The position numbers were made by a program, and so were the translations under genes. Below are positions 1 through 64,000 of a stretch of 64,000 nucleotides of DNA, piece after piece. The notes below the pieces were generated by a model that saw only the letters and a program-made list of their open reading frames with translations, made no database searches and was not told the origin of the DNA. The first letter of the stretch is position 1. The number at the start of each line of letters is the position of its first letter. The stretch is taken from the NCBI GenBank assembly GCA_963855995.1, contig OY979716.1, positions 30,528,230-30,592,229 of the forward strand. The letters run 5' to 3'. This stretch comes from Muricea muricata (taxonomy: Eukaryota > Cnidaria > Anthozoa > Malacalcyonacea > Plexauridae).

Positions 1-376
1 GGTTGCCCATATTGGAAAATTTAACAACCAGCAAATGAGGGTGATCTGTAAAAGCTTGAGGATATTAAACACACGAGTCAGCGGAGTGACGAGTACTCAA
101 GTGAACAAAAAAATACAGAATGGCCCAATAACTAAATAATATTCATCACAAAAATTTGCTACTGCACACAAATATTTTACATGCGGATTACCGCTTCCAA
201 AGTCCAAATGACACACACCATGAACAACTAAAAACCAGAACTTGAACGATAAAATAATAAAAACCAGAACTTGAACGATAAAATAATACAACATGACTCT
301 TTACAACACCGGCGTACGCCATATTAAAGAACTGAATCGAAGAATTCAGTCTCATTGAAAGTCTGACGTTTTGATT
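1..376. other. Flank of the P-like element; no gene, short tandem duplication
   Basis: No credible coding region was seen. Positions about 229-287 hold two adjacent copies of a 29-bp AT-rich unit containing accagaacttgaacgataaa. The rest is unremarkable AT-rich sequence up to the 8-bp target duplication at 377-384. Confidence 0.6.
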
Positions 377-384
377 GGTTCGTG
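377..384. repeat. Left 8-bp target site duplication of the P-like element
   Basis: ggttcgtg directly precedes the left TIR and is repeated exactly at 6419-6426 after the right TIR. Eight bases is the known duplication length of P elements. Confidence 0.85.
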
Positions 385-579
385 CACGGTTAATAGAACT
401 AGATGGTCAGGCTAGTCGGCAAACTTCAAAGGGAGCGGCCAATTATGTCGAGAACCAATTATATTTGTGTCACGTGACGGGGGTGCGCTTGTGATGAGTG
501 ATTACAAAAGATATGAGCGAGAGCATAATATTCAAACAAAAGATCATATTTCAAAAGGCTCAGAGCTTCTTATATCAAG

Positions 580-1824
580 ATGGACATTGAAACGGGAAGC
601 AAACAAACGAGTAAACCTATTTTAAACGTTGGAGAGGAAAATATGGAAGAAAGCGAGCGTAGTGAGCAGGTTGTGATCGAGACATCAGGGGACGAAGGCG
701 AAAACATTTTATCGCAAGACGATACAACCGCAGAAGATTTATACCACTTTGATGTGTCTGTTGCTCTAACGGAAATACAGTCTAACGAAATAGACACTGA
801 ATTCGCCGAAGCTGTAGCAGAAATTGATGGCGAGAGGGTTTTTCCTTGTAGTCAGTGCGAGAAAGTGTGCAAGTCTAAAGGGGGATTGACAAAACACACA
901 AGATCGAGACACCCTGACGATAAACAAGACAAAACTCGTGCTGCGTTAACTAAAGAGGCCGTGGCTTCGATTATTGAATTGATAAAAGTCAAACTTAAAG
1001 AGGAGAACTTATATGGAACAGAAATTATGGCCAGTTTAGCTACTGTTTCGTCTACTGATGCTTTGTTCGATGCTTTGCAGCCACTTTACACAACATTCTG
1101 TCGGAAGAACAATCAAGACAAACTTTTAGAATGTTTTTATGGCTTGATTCCTCGCTCGCGTGACCTGCTAAATTGTGACAACTATAAAGTGGCAAATTTG
1201 GTGTTCATCCATATTCCTGAGCATTTAGTCGGGTTTTACAGCACTAGCCCAGGAAGTAAGAAATCCAGCAGTGAAGCCAGGGCTCCGTCACAACTTGATC
1301 CAGCTGAACGGGGACCTCTTTCGTATGTCGCGGGGTACGTTATCAGTAAACTGTTTCAGTTAAACAAGAAAAATAAGCAGAGAAACCACTCAAACGAGGG
1401 ACTACAAGCTTTGCTGCATGCTATGAAATCAGTTGAAACAAACACTTACATTTCGGTTCGAACAAGAGGAGGGCTTGTTACCCCATGCAGTGATTTAGTT
1501 GGGGTCTTAGAAGTTGCTGAAATTTATTTCAGAGAGAATGTGGTTGGGAACATCAGACATATTCCAGTAGAAACAGTGTGTGATGCCACGCTAAAGTCTC
1601 CAACGGTCAAATCATTGTGGGAAAACATTGTATTTTCATGTGAAGTCCAACCTTCAAGCTCCACACAAAAATTGTGCTTGGAAAATATAGTTAAACTTTA
1701 TTTAAAAGTCAGAGCATTTTCCTACACAAGAGACTTTATTACTAAATATCGTATTAATGAAAGGCAGTCAAAGAAAAGGGCATTGAGAAAGGAGATGAAG
1801 CAAAGCGATATATATAAAGCTTGA
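580..1824 (+). CDS. Second P-element gene: C2H2 zinc finger protein with P-transposase-like C-terminal region
   Basis: This is a 414-residue single-exon frame. After an acidic N-terminus, one classical C2H2 finger sits at about residues 90-112 (CSQCEKVCKSKGG, then HTRSRH). The C-terminal half has a stretch around LSYVAGYVISKL (about 247) and, further on, RGGLVTPCSDLV (about 298). Such motifs are typical of the C-terminal region of THAP9/P-like transposases. It has no THAP domain and no DEMKI-type catalytic segment, so it is probably an accessory or regulatory DNA-binding protein. It lies about 165 bp inside the left TIR and converges with the transposase gene. Function is inferred. Confidence 0.72.
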   Translation: MDIETGSKQTSKPILNVGEENMEESERSEQVVIETSGDEGENILSQDDTTAEDLYHFDVSVALTEIQSNEIDTEFAEAVAEIDGERVFPCSQCEKVCKSKGGLTKHTRSRHPDDKQDKTRAALTKEAVASIIELIKVKLKEENLYGTEIMASLATVSSTDALFDALQPLYTTFCRKNNQDKLLECFYGLIPRSRDLLNCDNYKVANLVFIHIPEHLVGFYSTSPGSKKSSSEARAPSQLDPAERGPLSYVAGYVISKLFQLNKKNKQRNHSNEGLQALLHAMKSVETNTYISVRTRGGLVTPCSDLVGVLEVAEIYFRENVVGNIRHIPVETVCDATLKSPTVKSLWENIVFSCEVQPSSSTQKLCLENIVKLYLKVRAFSYTRDFITKYRINERQSKKRALRKEMKQSDIYKA

Positions 1825-2180
1825 CAAACTACTTATTGACTCGTGCCAGAAAGGATCCAAACCCCACCCACACAGGAAATTTCTGCTGTCCAGGGAGAGG
1901 GGTGGGAAGGGAAAATGTCTTAAACCATCCTGTGTGACATGTCCAGAGAGGGGAGTGTTTGCACTTTCCTCCATGAAAGTGTATGGATCATTGCTGGGAT
2001 GATTGTAAGAAGTTCAGACACTGTTTCCATGTAATTAGCTAGCATACACTAGATTGTTTTATATTTCAATGTTATGATAGACATGTACATAAATATATAT
2101 ATTATTTGCCTCTTAGCAAATACAATGATTTGTGCTGAGAGGAAGAATTTAGTGCAAAATAAAATTGAATAACAGAAAGT

Positions 2181-2347
2181 TTACATGAATCCGGACTGAG
2201 TTACAATCCAGATCAAACTCATTCCACTTCTATTGTGACCAAAGTGGATTGAACATTCACGTAAACAAATATAATTCAATCCCCTATGGTTTTAGCAGAA
2301 ATGGAATGAGATCAATCTAGATTGCAACTCAATCCGCATTCATGTAA
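2181..2347. mobile_element. Short MITE with about 33-bp imperfect TIRs
   Basis: ttacatgaatccggactgag at 2181 faces its near reverse complement ending at 2347 (actcaatccgcattcatgtaa). The arms pair over about 33 bp with roughly four mismatches and again further in (ctcattcca versus tggaatgag). There is no coding capacity and no clear target duplication. It is nested in the P-like element. Confidence 0.7.
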
Positions 2348-2772
2348 ATTACCCCCTAACATAAGAGTTATCCCCAACAATATTTGAGCCAAATAATTAC
2401 CGTTTTTGTTGACAAATTTGTGAATGTCCACAAATGGCTAGCACAATAATTATATTGTTTCATATTGACAAATAGTGTTGTGTATGGTGCTGCATCAACC
2501 AAATCATTTGACTATGGTAATTTCCTACCACTAATACAATCTTTTAAGGAACAAGGAGATATTCAGTCTTAATAAGTCTTCAGTCTTGATATTAAGTTGG
2601 AGCACAATGTGACCATCAAATAAATCAGGTATAAAAATCAAATGACCAAAAAATATTTACATTCAATATACCACTTTGCAATGCTGATTTCCTATCACTC
2701 TTCTTTTCAAGTAATTTTATATTTTTTTGTGCTATATTATAAAAAAAACATAAAACATTCTCCATTTTGATA

Positions 2773-2861
2773 TACAGTTACATCAAAACAAGTGGAAATT
2801 GGAAAAATTATTTCCACACAATTTCATTTTTCCAATTTCCACTAGTGCTGATATAACTGTA
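2773..2861. repeat. Inverted repeat (hairpin)
   Basis: tacagttacatc at 2773 pairs with gatataactgta ending at 2861. The inner parts (agtggaaattggaaaaat and atttttccaatttccact) pair almost perfectly, leaving a loop of about 15 bases. Probably a degenerate fold-back MITE. Confidence 0.6.
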
Positions 2862-2941
2862 TATTAACCCAGAAAATGTTTCAAATTTCTTAATTTATGC
2901 CAAAGTAATCTGAGCATATTTTAATTTTTACTGTACAGTTC

Positions 2942-5900
2942 CTATTTGTCCTCAGAATGCTGATCACTACTGGTTTTCGTCACCTTTTTTCGCTTGTGGA
3001 CTGGTTCATCACTGACTTTCACCCATTTCTTCTTCTCGTACCGTCCACCAACATTCCCTCGAATCACCGGTGCAATGTCACGTTGTGCTGCGATCGTTAG
3101 GTCATTATACCCAAACTGCTGGGCAGTTGGGTTGTCAGACCTTCCTCCTTTGCTACGTTGGTGGCCAAAGTAATCTTCCAGCACATCTTGCATGAATCTC
3201 TCAGACAAGACATACTGGAAGCCTTCTTTGAGAAGAAACTGGATTGCTTCTATGTGGGAATGAACTGCTATCTTCAACCCCTCGTATGTCTGTTGCGACA
3301 GGAACATTTTGCCTCTTTCATCAGCTGAAAAGCTGCCTGGGCGGTCTAAAGTACTCTGCTTCCAATCATTTAAGTACTTGAGAAAGACATCCACTAACCA
3401 TGCAAACCTCTCATCATCAGGTGATTCATATGGTTTGATGAACTGATTCTTTTTTCTGACAGACTCGGTCAAAGACCTTACGTTTGTGCAGTCGAAAAAA
3501 TCGTTCATCATTCCACAGAATCTGGCAGTCTCAAGGACTTCTTCATTACCACTTTCTTGGAGCACAATCATCACTGACTTGCTCAGCACTTGTGTTGCCA
3601 GTTTTACCTTAAAAAATATGATGTAATGTCATGATTTAATACCATTTCAACACCACAAAAGTATTGTATGTGGCTATCCTACTGACCATCAATCTTTCAT
3701 TGACCTGTGTACAGCAAAGCAGGACAAATGGAGCCCACTGTGCCTTAGTAGGTTGAAAATGAGTTGAGATGCCCCATGTGCAACAAAGCAGGACAAATGG
3801 AGCCTACTGTGCCTTAATAGGTTGAAAATGAGTTGAGATGCCAGCAGATGTTTTGTTAAACTATTAAGGCACAGATACTATACAAATAAACCGATTAAGT
3901 GTCTGCATGGTGTTAAAAACCCCTCCTAAGACATTAGTCATTTTACTAAAATTTCAAAATGTGGTATGTTACCTTCATCTTGCTATATGATGTCAGAACA
4001 ATGTGGTCCATGGTCAACTTGGGAAGCGTATGAAGACCATATTCTTGATCACTATAAAAGAGATCAGCAATATGACGGAAGATCAAGTATTGGCCATTGT
4101 TCCACATGTACCTGCTGCGGGAACCATAACCGGAATTGTACAAGCAGTTCCGTGCAGTCTTGAGCAGATGAGGTGAATCAGCAAAGAAGTAAATGAAGCG
4201 TGATGTTGCAAAGGCATTGGGTGTCTTGTACACAACATCACACTTCAAATCCTTTGCTAGTTGGGAATGGAGGTTGAAGAACTTTCTATTTGGGGATGCT
4301 CCATCATTCACAGCACCAATTACCCAAAGATTCAAAGACAGTTCTAAAACAGCAACTGCTTTCCAAAATATTGACATGATTTGAAACGAGGTGACATCCC
4401 GAGTAAAATAATAGGAAACAATGTGCTTCATGTCCGTGCACAATCCTCGCACCAAAAATGCAAGAGCATGAGTTGCCACACATTCTTCCTCTGCAAATGC
4501 CTCATTTGTTGTGGGATCTCCAAGATCCACAAATCCCACTAGGTCACCAGAAACCTTATCAAAAACAAGGTTGGACTGAATTTTCATTTCATCCATAACA
4601 AGCACAATGTATCTTTGCAAATCAGTGAACTGTTTTGTTTTCTCTCTAAGAGATTCAATGTTTTCTTGGTTTATTCCCGCTTTGGGTTTGAAATAGTTTT
4701 TATAATCCCTCAAAACACGCTCGCTTGGAAGAATTAACGCACCACTGTCTCTCAGTTCTCGGTATGCTGATGGTGACTTCCCATGAATTGATAGGGCAAA
4801 TCGAATGACTTGCGGGTGGTATCTGCGTCCCATTTTATTTGTTTGAAGTAGTGCCATTTGTTGTTCCCAAAAGAATTTCATGTGAGGTGTAGACTCTAAA
4901 TTCTGACCCCCCATTATCTTAAGGAGGTCTGTCTCAAGGGATGCACTGATCTCAACTCCATCTTTTTCTATCTTTGTTTGAAGATGCTCCAAACGTTCCT
5001 GAAGCTCCTTGCACTCGAGTCTTGTAGCCTGGACAGTAGCTCTAAGTTTCTCTGTGCCACATGCAGCAAGCGATGCTTTTGATTTGGCTGGTTTAGCAGA
5101 GGCTTTTGATTTCCGTCTAACTGCCCTGTTGACAGAGTTAAAGGCAGTTGCACATGGTTGACAAGAGTTCTTTTCAGCAGATATCGCTTCCTTTATCATA
5201 CGGCAATCAACAGACCAACATGACACAAAAACTTCAAAGTTGGGCTCTTCAGTTGTTGGCTCTTTGGGCACGGAATGACGTACAACAGCCCCTGGGGTAT
5301 ATTCTTGAGTTGTAGGGTCAACAGCAACATCCTTGACTTCATCAGTATCTGGCAGTCCCACACACATGCTACAGCTCTCAAGTTTCTTTAGCAAATCCTT
5401 CATATGGCAGTTTCTTACAGAACGATTTGTGCTTTTGTAGATTTCGTGGTCATCAGGGATGGGCCATTGGTAGGCAAAAACACTTAATTCCAAGCCAGAA
5501 TTAATAAGCACAGTGTACTTTGGAACGCTGTATGGCTCCTCAAATAGTTTAATGCTGACTTCTTTATCTTGCATTTCTTCTACCTTCCACATTTGTAAAG
5601 TATCTAAATGCGCAATCAGTTCTTCGATAGTGGACATACCAGCCGCCGAACTGTGTTTGAAGCTTGTCGTTTCTTCCTGAGAAGTACTTGGCTCGATATC
5701 ATGTCTAACGAGAATGCGACGCTCAGCCTTGGGAACTTCGTGGCTTTTTGTAGGCAAATTTTCAGTAGGCACGCTACCAGTTATTAAAATCTTTCGTTTC
5801 GGGTCTACAGAAAGATAGATGCAATATTAGACATTGACAAATAAATACGCAAATACAATGCCCTCTTTGTTCACACCTGAACACATGTTACACATCTGAT

Positions 5901-6199
5901 ACATACATATTTATAAACAATAGTGCGCGCATAAAAGGCAAATACTTACAAGTCAGTATACATTCTGGCTTGAAATGACGCTCACAAATGAAAATTTTAT
6001 TTCCGTCAATTTGTTTTTGAAGATCTGGCGTCTTTCCTCTAGTCCTTAATATAATTCTAAGCCATTCTTCGCGAGCATTTCTCTTCTTTGCTGCTGTTTC
6101 TTCACCGTCGGCTGCGCCAACAACAGGGATTTTAAATATTGCGAATTGATGTGTTCTGCTTGTCGGACAACCATACAAAGCACAATTAGAGCCAACCAT
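2942..6199 (-). CDS. P-like THAP transposase, three exons
   Basis: Proposed exons on the minus strand are 6199-5950, 5804-3973 and 3607-2942, with GT-AG junctions and consistent phases, giving about 915 aa (human THAP9 is about 900). Exon 1 starts MVGSNCALYGC, a THAP zinc finger with C-x4-C, a conserved W and CERHF; the splice to exon 2 completes it (PKRKILITGSVPTEN). Exon 2 carries a coiled-coil-like stretch, then the P-transposase core: RYHPQVIRFALSIHGKSPSA, VLVMDEMKIQSNLVFDK with the acidic DEMKI motif, and GFVDLGDP. Exon 3 holds the conserved tail (YFGHQRSKGG, DNPTAQQFGYN). No stop or frameshift interrupts it. It should bind the TIRs and catalyse cut-and-paste transposition in the nucleus. 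Confidence 0.88.
3715..3842. repeat. Tandem duplication (69-bp period) in transposase intron 2
   Basis: Two adjacent near-identical copies start at 3715 and 3784 (caaagcaggacaaatggagc); the second is slightly shorter. The copies differ at a few positions. The duplication lies within the intron between transposase exons 2 and 3. Confidence 0.75.
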
Positions 6200-6426
6200 T
6201 CTACTTAATATTTTTTTGAAAGCTTAGCCATGTCCTTGCATACTAAAAACACTCTAAAATACGATTTCACGAACGCAGTGTATGAACAAAGACTCTATGT
6301 AAATAGCTTTCTCGAAACATGACACCCCCTCTCCTCGTCACGTGACCAAAATAAAAATGAACAATAACATATTTGTCACGTGATCCAGCTAGCCTAACCA
6401 TCTAGTTCTATTAACCGTGGTTCGTG

Positions 6427-6600
6427 GTTCCTTAAAGATCTCAATATAATCAGGAATGTGATTTTGCGGACATGAAACCCACATACGGAAATTTTGCGGT
6501 AACATAGTGGTGTAGCCACTACGTGGCTACCCACAAAAACTGATAAAAAACATAACTGCACTAGGAAGTTTTTTGGTGGCAGTTGTTGTCTATATAATAA
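6427..6600. other. Spacer right of the P-like element
   Basis: No gene seen. It links the right target duplication to the fold-back element at 6601. Confidence 0.4.
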
Positions 6601-6985
<385 letters not shown>

Positions 6986-7221
6986 TAATGGACTGAACAC
7001 AAGATTTGAAATTCATTCTAACAAAAGAATTAATTATGGTAAATAGATCACATCTTATGGCATTTTAATTAGCTATCCATTTTTTACTAAGCGTATAAAT
7101 AAGTTGAAATAAGTGTAGGTACCTTTAGATTGATAAAGGCTGCAGCCAAAACGTCTCTAAAGTTCAGTTATCAATTCAAGGTTGTCAGAAATTGTTGGTG
7201 GTTCGCTTTTTTAAACTTCTG
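6986..7221. other. Spacer between two TA microsatellites
   Basis: AT-rich single-copy-looking sequence; no gene or repeat structure seen. Confidence 0.4.
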
Positions 7222-7510
<289 letters not shown>

Positions 7511-8001
7511 AGCTTTAGATTAAATTATAATAAGATTACAAATAGATTAAGCTTTATATCATGGCGATATAAGGTCTGTCGTTACACGTCAAGTAATCTA
7601 TGGAATGTGAATGTCTTATCCTATTATCTTCTTATCTAATCATCTAATTTGTATATTTCTTTCATTACGTTACTGACATCTTCATATTGTTCCTCTATCT
7701 TAATTATAGTTCATACATGCAAACAGGGGCGCACATTCAAAAAGAACTTGGGGGGGGTGTACTATGTCTGGGACCGACTTTTGTACTATATTTTTTTAAG
7801 AAAGGCAATCTATTTTAAAGCGTGCATGCATGGTCGAATGAACCAGTGTTAGCAAGGCATTGTGAAGTTTAATATAAAAATTTAATAGTGTGATGCAAAG
7901 TAATCGCACTAACTCGTCTAGAAATGTAATTTCAAACAGCTAGTATAAACGCTATGGCATAAAAGTAGCCCGTTAAAAGCACAAAGCATTATTAAAGAAC
8001 A

Positions 8002-8230
8002 GGGGCCAGTTGTTCGAAGCCCGTTTAGCGTAAACGGTGGATAAGTCAAAATTAAATAACACTTTTACATCACTCGTTAAACAGTTAACTTAAACCTTAA
8101 TAGAATGATTACATATTTTCTGCAAAATATTTAAAACTTTTAGTTTGGTTGTTGAATGAATCTATAAACTTGGTTTCTATTTTGAGCTTAACCACCGTTT
8201 AAGCTAAACGGGCTTCGAACAACCGGCCCC
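8002..8230. mobile_element. MITE with GGGGCC ends (229 bp)
   Basis: ggggccagttgttcgaagcc at 8002 has its near reverse complement at the right end (ggcttcgaacaaccggcccc, ending 8230). The arms continue inwards (cgtttagcgtaaacggt and accgtttaagctaaacg). There is no ORF. A relative is at 42592-42831. Confidence 0.85.
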
Positions 8231-9261
8231 AGTACACTATCTTTTAAATAGTTCACCCAGTTTATTTCATCGAAAAATGAGGATCCAAATTACATTACAC
8301 GTTTTTGGCGTTGGGTTTTTGGCTGCTTGGCGCAGCCTTCTTTCTTTCATCACTGAACGAATAGCTGTCTTGATCAATTTCAGCTTCGAAAAGCTGCGTT
8401 CACTAGATGCCGATGTAATTCGGGCGGTCAGGAGAAGCTGAAAGCATCTGTTAAGGGAAAAATGTTCTGCCTTTCTTTAACACAATGTGCAGCATCTTCG
8501 ACTGTTTTTATATCTGGCATGTTGTCGCAACAATGTTGTCTAAACATTTTTAATTCAACTTTCAAGACATCGACGTCAGACTGTAAGGCCAAAGGGAATA
8601 ACTCGGTTGAAGACACCATATCTTCTCGTTTGGGATCTTCTTTGTACGGTGGAAGAAGTAGGGAAATGCACGGGGCATGCAATTATGTCGAGGGCTACTT
8701 TAACGTTGTCCAAGAGAGCATTGATCTGGTAATCAAGTATTTGAATAAACTCCTTTCGGTAATATTCGTTCAGATCCAAGCGTGCTGCAGTTTCCGGTCG
8801 CTCGTCAATTCGTTTTGGTTGGCGTCTGGGACGATGATGTCGCTGGTATTCTTCAACAAGGTCGATTCCAATACGACCCGCTAAGACAATGGCCGCATCA
8901 ATCTGCTTGTTTAGATTGTCTTCATCAGGGCGGATCTAACATTTTTACCCATCAGTCGAACGCCGAAAACGTGAGCCATGGTAGGGGGTCCGGGGGCGTG
9001 CTCCCCCGGGAAAATTTTGAGATCTAGACTCTCTGAAATGAGATTTCCAGCATTTCCCAAGCAACATTTTAAAGATAGTTGAACATGAATTTTATCTCGC
9101 AAAACACCCCTTCTCCACTCCCGGTAAACATTTATATTCGGATTTAAGTGAATTGTACGTCTATATGATATGTATTGAATAACCACGTGGCTGTTTCGCT
9201 CAATATCAGAGCTCATCAGCATGCCTAAGAAGCACATTCCAGCATGGACAGCCAGCCAGTA

Positions 9262-9318
9262 GTAACGTAGCCAGCCTGACGATTTAGTCCCGCTAAATTT
9301 TCGGGCTAGCTACGTCAC
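9262..9318. repeat. Small inverted repeat
   Basis: agtaacgtagccagcctga pairs with tcgggctagctacgtcact around a loop of about 19 bases. Probably a degenerate fold-back. Confidence 0.5.
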
Positions 9319-10980
9319 TGTGGACAGCCCTAGATGAGCAGTCAGGTTAAAAGGTGCCAGACATTCGCCTTCACACCTCTGCTACTGGCAGCAGGAGTTT
9401 GGCTAGAATTGGGTGACCATTTGGGACATTTCATGTTTGTGAAGTTGCTCAGGCTTCACACCATCCTGGTCAATTCTAACCCTTTACCACCCAGCTAATT
9501 AGTAAGAATTAAAAAACTGATGAATAGAGTTGTTTAAAATAAATTCTTAATTATTGTATGAGGAAGATGACAAGTTAAAAATTATTTTTTAATCTGTCTT
9601 GGTGAAATGTTTGATTACAAATTCTCAGATACATAATGATACTGTTCATGTTAAAAAAGTTACATTTGTGTGATTGTGGTAATTCATTGAAATTCTAAGT
9701 ACTCACTTCTCGAGAATTAGTAGTATCATAATGCAATATAGTATTATTGTCTGTGATGTTTTGGGCACCATTCTATCTAAGATGGGAAGCCAAGATCAAA
9801 GTCATGATTGCATTCTTATCAAGATCTTAAAATAATTAAAAAGTGTTGATTTTACATTGACATAATACTGATCTAGTTGCACATACACACTTTCTTTTAA
9901 GTTTGCTGGAATAAAAAACTAGAGGAACAAAATGGTTAGGATGAAAACTTTCACTAGGTTCAACAATACCTTCATGACAAAATAAACTCTGAAGAAGATC
10001 TGAAAATACTTTGGCAGGGTTTCTTGAATGTATTAGAGAGTTAAACATTAGTTTATGGCATAGTTCCCCTGAGCCTGGTAGTATGTTTGAATATCTTAAT
10101 TCCCTATAACAGAAGACTTAAAATACAAAAGAAATGAGGACCACTTCTTATCATGGCAGTTTAAAAACTGGCTTCCTTTTTTACAAGGTCTTCAGTCATC
10201 AAACCTGAATCCAAACAGTCTTGTGATACAGACCAAAGCTAAAGATTCTTTAAGCTGTCGTGAAATTCACTATGCTTTTCCACAATAGTTGAAAATAATG
10301 GATGTTGAGAATAGAATTCAGCATTAATAAACAGTTCAACTGAAGTAAGTTTTCTTAAAATGGGTACCCAACTGTTATCACCTACCAGAATCAACGACAC
10401 ACAACTGTAGAGGCAATTACCTGAAGCTTCTGATCTAAAAAATGTACCACCAGTTTAATCAGTTAATATAAACAGAGGGTCAAATTACAAAGAACATTAT
10501 GTAAACTTAATAGGCTTTATAAACTGTTAAGTAAAATATTAATTATATTCTCAAGTTGTTTAACATTTAGGCACATAAAATCCCTCGTTCAAAATTAAGA
10601 AAGAAGAACATAAAATGATTCAATAAACATCGTGGCATGTGTTATACATACAATATGCTATAAATAAACACGTGCATGCTACTTAACTATATTAATTCAT
10701 CGCAGATATTTCAGAGAATGCAAATTTCAAAAAAATATAATTATAACACCCAACTTGGCAAGTTTCTCCTGAGGCTTCTAGGCGCAATGGGTCATGGTGA
10801 AGTACGCTATAAGCCTATAAAGTATTGCAAGCTGCACGTCGAACAGACGAATATGCATATTTGAAGTCAAAATGTATAATTTAGAGCGTGTTGCCCTGTC
10901 ATATTTCAACTTCGCATTTGTCATACGAATAATATTGCAGCTAATATCATGTTTATTCATTTTGTTATATTTTCATACCT
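9319..10980. other. AT-rich interior without recognisable gene
   Basis: Interior of the nested hAT-like element. The short open frames lack any domain or composition signal. No structure beyond AT-rich text was noticed. Confidence 0.45.
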
Positions 10981-12638
10981 TATAGCAGTACATACTCTTC
11001 CTTTATTATTTGGATTACCACCACGATCTTTGAGAGGCACGTATGTTTCAGGTGAGAAGTCCATACTCAAAGCTTTCATCGCTCGATATTGTCGATGCCG
11101 CACGATTATCCTCGTTTAAAGAAAACTTGAGCTGCTCGAGGGCTTCTACATTGTTTTCCAAAATCGCATTTCGAACAGCAGCGTACAAATCACTACTCGA
11201 CTTCGTAAAATAACTTTTCAAGTCAACTATGAACCTTCGTATACGCGAATATAAGATTAGCATGAAAAGTACTGTTTTGCATGCATCGAATTTCGCAATT
11301 TTCAGTGACTGATACCCCCAGCCGCGAATAAGTCTGAACCAGTCTAAAAAAGTCAGCCAATAGAAATAGTCAATATTTTCAAATTGACCAACCATAACAA
11401 AATATATGGACTGACATAGACTCCCGTAAGGTACAAATAAGTCAGACCACCCCACAGATCAGTCCAACTCAGTCCAGATTGTCAATAAACCAATCAAATG
11501 AGCAGATTCGAGACTGAGTCGGTCACCCGCTTCGGCGAGATTCTGGTGTTTCACCGCTGCTCTGGATAAGCATATCGCTTTCTCAAAACGAAGCACGTAA
11601 CACGTAACTGGACTATGATATGAAATTCATATTATAATCACATAAATTATTCTGAATTCGAAATAATAAATTATTATTTCTTTGCAAAAAATACGTCAGT
11701 CAGGCGACTGATTGGACGTACCCTAGATCCGCCCCTGGCTTCATCGTCACATGAGTGGCGCAATGTAGCAATGGTTGCTTTGACAGCTTCCAGAGTATCG
11801 ACGACATTAATGTCAACTGTTTGAAGTTGTTTTGTCAATATCTTGGTTTTCATCATGATATTCCTCATAAACATAACCATGACAAGGAACTCGAACGAGC
11901 AAAGTCTTGCCAATAAATTCTTCGCCTTCGTTTAAGTCTTTGCATCTTGCACATTTTCCAATGGAATCTGCCCGGGCCACCCAACGTGTTGCAGAAAGAT
12001 TTGTTAAATCTAACGCGTTTTAGACATCCCCTTCGCTGACTTTGCCGCGAAAAACGCTATACCGTTTCGGACTTGACGTAAAAAATACGAACAGCTCCTG
12101 CAGAATTTCAAAGATGTGATAAACAGTGACGCTTGCCTCACAGCTATGCTCAACGGTAGTATTGATTCGGTGTGCAAGACAGGGAAGTAAGGGACTTCTC
12201 TTCCAATGTGTTCCTTTATTTTGGCTTGACAGCCCTTGAAAACAACAGACATGGAAGACGTATAATCGTAGGACCGACTGGAAGGCAATATATATCTGCG
12301 CTACTTAAACTGTTTTCGTCCAGAGCAGCCAGGATTCCTGTAGCATGACCTTCCCCTGCCTTATCTTGAATTTGATACGGAATTTGATACTTTTGATTAG
12401 ACTATTTGCTGCTAGCAAAATACGTTTTGTATCTTGGCTTGTGTAATTGTGTATGCACTATTCGTAAAGTCGATGGACTTTTTTCTTTTTCGACGCACAA
12501 AATGCTAACCTTTTCAGATTTTAGTCGGACCGACTTTCGTCTTTCCAGCTAAGATTCTGGACCGAATTTTTCGACATATTTCACAAAAGATGGGGGGGTG
12601 TCACACCCCCCCCCCTAATGTGCGCCCCTGCATGCAAA

Positions 12639-12854
12639 CAGAATATAAGAGCACACTTTAACACACGGATTGCGAAACATGTCAATTTATTAAATTTTTG
12701 AAGACAAAATTCTCGAAAACTGCAGGTTTGTGGACGTGCCAACAAGTGAATTTAGACTTTTTATAATTTATCCTAATTTTCAATCGTGTTTTTAATTAAT
12801 GCCTAAATGGGGGGGGGGGAGGCAACGAAACTGAACGATAATCGACCACAGAAT
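12639..12854. other. Spacer between hAT element and MADF-type fragment
   Basis: No gene. It contains a G homopolymer near 12811-12820. Confidence 0.4.
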
Positions 12855-12909
12855 ACGGTCTAAAGTGTGCGGTGTCATGTTCTGTGATTTTCGCCATGCG
12901 TGCTATTGG
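12855..12909. mobile_element. Left fragment of a MADF-type element interrupted by the KDZ-like element
   Basis: agtgtgcggtgtcatgttct through gattttcgccatgcgtgctattgg matches the TIR of the complete MADF-type element at about 29215-29262 with few substitutions. The matching continuation appears only after 26844, on the far side of the giant element. This suggests one older copy split by an insertion. Confidence 0.6.
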
Positions 12910-12920
12910 AGCAGGGGTGG

Positions 12921-12985
12921 TAACGTTACGTTACATATACAGGCTCGTTACCAATACGGGCATGTTACATATACGGGCTATGAGA
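12921..12985 (+). repeat. Left terminal inverted repeat of the KDZ-like element
   Basis: Starts taacgttacgttacatatac and contains repeated acatatacgggc units. It pairs with 26768-26832. Confidence 0.75.
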
Positions 12986-13146
12986 TTGCTACACATTACG
13001 CAGTCGGCATTCGTATATTTACACTTGTTTTAAAACCTTAATATGCATAAACATGTATATATAACATAATGTCTAGTATATAATAATATTTAACATGTTA
13101 TAACTTAAAACATATAACTTGTAATAGCATTATATATATAAAATAC

Positions 13147-14488
13147 CCCGCATATGTAACATAGAGCCCGTATATTAACACAGAGCTCGTATATGTAACA
13201 TAGAGCTCGTATAATTATGTAACATAGACCGAGTATATTCACATAGAGCCCGTATATGTAACATGGAGCCCGTATATTAACATAGAGCCCGTATATGTAA
13301 CATATAGCCCGTATATGTAACATGGAGCCCGTATATGTAACATATAGACCGAGTATATTAACATAGAGCCCGTATATGTAACATGGAGCCCGTATATTAA
13401 CATAGAGCCCGTATATTAACACAGAGCCCGTATATTAACACCAGAGCCCGTATATGTAACATAGAGCCCGTATATGTAACATAGACCGAGTATATTAACG
13501 TAGAGCCCGTATATGTAACATGGAGCCCGTATATGTAACATAGAGCCCGTATATTAAGATAGAGCCCGTATATGTAACATATAGCCCGTATATGTAACAT
13601 AGAGCCCGCATATGTAACATAGACCGAGTATATTAACATAGAGCCCGTATATGTAGCTAACATGGAGCCCGTATATTAACATAGAGCCCGTATATGTAAC
13701 ATAGAGCCCGTATATGTAACATGGAGCCCGTATATTAACATAGAGCCCGTATATGTAACATAGACCGAGTATATTAACATAGAGCCCGTATATGTAACAT
13801 AGAGCCCGTATATGTAACATGGAGCCCGTATATTAACACAGAGCCCGTATATGTAACATGGAGCCCGTATATGTAACATGGAGCCCGTATATTAACATAG
13901 AGCCCGTATATTAACACAGAGCCCGTATATATTAACACAGAGCCCGTATATGTAACATAGAGCCCGTATATGTAACATAGAGCCCGTATATGTAACATAG
14001 ACCGAGTATATATTAACATAGAGCCCGTATATGTAACATAGAGCCCGTATATGTAACATGGAGCCCGTATATTAACACAGAGCCCGTCATAGAGCCCGTA
14101 TATGTAACATGGAGCCCGTATATTAACACAGAGCCTGTATATGTAACATGGAGCCCGTATATTAACATAGAGCCCGTATATTAACACAGAGCCCGTATAT
14201 GTAACATAGAGCCCGTATATGTAACATAGACCGAGTATATTAACATAGAGCCCGTATATGTAACATGGAGCCCGTATATTAACATAGAGCCCGTATATGT
14301 AACATAGAGCCCGTATATGTAACATGGAGCCCGTATTAACATAGAGCCCGTATATGTAACATAGAGCCCGTATATGTAACATAGAGCCCGTATATGTAAC
14401 ATGGAGCCCGTATATGTAACATAGACCGAGTATATTAACATAGAGCTCGTATATTAACATGGAGCTCGTAGATTAACACAGAGCCCAC
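13147..14488. repeat. Minisatellite of 19-22-bp units (about 65 copies)
   Basis: About 1.34 kb of tandem units, mainly gagcccgtatatgtaacata, with shorter (gagcccgtatattaacatag) and accgagtatattaacatag variants. The unit is the reverse complement of the acatatacgggc motif of the left TIR and runs in the same sense as the right TIR. It therefore looks like an amplified subterminal repeat. The long frames across it (YTGSMLIYGL-like) are repeat artefacts. No variable spacers are present. Confidence 0.95.
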
Positions 14489-15085
14489 GTATACCAAAAA
14501 TACCTCTAACCATCTTTTACAAGTTCGTAAATTCTTTTAACAGATAGAAACTGGTTTAGAAATAACACCGAAAAAAAGTTTTTGTGAATATCGTTTATTA
14601 TGAAATATTCGCGTATAAAATTCACAAAGGCTTTAGAAAAGTTTACATATATAGTATCTGATATCTTTTTGTAAGCAATACTGTTTATAAACGTTTGATT
14701 ATATTTTATTTTCTTGAAATTTTGAAACACAAAACAGTACAAGAACACACCGAATATTTGTTGGACATTTTGACATGGATTTTGTTTGAAATAAATGCTA
14801 TGATTGTGCATAATTACCCGCTATAGGACTATATTTTAAAACAATTATACTATTCCTTTCGTAGCACATTAAACAATCATTTAATGAGGTCGAGTAGGAT
14901 ATGAGGAATTATTAAGGCACAGGTTGTGTTATCTACCGAAGCAACACTAGTTGAGGCCTTAATAATTTCTCATATCCCACAGATATGGCGATTTCATCCA
15001 CAGCTCTTAACCAATTCTAGTATAAAGTAGATAATGTCACCATAACTGTTCAGTAATAGATCCACAGTATGCTATGAAGTCTAAT
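14489..15085. other. Non-coding spacer with one fold-back
   Basis: AT-rich and without a gene. A palindrome lies at 14897-14978 (ggatatgaggaattattaag facing cttaataatttctcatatcc). Confidence 0.5.
14897..14978. repeat. Fold-back repeat
   Basis: The arms of about 25 bp, ggatatgaggaattattaag and cttaataatttctcatatcc, are separated by about 30 bp. Possibly a fold-back MITE relic. Confidence 0.6.
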
Positions 15086-15276
15086 GCCTAGTTTCCATTA
15101 AGTCGTGAGTGTCGTCTATATATCAAAGTGACCGATGTAATAAAATATATGTACGCTGATCTACACTTAATATGACTAATTTGAATACGGTCCACAAACG
15201 AAAAGATAGATCTAGACTATGTCACATCGTCGACAATGACTTGGCTACGACAGCTACGAGCAAATGGAAACTAGGC
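15086..15276. mobile_element. Short MITE abutting the transposase stop codon
   Basis: gcctagtttccatt at 15086 is mirrored by aatggaaactaggc ending at 15276. Inner blocks (gtcgtgag and ctacgac) also pair loosely. It ends one base before the stop codon of the KDZ-type transposase frame, so it may lie in the 3' UTR or have replaced the original end. Confidence 0.65.
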
Positions 15277-15277
15277 T

Positions 15278-18200
15278 TTACCACGCTACCTTAAATATGT
15301 CCGTTTCATCAATTTCCATATCACAGTATGGTTTGTGAAACTCCTGGAGTCTTGATCGCAGCGCACGTGATACTTGTTTGCCAAGACTTTTGAATTCTTT
15401 CCCGTGTGACCTTCCCCTGATGTTTTGCTTTATCATCTTTGCGTGCACCATTTCATGAATCAGCGTTTTGAAAATTGTTAACTTGTCAGTGTGTGTTTCT
15501 GGAAAGATTATGATGAACATAAATTCGCCATGACTGTAAGTAATACCAAGGTCCTCATGGCACTTCTTCTCACCTGTACAATTGTTGAACTCCTTCATAC
15601 CTACAAAACCAACGTTGTCATTACCAGGAGGAAGCTCGCCGTTAAATGCTACTTCGTTTAATTTATCGTAATGTGCCACTAAATCCTGATGATCTTCGTT
15701 TTTCTTGGACACCTCGCGTAATTTTATGAAGCATTTCTCTCTTTCCTGACGTCGGGCCTCTTTCCATCTTTTTGCCTCCTCTTCTCGTTTGGTGCATTTG
15801 ATGCATTTCCATTCGGGATCATCGAAATTTCCCTGCTCGCAATCTCTGTGGAACCACCTCTTGCATTTCTTGCACTGTCCCATTAGCTTCCCATCATCTG
15901 GCGAGGCCCAATGACAATGCACCCAGCACACCCACTCAAAAAGATACTTCTCAATAGGTGGATCTCTCCGTTTGCTCGTAGAAGCCAGGAATGTTGCAAA
16001 ATCTCGATCAACAAACAACCGCATAAGATTAGCACCCATGACTTCTTGATTCCATCTTAATGTGAGAGGATCCTCTCCAAAACATAGCGCAATGGTGTTT
16101 GACACTGCATACAGACCACAAGCAGCGCCACCTTTTTGTTGCTGAACGTTAGCCACAGCCATGTTAAAAAAGCCAACTGAGCTTGCCAACTTGCAGGCAC
16201 ATTGCTCAACATTGATTGGATAGCTGACTTTATCGCCCTTTCGATTCAGGTTTATATAACTATCGTATATGCAGACATCACCATTCTTGGACTTGATGTT
16301 CGATATTGTTACCCAGTGATTGCCACGGACATTTACAATCTGGACAAAATGTACACAGTTTTCTTTCCGGAATCCGTATTTGACTGCGGGAATCAGGTCT
16401 TGTAGTCCGCCAATATCAGCTGTACAAGGGTGGGCACGCAGGATCTTAAACACCGCCAGCATAATGCGATCATTCAACCAATGTGCTTTTTCTAAAATCG
16501 TCTTGTCAATGATTTGCAAACCCAGTTCTTTTATCCAGAAGTCTTCCTCAGTCTGTAATTCTTCAAATTCTGGAAAGTTGGTTGTATTCATTACGCGAGG
16601 TTCATTTGACGTATCTGGTGGTCGACTGTAAAATACGCATGGATCATCGTCTGGGCTGCTTGGGCAATCTGTCAAAATAACTTGACTTTCCGATGCACTT
16701 TTTATCTCCCTTTGTAGAGTTTCTTCAATTTCGGAAGTTTGGGCAGGAGGTACTAGGCTTGTATCTGACATATCGGGCTGCTTCGTAGAAGTAGTTGTTG
16801 CTTTCGTGGGTGTTGTTGCGGGTGCACGTTTTGTTTTGTCAAATATGGCTCGTCCAAATTGATCTTCAGTTACTGCGAACGATGATAACTGGGCAATATT
16901 ACTGATGTTTCTTTCATTAATACGTTCATTCAGCAAGTCAATATTTGATCGGAATAAAAAAATATGATTAACAGGAGTCATGGAGTTTAAGAATCGGCTA
17001 TCTCTGTTAAACACATTGTATAACTGCTCTTGACGTTGGGTGTTTATCAAACCGTTTAACTGTCTAACATGCGTTACTCTCCGCAACACCTCACGCTCAT
17101 TCTGGGGATTGCATTCATGAAATCGGTCAAATAAACAGAAGTGGTCGTTTGAACCGGTAATTGGGTGGCCAGTAACCGCTGTATTTTCTGAACCTTGAAC
17201 ATTCAACCAATCCAACGAAATGTCTAAATGACGTGCCTTTGCTTCTTGAAAATTTTCGGGTGTTGGTTCCATCAACATACCGCTGTTAGGCGAAAACATT
17301 CCATTTTTTCTACGATTACCGTGTGCCGTGACCAGGTTTGCAACATCAACTATTGTGACGTTTGGTTGGTGTTTTATTGACAGCAAAATGTCGACATAAT
17401 CACGGGGACTCTCTGAACGAATAAGGAATTTCAATGCATAAACAAAGCCATGGGGGCAAGTTCCGGATGCCCATCCTCCAGAACAACCCCATAATTTGCT
17501 GAAAGCTTTCTTGAATTTCTCATCGTTATTTTGAACAGCATTTTTAATGTTCATAATAATGTCTAGCTTGCTGCCAGTTCCAGTCAGCCCAAGTCTTTTG
17601 GCAAAGGATCGTACCTCTTTCAGCGTTGAATGGTGAAGCATCTCCAGCAATCTTTCTTCAGTTACTTCGCGGCAATCGTCTTCGATTTTGCCGTCTTCCA
17701 CTTTAACTTTTCTGTGCTCTGTATTGAATACACGTTTGCTTTCTCTCGTATCGCTGCCAATAAACGGTGCCCAGTTCAACAAATCCGGTTTAACACAAAA
17801 CTCTTGCACAGCAACCCCAGGAAACCCTCGGACAATCATAGAGAACTCAACATTTTCCCAAAACAATTCACAGTCTACAACATCATTTTCCTCCGAATCT
17901 TGCTTGTACTCGTCTGGAAGGCGCAATGATTCTGCTGGACACTGAAATGATACTTTACGGTTTAGATCCATGTTCATGATGGCAGGGTGATGTCCACATA
18001 TTGAGCAGTTAAATTTGTATTTGTGACAACTTAGAGCATCAAAATGAAGAAAAGCATTAAGGATCGTACGGCTGTTTAACTTAGTTTTCAAACTCCTTTC
18101 TAAACTTTGGTCGCGCTGCCAATTGGTATGTGACATTGAAGGCTCTCTCTGAAATAGTTGCACACGTCCAATCCTATTAAAAAGGTATCATTAAAATCAT

Positions 18201-19678
18201 GCACGCCTTCGTCGTGTTCTTGGTAGCGGAAGCACATCTCACAAGACCCACATTTCACAAAATATGTTTCTGCGTTGGTTATTACAAAATCCATCGTAAC
18301 TACCGTTGCTTTTGCCGTTATTCGTATTGGCTTACTCAGGTGAACATCGCAAAACGGACATCTCTTTTCAACGGGAGTGTAACGTCAAGGAACGGATTTA
18401 GATTTATCACGAGTGGCTGACATTGGAATTCTTTTATTTGCTTTTAGGTATTTGCACATGTTTGCAACCATACGTTCGTCAGTAGGAGGATAAAAAAGTC
18501 CATTATTGTCAAACGATGCATCTGTTTCAGCACTCTCGTCTCCTATATATATCATTGCTATTATCGTCGTCTCTAAAACTACGGAATCGTTCCAACTTGT
18601 CGACACTGCGCAGATACCACAAACAAACAGCCTTATGTACCCAACCACGTTTACGGCGACAACATCCACAATCGAGTTGCCCATTTTTGAGGTCACATGT
18701 TACGATAACCCTTCCTAGTTTGGAGTAATAGTGGACGCCACCATCGTATACAGAAAAATGAATGTATCTTTCGCCATCTTCAAAACTGACAATTAAATCT
18801 GCGTTGTTTTCAGATGCTGCTTGCAAAAGAGATATGCATTGATTAATGCGTCCTTCTTTTATCATTTTAAATTCTCCTTCATACGAAAGGTCATCAAGAT
18901 CACTTCTGCGTAGTTGCACTTTTTCTTTATACATTGTTTTCACACCAACTTCCCTGATGTGGTGACATTCCATAGCATTCATGCCACTTCTCCAGGCAAC
19001 TTCCATGTAATCTCGGCAACTGCTGCTTTCACAAAAGGCATTTTTGTTGCCACTTTCTTCCCTTGGAGACCAAACACATTTCCGGACATGAAGTGGATAA
19101 CTAACGCCTCCATGTGAACTTTTGCGCACCATATAAATTCCTCTTGTTTCATCAACGCAAACATTAGTAGGAATTATTTTCTTGTGGATGTCTCTTTGAT
19201 GCCTCGGAAGGCTTCGCACACCCATTACTTTTTTGCACGTTGGGCACTCTTTTCTTTCTGATTTTTGCCTTTTCGGCTTGGGCTCTTCTATTTCCTCAGT
19301 CGTCGCCGAACTCTCTTTCTCTTCCAAGAGTGGTGTGGCACTTGATTTTATTTCTTTTTCTCTGAAATGATTTTCGTAATGTTTTAAAAATCTGTTTCGA
19401 TTAATTATCGTCTTTTCACATTTCGGGCAATGATAATGAGCTCGACCACAACCACTTTCGCCATGATTTAATTTGCAAGGAAAACAAGACTGACCATTTA
19501 CGACAATAACTCTATTTAGATGCGCTTCTTTAAAGTGCCTTCGACATTTGTATTGCGAGTCAAACGATTTTCCACAAAGCTTGCAATGCTTATGCAGCAC
19601 ACATGTGTTCTTGCATGGCAACGTAAATTCACTACAATTTATAAAGTAATCTTGATAGTCATCCGACATTTGCTGCAA
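15278..19678 (-). pseudogene. KDZ/Zisupton-type multidomain transposase (HMGXB3-like), damaged
   Basis: The frame order from 19678 downward is: C2H2-like fingers (CKLCGKSFDSQYKCRRH, CPTCKKVMGVRSLPRH), a SWIM-like zinc motif (LDCGCC to HKAVCLWYL), and a C-x2-C module (CPFCDVHL). The long frame 18163-15278 (961 codons) follows: a SAP-like motif (LKEVRSFAKRLGLTGTGSKL), a transposase core with DVANLVTAHGNRRKNGMF, a Ulp1-like cysteine protease (GNHWVTI near 615, CGLYAVSN near 682), a PHD finger (CKKCKRWFHRDC) and a SprT-like zinc protease (LIHEMVHAK near 903). Three lesions are visible: a frame change in a TA run near 18545, a TGA at 18385-18387, and a frame change near 18105. The order fits metazoan KDZ transposases. 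Short introns could explain some breaks but no good splice sites were seen. Confidence 0.8.
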
Positions 19679-20029
19679 AAGAAATAAAAATTAACACCTT
19701 AATAGTAAACGAAAGGAATGATTCCAGTTATTCAACCATCAACGTAAGGTGGCTCGATGCAGTTTTCAAAACACCAGATGTTTAAGGAATAAGTAAAAAA
19801 CAATAATCACAAGTAATGAAATTTTTAAAACAATGCACATACTTCAACCTTTTTAGCCAAAATTTTTGTTACCTTTTTCACATTTGTATGTACTAAAACA
19901 ATTATTAGCCTCAGGCTCATATAGGTAAATAGCAGATTGGTGTCTATTATATCGCGTTCTGCCCGACGAGAAAAACAATCGATTTAAAAAAATCGTATGG
20001 AAAAACGCGAATAGAACATGAATAAACAA
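19679..20029. other. Upstream region of the KDZ-type transposase
   Basis: No gene seen. It would contain the transposase promoter; no specific promoter motif can be supported. Confidence 0.4.
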
Positions 20030-20304
20030 CCCCCCTAATTAACTACCTACAATCCTAGAAAAAATATTCGTAGACTTCAAACTATCTTTTATATGTTCCA
20101 GCATAATAATCCGCCTTTCGCCAAAAAATTGAATTGTGATTCTAACCCCCCCCCCCTCCTGCGAACAATGTTGGAAAAGCGAGCGTCTATTTGTGTGGTG
20201 TGTGGCATTTAATTCCGACATTGTAAAAGGAGGGCGGGGGAGATTGGGAAATACCATTAAAATTAACTACGAATGAATTTCCAGGATTGTAGTTAGCTAC
20301 CCCT
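20030..20304. mobile_element. MITE-like inverted-repeat element
   Basis: aattaactacctacaatcct near 20037 faces its near reverse complement (aggattgtagttagctaccc) ending about 20304. A further pairing of ttcgtag motifs lies inside. The ends are imprecise. Confidence 0.5.
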
Positions 20305-20613
20305 GTTTCCTCCAGCCCTCGACAATGTCTCGGCCTGGAAACATATCTCCTTTAGGATATGTAAGACCAGTGTCTCGTAATGTACATGTACGTCAAAAAT
20401 GGTGAGGGAGCGCAGGCTAAAAAGCGTTTCTGGCCGTTTAGCACTTTTCGGCCCGTTTGGTTTTTTTGACTCGTTCGTCTCAAATGGCCGCATCGGTTCA
20501 AGCAGTCAAATACCTGCACCACCTCGGGGGTTCCTCGGAGGTCTCCCTGGCAGCCACATTATACAGGGTGTCCCAAAAAAAATTCCCTCCGGAAATTTGT
20601 AGCATAGTTATTT
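20305..20613. other. Spacer with no recognised feature
   Basis: It contains a TE-like cagggtgtcccaaaaa string near 20564, but no partner end was found. No gene. Confidence 0.4.
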
Positions 20614-21205
20614 AAGCAATAGGCCAGTTTGCAAGTTGTTACTCTCTACCAAAAGTTTAACATCATATCTTCCTGAGTCCAACAGATTGAGGCCCTCAAC
20701 TATTATCCGTCAGTGATACCTTTTGGTGGTCATACAAATACATCGTAGATCAGTATTTTTCATTTATTGAATAAATCGTATAGTTTGAACATTTCACGGT
20801 TCATGATTTCGATTTTATAAGAAAGAACATGCATGAGGTTTGCCGTTTGCCGTAAACGCCAATCTAAAGGTCTCTAATAAAATGCGTGGAACTTGAATGC
20901 GGACACGTTGAAGGAAGAAATTGATGATATGGCATTTAAGCTAGTTTACGTTCTATTTCGTTATGTGTAAACCTTGTCAATTAAATGTGTTGTTAAACAA
21001 TTTCACACTGTAAAGTAACCTCTGGGAATTTTTAATGTTAATAAATTATGCAAAACTTGGACAAGTCAGAATTTTAACCCTGCTTGTTTGAATTGCTGCA
21101 AAAATAACACATTTAAACATTCTGATCTGAAGATTTTGGACTCAGGACGATAGGATGTTAAACTTTCGCTAGAGGGTAACAATTTACAAACTAGGCCATT
21201 GCTTC
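20614..21205. mobile_element. Non-autonomous DNA element (about 590 bp) with about 80-bp TIRs
   Basis: aagcaataggccagtttgca at 20614 is mirrored by tttacaaactaggccattgctt ending at 21205. Pairing continues through the aaagtttaacatc and cctgagtcca segments (right copy gatgttaaactttc, ttggactcagg). Interior AT-rich, no ORF. Target duplication not resolved. Confidence 0.75.
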
Positions 21206-21674
21206 AATAAGGCTAAACGGCCATAGACGCTGTTTAGCATGCGACCTCTATTGATCTATAATAGATCTGGAACGATACGTCCGGGAGGGGGGGGGGGGGG
21301 TGATTGAAGCCGACTTTGTGTTCACTTTGCAGGTAGACCCATAGGCAACCCAAAAAGTGCGTGTAAAATTTGTCGCGAGCCGCAAGCGCCATTCATGAAA
21401 GTCATTGCATATATTATAAGTCCTTTTAAAGAATTTCGTTAAAAAATACCATTTTTGTATAAGTAAAATTCTTTATTTAAATCCATTAACATTCATAAAT
21501 ATCTAAACAATGACAGATGAATTTATATAATATGTTATAAAATTTGACAAATTTCCGACAAAAACCGTGTATTTTTGGCCAATTTTTGCTGGAAATAAAC
21601 TTGTGAAAAATTCTCACTCGTCGAAACCAAACAGGGTTGGTAGGCTTTTGCGCATGCACAAAGCCAAATGAAGT

Positions 21675-21738
21675 TTTAAAAAGGTGAAGGCTATTTTAGA
21701 TACCTTGAAGCAGATCGGTCCCAGTACTTTCGTTAAGG
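21675..21738. repeat. Internal inverted repeat, left arm
   Basis: Runs from about ttttaaaaaggtgaaggct through cagatcggtcccagtacttt. It pairs with 23531-23585, separated by about 1.8 kb that includes a later fold-back insertion. Confidence 0.75.
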
Positions 21739-23299
21739 GGGTCCAATACCCAAAATTTAGCAATTTAGTAAAAATTTTTTTTTGTCTTATAGGAAGCATT
21801 AAGCAGTTAAGAATAATGCTACTAAAGTTTGGGATCGATAACAAAACTTTTAATATGTTTTTAAATGCTTTTTGGTGGAATTTCGAGCTGACCACGCGGT
21901 TCCTGGTAACTAGTTTCGTTTTCTGACACTAGAGACAAAATAGCTAGGAAAACAAGCTTTTCGAAGCGTGAAGCTTGTAATGTGTTTACTGCCTAGATTT
22001 AACCAGAATCAGTTGGGTGAGGACATCATAAAGTCCGAGGAGCCCGATCTCTGTTGCACGAAGAAGTGTGTGATATAAACATTGCGTAAGTCGAGGAGTA
22101 TTTTACGAATTTTTATACGACTCGGTGGTGCTGAGAGGCTGATGTTCAATCTGTCCACAAGCATTTGAAATTATGTGAAAACTGGCTTCATATCCGTAAG
22201 TTAGAGGTGTTGAAGTAGCGCTCTAGTGTTTCGAAATGTTTGTATTGTACAATGCTTGTGGACAGCTTGTTTTGGTAGGAGGCTATGGGTCGCGCCAAAA
22301 TTTTTCTCAATTACCCAGAATCGTTTATGGTCGCAGTATTCTTTAATCACTTTCAAAAGCCTTAAACAAAGTAATACGCGAGTCCAAATCGATATAAATT
22401 AGGAACGTGCATAAGAAAAGTGCTAGCTGGAAAAGTAAATTTTTAATTGGGATGTTGTACATTTAAGATTCATGCGAAACCCGGTTGAATGCAAAGATCG
22501 TGTATTAAATATTGCTGGTTCGGCTGCAATAAATACTTTTTAGAGGATAAATTCAGAAACAAGCGAATATTATGTCCACAAAGTGAAAGAGCACAAAAAC
22601 AGCAACACGAAAATAGCAAAAAAGGCACTACAACAAGCCTTGGAAGCATGCCGATAACCGAAAATATTACCAGATAACAGAAAATAAAAGGAGACCCTTA
22701 AACCAGGATACTTTTAAGAGGCTTTTGATTTAAATTTTGTGGCTTTAAAATTATAAATTCGCAGATACTTTGGAACATAACTTTAAAGCTGTTTTTTCTC
22801 AAATGTTTGAAAATGGCCAATGACCGTTATTGAAAACGCAATATCTCAAGAAGTATTTGATAATTACCCTCAAATTCTCAATGTAGCTTCTCTATTTCAT
22901 ACTTTTGGGGATGAATTAGAATCATACAAATATCTACAATTGCAAAAAAAAATATGACAGTCAAAGTCATGCTGACATCCTGAATTTTCAACATTTTGGC
23001 TGTAAAAAATTTATTATTCACTCTATGAGTATAATTGTAGTTCATCCTCGAGAGCATGTCCTAAACTATTGAATAAAAGTTATTTCATGTTTTTATCTTG
23101 CATGCTTCTTTAGATATCATGTTTACAAATGTGCCCATTTTTCACCATTGGGGGTAATTAAATTGGGTAAACATGGCAACAGTAACTTTAAAAAATATAT
23201 TTTCATGACAGTGTCACCATGCTCTAACAACTGACAAAAGATGAGTATCATACCATTAAAACACAAAAAAAAGTTTTCAGTACTAGTGGACCCCCTTAA

Positions 23300-23526
23300 T
23301 TTCACACGGCCAAACAAAGGTCTTATGCTATATTAGAACTATTCTCACTCACTGGGACTGTATCTACTTCACCAAACTTAGCTAAAGTGCGAGCCCGAAG
23401 GGCGAGTAATGATTGTCGTGCTACGCGCTCGCTCTCTAGCTAAATTTGGTGAAGTACAGTCCCAGTGAGTGGGAATAGTTTTAATATAGCAAAAGTATTA
23501 TAAGACCTTTGTCTGGCCGTGTGAAA
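23300..23526. mobile_element. TTAA-flanked fold-back MITE, 227 bp
   Basis: TTAA at 23296-23299 and 23527-23530 bracket arms starting tttcacacggcca and ending ggccgtgtgaaa. Nearly the whole element folds on itself (aggtctta, actgggactgta, ggtgaagta blocks) around a loop near 23400. It splits the right arm of the surrounding element exactly at a TTAA, which confirms the insertion. TTAA targets are used by piggyBac and Kolobok families. Confidence 0.85.
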
Positions 23527-23585
23527 TTAACGAAAGTGCTGGGACCGATCTGCTTCAAGGTATCTGAAATAGCCTTCACGTTTTA

Positions 23586-23960
23586 AAAAAGGCCAAATTT
23601 AACAAAATAAAGCCAAATTTTACTTTTTTCCAAAAAAGCCAAAAAGAGCCAAATTTTATCAATTAATGTTTTGAGATGGTATCAATCAGATCGGGTCCAG
23701 CTAATTTCTAATATTCTAAATTTAAGTTCAAAAGTCTTCAACTTTACAAAAAATGATACAGTTTTATGTTGAACACATACATAAAATAGCGCGTATTTAC
23801 ACGAATGTGTCTACGGCATTGACAGTTTTTACGTAAATCTTGTCACTCGATAAAAAAGCCAAAATAAAGCCAAAAGGCCAAACATTTTTTTCCGGCCAAA
23901 GAAGAAATAAAAAAGCCAAAACCGAGTTATTTGGCTTTAAAAAAGCCAAGTTACCAATCC
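23586..23960. repeat. Low-complexity AAGCCAAA-rich stretch
   Basis: Dispersed, irregular aaagccaaa/ggccaaa motifs in an A-rich context. No clean period and not coding. Confidence 0.5.
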
Positions 23961-24083
23961 TGAAACCAAATCCGACCTCTCCTCAGTCTTTTTGAATGTT
24001 GATTTTCCAGCGCGCCGGCTTCAGCCAATCACAGTTTCAAAGCACTGAAGTTATCCTTCCAGATCTATTATTATAGCTCAATG

Positions 24084-25103
24084 GCGACCTCACGCCATCT
24101 TAGACCTACACTCTCTATATGGAGCATTATGGGCAAGAGAAACTGATGGTTGTTAACTGGACAATGGCATACTTTACCAAGCTGGCGACAAAGTGCATCT
24201 ATTGCCAGCGAACAAGAAAATAAATGCAGTCAAAGTGTTGGGACAAAAACGTAAGCTGCTGCTAACGGAGGCTGGAACAGTATACAAAGTGAAACGATCG
24301 AAGTAGGAATTACTGTGGAACCTGGACAGCATGTTTCAGTTTTAAGAAACAAATTATTCCAAACGTCAATCTGTGTGTTAATTTATGCAAACAAACATCG
24401 CAACAAATATTTTGCTCATAAAATCAGTACGATTTCCACGGAGGAATATTTTTTACACATCGTACCATACATACCAACTACAAGAGCTTATGCTTCTTAT
24501 TCCTTATTCCTGTACTTTTCAATTTCGAAAAAAATTATGTACACCACTTTTGATTACCCGCGAGGGAATAGGAGGGAAAACCTACATGGAACTTAATAAT
24601 TATTTATACTGCAGCAATAAATATTTATTAAACTATATTCAATGCAATGACTGAAACGTATGGCTTACCTTTAATAATTGTTATATATTTTCTCTTGAAA
24701 TAATCGTCAAAGTGCAGACTCAGCTAAAGATTCTTTCATAAATAAATGCCAAATCAAATATATTCCATTACCAGCACGCAATGTTAACATCCAATGTTAT
24801 TCGAGCATCCAATATATGTTATTCGGAGATTTGTAGCTTTTTCAACGTAGCATGTCCAAATAGCAGTAAGATTTTAATTTTTAGGACAAGTTCAGTTTTA
24901 TTTATACTATATAATCGTTTGCGTGACGTTATAAGTCTTTGATCACGCAGAAATTGGTTTATCGGGGCGCAGTAAAGCACTTCGTTTACCGCGCCCTGGG
25001 CTTGTCTATATTATTACGTAAGCTCGGACGTTAGGGTTATTAGCATATACAGCGCCTCCTACAAAAATATTTTGCGTGACTAACAATGTGATGTAAATTG
25101 TAT
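24084..25103. other. Spacer; one short open 3'-exon-like frame
   Basis: On the plus strand 24151-24306, a frame ending in TAG reads NGILYQAGDKVHLLPA and onwards to a Lys-rich tail. It looks protein-like but is only about 50 residues long and is preceded by a stop, so it may be a captured terminal exon or chance. No other gene was seen. Confidence 0.25.
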
Positions 25104-25761
25104 TATTACATGAGTATAGAGATTTATTCATCGATATGGCTATGCGTAATAATCGTTCCAAATTAGCAATAGCCAATCGGCATCAAGAACGATAAAATTT
25201 CACTCGGTGAAAAATCATCGTTCACGGACTTTGATTGGACGAACGATGTTTTTTCACCAGTGAAAATTTATCGTTCAGTGTTCTGATTGGCTGACCCGAA
25301 CGTGCAACACCTGCTCGCAGGCTAGTGTAAACATGGAGTCTGATTTTACAAGTATTTTTTTAACTCACCGAAAAGAGAGATTTAAGACAATTTCACTGAT
25401 AAAACAACCACCTAAAATCATAACGACGACATTCGTGGCCTCATTAACTTGAAGTAAACCTCATGGTTTCATTTTCAGCAAGAAAACAAAGTCATAAATG
25501 GTAAGAAATTCCATTTTAATATTTTGCTTGAGTATTTGTTTTTGTCAGTAAGATATATCCGTATCTTTATACACTCATCTTTATACTCATATAATAAACA
25601 AATTACTTCATGGTTGGTTCGTTTGTACGATTTTTATTATTCACTCGTTGTGAAGGATCGCTAAACTCACTCGTTCGCTGCGCTCACTCGTTCGTTTAAC
25701 GATTCTTCACAACTCGTGAATAAAAATCGTACGCACTCACCAACCATGAAGTAATCTCTAT
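25104..25761. repeat. 658-bp interspersed repeat, copy 1
   Basis: Begins tattacatgagtatagagat. It is nearly identical, without net length change, to 33588-34245 in the same orientation. Each copy contains two hairpin regions: one around aacgataaaatttcac, and one whose outer arms are attacttcatggttggt and accaaccatgaagtaat. Probably a non-autonomous fold-back element family. Confidence 0.85.
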
Positions 25762-26760
25762 TTTTTATATTGTTTTTTGATTTTTATTTTAAATATAACA
25801 GCACACAATTCTGTTGCAACTTTCGAGATTTTTCCATAATAGTGTAAGAATAATTTTTTTAATGCGGCATGCCCACCCAGTAATATATCTTTATCTCATT
25901 CGATGTTGTAGTTTTATAACACAAATTAAAAAAATAATCGTGACAGTAAATTGTGTTCTGTTGATTTATTGTGAGGACAGAAGCTGGTCGAGCACCTGAG
26001 AATCCCCTCAACCAACCCACGTCTTCGCGTGCTCAGTAATTTATGGAGCTCAGCAATTCGTGTCTATTTTGGTACCTATGTTGCTGTTGATAACGTTAAC
26101 ATGTATAGCGTTTCAGCTTGGAAAGCGCGACGCTGAGGTTTGTTTTACGAAGCTTCGATCGAATAATCTATTACTATACGAACATCCATGACTATACAGT
26201 CATGAATGTTCGTATAGTCATAGATTATTCTTGAATATTGCGATAATCCATCCCACATTCCTGCCACTTGGTATATAGAAATGCACACACGCACGCATAG
26301 ATTTAAAAATGTTATCATGACGCACAAGTCCTCAGCTTGCGTTACTAGATATACAACAGTTTGTTTGACGACATTCAGCTTTGACCGCATCAGTGAAATG
26401 GAAAAGTTAACATTATGCCAGAAACAATATATAAACGCGTGTATTTTGATTCATAAGACAGAAAGTCGCGCCGAATAAATGCCATGGTTAAATGCTTCAT
26501 TAGCTGACAATGTTATAATATCTCAGACGAAATGAGAACATAAAATTCCTTAATTGCCGTATTGTATCATAGGATATCAAGATATAAGTACAATAAAATA
26601 TGTTTGCGCAGAACTCGAGAAAATGTATTATAACTCAATTTTAAAAATGCGCTTTACAACAGAGTTCGACATAATTTCAGGCATGTGTAAATTTCACGAT
26701 AGATTAGTCAACACGTCGACATAATGTAACTCAACACGCAATTTGTGGCTGTGTAAATTG
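25762..26760. other. Right part of the KDZ-like element; no gene
   Basis: AT-rich. The only structure noticed is a strong palindrome at 26161-26230. Short frames here have no recognisable domain. Confidence 0.45.
26161..26230. repeat. Near-perfect hairpin, 32-bp arms, 6-base loop
   Basis: gaataatctattactatacg through catgac pairs with gtcatgaatgttcgtatagt through gattattc, with two mismatches. The loop is tataca. Confidence 0.85.
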
Positions 26761-26767
26761 GATTACG

Positions 26768-26832
26768 CAATGTAGCCCGTATATGTAACATGCCCGTATA
26801 TGTAACATGTCCGTATATGTAACGTAACGTTA
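26768..26832 (-). repeat. Right terminal inverted repeat of the KDZ-like element
   Basis: Three head-to-tail cccgtatatgtaacatg-type units end at cgtaacgtta (26832). Reverse complement of the left TIR at 12921-12985. Confidence 0.75.
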
Positions 26833-26843
26833 TGACATCATAT

Positions 26844-27030
26844 GTGCTATTGGGGTAAGATGTCCAACATGTTGAAAAATTTTGTGCACGAGTGAACATT
26901 GCCTAACAGTGTGGGCGCGCTCTGAGCTGACAGCTCAGTAATCGATGCTAATGCGCATGCTTTTTATCACTCATTTCATCAAGTCAAGATGGCGAATGTT
27001 GATGAATGTGTTGTCTCATTTGATGAAGCC
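26844..27030. mobile_element. Right fragment of the interrupted MADF-type element
   Basis: gtgctattgg is followed by ccaacatgttgaaaaat, cagctcagtaatcgat and caagtcaagatggcga, which match the intact copy at about 29255-29400 in order. It includes the start-codon region seen in that copy (atggcgaatgttgat). Together with 12855-12909 it forms one ancestral copy split by the giant element. Confidence 0.65.
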
Positions 27031-28659
27031 TTTATGGGAGGCGGAAGAATTATGTAAATACCATTGAAGACGTCGGGCTAGCTCTTTAAATGCGTTTACT
27101 TTGAACAGACAAGTTGTGCGTTTTAGGTATGATTTAATTCTATTCTCACATGGCCACTGCCATAGACCTTGCCTGCTTATGCACAGACATTGCGAAATTG
27201 CTTATCGCCGGTTATTTTGTTTCAGTGGGTACATATTCTATTGTCAACCTTTTTTAGATATCAATAACACATGTATCTTCATGTTAAATCACAGACGTTG
27301 AGAGCCCCCAACCTATTTTATCTTTCCCCATTTAAATCGCAAAGGGCTATTATTGTATTGTTCACTTCCGCTCAGGCAATTCTGCTAACACTCATTGTTT
27401 GTACCTGTTGTACTCGCGACAAGCAAGAACGTACACATTTCGAGCATAAAACACGTTTCTAATATATTTCGACCAAAATTGTGTGAAACGGTTCTCTCAG
27501 GTGTGAGTTATCTTCGGTGTGGCGGCGCTGTGTAGCACATTTAAATATATGCTTGCCTTTAACAACGTGCTTGTTCTCTATAGGCAGCTGATTCCAAGAA
27601 CTTGACGACGACTTCCAAGTTTTAAGAGGTGAGGAATGTACCTCTATTACTGACAATTTTAATTTTTTGTTAAATTTAAGGTACACACGAAATAAAATAA
27701 AATCGCCATTTAATTTCAGAACAGTATTCACAGCTATTTCATAAGGTTTTGGGGAATATTACAATTTGATACTCAATAGCACGATAAATATATCAAATTG
27801 TGAGCGTCTTATAGTTCATATTCTGGAGTCAAGCCTGGCTTTGTTTTTCCGATGCTGTTGAAACGCCAAATCGTAAATGTTAAAACTTTGAATACCAATG
27901 CCTGTTTCTTAAACCTGAACAAATAATGTACTTTAAACTCAGTTTAATAGGCCTCGCAATAGATTACGTTAGGCATAGAGGTCATCCATTTCGACAGAGT
28001 TCGTTCAGAGCTGTTGTCGTCGCTTCGCTATCCTATACCAGTATTTTAAAGTTGGCTACTTTTTTTCTTTTGGCAATCCTAGAGTTTACGTATAACTAAT
28101 TTTATGGAACTATGTGTAGCCTGTTGGCGAAACAAACGTCGTGGGTATTTACATAATTTTAGAGTTAATAGTCATTAATGTTTATGTCAAGGGCCGTTTT
28201 ATTGAATGCTGATGCTCGTAGATATATATGTCCCTTGTTAGCCTAAGAACTGCATATTTCCTATGAGTATTTTTCGCCTTTACAGCCTACATTTTTCTAT
28301 GGCTAGTGCATTTTCCTATTTCTATGACCATGCTATAATTGCTTTATAATATATTCAGAAATATACATATTCAGAAAATATGCATAGTATATTCAGATAG
28401 TTGAACATGTGACAAGTGGCGAATGTACAGACATCGTATAAACACCGTAATTCAATAGCAAATCGATCTTTTAATGTTGTGAATCAAACGCCCAAAATTT
28501 TAGACTTTAAATAATATTGATTATATCAGAATTTGAAGTGGATGGTGATTAAGCGAAATCCAGAGAAATATTACGACCAGCTGACAATTTAAGAAAAGAT
28601 AAAAGGAAAAACTATAAATAAATGATTTTAGAATACATCTTTGATAAATCATTTATGAA
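27031..28659. other. Intergenic, no gene recognised
   Basis: AT-rich, with several short open frames lacking any recognisable motif or splice context. No repeats with clear ends were noticed. Confidence 0.5.
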
Positions 28660-28663
28660 TTAA

Positions 28664-28770
28664 AGATTGGTTACAGTTGCTTCTGCGCACGTGCGGGTTG
28701 TGTTTACATTTTTTGTTTTGACCAACTTTAAGGGCACAACATGACGTAGTATACATTCAAAATAACAGAA
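28664..28770. mobile_element. Single end of the AGATNGGTTACAG element family
   Basis: After a TTAA (28660-28663), agattggttacagttgcttc and the following gtttacattttttgttttga closely match the left end of the 3-kb element at 59342. No matching right end was found nearby, so this is a truncated or heavily deleted copy. Confidence 0.6.
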
Positions 28771-28929
28771 ATTTCGCGACAAGTGGAGCGTTTCAACAGT
28801 TTTTGAATAATTCATTATAGTAATAAATACTCCGGACGGAAAACTCAGCTTAGTTAGAAATATTAAAGCCCAGACAGCAGCTTTAAATAGAGCCATAACA
28901 TAACTAAACAGAACAACTTTTCTAAAAAA

Positions 28930-28985
28930 TATTTAATGAGGCTAACGTTTCGTTGCTACACTTGCAACATCTTCAGAGAAATTAA
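28930..28985 (-). other. Hammerhead-like core motif
   Basis: On the minus strand, CTGAAGA (fits the CUGANGA core) is followed by the hairpin gttgc-aagtgta-gcaac and then GAAAC. The helix I and III partners and a cleavage site could not be confirmed. Such motifs are known from Penelope-like and related retroelements. Confidence 0.35.
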
Positions 28986-29143
28986 AGTATTACAGTATGT
29001 GCAAAAGCTTTATGCAAAGCGAAATATTCTAAGGTTAAAAAACGGTTAAAGATTTAAAAGAAGCTAATCATAGTGATTTAACAATAACAACACTAAGGAC
29101 ATATAACATTACAAGATATATACAAAGGTTATGCAAGGTTTAA

Positions 29144-29949
29144 GCCCGGCGCACACTAGCGTTATCAGCTGAGCTGAGCGTCAGTCGTGACTGTTGGCGT
29201 AAGCTGTTTCCTCAAGTGTGCGGTGTCATATTCTGTGATTTTCGCCACGCGTGCCATCGGCACCTGATATTCAACATGTTGAATAAATTCGTGCACGAAT
29301 GAACATTTCCTCACAGTGTGCGCGCTCTCTGAGCTATCAGCTCAGTAATCGATACGAATGCGCATGCGTTTGTATCACATATTCGACTCAAGATGGCGAC
29401 AAACAACTCAATAGTGGCTGAAGCAATCCTTGAGGATAAATTAGCAGATATTTGGCCCGATTATCCGTGTCTTTACGATATGCGCTGTCCTGAATTTAAG
29501 AATCGGGATCTTCGCAATTCAGTTCACGAACAATATTTGCACATGCCCCTTGTGCTTGGCGGCGTGAAACCCAAGATTTTTCACGTCTTTCGATTAGCTG
29601 CTCTTAAGCGTCTTCGTCTTCGTCGCAGTAACAAAAGGTAAAGCAAAATTTCTTCATCTTCTGACCAGCTCGAATGATAATTTTCATCAATATTCGCCAT
29701 CTTGAGTCAAATATGTGATACAAACGCATGCGCATTCGTATCGATTACTGAGCTGATAGCTCAGAGAGCGCGCACACTGTGAGGAAATGTTCATTCGTGC
29801 ACGAAATTATTCAACATGTTGAATATCCGGCGCCGATGGCACGCGTGGCGAAAATCACAGAATATGACACCGCACACTTGAGGAAACAGCTTACGCCAAC
29901 AGTCACGACTGACGCTCAGCTCAGCTGATAACGCTAGTGTGCGCCGGGC
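29144..29949. mobile_element. MADF-encoding DNA element with about 260-bp TIRs
   Basis: The ends gcccggcgcacactagcgtt and the exact reverse complement at 29949 are each flanked by TTAA. Near-identical TIRs run from 29144 to about 29400 and from about 29690 to 29949. The only ORF (29393-29641) encodes a MADF-type domain. PIF/Harbinger transposons carry a MADF/Myb second gene, but TTAA flanks suggest Kolobok or piggyBac, so the superfamily is unresolved. No transposase is present, so it is non-autonomous. Confidence 0.85.
29393..29641 (+). CDS. MADF-domain protein encoded in a DNA element
   Basis: An 82-residue frame. LADIWPDYPCLYDMRCPEFK followed by NRDLRNSVHEQ fits the N-terminal half of the MADF (Myb/SANT-like in Adf-1) DNA-binding domain, with its conserved YPxLxD and F/YKNRxxR spacing. 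The C-terminus is basic (RLRLRRSNKR). The usual W and downstream helices differ, and the frame is short. The ATG lies in the last bases of the left TIR. It may be the 5' exon of an internally deleted gene. It is probably nuclear and binds element ends; this is an inference. Confidence 0.55.
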   Translation: MATNNSIVAEAILEDKLADIWPDYPCLYDMRCPEFKNRDLRNSVHEQYLHMPLVLGGVKPKIFHVFRLAALKRLRLRRSNKR

Positions 29950-31575
29950 TTAATGATAGGATTAATTATACAAGGTTAAACGCACAGAAGTGATTAATAT
30001 AGTAATATGAGTCTTTACATCTAGATAATTTTACTAACATGTAGTAGCTTCATACATTGAAATACAATACAAACATTATCTGATATCATTATAGAGCTTG
30101 TATGCATGCTGTGAACGTTATACACATACACAGGGCACAATCCTAAATATTTATCAATCTCATTTGTTCAAAGACATTTTCCCTAAATTGTTTATAAGTT
30201 TTTGCTTTCATGAGTGTGCTTTATCCATTACGATGTCTTCGTCGTCCCTACACTCACCCTCAGTTAACGTATCCCTATCATATATCTGAATCAGAATACG
30301 CAGGCGTTATACGACTAAGCAAGCGTTTCGCGAGTTTGTTTTGGTAAAATTGGTTTTCTGCCAAAATTTTGTTTACATATAAAACCCTTTCTACATAATT
30401 TAGGTACTGTTTCGTCGAAGGTTTCAAGGATACAAATTTAGTAGCATCACTCTTTGCGAAATATCCGTTTTCTCTTCGAAGCTGCTGTTTTTTCTCCGAC
30501 GTTAACAGGATTTGATAAAGAATTACTCGAAGGTTGCGACTCCTCGCAATCCGCAAGCTCGACTCGACTTTCCCTGTATTGCAATACATTTTGTATAGTT
30601 CAGTGTACTCGACTACCTCGACGTAGTAAGGCGATTCATTCGAGGCAACAACGAAATGACAACAAGGATTCGATTCAAACGCTGATTAGTCTAGGACCTG
30701 TATATGAGTTTGTATGCACTTTCATTTAGGACAGATAATCTCAACTATTTTAGGATAAAATGACCATGACGATCAACATGGTGTGTGTGCAAAATGCTGA
30801 ATCCGGGACGAAATGCCTGAAAATGACCACACCCAGATATGTGTGTTTTCGCACATCCCAGCTCGACAATCAAATGCTTATTGAACTTTCTGAAAAGATC
30901 AGGATGCTTGCCATAGACACTTTTAGGAGTGGTTGTTAGGGAGTAGAAAATGTCTAGGTGTATCAGGTCATTAAATTTGACATGGCACAAAAACAGCTCA
31001 TTTGCTCATTATGCACAATAAATGCTCAAAGTTGTTGCACAAGCTGCATTTCTTTGAATGTTAAATAATTTTTCATTGGGAGTAAACTTCGCACATGTTA
31101 GAACATAGGAACAACAATAGCGCGCGATGGCGTTTGTTATTTAATACCTGTCCAAGATGGCGATTTCGAATAATATACAGGTTTCTTTGCCGTTTCATCG
31201 TCCATAACCGCACATATAATACACAAATGTCACTTTTATTAGGAATACATAACTGCAAGATATGGCCAACCAAGTTTCGTGAACTTTCAGTGTGTTTTTT
31301 GAACATAATACTTGACATGATCGAGGTGTCATCTTCTCCAAACATGGCCCAAGCGAAATGTTCCGTTTCGTCCACGGTGAATTTTTCACAGTAAATGGTC
31401 TGCCAATGTACTTTCGACACAATAGTGTATACAATACAAACGTGGGCAACATATTACCAAAACATATCACGTTTAAACCACTGAGCTCTACTAATTTATC
31501 TGGAGATCGGGCTCTCGACTTCAAAGTGTCCCCGAAAACATGGCGGATTTGACGTCACTGGGATACAGCTGGGGT
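29950..31575. other. Intergenic region, no gene recognised
   Basis: Short open frames on both strands (about 30278-30990 and 31073-31552) show no known domain and overlap one another. 31471-31546 is an inverted partner of 38667-38753. Confidence 0.45.
31471..31546 (+). repeat. Dispersed inverted repeat, left copy
   Basis: gtttaaaccactgagctcta through gtgtccccgaaaacatggcgg matches the reverse complement of 38667-38753. The copies differ by a short indel and a few substitutions. Confidence 0.75.
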
Positions 31576-33337
31576 CATAGATATAGTAGGTATAGATTGC
31601 TGACCATTGAATAATTACTATTGCGTAGGCGTGACCTGTATGATAAATCCAAGATGGCGCGGGAACCGGGCAAAAAACTATAAGCCTCTACAGGGAAATC
31701 CATGTTTTTCGCGATTTAAAACGCCTCGTTGCTTGGAATCGCTTCGAATCAACATTTTTTCCCAAGAACTAGTTATTGCGGAAGTTTTGAGCACAATTTG
31801 TATAATCTCTGTTGAATTCCTCGTGAAAATATCGCTCGTGAAATGTGTTGTGAATTGGTCACTTGGTCAGTTCGAGACATTTGTTGTCCAAAACATGTAT
31901 TTTGACCGGCTTTGGCCTCTTGGGTGTTATTGTGACCTACAGCTATCCTAAATCAAACATTTACAAAACGATGGAGCAAGATGTTCGCGTACAAATCGAT
32001 TATTCGCTTGATTTGTGAGGTGTATGATTTTCATTTACAATCATGTATACTGTAATGCAGTGTCACCGTGTGTCGATGAATCTATGGAGCAAGATGATAC
32101 ATTTTTTGACGTTGCCAATTTGAAAATTATTCTAACGGTATTTGTGTTCACTTCATACAATGTCTTTCAGGCTTAATTAGGTTAAATTTGTGTTGAGTGT
32201 GTGCAAACTACCCAGACTGAAAAGTTTTATTTTGCGCATAAAAGACCTTTTCACCAGAGAATTTTGCGCAGAAATGTAGAAACCTTCTAGAGTCTAATCA
32301 GGTGGTCTGGGTTCAGTTTAGTTGATGACCCTCAGACTCAGTAAATAAATTTATCATCATCAATTTATCAATATTGAGCACAGTTGGCAGGTTAGCTGTT
32401 AGCTTAGATTTTCTGATGATTTGTGCAGATTTCTTCATGAATTATTAATGATTTTATAATCACGACTAATTGTTCATTGGAATATAGCAAATGGGCATTA
32501 GAATATTGCTTTACCATACTTGCATGTTTGCAAACTTTGCTCTAATGTTGCACAAGCTAGCAAGCAGGCGCATGTTGCAGTCTATGTACAGTGTCTGCAA
32601 AAGTATGCCAAAGTTTACCATTATGTTAATTTTAAAGTAAACATATAGTTTAAATTCAAATAAAAAAATTTCGGTCATTAAACTGTGGACTGTTCAGTTA
32701 ATTCTACCCACATTTCACACACGATTCACACGAACGAAACTAGCAGCTGTAGCACCAGTTTTCGATTATATTTTGGTAATGCATATTACATAATTCAGAC
32801 AATATTTACTTGATAACCTATCCGCCTTTGAAGTTCGAAAACAGTACGTTGGCTTGAAGTCGTATCTATGTAGTAAATTTACTAACTTATCAGGTATCAC
32901 ACACCACACAAATCAAGCGAACAATCGATTTGTACGCGAAGATCTTGCTCCATCGTTTTGTAAATGTTTAATTTAGGATAGCTGTAAGTCACAATAACAC
33001 CCAAGAGGCCAAAGCCGGTCAAAAATACATATTTTGGACAACAAATGTCTCGAACTGACCAAGTGACCAATTCACAACACATTTCACGAGCGAGATTTTC
33101 ACGAGGAATTCAGCAGAAATTACACAAATAGTGCTCAAAACTTCCGCAATAATTAGTTGTTTCCAAAAAATGTTGATTCGAAGCGATTCCAAGCAACGAG
33201 ACGTTTTAAATCGCGAAAAACATTGGTTTCCCTGTAGAGTCTTATAGTTTTTTGCCCGGTTCCCGCGCCATCTTGGATTTATCATACAGGTCACGCCTCC
33301 GATTCTGAGTCAGCAATCTAGACCTACTATGTCTATG
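31576..33337. mobile_element. DNA element, 1.76 kb, about 450-bp TIRs, 8-bp target duplication
   Basis: gctggggt flanks both ends (31568-31575 and 33338-33345). The arms 31576-about 32030 and about 32893-33337 are near-identical inverted repeats starting catagatatagtagg. The central 860 bp are AT-rich without a transposase. Open frames in the arms appear in both copies and are likely repeat artefacts. An 8-bp duplication fits hAT, P or Merlin. Confidence 0.88.
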
Positions 33338-33587
33338 GCTGGGGTACGCCGTTAATGCGGTTTACCACTGACCAGAGCTCGTTTACTTGCGGGCGACACG
33401 AAATTCCCCCCCTGGTTTAGCGATTGAAATATTTTTTACAAAATTGATATCGTCGTTTGAAATTATTTGTGAATTTATGGTCAAGAAATTTAAACCGCCT
33501 GCGAATATGAAATGAAAGTACTGTGCGCCGTTGATAGCCTCTGCAGCCAACAGCGGGAAACAGGACGAAAGATATGAAAGGACTTTT

Positions 33588-34245
33588 TATTACATGAGTA
33601 TAGAGATTTATTCATCGATATGGCTGTGCGTAATAATCGTTCCAAATTAGCAATAGCCAATCGGCATCAAGAACGATAAAATTTCACTCGGTGAAAAATC
33701 ATCGTTCACGGCCTTTGATTGGACGAACGATGTTTTTTCACCAGTGAAAATTTATCGTTCAGTGTTCTGATTGGCTGACTCGAACGTGCAACACCTGCTC
33801 GCAGGCTAGTGTAAACATGGAGTCTGATTTTACAAGTATTTTTTTAACTCACCGAAAAGAGAGATTTAAGACAATTTCACTGATAAAACAACCACCCAAA
33901 ATCATAACGACGACATTCGTGGCCTCATTAACTTGAAATAAACCTCATGGTTTCATTTTCAGCAAGAAAACAAAGCAATAAATTGTAAGAAATTCCATTT
34001 TAATATTTTGCTTGAGTATTTGTTTTTGTCAGTAAGATATATCCGTATCTTTATACACTCATCTTTATACTCATATTATAAACAAATTACTTCATGGTTG
34101 GTTCGTTTGTACGATTTTTATTATTCACTCGTTGTGAAGGATCGCTAAACTCACTCGTTCGCTGCGCTCACTCGTTCGTTTAACGATCCTTTACAACTCG
34201 TGAATAAAAATCGTACGCACTCACCAACCATGAAGTAATTTCTAT
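33588..34245. repeat. 658-bp interspersed repeat, copy 2
   Basis: Same orientation and length as copy 1 at 25104-25761, with about 2 percent differences. It contains the same two hairpin regions. Confidence 0.85.
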
Positions 34246-36319
34246 ATATTAAAGTTTTATATTTTACATGTTGAACAACATAAAACCTGACTCAGTGACC
34301 CAAGAATACTTTAATATTTAGTACTCAGATGCGATGATACCATCATATCTCATATCAATACAAAATTTATCTATATGTCCATGCTTTATTTAAAACAGCA
34401 TGCTTTCCGATCAGAGGTCAGTTGTTTTGGGCTAAAAGAACCTTTGTTTGGTTTTGCTCAACAATTGTATAAATTCAAAATTGTAAACACAACTTAAAAG
34501 AAAACAACTTGCATCAAGTTTAACGTACAAAAAAATGTACATCTTCAATAAAACTGTTTCACAAATTCGTTTTTACCACTTTTTTCTTAAATTTCTGTTT
34601 AGTTTAATATGAGTGGCAATAAATTTTATACATGTCATAGTGAATGCTTTTCACTTTTCAGGGGAATTGTACTGAACATTACTAATGCACCAGATAAATG
34701 TTAGCCCACTTGTCAGCAGTCAATATGACAGGGACAAGGCCAGGAAGGTAAGAATTTTTTTCATATTTTCATCAGCATAAATCAACGTACTCTCTCAATC
34801 TACACGTATAAATTTAAATTAGTGTGTTGTTAATGGATTGGGATCCCAAGGAACATTTGCCTGAGTTACAAATTGCATACCTAGACCATTTCAGCAAGAT
34901 AGTATCCTTACCTGAACAATATATATTTGGGCTATCCAGAGCAGTGTCATGCCATTAACGCTTAAAGGGTCATAACAATTAATTGTTATCATATGTATGA
35001 CTATAAGTATAATACTTGACATATAATAAAAAACAACTATATTAATGAACAATGATTTTATTAATCAAAACAATACCAGTATTAACATATATAATCATTA
35101 TATACATATATAAATTTATAAGATTTAAATTATGCAGCACCAGCATTTCATTCCTGTTTAGTGAAAAAAAACCCATGATAATTGACAAGGGCAGATTTTA
35201 GGGGAGGGTGGATGGGGGTTGGTAGGGGTGTGTATTAATGCCCCTTCCCTTAGGAACATCTGCACCTCTCCTGTGAGATGAGAATTGGTCTGCTTCTAAT
35301 AATTGAATATATACTTAACTTTTATAGATTCAGGCCTCTAGATGCCCAAAAATTCAGGACAGCCAGAAATTGTCAAACTGTAATTATCCAATCAAAATGT
35401 AGAGTAAAGAGAAAATTCAGTTGCTGTTAATAAATGAAGACTTATTCTCACACATCATTACATATTCATAGCAATTCGGCCAATGATGCTTCCTCATTCA
35501 CATCACGTGTCTGTACATGAAAACCCAGTCTAGGTCAGTCTCTTAATATATTCAAGTGGGCAGGGCTTTGAAGCTGAGGGAAATTGAGGGGTAAACAAAA
35601 GATTATGCAATTAAACTTAATTGCTGTATTTAGAAATAAATTCTAAATACAGTAAACTGTATTTAGAAATAAATTCTAAATACAGTTTACTGTATTTAGA
35701 ATTTTGTTCTAAATACACTTTACTGTTTTTCGAGAATATCTCCTGGATAAAAAACTTTGGACGGTGTTAGCATCTCGCAATTTAACTAATTTATAACACA
35801 AATACACACTGTAAACACGCTTTAAATATCCCTTTAAACACAACTAGTTATTTTGTGTTAAAACAAATGTTAACACTACAATTGTTGAAAGTATTGCTGG
35901 ACAACATCATCTGTTCTGGAGCAATATTTCATCCATTTTTGTACATAGTACTACGTGGAGTGGATTTCTTCACATTTTCGATAGTGTGCTCAACACTTTC
36001 AGGCTCTCGAAACCGTTTTTTCGTCAAAGAAGATGCCATGCTCTCTTCCCAACACAATTGATCTATTCACGACGAACCTAAGCCGAAGTGAACACTTCGT
36101 TTCACTTCATGCATGCAAAATTTCATGCAAATGTCATTGGTAAATTTGTTTTTCACCTCAACCATATCGTAACGTATCCTAGCATTTTCTTTTGTATTGA
36201 ACTCATTAGTTCCACTTTAGTGTGCACTCTTTATTGTCCCAGATCTATTTTTTATCAATATCTAATCGTCATAATTTCATGCCTCATTGCTATGAATATG
36301 TAATGATGTGTGAGAAGCC
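34246..36319. other. Intergenic; local palindromic repeats near 35625-35735
   Basis: No gene recognised. At 35625-35735 a ctgtatttagaa/ttctaaatacag unit recurs in alternating orientation about five times, so this stretch can form several hairpins. The rest is AT-rich. Confidence 0.5.
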
Positions 36320-36456
36320 ATATCCAATCCTCGTTGGTGTTTTTGACTTGGCTTCCAACTCCCTAGTGCCATGAACAATGGCTCGGCTGCGCCTCGCCAT
36401 TGTTCATGGCACTCGGAGTTAGAAACCACGTCTAAAACACCAACTCGGATTGGATA
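36320..36456. mobile_element. Fold-back MITE
   Basis: atatccaatcctcgttggtg pairs with caactcggattggatat at the right end. The inner arms tagtgccatgaacaatgg and ccattgttcatggcact pair around the loop ctcggctgcgcctcg. Almost completely self-complementary. Confidence 0.85.
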
Positions 36457-36589
36457 TATTACATCAAAAATTGACTTAATAGAAATAGACATTGTTAATA
36501 GAAAATAGACTTGCTATCAGTATGAAATTAATAAATACTGGTAATAGCCTAAAAAAATTACAATTCAATGTTCAATTTTACAATGTTGA

Positions 36590-38340
36590 AGTTTGCTTTC
36601 TCTTCCCCTGTGAGACCATTCACCAGAAAATATCCACATGGTACTTTCCAGTTGGAATTTAAGGAGACTAAAATAAACACTAGTGAGTCTGAAGCTTCTG
36701 GCAACGAGTCGTTGTCGACATCAATGCCGTAGTCAACAAACCCGCAATACTTCCCTGCCTTACCATCCCACTAGACATGCTTGTGTATAGACATATTATC
36801 CTGGATATGCACCTGGATTTTTCTTCTTGTGTGACTAACCTTTTCATAAGTTCCTTAGTAAGAGGGTGGTAAAGGGTTTTTCGTTAGCCGTGAATTGCCA
36901 ATATTTGTTGTGAAATGAGATATGACAAATTTTTGTGTCGTGAAATGTGATTCACATGCCTATATCTGAGCCGTGATTGGCAGCTGGACGAGTAGGGATA
37001 AGTGCTAAACAACAAAGTACATTGCATTGGTTACAACAATCACACTCATCAGGTTGTTTCCTTTTTTTTTCCTGGCTGGCTACTCACAATATTGAAAACC
37101 TTCATTCCTAAGTTGTCATTACCATCATGTAGTAACAACTTCAACACAACCTGGTTCTGTGGATGCAGCTTCAAATTCCTCAGTCACATTTTGTTTTTCT
37201 ACCTAAACAATAGATATTTATTTGTTTCAGCTGGACAGTGACAATAATTGTTTATTATAATTATTGTAGATTATTTTAAAATTGACCAACCTACTCAGTA
37301 TTCAACAGTGCTAAATTAATCTTTCATGCAATTTTAAAACATTGTTACATAAAACAGTTCTACCAACTATTACACAAATCCGAAACATACAAAAAGAATA
37401 AAATCTTGCAAAATTTCTGTGGACTAACCTGGATATACATAACTTTCAAAGGCTCTTAATTCAACAAGAACTCAAGAAAGATCAAGATTGCTGTTTAATT
37501 GTCTTGAAATAGTTATTAATGAAATTTCTGATAATGCATGTTTTGTTTCTGTACTAATTACTGTAACCTGAAATATCACATTCTTGACAGCATAACAATT
37601 ATTTAGGTATATTTAATAAAATCGGAAATGCACTTATCAGACCTGAAAAGGTACAAATAAAAGGCAAAATGGAATTGTCCCGTAAGACAATTAGTCATCA
37701 GAATTATTTTAATTTGTTCCTTTATCTGCTGTATTAACCCTAGGGGGTTAGTTTCAGTACAGACACTTTTGAAGACATGGTTGAAAAACTACAAGTTTGG
37801 ATTATATTTGAACCCAATCGATAATGGGCCATGAATGGGATTTGGGATTGTAAACTGATATTTTTAATATGTCAAACAAAGTGACCTTCCTGACAAACAA
37901 TAACCTTCACTTGTAACCTTGATGTCCTGTTTGTAATTATTGTTTTTATATAGTGAAATAACCTATGGAAATGTCATGTGTGCATTATCTAATCTAGTGG
38001 GTGATATGTGACCTATGGAATTCTCAATGTTTATATGCCCTTCATTGGCATCTTATTGGATATAGTAAATGTAATATGACACGAGAACAAGGTACAACAC
38101 CAACCTCACCAAGCCACTTAAAGATTGTGGGTACAGCATATGGCTTCAATACTGCTTTTCCATCAGGGCCATCTTCTTCAAACATGTCAGTGCTCTGAAC
38201 ACATGCGGCTATCTTTCACCGGAACAAATTTGGCTTGTCCACCTTTGTTTACATTTTTACCCATATGCTGTACAGTGTACAACTCTGGATTTTTCACAAA
38301 ATCTGGAAAGTACAAATGGATATTGCATGCGTAGAAACTT
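36590..38340 (-). pseudogene. P-like THAP transposase relic
   Basis: On the minus strand, about 38330-38110 reads as THAP-domain remains in more than one frame (SRMCSEH, then LKPYAVPTIFKWLGE). About 36800-36595 reads as the RNase H-like core (YCGFVDYGIDVDNDSLPEAS, VPCGYFLVNGLTGEEKANF), preceded by an in-frame TAG. The intervening 1.2 kb has no recognisable exon. It is a separate, older lineage from the intact element at 385-6418. Confidence 0.65.
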
Positions 38341-39502
38341 TGAAGTCAAGTCGTCAACTGTCAAGCGATTAAAAAAAGTCGTGCATGCGTGATTACTTTT
38401 TACAAAAAATATACAAATAGCTGTCAAAACTATTCAGTATTTATACCTACCGATGAAGAGATAAATCCTTTCCTTTTCCAGTCTTCCAACACCAAAAGAC
38501 GGAGCAAGAATTGGGCATTTTGTTTTTTTCTCAAATTATACAAAATACTGTCTAAAAAACGCCCGGGGGGTGAAAATATTTTTAACCCCTTTTTCCACAT
38601 TCATAGCTGGTCAGTGGTCTATACCATAAATTTGTGACGTAAAAATGACGTATTTTTGGCCAAAAGCCGCCATGTTTTCGGGGACACTTTTTTGACTGGC
38701 GAGGTATTAGAGCCCGATCTCCAGATATATTAGTAGAGCTCAGTGGTTTAAACCAAATAGAATGAACATTATATCCACTCCAAACAGTTTTCTTGCAGCG
38801 AATATTCAAGACAATTTGAGCTTGGAATGACAATTACACGAAAACAACATGAGGACTTAATACAGGGGGGGGGGGGGAGAGAGCTGAATATTTTCAAGAT
38901 ACTCTCTTCCGGACACAGCAACCCAAGCATATTTTTCTTTAATCAAGCAAATTCATATCATATACAGGTCCTAGACTAGATTGAGTATTAACAGACTCCT
39001 TGAGTTGAGTGTATTCAACTAATTCGTTAATGCATCGTTGGATCCAAACAAAAATATCATTATATATGTAAATGCGGAAGATAAAGTTTATTTAGAACAA
39101 TCGTGCATCAAGCCTGCGCCTTCGAAGCCGAAGGGCTTGTAAAACAAAGTTATTGATATCGAGTGAATAACCCATGAGATGCAAGGAATGGAGAGCCAGA
39201 CGAATTGAAACTACGCTCGAAGGGACATTTCGACAGATTGGACAGAATTGTTGTTGAATTAGCATATTAACACAATAGGCGAACTGAAGCACTGATATAG
39301 GAGAACATGTCTTTGTAATTTATTCCAATTTAAGTCCCTGATATTTATGATTATGTATTTAATTATCTGCCCGGAAAGACTGTAAAACAAAAACTATGAA
39401 TAGGGGGAGATGGCCGGGGTGAGGGATGATAATCAGTAAATTAAGACAATCTGTGTTTGTGTACTACATCCAGTGATCTGAAACCTATAAATATATTGCA
39501 AC
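38341..39502. other. Intergenic; inverted partner repeat at 38667-38753
   Basis: No gene recognised. It contains the right copy of the dispersed inverted repeat (38667-38753) and a G homopolymer near 38866. Confidence 0.45.
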
Positions 39503-39675
39503 TGTCACGAAGCACTACTGGACAAACCCAAGTTGGACTAAGTTTTTGTAACTTTTATTTATCTCGACAGAATCTTGCTTAAAACCCTCTCAATAAATCA
39601 CAATTCCCTCGTGGTGTTTTTCACTCCAAACCCATCGTTCAAAAGTCTCTAAATATGTCAAAATGTTTCTTTACA
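39503..39675 (-). mobile_element. Possible solo LTR (173 bp)
   Basis: The stretch starts TGTCACGA and ends TTTACA on the plus strand. It is followed by ctcccccacc, which on the minus strand is a purine-rich ggtgggggag tract directly before TGTAAAG, as in a polypurine tract-LTR junction. No second LTR was found, so this could be a 3' LTR of a decayed Ty3/gypsy-like element. Confidence 0.4.
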
Positions 39676-40114
39676 CTCCCCCACCTAAAATCAACCTAAT
39701 AACATATAATATAACACTAACTCAACAAAAAGAGTTCAAAACGATAACGTTTATGCATTAACCCAATCACTACAATGACTGAATAATGTTCAACTTATCT
39801 GTTCGTAATATTCAATAATCCAAAACAGGCAATCCATAACGCTCAGGCTGTCTTCGGTTCTGCCTCAAGTTATATCGTAAATTTAAAGGCTCTTCTTTAC
39901 ACTTTACACTTTAATAGTTTCCAGTCAATATAATAAAAATTACAAACTGAGGGAAACCTCTGGACAGGAAAGTACTTCCCTTAACAACCAGGCTACCTTG
40001 AGAGAAAATACAAGAATATACTATAAATAGTATATACAATGAACAAATAGACATCTAAATATAAAAAATACTGTAAAACTTGGTCTAATTGAGTTAGATT
40101 TACTTTAAAGTCTC
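39676..40114. other. Spacer, no gene
   Basis: AT-rich; nothing recognised beyond the putative polypurine tract at its left edge. Confidence 0.4.
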
Positions 40115-42340
40115 GCTTTAAAGAATTAATGCTGGATTAATTAAGAATAAAGGCAAATCATTGTATTCTTTAACTGCACGATGAAAATACGAAAATTTCA
40201 AAGTGTTCGTTCTAGCATATTTAATTTTATAACAGCATTCAACGTTTCTGAGATTATAGGAAGCGTTAACAGCTGACTCTAAATAATCACTTAAATTGAT
40301 ATCACATGAACCCAATCTACATTTGAATAGAAAAATGAGGTCAAAGTATTTCCTCCTAGAAACGAAGGATAATAACTTAAGTTCCTTTAACCTTTCACAG
40401 TGGGGTTTTATTCTTGACGACGACTTTTGTCGCCCTCCGTTGAACTCTTTCCCGGATATCTACTAGATATGCGACCAAACTTCGCAAGCGTAATCCTGAT
40501 GGGGTCGCACCAGGTGGATATAGAGATTCAAAAAGACTTTCGGAATAGAACGTTTACTACAGGTTCTTTTAATGAGGCCTATAGCATTTGGTTAGCAGGG
40601 CTTACTTTGGACATAATGTGTTCACTCCAGGACAGGTTGTGTGTGATAACAACTCCTAAAGTAGCGAAGCCAGCCCAACATTTGGTCATGCAAGTGCAAA
40701 TTTTTCTGTGTTTTTGACCGTATAAGGAACGAATTTCTAAAGAAATGAATAATGATAATGATTTGAATTTGCATAGCATGACCAAATTGTCGGGCTGGCT
40801 TCGCTACTGAACTCCTAAGTCCTTTTTTTCTTTGCTTAAAGACAACTCATTATGGCCAAGCTGGTAGGTTGCACTTACTGGGTTTTTCTTCCTGGTGATG
40901 CGCAGATGTTTGCACTTCTTTAGGTCAAAACTCACATCCCAGGTGTCGCTCCAGCTGTGAACAGAACGTCAAAGTCTTCAGAACTTTTAGATCTCAAAGC
41001 TTTTCTGTCAGCTCTATCTTTCTTTCGACACTTGATTTTGACCTTCTTATCAATCCAGGATAGAGTCAGCTTGTCTTTGACCTTTTTCTTTGGGACAAAG
41101 TTTTTCACTGCATAAAAAAAGGTCTTCCTAGTTAGTAAGATCGACGTCGTTTTCTAAAAATGAGACGTCCCAAGGGGGTATTATGCAAGGTATTTTTGAG
41201 TTCATTGAAGTCAGCATTTTTATGCTCAAATACATACTTTGGTCTTGCAACGACGGGGTTCAATTTGAAGTTGATGTTAAAATTTATATTTGAATGGTCG
41301 GAGCTAACAAGACTCTTGCTGACAGAAACATTATTGTTTAAATTAGGGTTAAAATTGAAGACCAAGTCCAGAATGTTCTTAATTCTAGTGGCTTAATGGT
41401 GTTTCATTTGTGTAAGGAATAGATCATTCAGCAATTCATGCTTGATGTGTAATTGGTCGTGAAGAAGAGGCATATGATTGACCCAGTCAAATTGTGTCAG
41501 ATTAAAATCGCCTAGCAGGAAAATATTTTGAATATTTGATCTTGATATCAGGTTAAAAGTTCTGCGACCAAATCCAGGTAGTCGGTTTTAGTGTCGGGTG
41601 GACGTTAAAAAACACCAAACAGAAATTTCGATCCTGAGGTTGATGATGTTTCACACCAGATAAGCTCACAGCCATTTACTTCCAAGTCACTCCTCCTAGT
41701 ACACACGAGATCATCTCTACAAGCTAGTAAAACATCACCTCCAGTTCGATAAGGGCGGTCTTCTATAAATACAGAGTATCCACGAGGAAGAATTTCATGA
41801 TCGAGCACGGTGCTGTCAAGCGACGTCTCTGTAAGAGCAATGATGTCAATACGTGCGGAAGAGATCAACGCGTGAAAGGCCTGTAGTTTGTTTTTAATTG
41901 ACCGAATGTTGGCCAAAAGACAAGAGAAACCGTGATCAACAGTTTCAGTAACCACATTAGTGAAACTAATCGAGCTGGTTTGTGATGAAAATGTATCATC
42001 CAAACTGTTTGGGAAAACATCCAATAAACATTTTGTACATCTCCATGAAGAGTTTGTTAAACGGATATCTCGATATTCTTTGACGGAAAAACCAGCACAT
42101 TTATAATGTAAATCAAGGCTACAAGATTTGCATTGCACGGTTCGATGATTACAGGCGATAGTTCGTTCACAAATATTACACTTTGACTTCCTCCGAGATT
42201 CCATAGAAGGTCCTGGATTAAATATTATATCACCACATGATAAAGTAAATAAAGAGGCACTCAGTTTAGCCATAAGAGCAGGTTTAGCAAGGTTCAAAAC
42301 AAACAAAGTTGTTTCGAAGTTGTAGTAGAAGCCATCTTGA
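40115..42340 (-). pseudogene. CR1-type LINE ORF2 relic
   Basis: From 42306 down, a 233-codon frame holds the 2A-like string CGDIIFNPGP, a PHD-like zinc motif (CNICERTIACNH, CAGF, WRCTKC) and the start of an AP endonuclease (NIRSIKNKLQAFHALI, DIIALTETSLD). Lower down, fragments in other frames match the end of a reverse transcriptase ORF: LGVVITHNLSWSEHI near 40640 and the tail LKFSYFHRAVKEYNDLP near 40160. Most of the RT core is missing. A 150-bp MITE (40660-40809) is inserted in it. Confidence 0.75.
40660..40809. mobile_element. MITE with 9-bp target duplication
   Basis: aactcctaa is present at 40651-40659 and 40810-40818. The arms agtagcgaagccagccca and gggctggcttcgctact pair, with inner pairing of ttggtcatgc and gcatgaccaa. 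A 9-bp duplication suggests a MULE-like family. The insertion splits the LINE relic. Confidence 0.8.
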
Positions 42341-42591
42341 CCTTGTTGACTTGAGGTGAACTAATGGGCAAAAAAGATGTCTTAAAATTGATGCCATTTG
42401 AGAGGTTCCCAACATTAAAACAACCCAAGTTGTCATCAGTGGCGCTTATCTGTGATTTCTTAGCATTTTGGAACCAGTAGGGTATAAACATAGTGTAGGA
42501 AACTAGGAAAAGTTCAAGCTTTTCAAAGCGTGACCACACGCCATTATTATGATGTTGATCATTAACTCTCTGTGGTCTTGGTTACACTCCT

Positions 42592-42831
42592 GGGGCCAGT
42601 TGTTCGACAGCCGGTTAGCTTAACCCTGTGTTAACGCAAAATTCAAATTAAATTTCCCTTGAAGTTTGTTTAGAAATTTGAAAATATTTCTTCAGAAGTG
42701 TTGTCTAAATCGATGGTAGTTTAAGGTCACGAAGTTTTAAAGTAAACAGATGTGCAGAAATACAGAAACTAAACAGTCAGCTAAATTTTAACCCAGAGTT
42801 AGTGCTAACCCAGTATTGAACAACTGGCCCC
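42592..42831. mobile_element. MITE with GGGGCC ends (240 bp)
   Basis: ggggccagttgttcga at the left and tgaacaactggcccc at the right match the MITE at 8002-8230. Inner arms (ggttagcttaaccc and gagttagtgctaaccc) also pair. Same family, more diverged interior. Confidence 0.85.
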
Positions 42832-42834
42832 AAG

Positions 42835-43065
42835 TCATTCGTTCATAAGTTCCATCATAGGCTCGTCCGAATCCAAACTTAGGATGTCTTCTGAATCGTC
42901 ACTCAACGGGTCCGCGACAGAGTCTACAACAAACCGCTTCAAATTGTTCGCATGTACAACTTTACGTGTTGTGCTCTCCAATGATTGTATTTCACAATCG
43001 TTCTCACGTATATTAACAATGAAATAAGGACCAGCACATGCATGTAAAATTGATACGAGTTGCAT
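42835..43065 (-). pseudogene. Ty3/gypsy-type pol C-terminal relic
   Basis: A 76-residue frame reads GPYFIVNIRENDCEIQSLES followed by KVVHANNLKRF, resembling the tail of retroelement integrase (GPY/F-like motif, then VHxNxLKPY). An acidic tail follows. The rest of pol is absent. Its stop lies three bases from a MITE. Confidence 0.55.
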
Positions 43066-43517
43066 GAAATTTCACAGACGCTGCAGTAAACGTGGGATAG
43101 AGCTGTATTATTGTATATGCAAAAAGGATGGTTTACAGTCTTTTTTGTAAAGAGAATGGTGACTAATTGTGAGTGTTTTGTATTTTTAAAAAGCAATTTT
43201 TAAAAATTTAAAGGTTTTATAAGCACATGAATCGAAAATAAAGAGATTTACTAGTGAAAGAGTAGTTGTATATTAACTAATTACCTTATTTGGCGTGTTA
43301 CCCCTTCTCAGCCTTTGCCCTTTCTCGCGTTTTACTCTTTTTTATGAAAATTCCTTCCCGCACTTGCAATTTAAAAAATGAAATTTTATGGTGATTTGTT
43401 TATCTTAAAATCGTAATTCATACAGGAAAGTTTTGGAGTGTATATTTTATATTCTTATAGGTGTTTACCAACTTACCTTTTTGGTGCTTTATTTTAATAT
43501 AGGGTTTCCAGTCAGTT
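43066..43517. other. Upstream region of the helicase-RdRP gene
   Basis: No coding signal. An AG at 43501-43502 after a T-rich, AT-rich run could be a splice acceptor placing the ATG (43518) 16 bases into an exon, so an upstream non-coding exon is possible. No promoter motif can be supported. Confidence 0.4.
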
Positions 43518-46500
43518 ATGGCATCAAGTTTGAATGACGCTTCACTTCTTTGCAAAAATTGTGACACTGAACTTGCGAAAATAGACCTACTGATGCTTGC
43601 CACAATGCCTCCCTCGCAGCAGCATCTTGCCGTAAAGGAAGGGTTGGAAGATAAAGCTTACACGAAAGTTACAAAACATGATAATCCTAAAGGGGGGAGA
43701 AGTGCAAGATATTGCCCATTTCTAATCCGTTGCCGTAAATGTGACAATCATGTCGGTAATGTTACGCATGTAGGCTCTAAATTACTGGTTTGTCACAAAG
43801 TGGATAATCTTCATCTCTGCAATGGCGCAGAAAAGACACAAATGAATAAACTGTCACGCGTAGCTAGTCGTCTTCAAAGCTTGGGTGTTGAAGTAATCAA
43901 ATTGCTTCCATCTGGTGCAACATGCCAGTCTATTAAACCTAGCGAGCCAATGAAATACTGTGACACAAGTGGTCTCACCTATACATCACAAGAGATTGAC
44001 AACCTGACAATTCAAAACCCACGGAATTACCAGCGTGAGCTCTTTCTGGCTGCGATGCAAGGAAATACGCTTATCTACCTCCCCACTGGATCGGGAAAGA
44101 CTTTAATTGCAGCACTGGTGCTTAGTTGCATGAAGCTACTCAATCCCCAAAAGTTTATGGTTTTCATCGTTAATCGTGTACCTTTAGCGTATCAACAGAG
44201 TGCATATTTTCAATGTCAGCTTCCTCATTTAAGAGTCGAGACTTTAACAGGTGAAATGGTTAAATTTCAGAATGAAAATGTTCATCACGCCCTAGCTGAT
44301 AAAACAGTGGATATCCTTGTCCTTACTCATCAAATTTTTCTCGATTCCCTTGCTGGGGGAAATTCTGCTATTCGACTATCCGACATATCAGTCCTAATCT
44401 TTGACGAAGCACATCATTGTATCGGCGGTCACCCTTATTATAAAATCATGAATGATTTTTATAAAAAAGTCACTCCTGACCATTACAAACCTCTTGTACT
44501 GGGATTGACCGCTTCACCAGCTGGAGAATTCACCATTGAAAGAACTACTGAGATGCTTCAAAAGTTGCTAAAGAATCTAGATTGCAAAGTTACAATGCCT
44601 GTTAAATCGGATGATCTTGTTGCTCACGTCAACGCTCCTAACACGTCATATGACGAAGTCGAAACATTGCAAACAGATCTGGTAATTCTCGAAAGGTGCT
44701 TGGTTGAGCATATCAAAGATGTTAAAAAAAGTCATATTGAATCCACGCCAGGCTACCAACAAGCACTTGCAGGGCTCGATGTACTTTCTAGTCATTTTAG
44801 AGGTGCTTTAAGGAATCTAATACAGAGATGTCATGAAGATAATTCCAAAATAGAAGACAGGACCACTATAGCCCTGATCGTTGGTGAGCACATTATGCGT
44901 CTTCTCTGCGTTATTGAGATAAGTCAGGTTCTTAGCTACAAGGATGCATTGGTGTACCTTAATGATTACATCAACAGCATCATTGGAGCTATTTCTCCCC
45001 ATCACGATCCTCTTAGAAAATTTATTGGGACAAAAGAAACGTTTCGTCAACTAAAAGAATGTGCTACAAAATTAGTTGAAGAGGATTCCATGTCCAATCG
45101 GTATAAATGTCTTGAAAATCGGATACAACAATTTATCTGTCGAGTCAAAGAAGATCCAACCTCCAGAGGAATTATTTTTGTCTGCATGCGCAAGACAGCG
45201 TACAAACTCTGTGAAAAACTTAGGCTGAATGAAGTTATTGCTAGTTTGTCCAATCCTGCCACATTTGTAGGTCATGGAGATGGTAGTTATGACGGGATGT
45301 CCTGGAATAACGAGCAAGAAATTATATTACGGAAATTTAAATCGGGGGACATAAAACTGCTTGTTAGCACAAGTGTCTTAGAAGAGGGGTTAGATGTACC
45401 AATCTGCAATTTAGTTGTCCGCTTTGAAGGTGCAGCAATTTTACGTGCTTTTGTACAAAGTCGTGGCCGTGCCTCTCGCCGATCTGATAGCGAATTTGTG
45501 ATCATTTGTGCCGAGAAAGAGAGAGTTGCAGCTAAGAATTTGGTAGTCAAAGAAGAGAATATGAGAGATGCAGTTGCTCAAGTTATGGATAGTGAAATTG
45601 TGCGACCTCAAGCTCAAGAATTTGAATGTGAAAGAAAACGCCCAAATTTCCCCTCGTCCGAGGTAAAAGGAATCGACAATAGTCAGAAAGTTATGCGATA
45701 TACACCTATCGTTACCATTATTTTACTATTTTTCGAGAGAACGGAAAGTGACGATCAAAGATTAAACACCATCATCAATTCTTTCGAGAAGGATTTCAAT
45801 GTCGAGCCAACGAAGTCTCGGTTACCTAATACTATTCCTGGTCTAAGAGTCCTCGAAAGCGAAGAGTCATTTCAACTTGCTGTGATACTGCAACCAAAGA
45901 ACGACACGAGCCAAGAGTTTCGATCAAAGGATGAGCTGATTACATGCGTCTCGCAAATGCGGTGTGATATCCTGTCGAGTGAACCGAAAAATGTTTGGTT
46001 ACATCCATTACTGCCCAAAACTAGTCGCAAACTCAACGAACCACTTCATATCTTACCCGCAAATTCCTTGTGTCTTGGTACTCTCGTCACCCGGTGCCAT
46101 TTTAGATACCAGTGGGCTCCCGATCCGAACTTTAAGAAGATAAAGATGCTTTTCGATCACAGTTTTAAGATGTTGACCGTATTTTTCGTATTGGTAAACA
46201 GACAATACAAGTTTGAAGTTCGGTATGAAGAACTTGAGGATTTTGTTTTGGTCGATAACCCAACAACTGATAATGAATTGATGAGGGCTTTTTTTACGGT
46301 GAAACATCCACCTAGGGTGTATCAAGAAGTTGGCGATGGCGATGATGATGGCGGCGACAATGGTGATGACGACGGCGATAATGGTGATGACGATGACAGC
46401 AAAAGTGATGATGATGACAGCGATAATGGTGATGACGACGCTGATAATGGTGATGACGACGGCGATAATGGTGATGAAGATGGCGATAATACTGATCAGT

Positions 46501-46613
46501 TAGTGATTCAGAAAGTTTCTCCACTGATGATGAATATCCTGACGTTATACGTAATTTTCATGATCGTTTGGTACCATACCATGCTGATAACGTTCAGTAC
46601 TGGGAGCGAGTGA
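43518..46613 (+). CDS. RIG-I-CTD-like zinc module + SF2 (Dicer/RIG-I) helicase + RdRP head fusion
   Basis: A single 1031-codon frame. Residues 12-15 (CKNC) and 72-75 (CRKC) form a two-pair zinc module whose layout (C-x2-C, about 57 residues, C-x2-C, then a G-S-K-L-L turn) resembles the RIG-I C-terminal RNA-binding domain, here N-terminal. The helicase follows: Walker A PTGSGKT (189-195), DEAH (296-299), LTAS (about 330), then helicase C with STSVLEEGLDVP and motif VI QSRGRASR (about 646). Residues about 700-935 match the RdRP head, ending VKHPPRVYQE. An acidic GDDDGDNGDDD repeat follows. The last 35 residues look out of frame; the conserved sequence continues in another frame from 46496. It probably acts on dsRNA in cytoplasmic RNA silencing or antiviral defence; that role is inferred. 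Confidence 0.85.
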   Translation: MASSLNDASLLCKNCDTELAKIDLLMLATMPPSQQHLAVKEGLEDKAYTKVTKHDNPKGGRSARYCPFLIRCRKCDNHVGNVTHVGSKLLVCHKVDNLHLCNGAEKTQMNKLSRVASRLQSLGVEVIKLLPSGATCQSIKPSEPMKYCDTSGLTYTSQEIDNLTIQNPRNYQRELFLAAMQGNTLIYLPTGSGKTLIAALVLSCMKLLNPQKFMVFIVNRVPLAYQQSAYFQCQLPHLRVETLTGEMVKFQNENVHHALADKTVDILVLTHQIFLDSLAGGNSAIRLSDISVLIFDEAHHCIGGHPYYKIMNDFYKKVTPDHYKPLVLGLTASPAGEFTIERTTEMLQKLLKNLDCKVTMPVKSDDLVAHVNAPNTSYDEVETLQTDLVILERCLVEHIKDVKKSHIESTPGYQQALAGLDVLSSHFRGALRNLIQRCHEDNSKIEDRTTIALIVGEHIMRLLCVIEISQVLSYKDALVYLNDYINSIIGAISPHHDPLRKFIGTKETFRQLKECATKLVEEDSMSNRYKCLENRIQQFICRVKEDPTSRGIIFVCMRKTAYKLCEKLRLNEVIASLSNPATFVGHGDGSYDGMSWNNEQEIILRKFKSGDIKLLVSTSVLEEGLDVPICNLVVRFEGAAILRAFVQSRGRASRRSDSEFVIICAEKERVAAKNLVVKEENMRDAVAQVMDSEIVRPQAQEFECERKRPNFPSSEVKGIDNSQKVMRYTPIVTIILLFFERTESDDQRLNTIINSFEKDFNVEPTKSRLPNTIPGLRVLESEESFQLAVILQPKNDTSQEFRSKDELITCVSQMRCDILSSEPKNVWLHPLLPKTSRKLNEPLHILPANSLCLGTLVTRCHFRYQWAPDPNFKKIKMLFDHSFKMLTVFFVLVNRQYKFEVRYEELEDFVLVDNPTTDNELMRAFFTVKHPPRVYQEVGDGDDDGGDNGDDDGDNGDDDDSKSDDDDSDNGDDDADNGDDDGDNGDEDGDNTDQLVIQKVSPLMMNILTLYVIFMIVWYHTMLITFSTGSE
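46334..46490 (+). repeat. GATGAT/GACAAT trinucleotide-type coding repeat
   Basis: Encodes an Asp/Gly/Asn run linking the head to the next RdRP segment. A length change here explains the frame switch downstream. The His-rich antisense frame is an artefact. Confidence 0.8.
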
Positions 46614-46791
46614 CTGACGTTGAAGATGGCGAGAGGGCCTGGGGTCAATGTTTTACCTACTGCTTCAGAATTCATCAACAGCACTGTACACAGCTTAGAT
46701 CACTGCTGAAAACATTTGAAGCAAGACTTGGAAAGAAAGCTTTTTATAGTCATGTTGACAACAGCTATGGAAGAGGTCCAGAGATCGGATA
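46496..46791 (+). CDS. RdRP segment continuing in a second frame (partial)
   Basis: In the frame starting at 46496 the sequence reads SVSDSESFSTDDEYPDVIRN and on through YWERVTDVEDGERAWGQCFT to a LINE junction near 46790. It is charged, protein-like and fits the post-head part of RdRPs. It overlaps the last codons of the helicase frame, so an indel in the acidic repeat or an unseen tiny intron is needed to join them. The next matching sequence lies beyond the LINE at 52032. Confidence 0.65.
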
Positions 46792-47006
46792 GATAGATAG
46801 ATAAACCTTTATTTAAACACATTAATCTTCTCAACATTAGCTGATTTCCAGAAGGGATGTGCATATAAAAATTATTACATTTTATAAATAATAATGGAAT
46901 AATAATAACAAATTTTTAGATGTATTAACTACTAAAATTACTCTGTTGTACGTACGTGTAGACATATCTCTACATAACTAAATTATTATTACAACTTAGG
47001 AAACAA

Positions 47007-49838
47007 TTAAATTATGGTTGAGGTCGAGGAGGAAAGTTTGTCAATAAAGATGTTATAGGATGTCGAATTTCGTATCTCTTCAGGTATTTTATTCCAAAGC
47101 TTAGCCCCACTATATTGAAAACTCTTTTTTAAAAACTCTGTTTTCGGTCTTGGAATATGAAGCTTTGTCGATGAGCCTCTTAATTCATATTCATGAATTT
47201 CATTTACTTTACGAAAAGCCTCACATAGTCGTTGTGGGGCTAAACCATTTACTATTTTGTACATTAACCTTGCTTTTAGTTGAGCTCTGCGCTCTTCAAG
47301 AGTTACCCAACCTAAGGATTTTCGAGCCAAGATAGACTGACCATGCTCATTATTCAGGTTCATGATCACTCTAGCCGCTCTATTTTGGAGTTTTTGTAGA
47401 CGTTCACTTAGTCCTTTATTACATGTATCCCATATTTCGCAGCAATAATCGAAATAAGGTTGAATTAAGGCATTATAAACTGTTACCAGAGTGCTTTGCT
47501 CAACATAATCCTTTATCCTCATAATTGCTCCTATACCTGATGTTATTTTACTGCTGATATGGTCAATATGCTTTTCCCAACTCAAATTTTCATCTAGTTT
47601 AACTCCAAGTACTTTAGTGTTTCTCACTTTCTTAATCACTTGGTTTTCTATTTTAATCCCTCGTTCGGTATCTATACTATTTGTTTTATGCCTTGATCCA
47701 ATTAAAATATACTCGGTTTTCCCAATATTTAAACTAAGCTTATTTGCACACAGCCATTTCCGGACATTCCCCATATCAATATCCGCCCTCCCTTCCACCT
47801 CATCCACTGTTTCACCAACTGCCGTTAAGTTGGTATCGTCAGCAAATAACCTAGAAGTTGTGCCATTAAGACAGTTTGGCAAATCGTTAATATAGATGAG
47901 GAATAGAAGAGGGCCTAGAATGCTCCCCTGAGGAATGCCACAAATGACTTCTTTCTCCCCTGAGAGCTTATCATTCAATTGACATCTTTGTGTTCGATGC
48001 GTCAAATAACAACGCAAAAGATTTATCGCTTTCTCTTTGAAGCCATACATTTGAAACTTGCTTAACATAATTTCATGATTAACAGTATCAAATGCTTTTT
48101 TCAGGTCGAGAAAAACAACTAAGCTATAAAGTCCACGGTCCATGTTGGCATACCATTCGTTCGTACAATCCAACAATGTAGTAGTAGTAGAATGACAGGG
48201 CCTAAATCCAAATTGTTGTTTTGAAAAAAGTTTCTTCTGATTGAAATATTCATAAATTTGGTCATATAAAATTCGTTCTATAAGTTTACTTACTACAGGA
48301 AGGATTGAAATCGGTCTATAGTTATCCAACATAGTCCGCTTACCTTTCTTAAAAGATGGAATAACTTTTGCATTTTTCCATTCCGAAGGAAATTGATCCG
48401 AGTCAATTGACATATTGATAATCTCAGTAAGAGAAGGCGCAATGGCTGGAGCTGCCGTCTTTAAAACTTTAGCTGAAATTTTATCCATTCCAGTAGCTTT
48501 GGAGGTAGATAATTTCCTTAATAGATTGTATACTAACGTCACACTTACTGGCTTGAACGAGAAACCACTACCTGTTTGAGGTGTAATAAAATCTCGGAAG
48601 CTCACATTATTGTCGCTGGGAATAGTCTCGGCAAGTTTTGGACCAACATTACTGAAATAATCATTAAAAACCTCAACTAATTCCTCAGTCGTTGTCACTG
48701 TTTTTTCGGAGAGCTTAATTTCATTGATCGTAGTTCGCTTTCTATTCCGACCAAGTAAATTATTTATTGTCCTCCAGGCTTGTTTAGGATTTTGATTTTT
48801 ACCTGGAAATTTATGAGCATAATAATTCTTTTTAGCGCAACGCAAGGCAATGTTTGCAGCATTCCTAGATGACCTATATAACAACCAGTCTTCTTTTTTA
48901 TTGGTCTTAATTGCTTTACGCTTGTAAGCATCTCTTTTAAATAATTTTGCCTTAACTTTGCGGTTTACCCATGGAATATTGCCTCTTTTTCTTAATCTTT
49001 TCTTTCTCATAGGAGCATGTATATCTAAAACACTTACGAAAAATGTTTTCCATAATTTCCACATTTCATCTACATTTCTTTTAAACCTTATTTGTTCCCA
49101 AGGTATGTTACACAGGTCATCCAGAAATGATGAAACATTGAAATTTTTAAAATTTCTAAATTCAAGAAAACTTTCCAATTCATTGTTTGATCTTGCGTTT
49201 ATTTTCCGAATCGCATAGATAAGACTATGATCACTGATTCCAATATGGACTACCCCTGAAAAAGTAATTTTTTCAGGCATTGATGTGATAGCCACATCCA
49301 ACAATGATCGACTAGAATCAGTGATGCGTGTAGGACCATGTATCATTTGTGTTAGTTGATATAATTCCAAAATTTCCTGAAGCCTTTTTGTGGTGGACAT
49401 TGTTGATTGTAACATGTTACAATTTAGATCTCCCAAAATATAAAATTCTTTGCATTCGTCATCAATTGATTTGATCAAATTCTCAATTTTTGTAAAAATT
49501 TCGCTTGGAGAACATGGTGGTCTATAAATACTTGAAACTATGAAGGACTGAGTATTGGTCAGCTTAATTTCCACACACACCGCTTCAAGGCCATTTGGAA
49601 CTAGATCAGAACAATTTTTATAATTTAAATTACATCTTACGTATATACACACACCTCCCCCATTTCTATCCCGATCATTCCGCAGTACATCATAACCATC
49701 AATGCTGACAAAACCACCGGGAATAGTTGGATCGAGACGTGTCTCATTAATTGCCAAGACATCCAATTTTTTATCAGAAAGTAATATTCGAATTTCGTCA
49801 AGGTGTTTTACAACGCTAGCTACGTTTAGCATTGACAT
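47007..49838 (-). CDS. LINE ORF2: AP endonuclease + reverse transcriptase
   Basis: 943 codons without a stop. The N-terminal endonuclease shows INETRLD, YRPPCSP, LGDLNCN and the catalytic SDHSLI. The reverse transcriptase shows NYRPISILPVVSKLIERIL, QFGFRPCHST, FLDLKKAFDTVNHE, GIPQGSILGPLLFLIYINDL and the active site FADDT. It ends with the usual CR1 C-terminal region (RRAQLKARLMYKIV, KSFQYSGAKLWNKIPEEIR). No RNase H domain was seen. It is expected to nick target DNA and prime reverse transcription. The start ATG is nominal; the frame begins about 70 bases after the ORF1 stop. Confidence 0.92.
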   Translation of the reverse strand: MSMLNVASVVKHLDEIRILLSDKKLDVLAINETRLDPTIPGGFVSIDGYDVLRNDRDRNGGGVCIYVRCNLNYKNCSDLVPNGLEAVCVEIKLTNTQSFIVSSIYRPPCSPSEIFTKIENLIKSIDDECKEFYILGDLNCNMLQSTMSTTKRLQEILELYQLTQMIHGPTRITDSSRSLLDVAITSMPEKITFSGVVHIGISDHSLIYAIRKINARSNNELESFLEFRNFKNFNVSSFLDDLCNIPWEQIRFKRNVDEMWKLWKTFFVSVLDIHAPMRKKRLRKRGNIPWVNRKVKAKLFKRDAYKRKAIKTNKKEDWLLYRSSRNAANIALRCAKKNYYAHKFPGKNQNPKQAWRTINNLLGRNRKRTTINEIKLSEKTVTTTEELVEVFNDYFSNVGPKLAETIPSDNNVSFRDFITPQTGSGFSFKPVSVTLVYNLLRKLSTSKATGMDKISAKVLKTAAPAIAPSLTEIINMSIDSDQFPSEWKNAKVIPSFKKGKRTMLDNYRPISILPVVSKLIERILYDQIYEYFNQKKLFSKQQFGFRPCHSTTTTLLDCTNEWYANMDRGLYSLVVFLDLKKAFDTVNHEIMLSKFQMYGFKEKAINLLRCYLTHRTQRCQLNDKLSGEKEVICGIPQGSILGPLLFLIYINDLPNCLNGTTSRLFADDTNLTAVGETVDEVEGRADIDMGNVRKWLCANKLSLNIGKTEYILIGSRHKTNSIDTERGIKIENQVIKKVRNTKVLGVKLDENLSWEKHIDHISSKITSGIGAIMRIKDYVEQSTLVTVYNALIQPYFDYCCEIWDTCNKGLSERLQKLQNRAARVIMNLNNEHGQSILARKSLGWVTLEERRAQLKARLMYKIVNGLAPQRLCEAFRKVNEIHEYELRGSSTKLHIPRPKTEFLKKSFQYSGAKLWNKIPEEIRNSTSYNIFIDKLSSSTSTII

Positions 49839-49907
49839 TTTAAAACCCCTTGTTTTAGGGATATTAGAACAAACGATATTATCATCACTCCTCGGCCCAA
49901 CCTCATT

Positions 49908-51161
49908 TCAATTATACGAGTTTAAAAACTGCAAGATATTAGTTTGAAGCACAGAGGTGCCTTCTTTGTTAAGATGTAAGCCTCTACTATTTAGATGAGA
50001 GCGACCGATATTGCTATTATCTAAAAATGCTATGTTGTTTTTTAAGCATTTTGCCTTCAACATATTGTTAGTCTCGTTTACCTTCTTTCCAATGTCTTCT
50101 TTGTCACATCTAGTGACTATAGATGAGATGATAACTTTCGTGTGCTCGCAATCTTTTTGAAAATCTTCTGCTAATTCAATAATTTTTGTAGCAGTTTCTG
50201 TGGGACTTGACCGGCGTAAATCGTTTGTACCTGTATGTATAATAAGCTTATCAGGTTGTTTTCTTGCCGTTGGTTTTAAAAAGTCCGACATGTCACCTAT
50301 GGTTGCTCCTGAGAAAGACTTAACCGATACGTTTCGTTCTGCGTTAGACAATTCCCATCCTTTTACGTATTTTATCACTGAATCTCCTGCTATAACAACT
50401 GTTTGCTTTTCGTGTCGTTTTTGCTTTTCAGGTGTTAAATTTTCATTTGGCTTAAGTGCTTCCTTTGTTTGCATATTTTTCTTTGTCTTTTGTGTACCTC
50501 TATTAAAATTAGTACGGTTTCTTCTATTATCTTCATCTTGCTTTTGTTCCTGTGACTTTGCTGAATGAGCAGCATTGTCATTAGAGCGATCCTTTCTTTT
50601 CTTATCCGAGGCTTTTCGTTGTTGGTTTTGTTTCTTGTTTGCATTTGCTTTGTGAGGGGTTTCCTGGTGGTCTAATTCATCGTCATCTGCATAAATTAGA
50701 CTTTCAAATCTATTGCCAGTCTCGTTACTCGAGTTGATGTTAGAAGCTGAAAATGGCTTGCAACCATGGCAATCATCAGCTCTTTTATCAAGACCTTTGA
50801 TTGTTTGATCGTCGGTAGCTTTTTGTTGGTCACTCAAATTCGATTTTAATAAACCCAAGGCGGTAATTAGGCATTCCTTCTCGTTTTCAAGTTGTTTAAC
50901 CTTAGTATTCAGGTCTGATGCAATGTATGAGAGATTCTCTGTTCGCTCCCTCAATGTCTCGTTGTCATGCTTTAGTTTCACATTTTCCCTCTGAATACAA
51001 TCAATATATTCGCGTGAAAATTCCATTTTTAGGTCTTCTTTTGCTCTCAAACCGTTTAATGTCTTTGAAATCCCGCTAAGATTTTCATTCATTCGCTCTT
51101 CTAGCAGATCAATTCTTTTGGCCAAATCAGAGCAATTATCACATAAAACATTTGACTGCAT
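49908..51161 (-). CDS. LINE ORF1: coiled coil + SGNH/GDSL esterase-like domain
   Basis: About 417 residues from MQSNVLCDNCSDLAKRIDLL; the frame stays open upstream to 51482, so a longer start is possible. A coiled-coil region (heptad-like LEERMNENL, LNTKVKQLENEKECL) is followed by a Lys/Gln-rich linker. A C-terminal SGNH hydrolase fold follows: VVIAGDSVIKYVKG (nucleophile block), SGATIGDM, IIHTGTNDLRR and a final HLNKEGTSVL. Esterase-type ORF1 proteins are known for CR1-group LINEs and likely form the RNP. Confidence 0.85.
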   Translation of the reverse strand: MQSNVLCDNCSDLAKRIDLLEERMNENLSGISKTLNGLRAKEDLKMEFSREYIDCIQRENVKLKHDNETLRERTENLSYIASDLNTKVKQLENEKECLITALGLLKSNLSDQQKATDDQTIKGLDKRADDCHGCKPFSASNINSSNETGNRFESLIYADDDELDHQETPHKANANKKQNQQRKASDKKRKDRSNDNAAHSAKSQEQKQDEDNRRNRTNFNRGTQKTKKNMQTKEALKPNENLTPEKQKRHEKQTVVIAGDSVIKYVKGWELSNAERNVSVKSFSGATIGDMSDFLKPTARKQPDKLIIHTGTNDLRRSSPTETATKIIELAEDFQKDCEHTKVIISSIVTRCDKEDIGKKVNETNNMLKAKCLKNNIAFLDNSNIGRSHLNSRGLHLNKEGTSVLQTNILQFLNSYN

Positions 51162-51184
51162 AGTAGAAGTCTGTATTGTTACTG

Positions 51185-51645
51185 TTAACCAGCCTCGTCC
51201 CCAGGCCCAACCGTTACCGTTGCGTGGGTATTGCGTGGAAAACACAGTCGGAAACGCGCGGTCGGGCCTGGCAGAAAATGCAGAAAAAAGTGTATGATTC
51301 AACGAAAAAGTGATAAGATAGTATTTTATTGAGAATTTCGTTTTCCAGTCGCGTGTGTTGGCCATACATGTGTTTGATAGATGGAAGAGATTACCGAAAG
51401 CCTTAAGAAATCTAATCTCGAAGCTTCGCTTATATCGTCGAGGGGAGTTTCTATTAAACTTGGCAGTGGCTGCTCCACGCATTCCGCCATCTTGAATTCA
51501 TTTTCTGCCAGGCGCTTTCGCTCCCTTCCCCCCTATTTTCTCCTCACGTGTTTCCCGCGCGCATTCACGATATTAAATCGATATATACAATCCTATACAC
51601 TTTTCCTGATTAGAAAATTAGAAAGCGCCTGGGAACGAGGCTAAC
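51185..51645. repeat. Two inverted CCAGGC-type hairpin segments between LINE 5' ORFs
   Basis: cagcctcgtccccaggc (51189) pairs locally with gcctggcag (near 51265). An oppositely oriented pair ctgccaggcgctttc (51508) and gaaagcgcctgggaacgagg (51622-51641) repeats the same ends. They may be regulatory parts of the LINE 5' region or MITEs inserted there. Confidence 0.5.
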
Positions 51646-52021
51646 TGTTAACGGATTTGTTCAAGTTTGCATCATCTTCACCGCTCTGCTCCTCATTGGT
51701 CTCACTTGCTAAAATTCTCAAACGAGTCTTCAAATCATCACATTCTGGACCTTTAATTATAAGTGATTTACTAGTTGAATACCAGCGAATATCGACTGCT
51801 GCATTTTTAAATTGTTTACATCCACCACATGGCACCAACCATTTTGTTTCTTCATTCAAAAATTCGTCGAAAAATTGCTTCAAAGACTCGAAATCTCCTT
51901 CCCATTTAAAAAAACCTTTTCCAGTGACAAATAGATACTTTGCAAATTCTAAATAAGCTTGTATTTGGCGATTGAATTGACTTTCATTGGAGCTACTTTC
52001 AACACGCTCTACAGACGCCAT
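51641..52021 (-). CDS. 5'-most ORF of the LINE (unknown function)
   Basis: 127 codons from MASVERVE. A W-rich small domain with a C-x2-C pair (KWLVPCGGCKQFKNAAVDIR and then WYSTSKSLIIKG) precedes an acidic tail. Similar small domains occur in the 5' region of metazoan LINEs, but no named family is claimed. Translation upstream of 52021 would enter the RdRP exon, so the start is placed here. Confidence 0.55.
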   Translation of the reverse strand: MASVERVESSSNESQFNRQIQAYLEFAKYLFVTGKGFFKWEGDFESLKQFFDEFLNEETKWLVPCGGCKQFKNAAVDIRWYSTSKSLIIKGPECDDLKTRLRILASETNEEQSGEDDANLNKSVNS

Positions 52022-52031
52022 CTTTGCATAG

Positions 52032-52660
52032 AGGCCTCTCCAGTGTGGAGTGTTTAATGACGTAGATTTTGACATCCAGTACACCTTAAACAGTATCATC
52101 ACAACTCACCCTGCTGCTCGTCAAAGATTTGATGAATCTCGCCTTGCTGATCTACTACATCGAAATCCAAATGTGGTCATGACTTGTCTTGAGAAATTGC
52201 GTAACGCGTTCGAACGAGACTTATTCTGCAGTCCGAAAGAAATCTTGGAAAAAATTTTAACTGGAGAAGAAAATGTTCACTCTGGGCATAACATAAATCC
52301 ACTTCCAAACCATTGTGCCTTGATTAAGCGAGTTGTTATTACTCCAACGAGGATTCTGTTTCACCCTCCTGAGGTAATGGCGAAAAATCGCGTTCTTAGG
52401 CAGTATGAAACCGATGATTTTCTCTGTGTGAGCATTCGAGAGGAGGATCTTTCAAAACTGTCCATGGGAAGAGGAAGTATTGACCTGGTCTTGGATAACG
52501 TTAATCGAGTTTTGGATGGCGGGCTGAGTATCGCAGGAAAAATATTCCAATTCCTAGCATCCTCAAACAGTCAACTTCGTAATCATAGTTGCTGGTTTGT
52601 GGGACCGAGTCATTCACCGGACGATATGCGACGATGGATGGGAGACTTCAGCGATATAAA
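52032..52660 (+). CDS. RdRP exon (central region)
   Basis: Open from 52032 in a frame reading CGVFNDVDFDIQYTLNSII onwards, with strong cellular RdRP motifs: IKRVVITPTRILFHPPE, NRVLRQYETDDFLCVSIREE, GLSIAGKIFQFLASSNSQLR, CWFVGPSHSPDDMRRWMGDF. It ends at 52660 before a GT (phase 2). The frame runs on 17 codons to 52712 but without family similarity, so the splice is preferred. The left border is the LINE 5' end or an AG at 52030-52031. Confidence 0.85.
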
Positions 52661-54488
52661 GTTATTAACAGTTAACATTGCCCTGTTATTTTTTAAAGGC
52701 AGTTTTCTCTAAGAGATATAGATACAATTAAGAAAAGCTAGAATATAAAAGAATGTAGTTTAAACGCCGGTTTACGCGCTAGGACATGTCCCATGTGATT
52801 CTGATTTTGGCGTATGTAATTGAGTAAGTGTGTGTAAAGATGCCTCTAAATGATAAAAAGAAATGCTGGCGTTAGCAGTCATTTTCATACGCTATAATGA
52901 CAATCGCATAAGACATGTTGTGAACGGGCCTTAATACCTGTACCTGTAGCATGCGCTTAAAACACAAAATAGTCCGATTCATCTTACATGGTCGAAAATA
53001 CCACTGCACTTACAAAGAAAATGAAACCAAACTATTAAAGTCTTAAAAAATAGGGTACAATCCATTACTAACGTGATTGAAATAAAGAAAAGAGGTATAT
53101 ATGGCCTAATTTTCCCATTTAGGATATTAAACATGCAAAATCTTATGAAGTTAGTTCGCTCACGGCAACCAGATGTAATAACCATGTTATGCTCGTTACT
53201 CTGGTCATATTTAATTTGATACAAATCCCGCAAGAACTGCATTCACGACCCAATGTTTCGACACTTCGGTCTTGTGTTTTCGTCAGAGAAGGTCTGATGT
53301 TGCAACATGACTTCTTATACAGCTATTTCATTTATGGTTGCCATCGACTGTTACTCAAAGATTTAAATCTAAGAAGGGGAGAAGGGTAAAAAAATCGATT
53401 TAAATGAAAATGTCAAAAAGCTTTTAAAATGCTTCTTTAAAGACTGGTACCGATTTTAATTAGGTGGGCAATTTCAAATTAAATGAGAACAAAAATTCGA
53501 AAAGCTGCCGTCGAAAATTGTGCCGTTATTACTCGAAAACTTTTGATGCAAGTGATAAGTATTCCAAATAAGAAAAGACCAATCTGTACAACGAAACAGA
53601 AATCTTTTCGGAGGATTAATTTGACAAAATTATTTTTACATATGTACGCGCATGCATGAAAGACGTTAGTTTTATAAACCATGCAGTTTGTAATGTCTTT
53701 ATAAACCATGCATCTGTGGGGCTACTGATGTTTTCTTTGTGCTTAAAATCATGACTATTCCCCATCATTCTTTTCGTACTTATGTTGTACGCTTGAATAT
53801 TCATGATGACAAGCCGAATTGTTCAGCTACCATCTATATTCAGTGCATGTAGACAGCCCAGAGACAGCTTTTTGATGATCCGTTAAGCGTGATCCAAGCT
53901 TGGCTTTTGTCTGACAAGATATTTTATTCAAAGACCCTGTGTTGTACAGAGTAAACTGTGTGCGTTTTTCGATTTTTGTTTTAAATGATATTTCAGCTTA
54001 GTGAATGCATGCCCCAAAGTTGAAAGAAAAGGCCTTAAGGCGTCCTTAATATCACAACCACCTAAAATTCCTTTGATTAGCAAGGAACCTTGAATTAAAG
54101 AAACTACTGCCGAGATGCTTGATACAAGAATCGCCCGGTGAGATTTTTCATAATTATAAACAGCTTATTTCTTCTCCCAGGTAAAACGAAGATTTGTTCA
54201 TTTGTGTGGGTGTGCGTATAAGTCTAAGAAGGCGAAATGTACATTTATTACTGCACGTTCTACCATGTCTTAAACGGACGGCTGAATTGAGTTTAAATGC
54301 TGCATGAGGTAGAATGGGCGGAGAATGTGATTTCGGCGATGGTGCGCTTTGTATTTATTTATTTAAACCAACGTAGCGAGCTTTAAACATGGTGCGAGAT
54401 GTTGTGGAAAGAAACAAATTTAGTCGGAAGAATTGCACGGAATATTATTAAACGAATGCTCAAATTTGTTTTGCCTTCACTTTTGTAG
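52661..54488. other. Intron of the RdRP gene
   Basis: GT at 52661 and AG at 54487-54488 join phases correctly (AA + A giving Lys). No gene inside. A hammerhead-like motif lies on the minus strand at about 53245-53295. Confidence 0.75.
53245..53295 (-). other. Hammerhead-like core motif
   Basis: The minus strand reads CTGACGA, then an ACAC/GTGT-type stem region, then GAAAC. This fits the CUGANGA and GAAA core elements of hammerhead ribozymes. Flanking stems and the cleavage site are not demonstrated. Confidence 0.3.
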
Positions 54489-54666
54489 ATGTGTTGCAAA
54501 ATACATGGCTCGCATGGGTCAATGCTTTTCCACATCCATAGATACCTATGGTTTAGAAACGGCAGACAATGAAATTTTTGTGGAGGAAGATGATATAATG
54601 ACAGCTGATGAAAAATACTGTTTTTCCGACGGAATTGGTAGAATCTCAAAGGAGTTGACCTTGGAG
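54489..54666 (+). CDS. RdRP exon (GQCFS / YCFSDGIGRIS)
   Basis: Reads CVAKYMARMGQCFSTS through KYCFSDGIGRISKELTLE, the hallmark segment of eukaryotic RdRPs preceding the catalytic core. Acceptor AG at 54487-54488, donor GTACGC at 54667. Length 178 fits phase 2 in and phase 0 out. Confidence 0.88.
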
Positions 54667-54860
54667 GTACGCAAATTTTGTCTCGAAGGCATAAAATAAG
54701 TAATATTTAATATACAAGCAGCTGGAGTGCTTTTAACACAGACGCATTTATATATGTATATATATTAAAGTATAAGCCGCGAGTGTTTTAAGTGGACTTA
54801 AAAACGACCAGTTTTATACCCATCTTGTGAGTTTTATTTACGAAGTAAATTTTAATGTAT

Positions 54861-55120
54861 GGTCAAAATCAATCTAGATATGGTCTGGAGACTCAGCCAA
54901 CCAGTCTTGTGCACGGTGAAGATAGTGGATTTTTGGTTTAACGAAGCAATCGTCTAATAGTGTTGCCTCGCTGAAGCACTCAACGTACTAATGAAATATT
55001 AATAAGCAAAATTTCAAAAGATTTGTGCACGGTGAAGCCAACTCAACTTAGAATCTTAGCTCAGTATAAACGCTTTGCAGTTCGCCGAGTTTCCAGACCA
55101 TGTCTGGATTGATTATGACC
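54861..55120. mobile_element. MITE with about 33-bp TIRs
   Basis: ggtcaaaatcaatctagata near 54861 and its near reverse complement tctggattgattatgacc ending at 55120. Pairing continues with tggtctgg and ccagacca. No ORF. Confidence 0.75.
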
Positions 55121-55613
55121 TGATTAAGGCCCAAAAATCGGCTCATCAAACAGTTCAACAAGTTTCCTTGGCAACATTGTTATAGAAAAATGAGTTTCAG
55201 ATTTAATTCCTATGCAAAAACAAAAATTCGTGCTTAAGACTTCAGTTGTTTTAATATCAGTTTTTAAGATTTTAAAATTATTCAGCAATTGGATTGAAGT
55301 GAAGTGGATGGATTGAAATGGCATGCACATGTCAGTTTGTCAAACTGGTTTTCTACTGTACGAATGATAAAATATCGAAACAACTAACTATCCGCAAATC
55401 TTTCGGCATATTTTGCTCGGTTTTAGGGTTATTTTTACTCATTTTAATACGGTTTTGGAATAAACTCTGTCATATTTACAATTAGCTTGGGCTATTTATG
55501 TTACTGAGAATTCGATCGTAACTCCAGACAAATTTAATAAGTTTTTATGTAACGGATATTTCAGCATTTTAGAAATAACTAAACATGCATATGAGTGATT
55601 CGTGATAACTTAA

Positions 55614-56522
55614 GGAGGCTCCCTACAGTTTGGTTCAGTTACAACCGGATTTATAGAGATCAGACGTTGTCCGCGCTAATCACGCGTGGAATGTTCGCGG
55701 CCGGCTATAAAATTGCTCAAAGTTTTCAATTTTAAAAACAATTATTTTTGCCGATGTTTTCGTGTTTCTACACACAAAAAAACACTAGTTCTTCCTTACA
55801 ATCGTTTGTATTTCTAGGTTCAAGTGGTATGTGTTTTAAATAAGTTTTTGGTTGCTTATTATGTCCAGTAATGTAAGTTTTGATGTACGATATTTCACGA
55901 AAACTGTATGGACTCCGACTAACTATTTTATATTGTCTCCATCGGCTTCATGGCTCTTCTGAAGTATTACCGAAGCTTATGTAAGTTTTCTTGTTCAAGT
56001 AGATGCGATTTTTTTCGTGTTTTAACAACATAATCTTGTAACTATTGTGTATATAATGCATAAAGTCATGTATTTAAGCCATGAAGTCTCTATCTCAAAA
56101 TCTAGTTCTCTCAAAATTTGTATATGTATTTATCCTATTAAGTTCTATTAAATTTCAAAATTTGAAAAAAATCGCCAGTGTAATTTTTGTGAAACTAATT
56201 TTTGGCTTGTAAAAAAAAACTACGCTGGCGATTTTTAAATAATTTTCTAAAAAGATTAAGAATGTCATTATCATGTAATTTCTGCAATAAAAAAGATAGG
56301 TCACCGTGCTCGTTTATACGCTACGATGGCTTTTTTGCTGAATTTTTGTATCTAAATGATGACGACATGTCGCCATGGTTACGTCAAGAGTTACAATTTT
56401 ATTTGAAAATTACTCTTTGATATTCGAGCAAGCAAACGCTTATGCAAAAACATCGAGTTTTCTTATTTAAGACGCCTTTTAGTTTAAATCTTTGATATAT
56501 ACTAAAACTGTAGGGAGCCTCC
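55614..56522. mobile_element. TTAA-flanked DNA element, 909 bp
   Basis: TTAA at 55610-55613 and 56523-56526 bracket the arms ggaggctccctacagttt and aaactgtagggagcctcc. A second inner pair, aaaatcgccagtgta and tacgctggcgattttt, lies near 56166-56240. A 72-codon frame at 56202-56420 has a C-x2-C start (SCNFCNKKDRS) but is not a recognised domain. TTAA targets suggest Kolobok or piggyBac. Confidence 0.85.
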
Positions 56523-56938
56523 TTAAATCACTTATCGTGAGTTCTACCGCAGCATATTTAACTACATACAGTCAGGAATAAAGAATGTTGTACGAGAAAT
56601 CCAATCTCCATATTCAGTGTACAAGTACAAACACCAAATTTTTACAAAATATATGGCCTTACATGCACTACGTACTCTTAATTTAAAACATTGGTTTTAG
56701 GGATTTTCTCAATGTTGCGTTTGAAGATTTTTTCACTCTAATAGACTATTTTTTAGTCTAATAGATTGAATATAGATTAAGGGATACTCTTTCAGTGTTC
56801 CAATCGATTGAAATATGTCACTCAATTAGATTACTTTGCAATAGAAAACGTATGATCTCTAAAAACGATCCTATAAATATTGAAAATTTAATCCATTAGA
56901 TTGAATTTTCAATCGTTTGAATTTTAAGAGAGTATTGC

Positions 56939-57031
56939 GGCGAGGAAACGGATGATATGTGTTTGCCTTATTAAAATTGTATTGTGCTTGCAACGAGGAA
57001 ACGGATGATATGTGTTTGCCTTATCAAATTG
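56939..57031. repeat. Tandem duplication, about 52-bp period
   Basis: cgaggaaacggatgatatgt occurs at 56941 and again at 56993, each followed by gtttgccttat and a ttgtatt tail. Confidence 0.75.
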
Positions 57032-57396
57032 TATTTCATTAAAGAAATTTGGAATATTGCATTCAGTGATAACAAAAATGAAAGCACAAAAAAAACTGCA
57101 CCGTCGTAACGCCGTCAAGTAGTTTTCGTGTAAGTTTGTTTTAATTGTGAAGATTGGGCCAAGATCTTACGACAAAAACTTGGTGTTAGCTCAAGGACCC
57201 ATTATTTGACAGGTTAAAACAGGGGAAATATTTGTAGTTTGTGCCCCATTGTTTTTAGCAATGTACCTAGTGTATTTCTTTGAAATTAATCGCAAATCAA
57301 ACATTTCTTATACGCGTGTAACGAAACAACCTAATCGGTATTCTCCTATAGCAAGTGAATGATTACATTGAATTCAACGTAAGTTGTTTAATTAAG

Positions 57397-57682
57397 GTTG
57401 CACACAACTTGGGGAAACTGTTTACACCTTCTGCCTTTCAAGTACGATGCGCTGGTTACAAAGGAGTTCTGGCATTTGATCCAACATTAGAGGGAAAAAA
57501 AGCGTCGTTTCGTCCAAGTATGAGGAAATTTGAAAGTACTCACAACAGACTTGAAGTTACTCACACGTCTCAACCTCAACGCGTGTATCTAAACCACCAG
57601 GTTATTATGCTTTTATCTAACCTTGGAGTTCCAGATGATGCATTCATCGCACTCCAGAAAGCAATGCTTGATAAACTGGCAG
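57397..57682 (+). CDS. RdRP exon (PSAFQVR...)
   Basis: Starts VAHNLGKLFTPSAFQVRCAG, in phase with the previous exon (…TLE | VAH…), then YKGVLAFDP, FRPSMRKFEST and LNHQVIMLLSNLGVPDD, all typical of eukaryotic RdRPs just before the catalytic block. Donor GTACGT at 57683 (phase 1). The frame is also open upstream to 57355, but the AAG acceptor at 57396 gives the family-like junction. Confidence 0.88.
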
Positions 57683-59341
57683 GTACGTTTAATTGGCTTA
57701 ATTATGAATTGGAAGTAATCACTATAAAGCACCCTAAACACTTGCGGGGTTTACCAAATATCATTGGGGTGCTGTAGGCAAGTTTAGGGTGTTCTGAGTA
57801 TATCTGGGTCAAAGATTAAGGAATATGAAGATGGCTCACTCCCGGAGTTTTCAGGTTATTTTGTGTTCCCGGCTTCTCCAAGGGCTACGTCATTTCCACG
57901 CGCCACGCCAATTGCTCTGTGGCCTAGTTCCCTGATAAATAGATACGTAAAACCATTCGAAGAACGAAAAATCGATTTTTTTGAAAAAACTGGCGCATCC
58001 TATCCACATCATTGGACCAAAATATATATATCTTATTGGATGTTTTGGTGTACAATATCGCTGTATATTTTTACGAGTTCTGCAGTATTTTGACGAGCCT
58101 GCAGGGCGAGTCAAAATGCAAAGAACGAGTAAAAATATACAGCAATATTGTACACCAAAACATCTCATAAGCTATTTATTTTACAACTGTTTTGATCGGT
58201 ATGCTTTTATTGAAAAAGGAACTATGTAGACAATACAATTAGCATACCTGGTCTTAGCTCTTCGCTACAACGAATGTGATTAGGTGAAACATAAGCTCGT
58301 CAAACTAGTTTAAGTTTTATCTTGTCAACCATTTTGATCTTTTTTGAAAGTGGAAGGTATTTTTGGCGAAAAAACGAAGAAAAGCGATATGTATTTGCTT
58401 CAATATAAGCCTTTTAACATCTCAACATTAACCGACATATTGGATTTACGAAGAAAGTAAATGGATTTGGGTGAAAGAAGTCAACGTAAGTCTTTTTTTT
58501 TTAATATTATGTTTTGCACACGTCAGTTTGTCAAACCGGTTTCCTACTATACAAGTACCCAACTGTACAAATAACCAACTGTCCGAATATCGCTGTATAT
58601 TTGTACTCGTTTTGCGAGTTATTTGGACACTTTTTAACAAAGTTGTATAATAATTGATATTATAGGTACGTTTTTTAAAATATTTGGTTACATTGTGTGT
58701 TGGTTCGTAGATTTTCAAAAAAAAATCAACTGTTATAACTTGGGAATCGCCGAGAAAGAAGCCATGCTGCTTATTCTCCATACTATCTGAATTCTAAACT
58801 CGCACCTTCAATAGACTGTCTAGTTTTTCCGATAGGTTAATTTCCAACTTAATTTATTTTAAAACTCCCATTTGTAGGATCACTTATTAACGTATCAGAA
58901 TCTATAAAAGTTTTGATGATAAAAGTTTGCGATAAACTTTACAACTGCTTGCAAGAAAGATTGCCTAGAGCAAGGTGGCAACTAAATCAATGACTTCCCA
59001 TGTTTGCAAAGTATCCTTGCATAAAAATGCTGCACTCATGGTGGTTGCAATATTGCAATCTCACCAGGAGATTCGAAGCCCCCATTTGCAAATATATTAT
59101 GCCTGCACAGTAAGTACTGTGCTTAAAGTATTAGATTAAGGGCCTCATGTTGATATGACCTGAGCTTTCTTGCTAGCCCAATCTCAGCTTTATAACCTTT
59201 ACTATAATTCTTATACTACACACAAATTCTCTTGTATCTTACGAGTTTTTTACTTTTGATAGCTTTGAAGTTGAAGTTGTATTGCCAAGTAACAAAGTGT
59301 TGGACAAAGTAAAATCTGGCATATACTCTAGTTATGTTTAA
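57683..59341. other. Downstream intron-like region; one possible further exon
   Basis: A TTTGTAG acceptor at 58871-58877 would open a phase-matched frame (GSLINVSESIKVLM) that fits the pattern after LDKLAG loosely, but it stops after about 38 codons without a clear donor. The catalytic DxDGD motif was not found. A fold-back lies at 58033-58172. Confidence 0.4.
58033..58172. mobile_element. Fold-back MITE
   Basis: gatgttttggtgtacaatat near 58038 pairs with atattgtacaccaaaacatc near 58150. The inner arms ctgtatatttttacgagt and gagtaaaaatatacag pair, and the loop region contains a further actcg/cgagt pairing. Confidence 0.8.
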
Positions 59342-62300
59342 AGATAGGTTACAGTCGCATCTGCGCATGCGCTAGCTTTGTTTACGTTTTTTGTTTTGAT
59401 CAGCTTTAATTGTATAAAATGAAGTATTTCAGTTCATAACACTGCAATATAATTTTACCAACAAGGAGCGAAGGAGTGCAGCAACAGCGAAGCTTTTCTG
59501 TTTTTGTCCAAAGCCATTTTTTTAATTTAAAGCAATCTAGAGCGGCGATTTCGGCGAACCGAAATACCGAATGTGCGAGTTTGTTCAGATTTTTATTGCG
59601 GGACCCTCAACAATCCACATTGCCAGGCAGGCAGAGTTGTGTTGTCGAACGTTATGGCAGTCTTTCGAGAGAAGTTGTTCGTTGGACGATTTCGAGGCAA
59701 GCACTATTGAGATTGCTGGTGCTGTCTCAAACTTGGTCAATATTGCAATGTGCTTTTGTCGTGGCCACTACCTTCGGGAGAGAGAAACAACTCTTGGTTT
59801 CAGCGCGTGCCATGAAGGGGATTTCGGGCAATACATGAACAACAGAAGAGTGCATGAAGATACAGTCTCATACAGACAGCGGTAATACAGATCATACAGT
59901 AAGATCATTTTGGGATCGTTTTATAGATCTTTACATTACTATGTTTTTGAACTTTATGGAAGCATGTAAAGGTGTTAACAACTGCATGTTGACAAGTTTA
60001 CCATATTGCATACCTTATTACTAAGAAACTCTAAACTCTCAAGCTCCTGTCCTAGCTGATCAAACAAATTAAATACACCAAATTTGTAGTCAGGCTCTAT
60101 TATATTGTAAAATATGAGAGAGGTACAACTCTCACTAAAATATAAATTAAATCTCTTATAGTGACCATTACTTATTTGATATTATTAGTAGTTATTTAGT
60201 ATAATGTATAGTAGTGTTTCCTTTCTAGGATTCAGATTTTGTCATGGAAGAAATGTTCAGCAAAAAGGAGGAAGACTTGGGAGAAGACAGTAGACATGGG
60301 GTCTGCTCTCTATTTGCTGACTGTGGAGCATCACCAATGGGAGGTGGTGAATTGGGTAGCTGAGCTAATATTCCCTCAACATAACTGTCACTGTCTTCTT
60401 CACTGGTTACAGTCAATGTTTCTTCACCAGCGGGACAATGAACAGATCTTATTTAATACATGTGTCACATTACAGTCACAGCAAAATAGAAGCATGACAC
60501 AACAACTTCCTGTTAAATTACCTATCAGAATGCTATATCTTATTCGTGAGAATTCTGATTGGTCAATAAACAGAAAGTTTTGAACATTGTAATAAACTTT
60601 TCTAAAAATATTGAGGAATTGATCAGAGGAACTTCTAAATTTGAGCAAATGAATTGGTCGGATATTTTTGGAACGCTTATATTGCTGCGACTGTAAACTT
60701 TGTCATACAAAGCAAGTTAACCAAGAACAGTATTTTTTTCTTTGGGGAACATATACTAAGGTTATTTTGCAAACAAATTAATTCATAGTTTTCACATATT
60801 GGTACTCATCAATTAATACAGCAGTGTAGTAGGAATGGAAAAGCACCATTCCTCCTACAAATATTCAATCATTCAAGGAGTGTCCTCTTTCTTTGTTTCA
60901 TCACTACCCTCACTACAAGCTAGTGTCTCTTCGTCGTACACTAAAGGTCTGAAATAAAAATATAAAAATGTCAGTAACAATGAACATTCAGCATTTGCAA
61001 TTGAAGTAGTAAAGTATGATAGGCATGTGAGGGGACTTTCCAAACATGTAGCCATTTGTTTTACAACAGGGCGGGAAATTGGTCAACTGATTTTTTCAAG
61101 TCAAATGGCTGGGTGTTCATGTATGTCCAGGGACATATGAGGCTTTGGATAGTGCTTTGTCCTTACCATGCATATGACAGGCTCTTAAACCAGGAATCCT
61201 AGACATAAATAATTTATCCTATTACTCCTAACATGTAACTTTGTTTTATTGCCAACGACCCACAGGTTAAAGGTATTTGAATATTTGATACAGTGATACA
61301 TCATCACATTATATGGACATCCCCATATAGTATGATACATATATTGATAAAAACAGTTGATTTGTGAGAAGATAATAGTCGAATTTGAATTTGCCTTCTG
61401 ACTCTCGCTGTTTCTCATTGGATACAAAAGAAGTTGTCACATTGGCAGCTTTGGACGATAATATATACTTCCTATTCCAAAATTGTGTCCATATATTATT
61501 TGTCCTGAAATTTATAACTGTTTTATGTCGGACAAACATGTGTTGTTTCATATTTCAAAGCTATAAATACGACACTTGAAAAGTTTAACATATAAAAAAG
61601 CCTCGATTATTTTATACTTATTTTACACACGATGAGAGCGAAGACGTTAGTAAACCCTAGGGTAAACGTTCGGGCGACAATCGACGTTTAGTTGTTGCAT
61701 AGGTGACAGATATAAAAATAAAAAATACAACCGGCAAATTCGCGTCTTGAGAGTATAGAACTTTTCAAAAACATTGCTGCAAAGATATAGAAGACATATT
61801 CACTTACTTGGTGATGGTATTAATATGTGGCTTCACTTCCGAGCCATGAAATTGTAGCCTCAACTGATGTCTCGACTGTCTCATGAATATTACTATAGTC
61901 TGCGACTCTGCGTGAGCAAGTGGCTGGATGAAAAGACGCAAACATATCAGGAAACGTTATAGTTCGTCACCATATGAAATTGGCAACTTTCATGTATTGT
62001 TAATTAATCACGTTCTTACCACAAAGCCTGTTTTGTCGCTTTTGAGGCTTCTGTAGCGTCGAAGGAATGTAACAATATTTGCGCGCAACATCCGCATTTG
62101 TTTTCAGAGCGTGCTTGTCTTTAAATTCCCGCCATCGAGGAAACAATTCATATAGTAGATTCTAGACGACCATCTTTTGCATGTAGTTTAAGCACGATTT
62201 GCGCTCGAACTCGTAGGATTTGAGCTTGAAGCTTCGCTATCGCTCCTCTTAGAAAAAATTTCCGCAATAATAATAATTAGTTATGGTGCAATACTAGAAG

Positions 62301-62388
62301 ACTGGGGAGAATGTTATTGTTTGTAAGTGCCGGAAGTAAACAAAGCATGGAAAACTGGTGCATGCGCAGATGCGACTGTACCCTATCT
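59342..62388. mobile_element. TTAA-flanked DNA element, 3.05 kb
   Basis: TTAA at 59338-59341 and 62389-62392 flank the arms agataggttacagtcgcatc and gatgcgactgtaccctatct, which pair over about 31 bp. Overlapping 105-120-codon frames at 59476-59885 and a few shorter ones are present, but no transposase domain was recognised. A single related end occurs at 28664. Superfamily: Kolobok or piggyBac by target site only. Confidence 0.82.
59571..59885 (+). CDS. Hypothetical frame in the TTAA element
   Basis: 104 codons (MCEFVQIFIAGPSTIHIARQ to VSYRQR). It looks more protein-like than the overlapping frame 59476-59838. No domain was recognised. It may be one exon of a transposon gene; a GT follows in places but no acceptor was matched. 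Confidence 0.25.
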   Translation: MCEFVQIFIAGPSTIHIARQAELCCRTLWQSFERSCSLDDFEASTIEIAGAVSNLVNIAMCFCRGHYLRERETTLGFSACHEGDFGQYMNNRRVHEDTVSYRQR

Positions 62389-62392
62389 TTAA

Positions 62393-64000
62393 TAGTATTG
62401 TACTATTGTATTTATTTTAATATACATAATCACATATAAGAGAAATGCTGCAGCTACCTCTGGTACTTTTAAGTTATAATTAATTGTATTACTCAAGCAA
62501 CTAATGTTACCTTGTAGCAAATAATTGTTTGTAGGTTAGACGTTAAATTATGTGATCAGTTGTATTTTTCAGAATCAATAATAGTAATTTTAAAATTGCC
62601 ATTAATTCACCAGTAAGAAGCAGCTGGGAAATTTGTTGTCGCTGTGCATGATAATCGCGGGCTATTGCATTCTACTTGTGTTTTTGCAACAAACGTATTC
62701 CACATGCACTTTGATTTAGCAGGACAGTTTCTAGCGCTTTGTTTCTCTCTTATTTTCGTTTGTTCCTCAAGACGATCGATTTACACTTGAGGAGAAAAAC
62801 GTAGGCTTATGGATTACGTGCATTTTATGACAAGAATCGGTTGTATTAAAATAAAATTTGCCATCAGGTGGGCGGTGTCAGTTTTTGCATTCACATCGCT
62901 GTAAATGTAATTGGAATTTGACACAAAATTGTTGAATGAAGACAAGTCGTTTCGGCAATTGCATTTACTGAGTTAAATCCTGGACACTCAAGACTATTCC
63001 AGAAATGTTTGATTGAACAGAAATGGCATAATTCGTAATGCAGGGCCGCGATCATTGTGGAGCGTGGTTTTTGATCAGGACACTTCAAAAAGTAGGTAAA
63101 ATTGAAGTATGCTGTTATATTTTGTGTACGTCTTTCCCTGATGGAGTTTTGTTGCAATGATTTTGTGTGCTAGACAACAGAAATTAGAATTCGAGCCTAC
63201 TTGTTGTGTAGTGGTTAGTATCACATATTCAACACAATTAGCTTTTCTTCCAAAAAGTTACTTGCAGTACCTATCTTTCCACCTTCCAACCTTGATTTCT
63301 AGATGTAATTAGGCTTCATAAAAATTGGACTGGCTCGCTAAAAAAACGCGAGAACTTAAGGCTGATCGAAATGTGCACAGTTGGCGTCTGGGAATAAAAA
63401 TTGACCTCGCACGCGATCGGCTTTGTGCACGCGTTTCATTTAACTGTTACTAGCTACATGAAGATTTAGAGTATATTGCTCGGCATTAATTTGAGATAAC
63501 TGTATAGTTTTCGTGCTTTAATTCTGTTGCATCATAAAATATTTTATTTTGAGTAATTGTGCGCGTTCGTTGTTCAAACATTTCCCTTCCCCGAAAATTC
63601 TAGCTTTTCCTTTAAAATTATTTGCATATAGTTATAAAGTCTAGGTTTTTTTGCAAAAAGTAAGCGCTCTATCTGGGCTGGAAAAATTGGAATAACGGTG
63701 GAAAATTTTAATGAAAGTTCAAGTATATTTGTGGTGCCATGACGCCATATTTATTTCTCTGGGAATTGTTCGAATATCACTGCCATATTCTACACCTGAA
63801 GTATAAAGGCTCGCCACATATTTCCCTTCGAACCCAACTTTTGTTTGGACAAAAATTTAAAAATTTGCTGCTGTGTGTCTAGAAGAAATATTATATGAAA
63901 TTGATGTTGCAAAAAAGATTTGTTTTGCATTTTTGCTTTATAATTACCCAACACAATGAACACCAGTAGCTTTTGTACACAACTTATTATATAACTTATT
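62393..64000. other. Intergenic or intronic, no gene recognised
   Basis: AT-rich, with no RdRP-like exon, transposon end or repeat array noticed. If the RdRP gene continues, its next exons may lie in this part as short exons or past the window. Confidence 0.45.

Follow-up and report, generated by a model that had tools for sequence, protein, structure and literature searches.

Fusions of a DEAD-box helicase with an RNA-directed RNA polymerase (RdRP) were described in 2016 for Dictyostelium (RrpA-C), oomycetes, Hydra, and Nematostella (PMC4791657); the terms zinc, RIG-I, nucleotidyltransferase, and Cid12 do not occur in the main text of that paper. Fission yeast RDRC comprises Rdp1 (RdRP), Hrr1 (helicase), and Cid12 (non-canonical poly(A) polymerase) (PMC2965749). 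In C. elegans, EGO-1 and CDE-1 interact, and the UG tails made by MUT-2 recruit RdRP (PMC7988573). What RdRPs do in animals other than nematodes is an open question on which the fusions bear. In Nematostella, a viral mimic raises three of the four RdRPs, and three approaches found no secondary siRNAs, so that amplification of RNAi is not shown there (PMC12768352); for the RdRPs of Branchiostoma, the authors speculate on a role unrelated to RNAi (PMC6396948).

Here we analyze a window of 64,000 nt, meaning the whole stretch of Muricea muricata DNA under study. It probably carries a recently disrupted copy of a conserved gene whose intact relatives are most likely single-chain RNA-directed RNA polymerase complexes. 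As in the published fusions, the helicase precedes the RdRP in one protein (PMC4791657). An earlier note on this DNA had described a metazoan helicase-RdRP fusion; such a fusion is not new, since the Hydra and Nematostella members were already in print (PMC4791657). The novelty lies instead in the C-RD module and the nucleotidyltransferase, which are additions relative to the published fusions in a comparison that did not extend to the Dictyostelium sequences. Among the papers listed by searches of an open-licence PMC library, we saw no report of either one in helicase-RdRP proteins.

Table 1. Features of the disrupted fusion gene and of the LINE within it (positions in the window)
Feature	Positions	Strand	Evidence
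RIG-I C-RD-type zinc module, residues 1-130, Cys pairs C12/C15 and C72/C75	43518..43907	+	
SF2 helicase, duplex-RNA-activated (RLR/Dicer) type, residues 166-690	44013..45587	+	Pfam ResIII/DEAD/Helicase_C; PDB phmmer
RRM-like and PH-like N-terminal region of RdRP, residues ~728-939	45699..46334	+	
Acidic D/G/N-rich tract with the switch from frame 3 to frame 2	46335..46496	+	tblastn of P0001; sequence
RdRP exon 1 continued, frame 2, stop-free	46496..46786	+	94.8% identity to P0001 residues 968-1064
LINE, 5.3 kb, inside the exon	46787..~52049	-	Both ends inferred from loss of coding similarity
LINE ORF2, endonuclease and reverse transcriptase, 943 aa, open	47007..49838	-	RVT_1 4.7e-33; Exo_endo_phos 1.2e-7
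LINE ORF1, GDSL esterase domain, 524 aa, open	49908..51482	-	Lipase_GDSL_2 2.6e-10
RdRP exon 1, part beyond the LINE	52050..52660	+	PF05183 2.1e-26; 91.4% identity to P0001 over 52050-52745; donor GT at 52661
RdRP exon 2 (CVAKYMARMGQCFSTS...)	54489..54666	+	tblastn matches of P0044, P0045, P0124; splice phase fits
RdRP exon 3, last one found in the window	57397..57682	+	78% identity to P0124 over 57394-57681; PF05183 1.5e-29; splice phase fits

The window holds a 1031-aa ORF (43518-46613, + strand) with Pfam matches to ResIII (2e-16), DEAD (3.6e-16), and Helicase_C (3e-16), in agreement with the SF2 helicase proposed for this frame. A phmmer search of the helicase against the PDB returned 9mw6_A, named AncD1D2 (6.9e-43), as well as LGP2 5jb2 and RIG-I 4on9 (2.9e-36). 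CARD is absent among the Pfam matches of the ORF. RNase III and PAZ are likewise absent from the Pfam matches of the window ORFs and of ten relatives (P0121, P0123, P0124, P0126, P0128, P0146, P0153, P0157, P0167, and P0179); weak matches to dsrm and Dicer_dimer occur in P0157. An identity of the zinc module and helicase as Dicer was ruled out because the RNase III and PAZ domains are missing, and as a RIG-I-like receptor (RLR) because the C-RD lies N-terminal to the helicase.

In a helicase tree of 59 rows, in which the group labels of unnamed proteins are guesses, the RDR-fused helicases form, together with three other proteins, a group with 82/94 support that is separate from the RLRs and the fungal Dicers. 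As the tree separates the RLRs, we rejected their descent from helicase-RdRP fusions, on a sampling of four RLR rows, a single very long FANCM row, and no Dicer named as animal or plant. A scan of prokaryote contigs with the window ORF gave 19 pattern matches and no relative among them.

A predicted structure model gives the zinc module preceding the helicase a RIG-I C-RD fold, which upholds the proposed assignment of the module to the RIG-I C-RD type; an N-terminal model without a zinc fold was looked for as counterevidence and not seen. Its four cysteines, arranged in two pairs, match the RIG-I C-RD zinc site and suggest putative zinc binding. Cys72/75 are present in all 56 alignment rows and Cys12/15 in 49, the other seven being gapped there. 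Lys94, kept in 53 of the 56 rows, corresponds by eye to the lysine of LPLIKIRSF in the RLR C-RD P0120. The Pfam check that had been suggested for the N-terminus gave a mixed answer: RIG-I_C-RD (PF11648) matched the window ORF at 2e-4, but the score of 21.9 bits is below the Pfam cut-off of 25.6. P0126 scores 26.6 bits against the same cut-off. Of the first 80 homologues, 7 have PF11648 among their listed matches. Comparison of the module with four RLR C-RDs by hhalign gave a weak match (4.9% probability, E 0.008). Outside Anthozoa, the anthozoan module profile found P0167 (6e-6), P0169 (5.6e-4), Pythium P0179 (2.9e-4), and no others; the remaining non-anthozoan modules were called by the spacing of their cysteines, a permissive pattern that had no control for chance matches. 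Judging from the predicted fold, the C-RD may bind RNA ends, either duplex or 5'-triphosphate.

Farther downstream, the RdRP domain PF05183 matches at 52050-52709 (2.1e-26) and 57355-57774 (1.5e-29). The donor GT at 52661 pairs with the acceptor before 54489, and the donor GT at 54667 with the acceptor before 57397. Both pairs yield peptides collinear with relatives, so the RdRP exons with correct splice phases described in the earlier note hold up. GTACGT starts at 57683, so the end given in the earlier note, 57682, is an exon's final base. A search of 57601-64000 for additional RdRP exons gave nothing convincing, its weak tblastn matches (best E 3.4, limit 100) being discarded as chance, and the catalytic DxDGD was therefore not found in the window, which holds part of the RdRP domain only. 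The nucleotidyltransferase was not found in the window either.

The frame from the helicase into the head of the RdRP had been called uninterrupted, which proved incorrect. By tblastn against P0001, a relative 95% identical to the window copy, coding runs in frame 3 up to 46460, in frame 2 at 46496-46786, and again in frame 3 from 52050; the frame changes between 46460 and 46496, and a LINE then interrupts the exon. As coding moves to frame 2 in the acidic tract, the 1031-aa ORF runs out of frame at its end. The left end of the LINE adjoins (GATA)n, and no clear target-site duplication was found, the longest shared words being 5 bases. Because both LINE ORFs are open, the insertion looks recent. 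On the letters as given, the window copy is probably disrupted by the frame change and the LINE, and it probably yields a truncated C-RD-helicase protein at most.

Intact relatives are single polypeptides of about 2300-3200 residues. Their order is a C-RD-type zinc module, an RLR/Dicer-type helicase, an RdRP that begins with an RRM/PH-like region of its own, a nucleotidyltransferase of the Cid1/TUT type, and a C-terminal region that is also conserved. A search for cnidarian relatives with the same arrangement, as had been recommended, recovered zinc module-helicase-RdRP both within single exons and in long proteins. The fusion first described from the window is thus retained in relatives but was incomplete, since they continue into the nucleotidyltransferase. 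In P0123, P0124, P0126, and P0128, the PF05183 match is full-length, and DLDGD is present.

The Cid1/TUT-type signature, G[ST]-x(n)-DxD, occurs in 31 of 32 long-tailed fusions, which is no unbiased census because the helicase start is missing from nine of them (in four, no more than ~55-110 helicase residues remain) and many were retrieved by a query that included the nucleotidyltransferase. P0121, without a DxDGD match, was left out of the 32. The catalytic signature is lost in P0124, the sole long octocoral relative. Searched against the PDB, the nucleotidyltransferase region matched TUT4, TUT7, and Cid1. PF22600 is above its cut-off in P0123, P0126, P0128, and P0167, below it in P0146, P0157, and P0179, and not listed for P0121, P0124, and P0153.

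The single-chain architecture is well supported, and from it we infer a mechanism. The C-RD would capture duplex or 5'-triphosphate ends, as its fold suggests, and the helicase, whose motifs are present, would use ATP to translocate on the duplex or remodel it. The RdRP, with DxDGD in the relatives, would copy the presented strand into new double-stranded RNA, and the nucleotidyltransferase, given its signature, may tail the 3' ends of putative RNA substrates. This anatomy suggests a coupling of RNA-end sensing to RNA copying.

With sensor, helicase, RdRP, and nucleotidyltransferase on one chain, the family resembles RDRC condensed into a single chain with an RLR-type sensor in front. It extends across corals, Hydra, and the oomycete Pythium, in the last of which the sensor is less firm. 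The three enzyme kinds are those of fission yeast RDRC, a likeness of kind, but RDRC consists of three separate proteins, whereas the fusion is one chain with the C-RD module in addition. Similarly, a terminal nucleotidyltransferase works with an RdRP in C. elegans (EGO-1/CDE-1, MUT-2/RDE-3), pairing the kinds joined in the fusion, although as separate proteins. In RLRs and in C. elegans DRH-1 and DRH-3, the C-RD is C-terminal, whereas in the fusion it is N-terminal to the helicase.

Could the helicase and RdRP be two adjacent genes merged by gene prediction? Many unnamed homologues are indeed automatic predictions. We regard this as highly improbable, as the two share one ORF without an intervening stop in P0001 and others, the order holds from hexacorals to Hydra and Pythium, and RDR-fused helicases form one clade in a published tree (PMC4791657). 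It is quite possible, though less likely than not, that the frame change arose from an error of sequencing or assembly in the acidic repeat and that the LINE insertion is heterozygous, so that the locus retains an intact allele. The frame change falls within a low-complexity repeat, the three coding pieces are free of stops outside it and the insert, and the open LINE ORFs fit a recent insertion; in the given sequence, however, the LINE breaks the exon. Continued use of the window copy, with the LINE region spliced out or the truncated ORF serving as an LGP2-like C-RD-helicase, appears improbable. A CAG acceptor-like site at 52041-52043 lies just ahead of the resumed coding, and the 1031-aa ORF holds the C-RD, helicase, and RRM/PH-like region. 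Rescue by splicing was nevertheless rejected, since frame 3 stops at 46613 and the product would lack a part (P0001 residues 968-1064) that is coding and conserved in P0001, where it belongs to one ORF.

A different function is also conceivable for the intact protein, namely an antiviral sensor-effector that makes or tags viral RNA as long duplex for RLR signalling, or tails it for decay, without secondary siRNAs. Poly(I:C) induces, among other genes, Nematostella RdRP1-3 and RLRb (PMC8476169), and the lack of detected secondary siRNAs in this animal (PMC12768352) would fit, as would the innate-sensor fold predicted for the front module and the attached tailing-type enzyme. We nonetheless consider it rather unlikely: Dictyostelium helicase-RdRP fusions have been studied as RNAi factors, with 5' spreading of small RNAs requiring RrpC (PMC3661229), and the induced Nematostella RdRPs were not matched to the fusion gene LOC5511133.

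Returning to a single-chain polymerase complex, we tentatively extend it, as a nearly even call, to an ancient self-contained RNA-copying machine found from oomycete to cnidarian, of which RDRC and worm DRH-3/EGO-1/CDE-1 would be dispersed counterparts. If so, RNA-end sensing would feed directly into RNA copying, with no signalling cascade between them. RNA-copying enzymes from at least two eukaryotic supergroups would then carry a C-RD sensor module, which would extend the occurrence of this module beyond the RLR family. The C-RD module stands before, not after, the helicase, and the fusion would link RLR-type sensing to RNA copying. If cnidarian RdRPs share a chain with an end sensor and a tailing enzyme, their role becomes testable in Nematostella and Hydra. 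The conserved region of ~430 residues after the nucleotidyltransferase, for which we obtained no family name, has counterparts in Pythium P0179 (3e-13) and in the scallop RdRP P0133 (4e-32).

In relatives of the window gene, a sensor module and all three kinds of enzyme of the fission yeast RdRP complex (RDRC) lie on one chain. The copy in the window is damaged. Within its ORF, Pfam recognizes ResIII, DEAD and Helicase_C (E 2e-16 to 3.6e-16), and RdRP matches lie downstream. The zinc module, helicase and RdRP architecture claimed by an earlier note from the sequence alone is right in kind, and the ORF and the splice phases that it described for the RdRP exons are present. Since GTACGT follows directly, the end it gave, 57682, is the final base of the third exon. 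The RIG-I_C-RD profile matches the N-terminal region at E 2e-4, under the Pfam cut-off; a predicted fold confirms the zinc-module guess.

Features of the Muricea window (positions count along the window)
Feature	Position	Strand	Remarks
ORF	15278-18163	-	961 aa; by eye, SAP-like, Ulp1-like cysteine-protease, PHD-like finger and C-terminal HExxH metalloprotease-like parts
ORF	41605-42306	-	233 aa; by eye like another LINE, Cys-rich PHD-like part then endonuclease-like start
Window gene ORF	43518-46613	+	1031 aa; RIG-I_C-RD match at residues 9-117
LINE		-	fills break in coding; open reverse-transcriptase ORF (943 aa) and open esterase ORF (524 aa)
ORF	51644-52102	-	153 aa; between LINE esterase ORF and resumed RdRP exon; sole Pfam match E 0.19
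RdRP match	52050-52709		Pfam
Intron 1	donor GT 52661, acceptor before 54489	+	well formed; join collinear with relatives
Intron 2	donor GT 54667, acceptor before 57397	+	well formed; join collinear with relatives
RdRP match	57355-57774		Pfam
GTACGT	from 57683		

The frame had also been called uninterrupted, which does not hold. In P0001, a 95%-identical homolog, a single 1289-aa ORF runs from the zinc module through the helicase to the RdRP head. Collinearity with it holds in frame 3 up to 46460, in frame 2 over 46496-46786 and, after a break caused by the LINE, in frame 3 again from 52050. The frame change falls within an acidic repeat and may reflect an error in the sequence, which can hardly be said of the LINE. 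A (GATA)n run adjoins its left end, and we found no clear target-site duplication around it. None of the three coding pieces contains a stop, suggesting that the damage is recent. No additional RdRP exons, and with them no catalytic DxDGD motif, were found up to the window end at 64000. The 153-aa ORF may belong to the 5′ region of the LINE.

Among the best 120 of 208 matches, PF05183 accompanies the helicase in 74 of the 80 best homologs, after which E-values jump from 1e-148 to 1e-44 and other helicases, Dicers and RIG-I-like receptors (RLRs) begin. With P0045 of Stylophora and with P0146 as queries, we reached long proteins from Montipora, Acropora, Dendronephthya, Nematostella, Hydra and Hydractinia, from Desmophyllum (P0121, in which DxDGD is not matched), and from Pythium oligandrum, as well as unnamed ones. 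Among named proteins, that of the octocoral Dendronephthya matches the window gene best, at 56% in the first part and 78% in exon 3, and we therefore call the window gene octocoral-like. The homolog P0125 (2792 aa; 8,379 coding bases including the stop) sits on a contig of 9,488 bases, whereas P0055, P0073 and other genomic homologs stop at the exon boundary GDFS.IR; this pattern would fit a putative spliced transcript for P0125. Residues 323-391 of P0157 hold a dsRNA-binding motif ahead of the helicase (dsrm 2.1e-4, just under cut-off), which the N-terminus of P0146 resembles by eye.

A helicase match lies upstream in 37 of 68 collected proteins with a DxDGD-type motif, and 32 of these 37 have a tail of at least 560 residues past it. 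The nucleotidyltransferase signature G[ST]...[DE]x[DE] occurs in 31 of the 32, which is no unbiased census because many were found with a query containing the nucleotidyltransferase. The exception is Dendronephthya gigantea P0124: its nucleotidyltransferase region, at about residues 1864-2289, has lost the GS...SDxD signature of the fusion family (GATRTMLFQTKSPVEF) while remaining recognizable to the family profile. Among equally long-tailed RdRPs without a helicase match upstream, the pattern occurs in 5 of 21 and is absent from 16; P0131, P0143, P0160 and P0165 are taken for truncated fusions, and the match in P0149 looks like chance. The helicase start is missing in 9 of the 32 fusions, four of which (P0158, P0175, P0177, P0178) retain only about 55-110 helicase residues; two C-x2-4-C pairs precede the helicase in all of the other 23 except P0159. 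MTPAP-like_central exceeds the Pfam cut-off in P0123, P0126, P0128 and P0167. Its matches in P0146, P0157 and P0179 stay under that score, and P0121, P0124 and P0153 gave none. Against the PDB, a 279-residue piece of P0126 matches TUT4 (1.1e-7), TUT7 (4.4e-5) and Cid1 (4.4e-4).

The helicase-RdRP part of the earlier note was already known. PMC4791657 names such fusions in Hydra, Nematostella, Dictyostelium and oomycetes and places RDR-fused helicases in a single clade separate from Dicer helicases. Zinc, RIG-I, nucleotidyltransferase and Cid12 are absent as words from that paper's main text, and our searches of an open-licence library yielded no other report of a sensor module or nucleotidyltransferase in helicase-RdRP proteins. 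In our 59-row helicase tree, the RDR-fused helicases are separated from fungal Dicers and RLRs, and a group joining them with three further proteins has support 82/94.

DRH-3 works with worm RdRPs. Fission yeast RDRC comprises Rdp1, Hrr1 and Cid12, with siRNA production reduced in cells lacking any component (PMC2965749), and C. elegans EGO-1 interacts with CDE-1, MUT-2 UG tails recruiting an RdRP (PMC7988573). Compared to these sets, the cnidarian and Pythium proteins carry the same kinds of enzyme on one chain, with the zinc module ahead. From domain presence, order and catalytic signatures, we propose a likely cycle in which the C-RD would capture an RNA end, the helicase would handle the RNA in an ATP-driven manner, the 3′ end would be tailed and the RdRP would finally copy the RNA. 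The main rival is that the protein is an antiviral duplex-maker or RNA tailer; simple RNAi amplification is counted against by Nematostella, in which, according to PMC12768352, three RdRPs are induced yet secondary siRNAs are not detectable.

Past the nucleotidyltransferase, P0122-P0127 share a conserved C-terminal region of about 300-450 residues with an HFGR-like motif, for which we found no family name. It is common to Pythium P0179 (3e-13) and scallop RdRP P0133 (4e-32), the latter having no helicase match.
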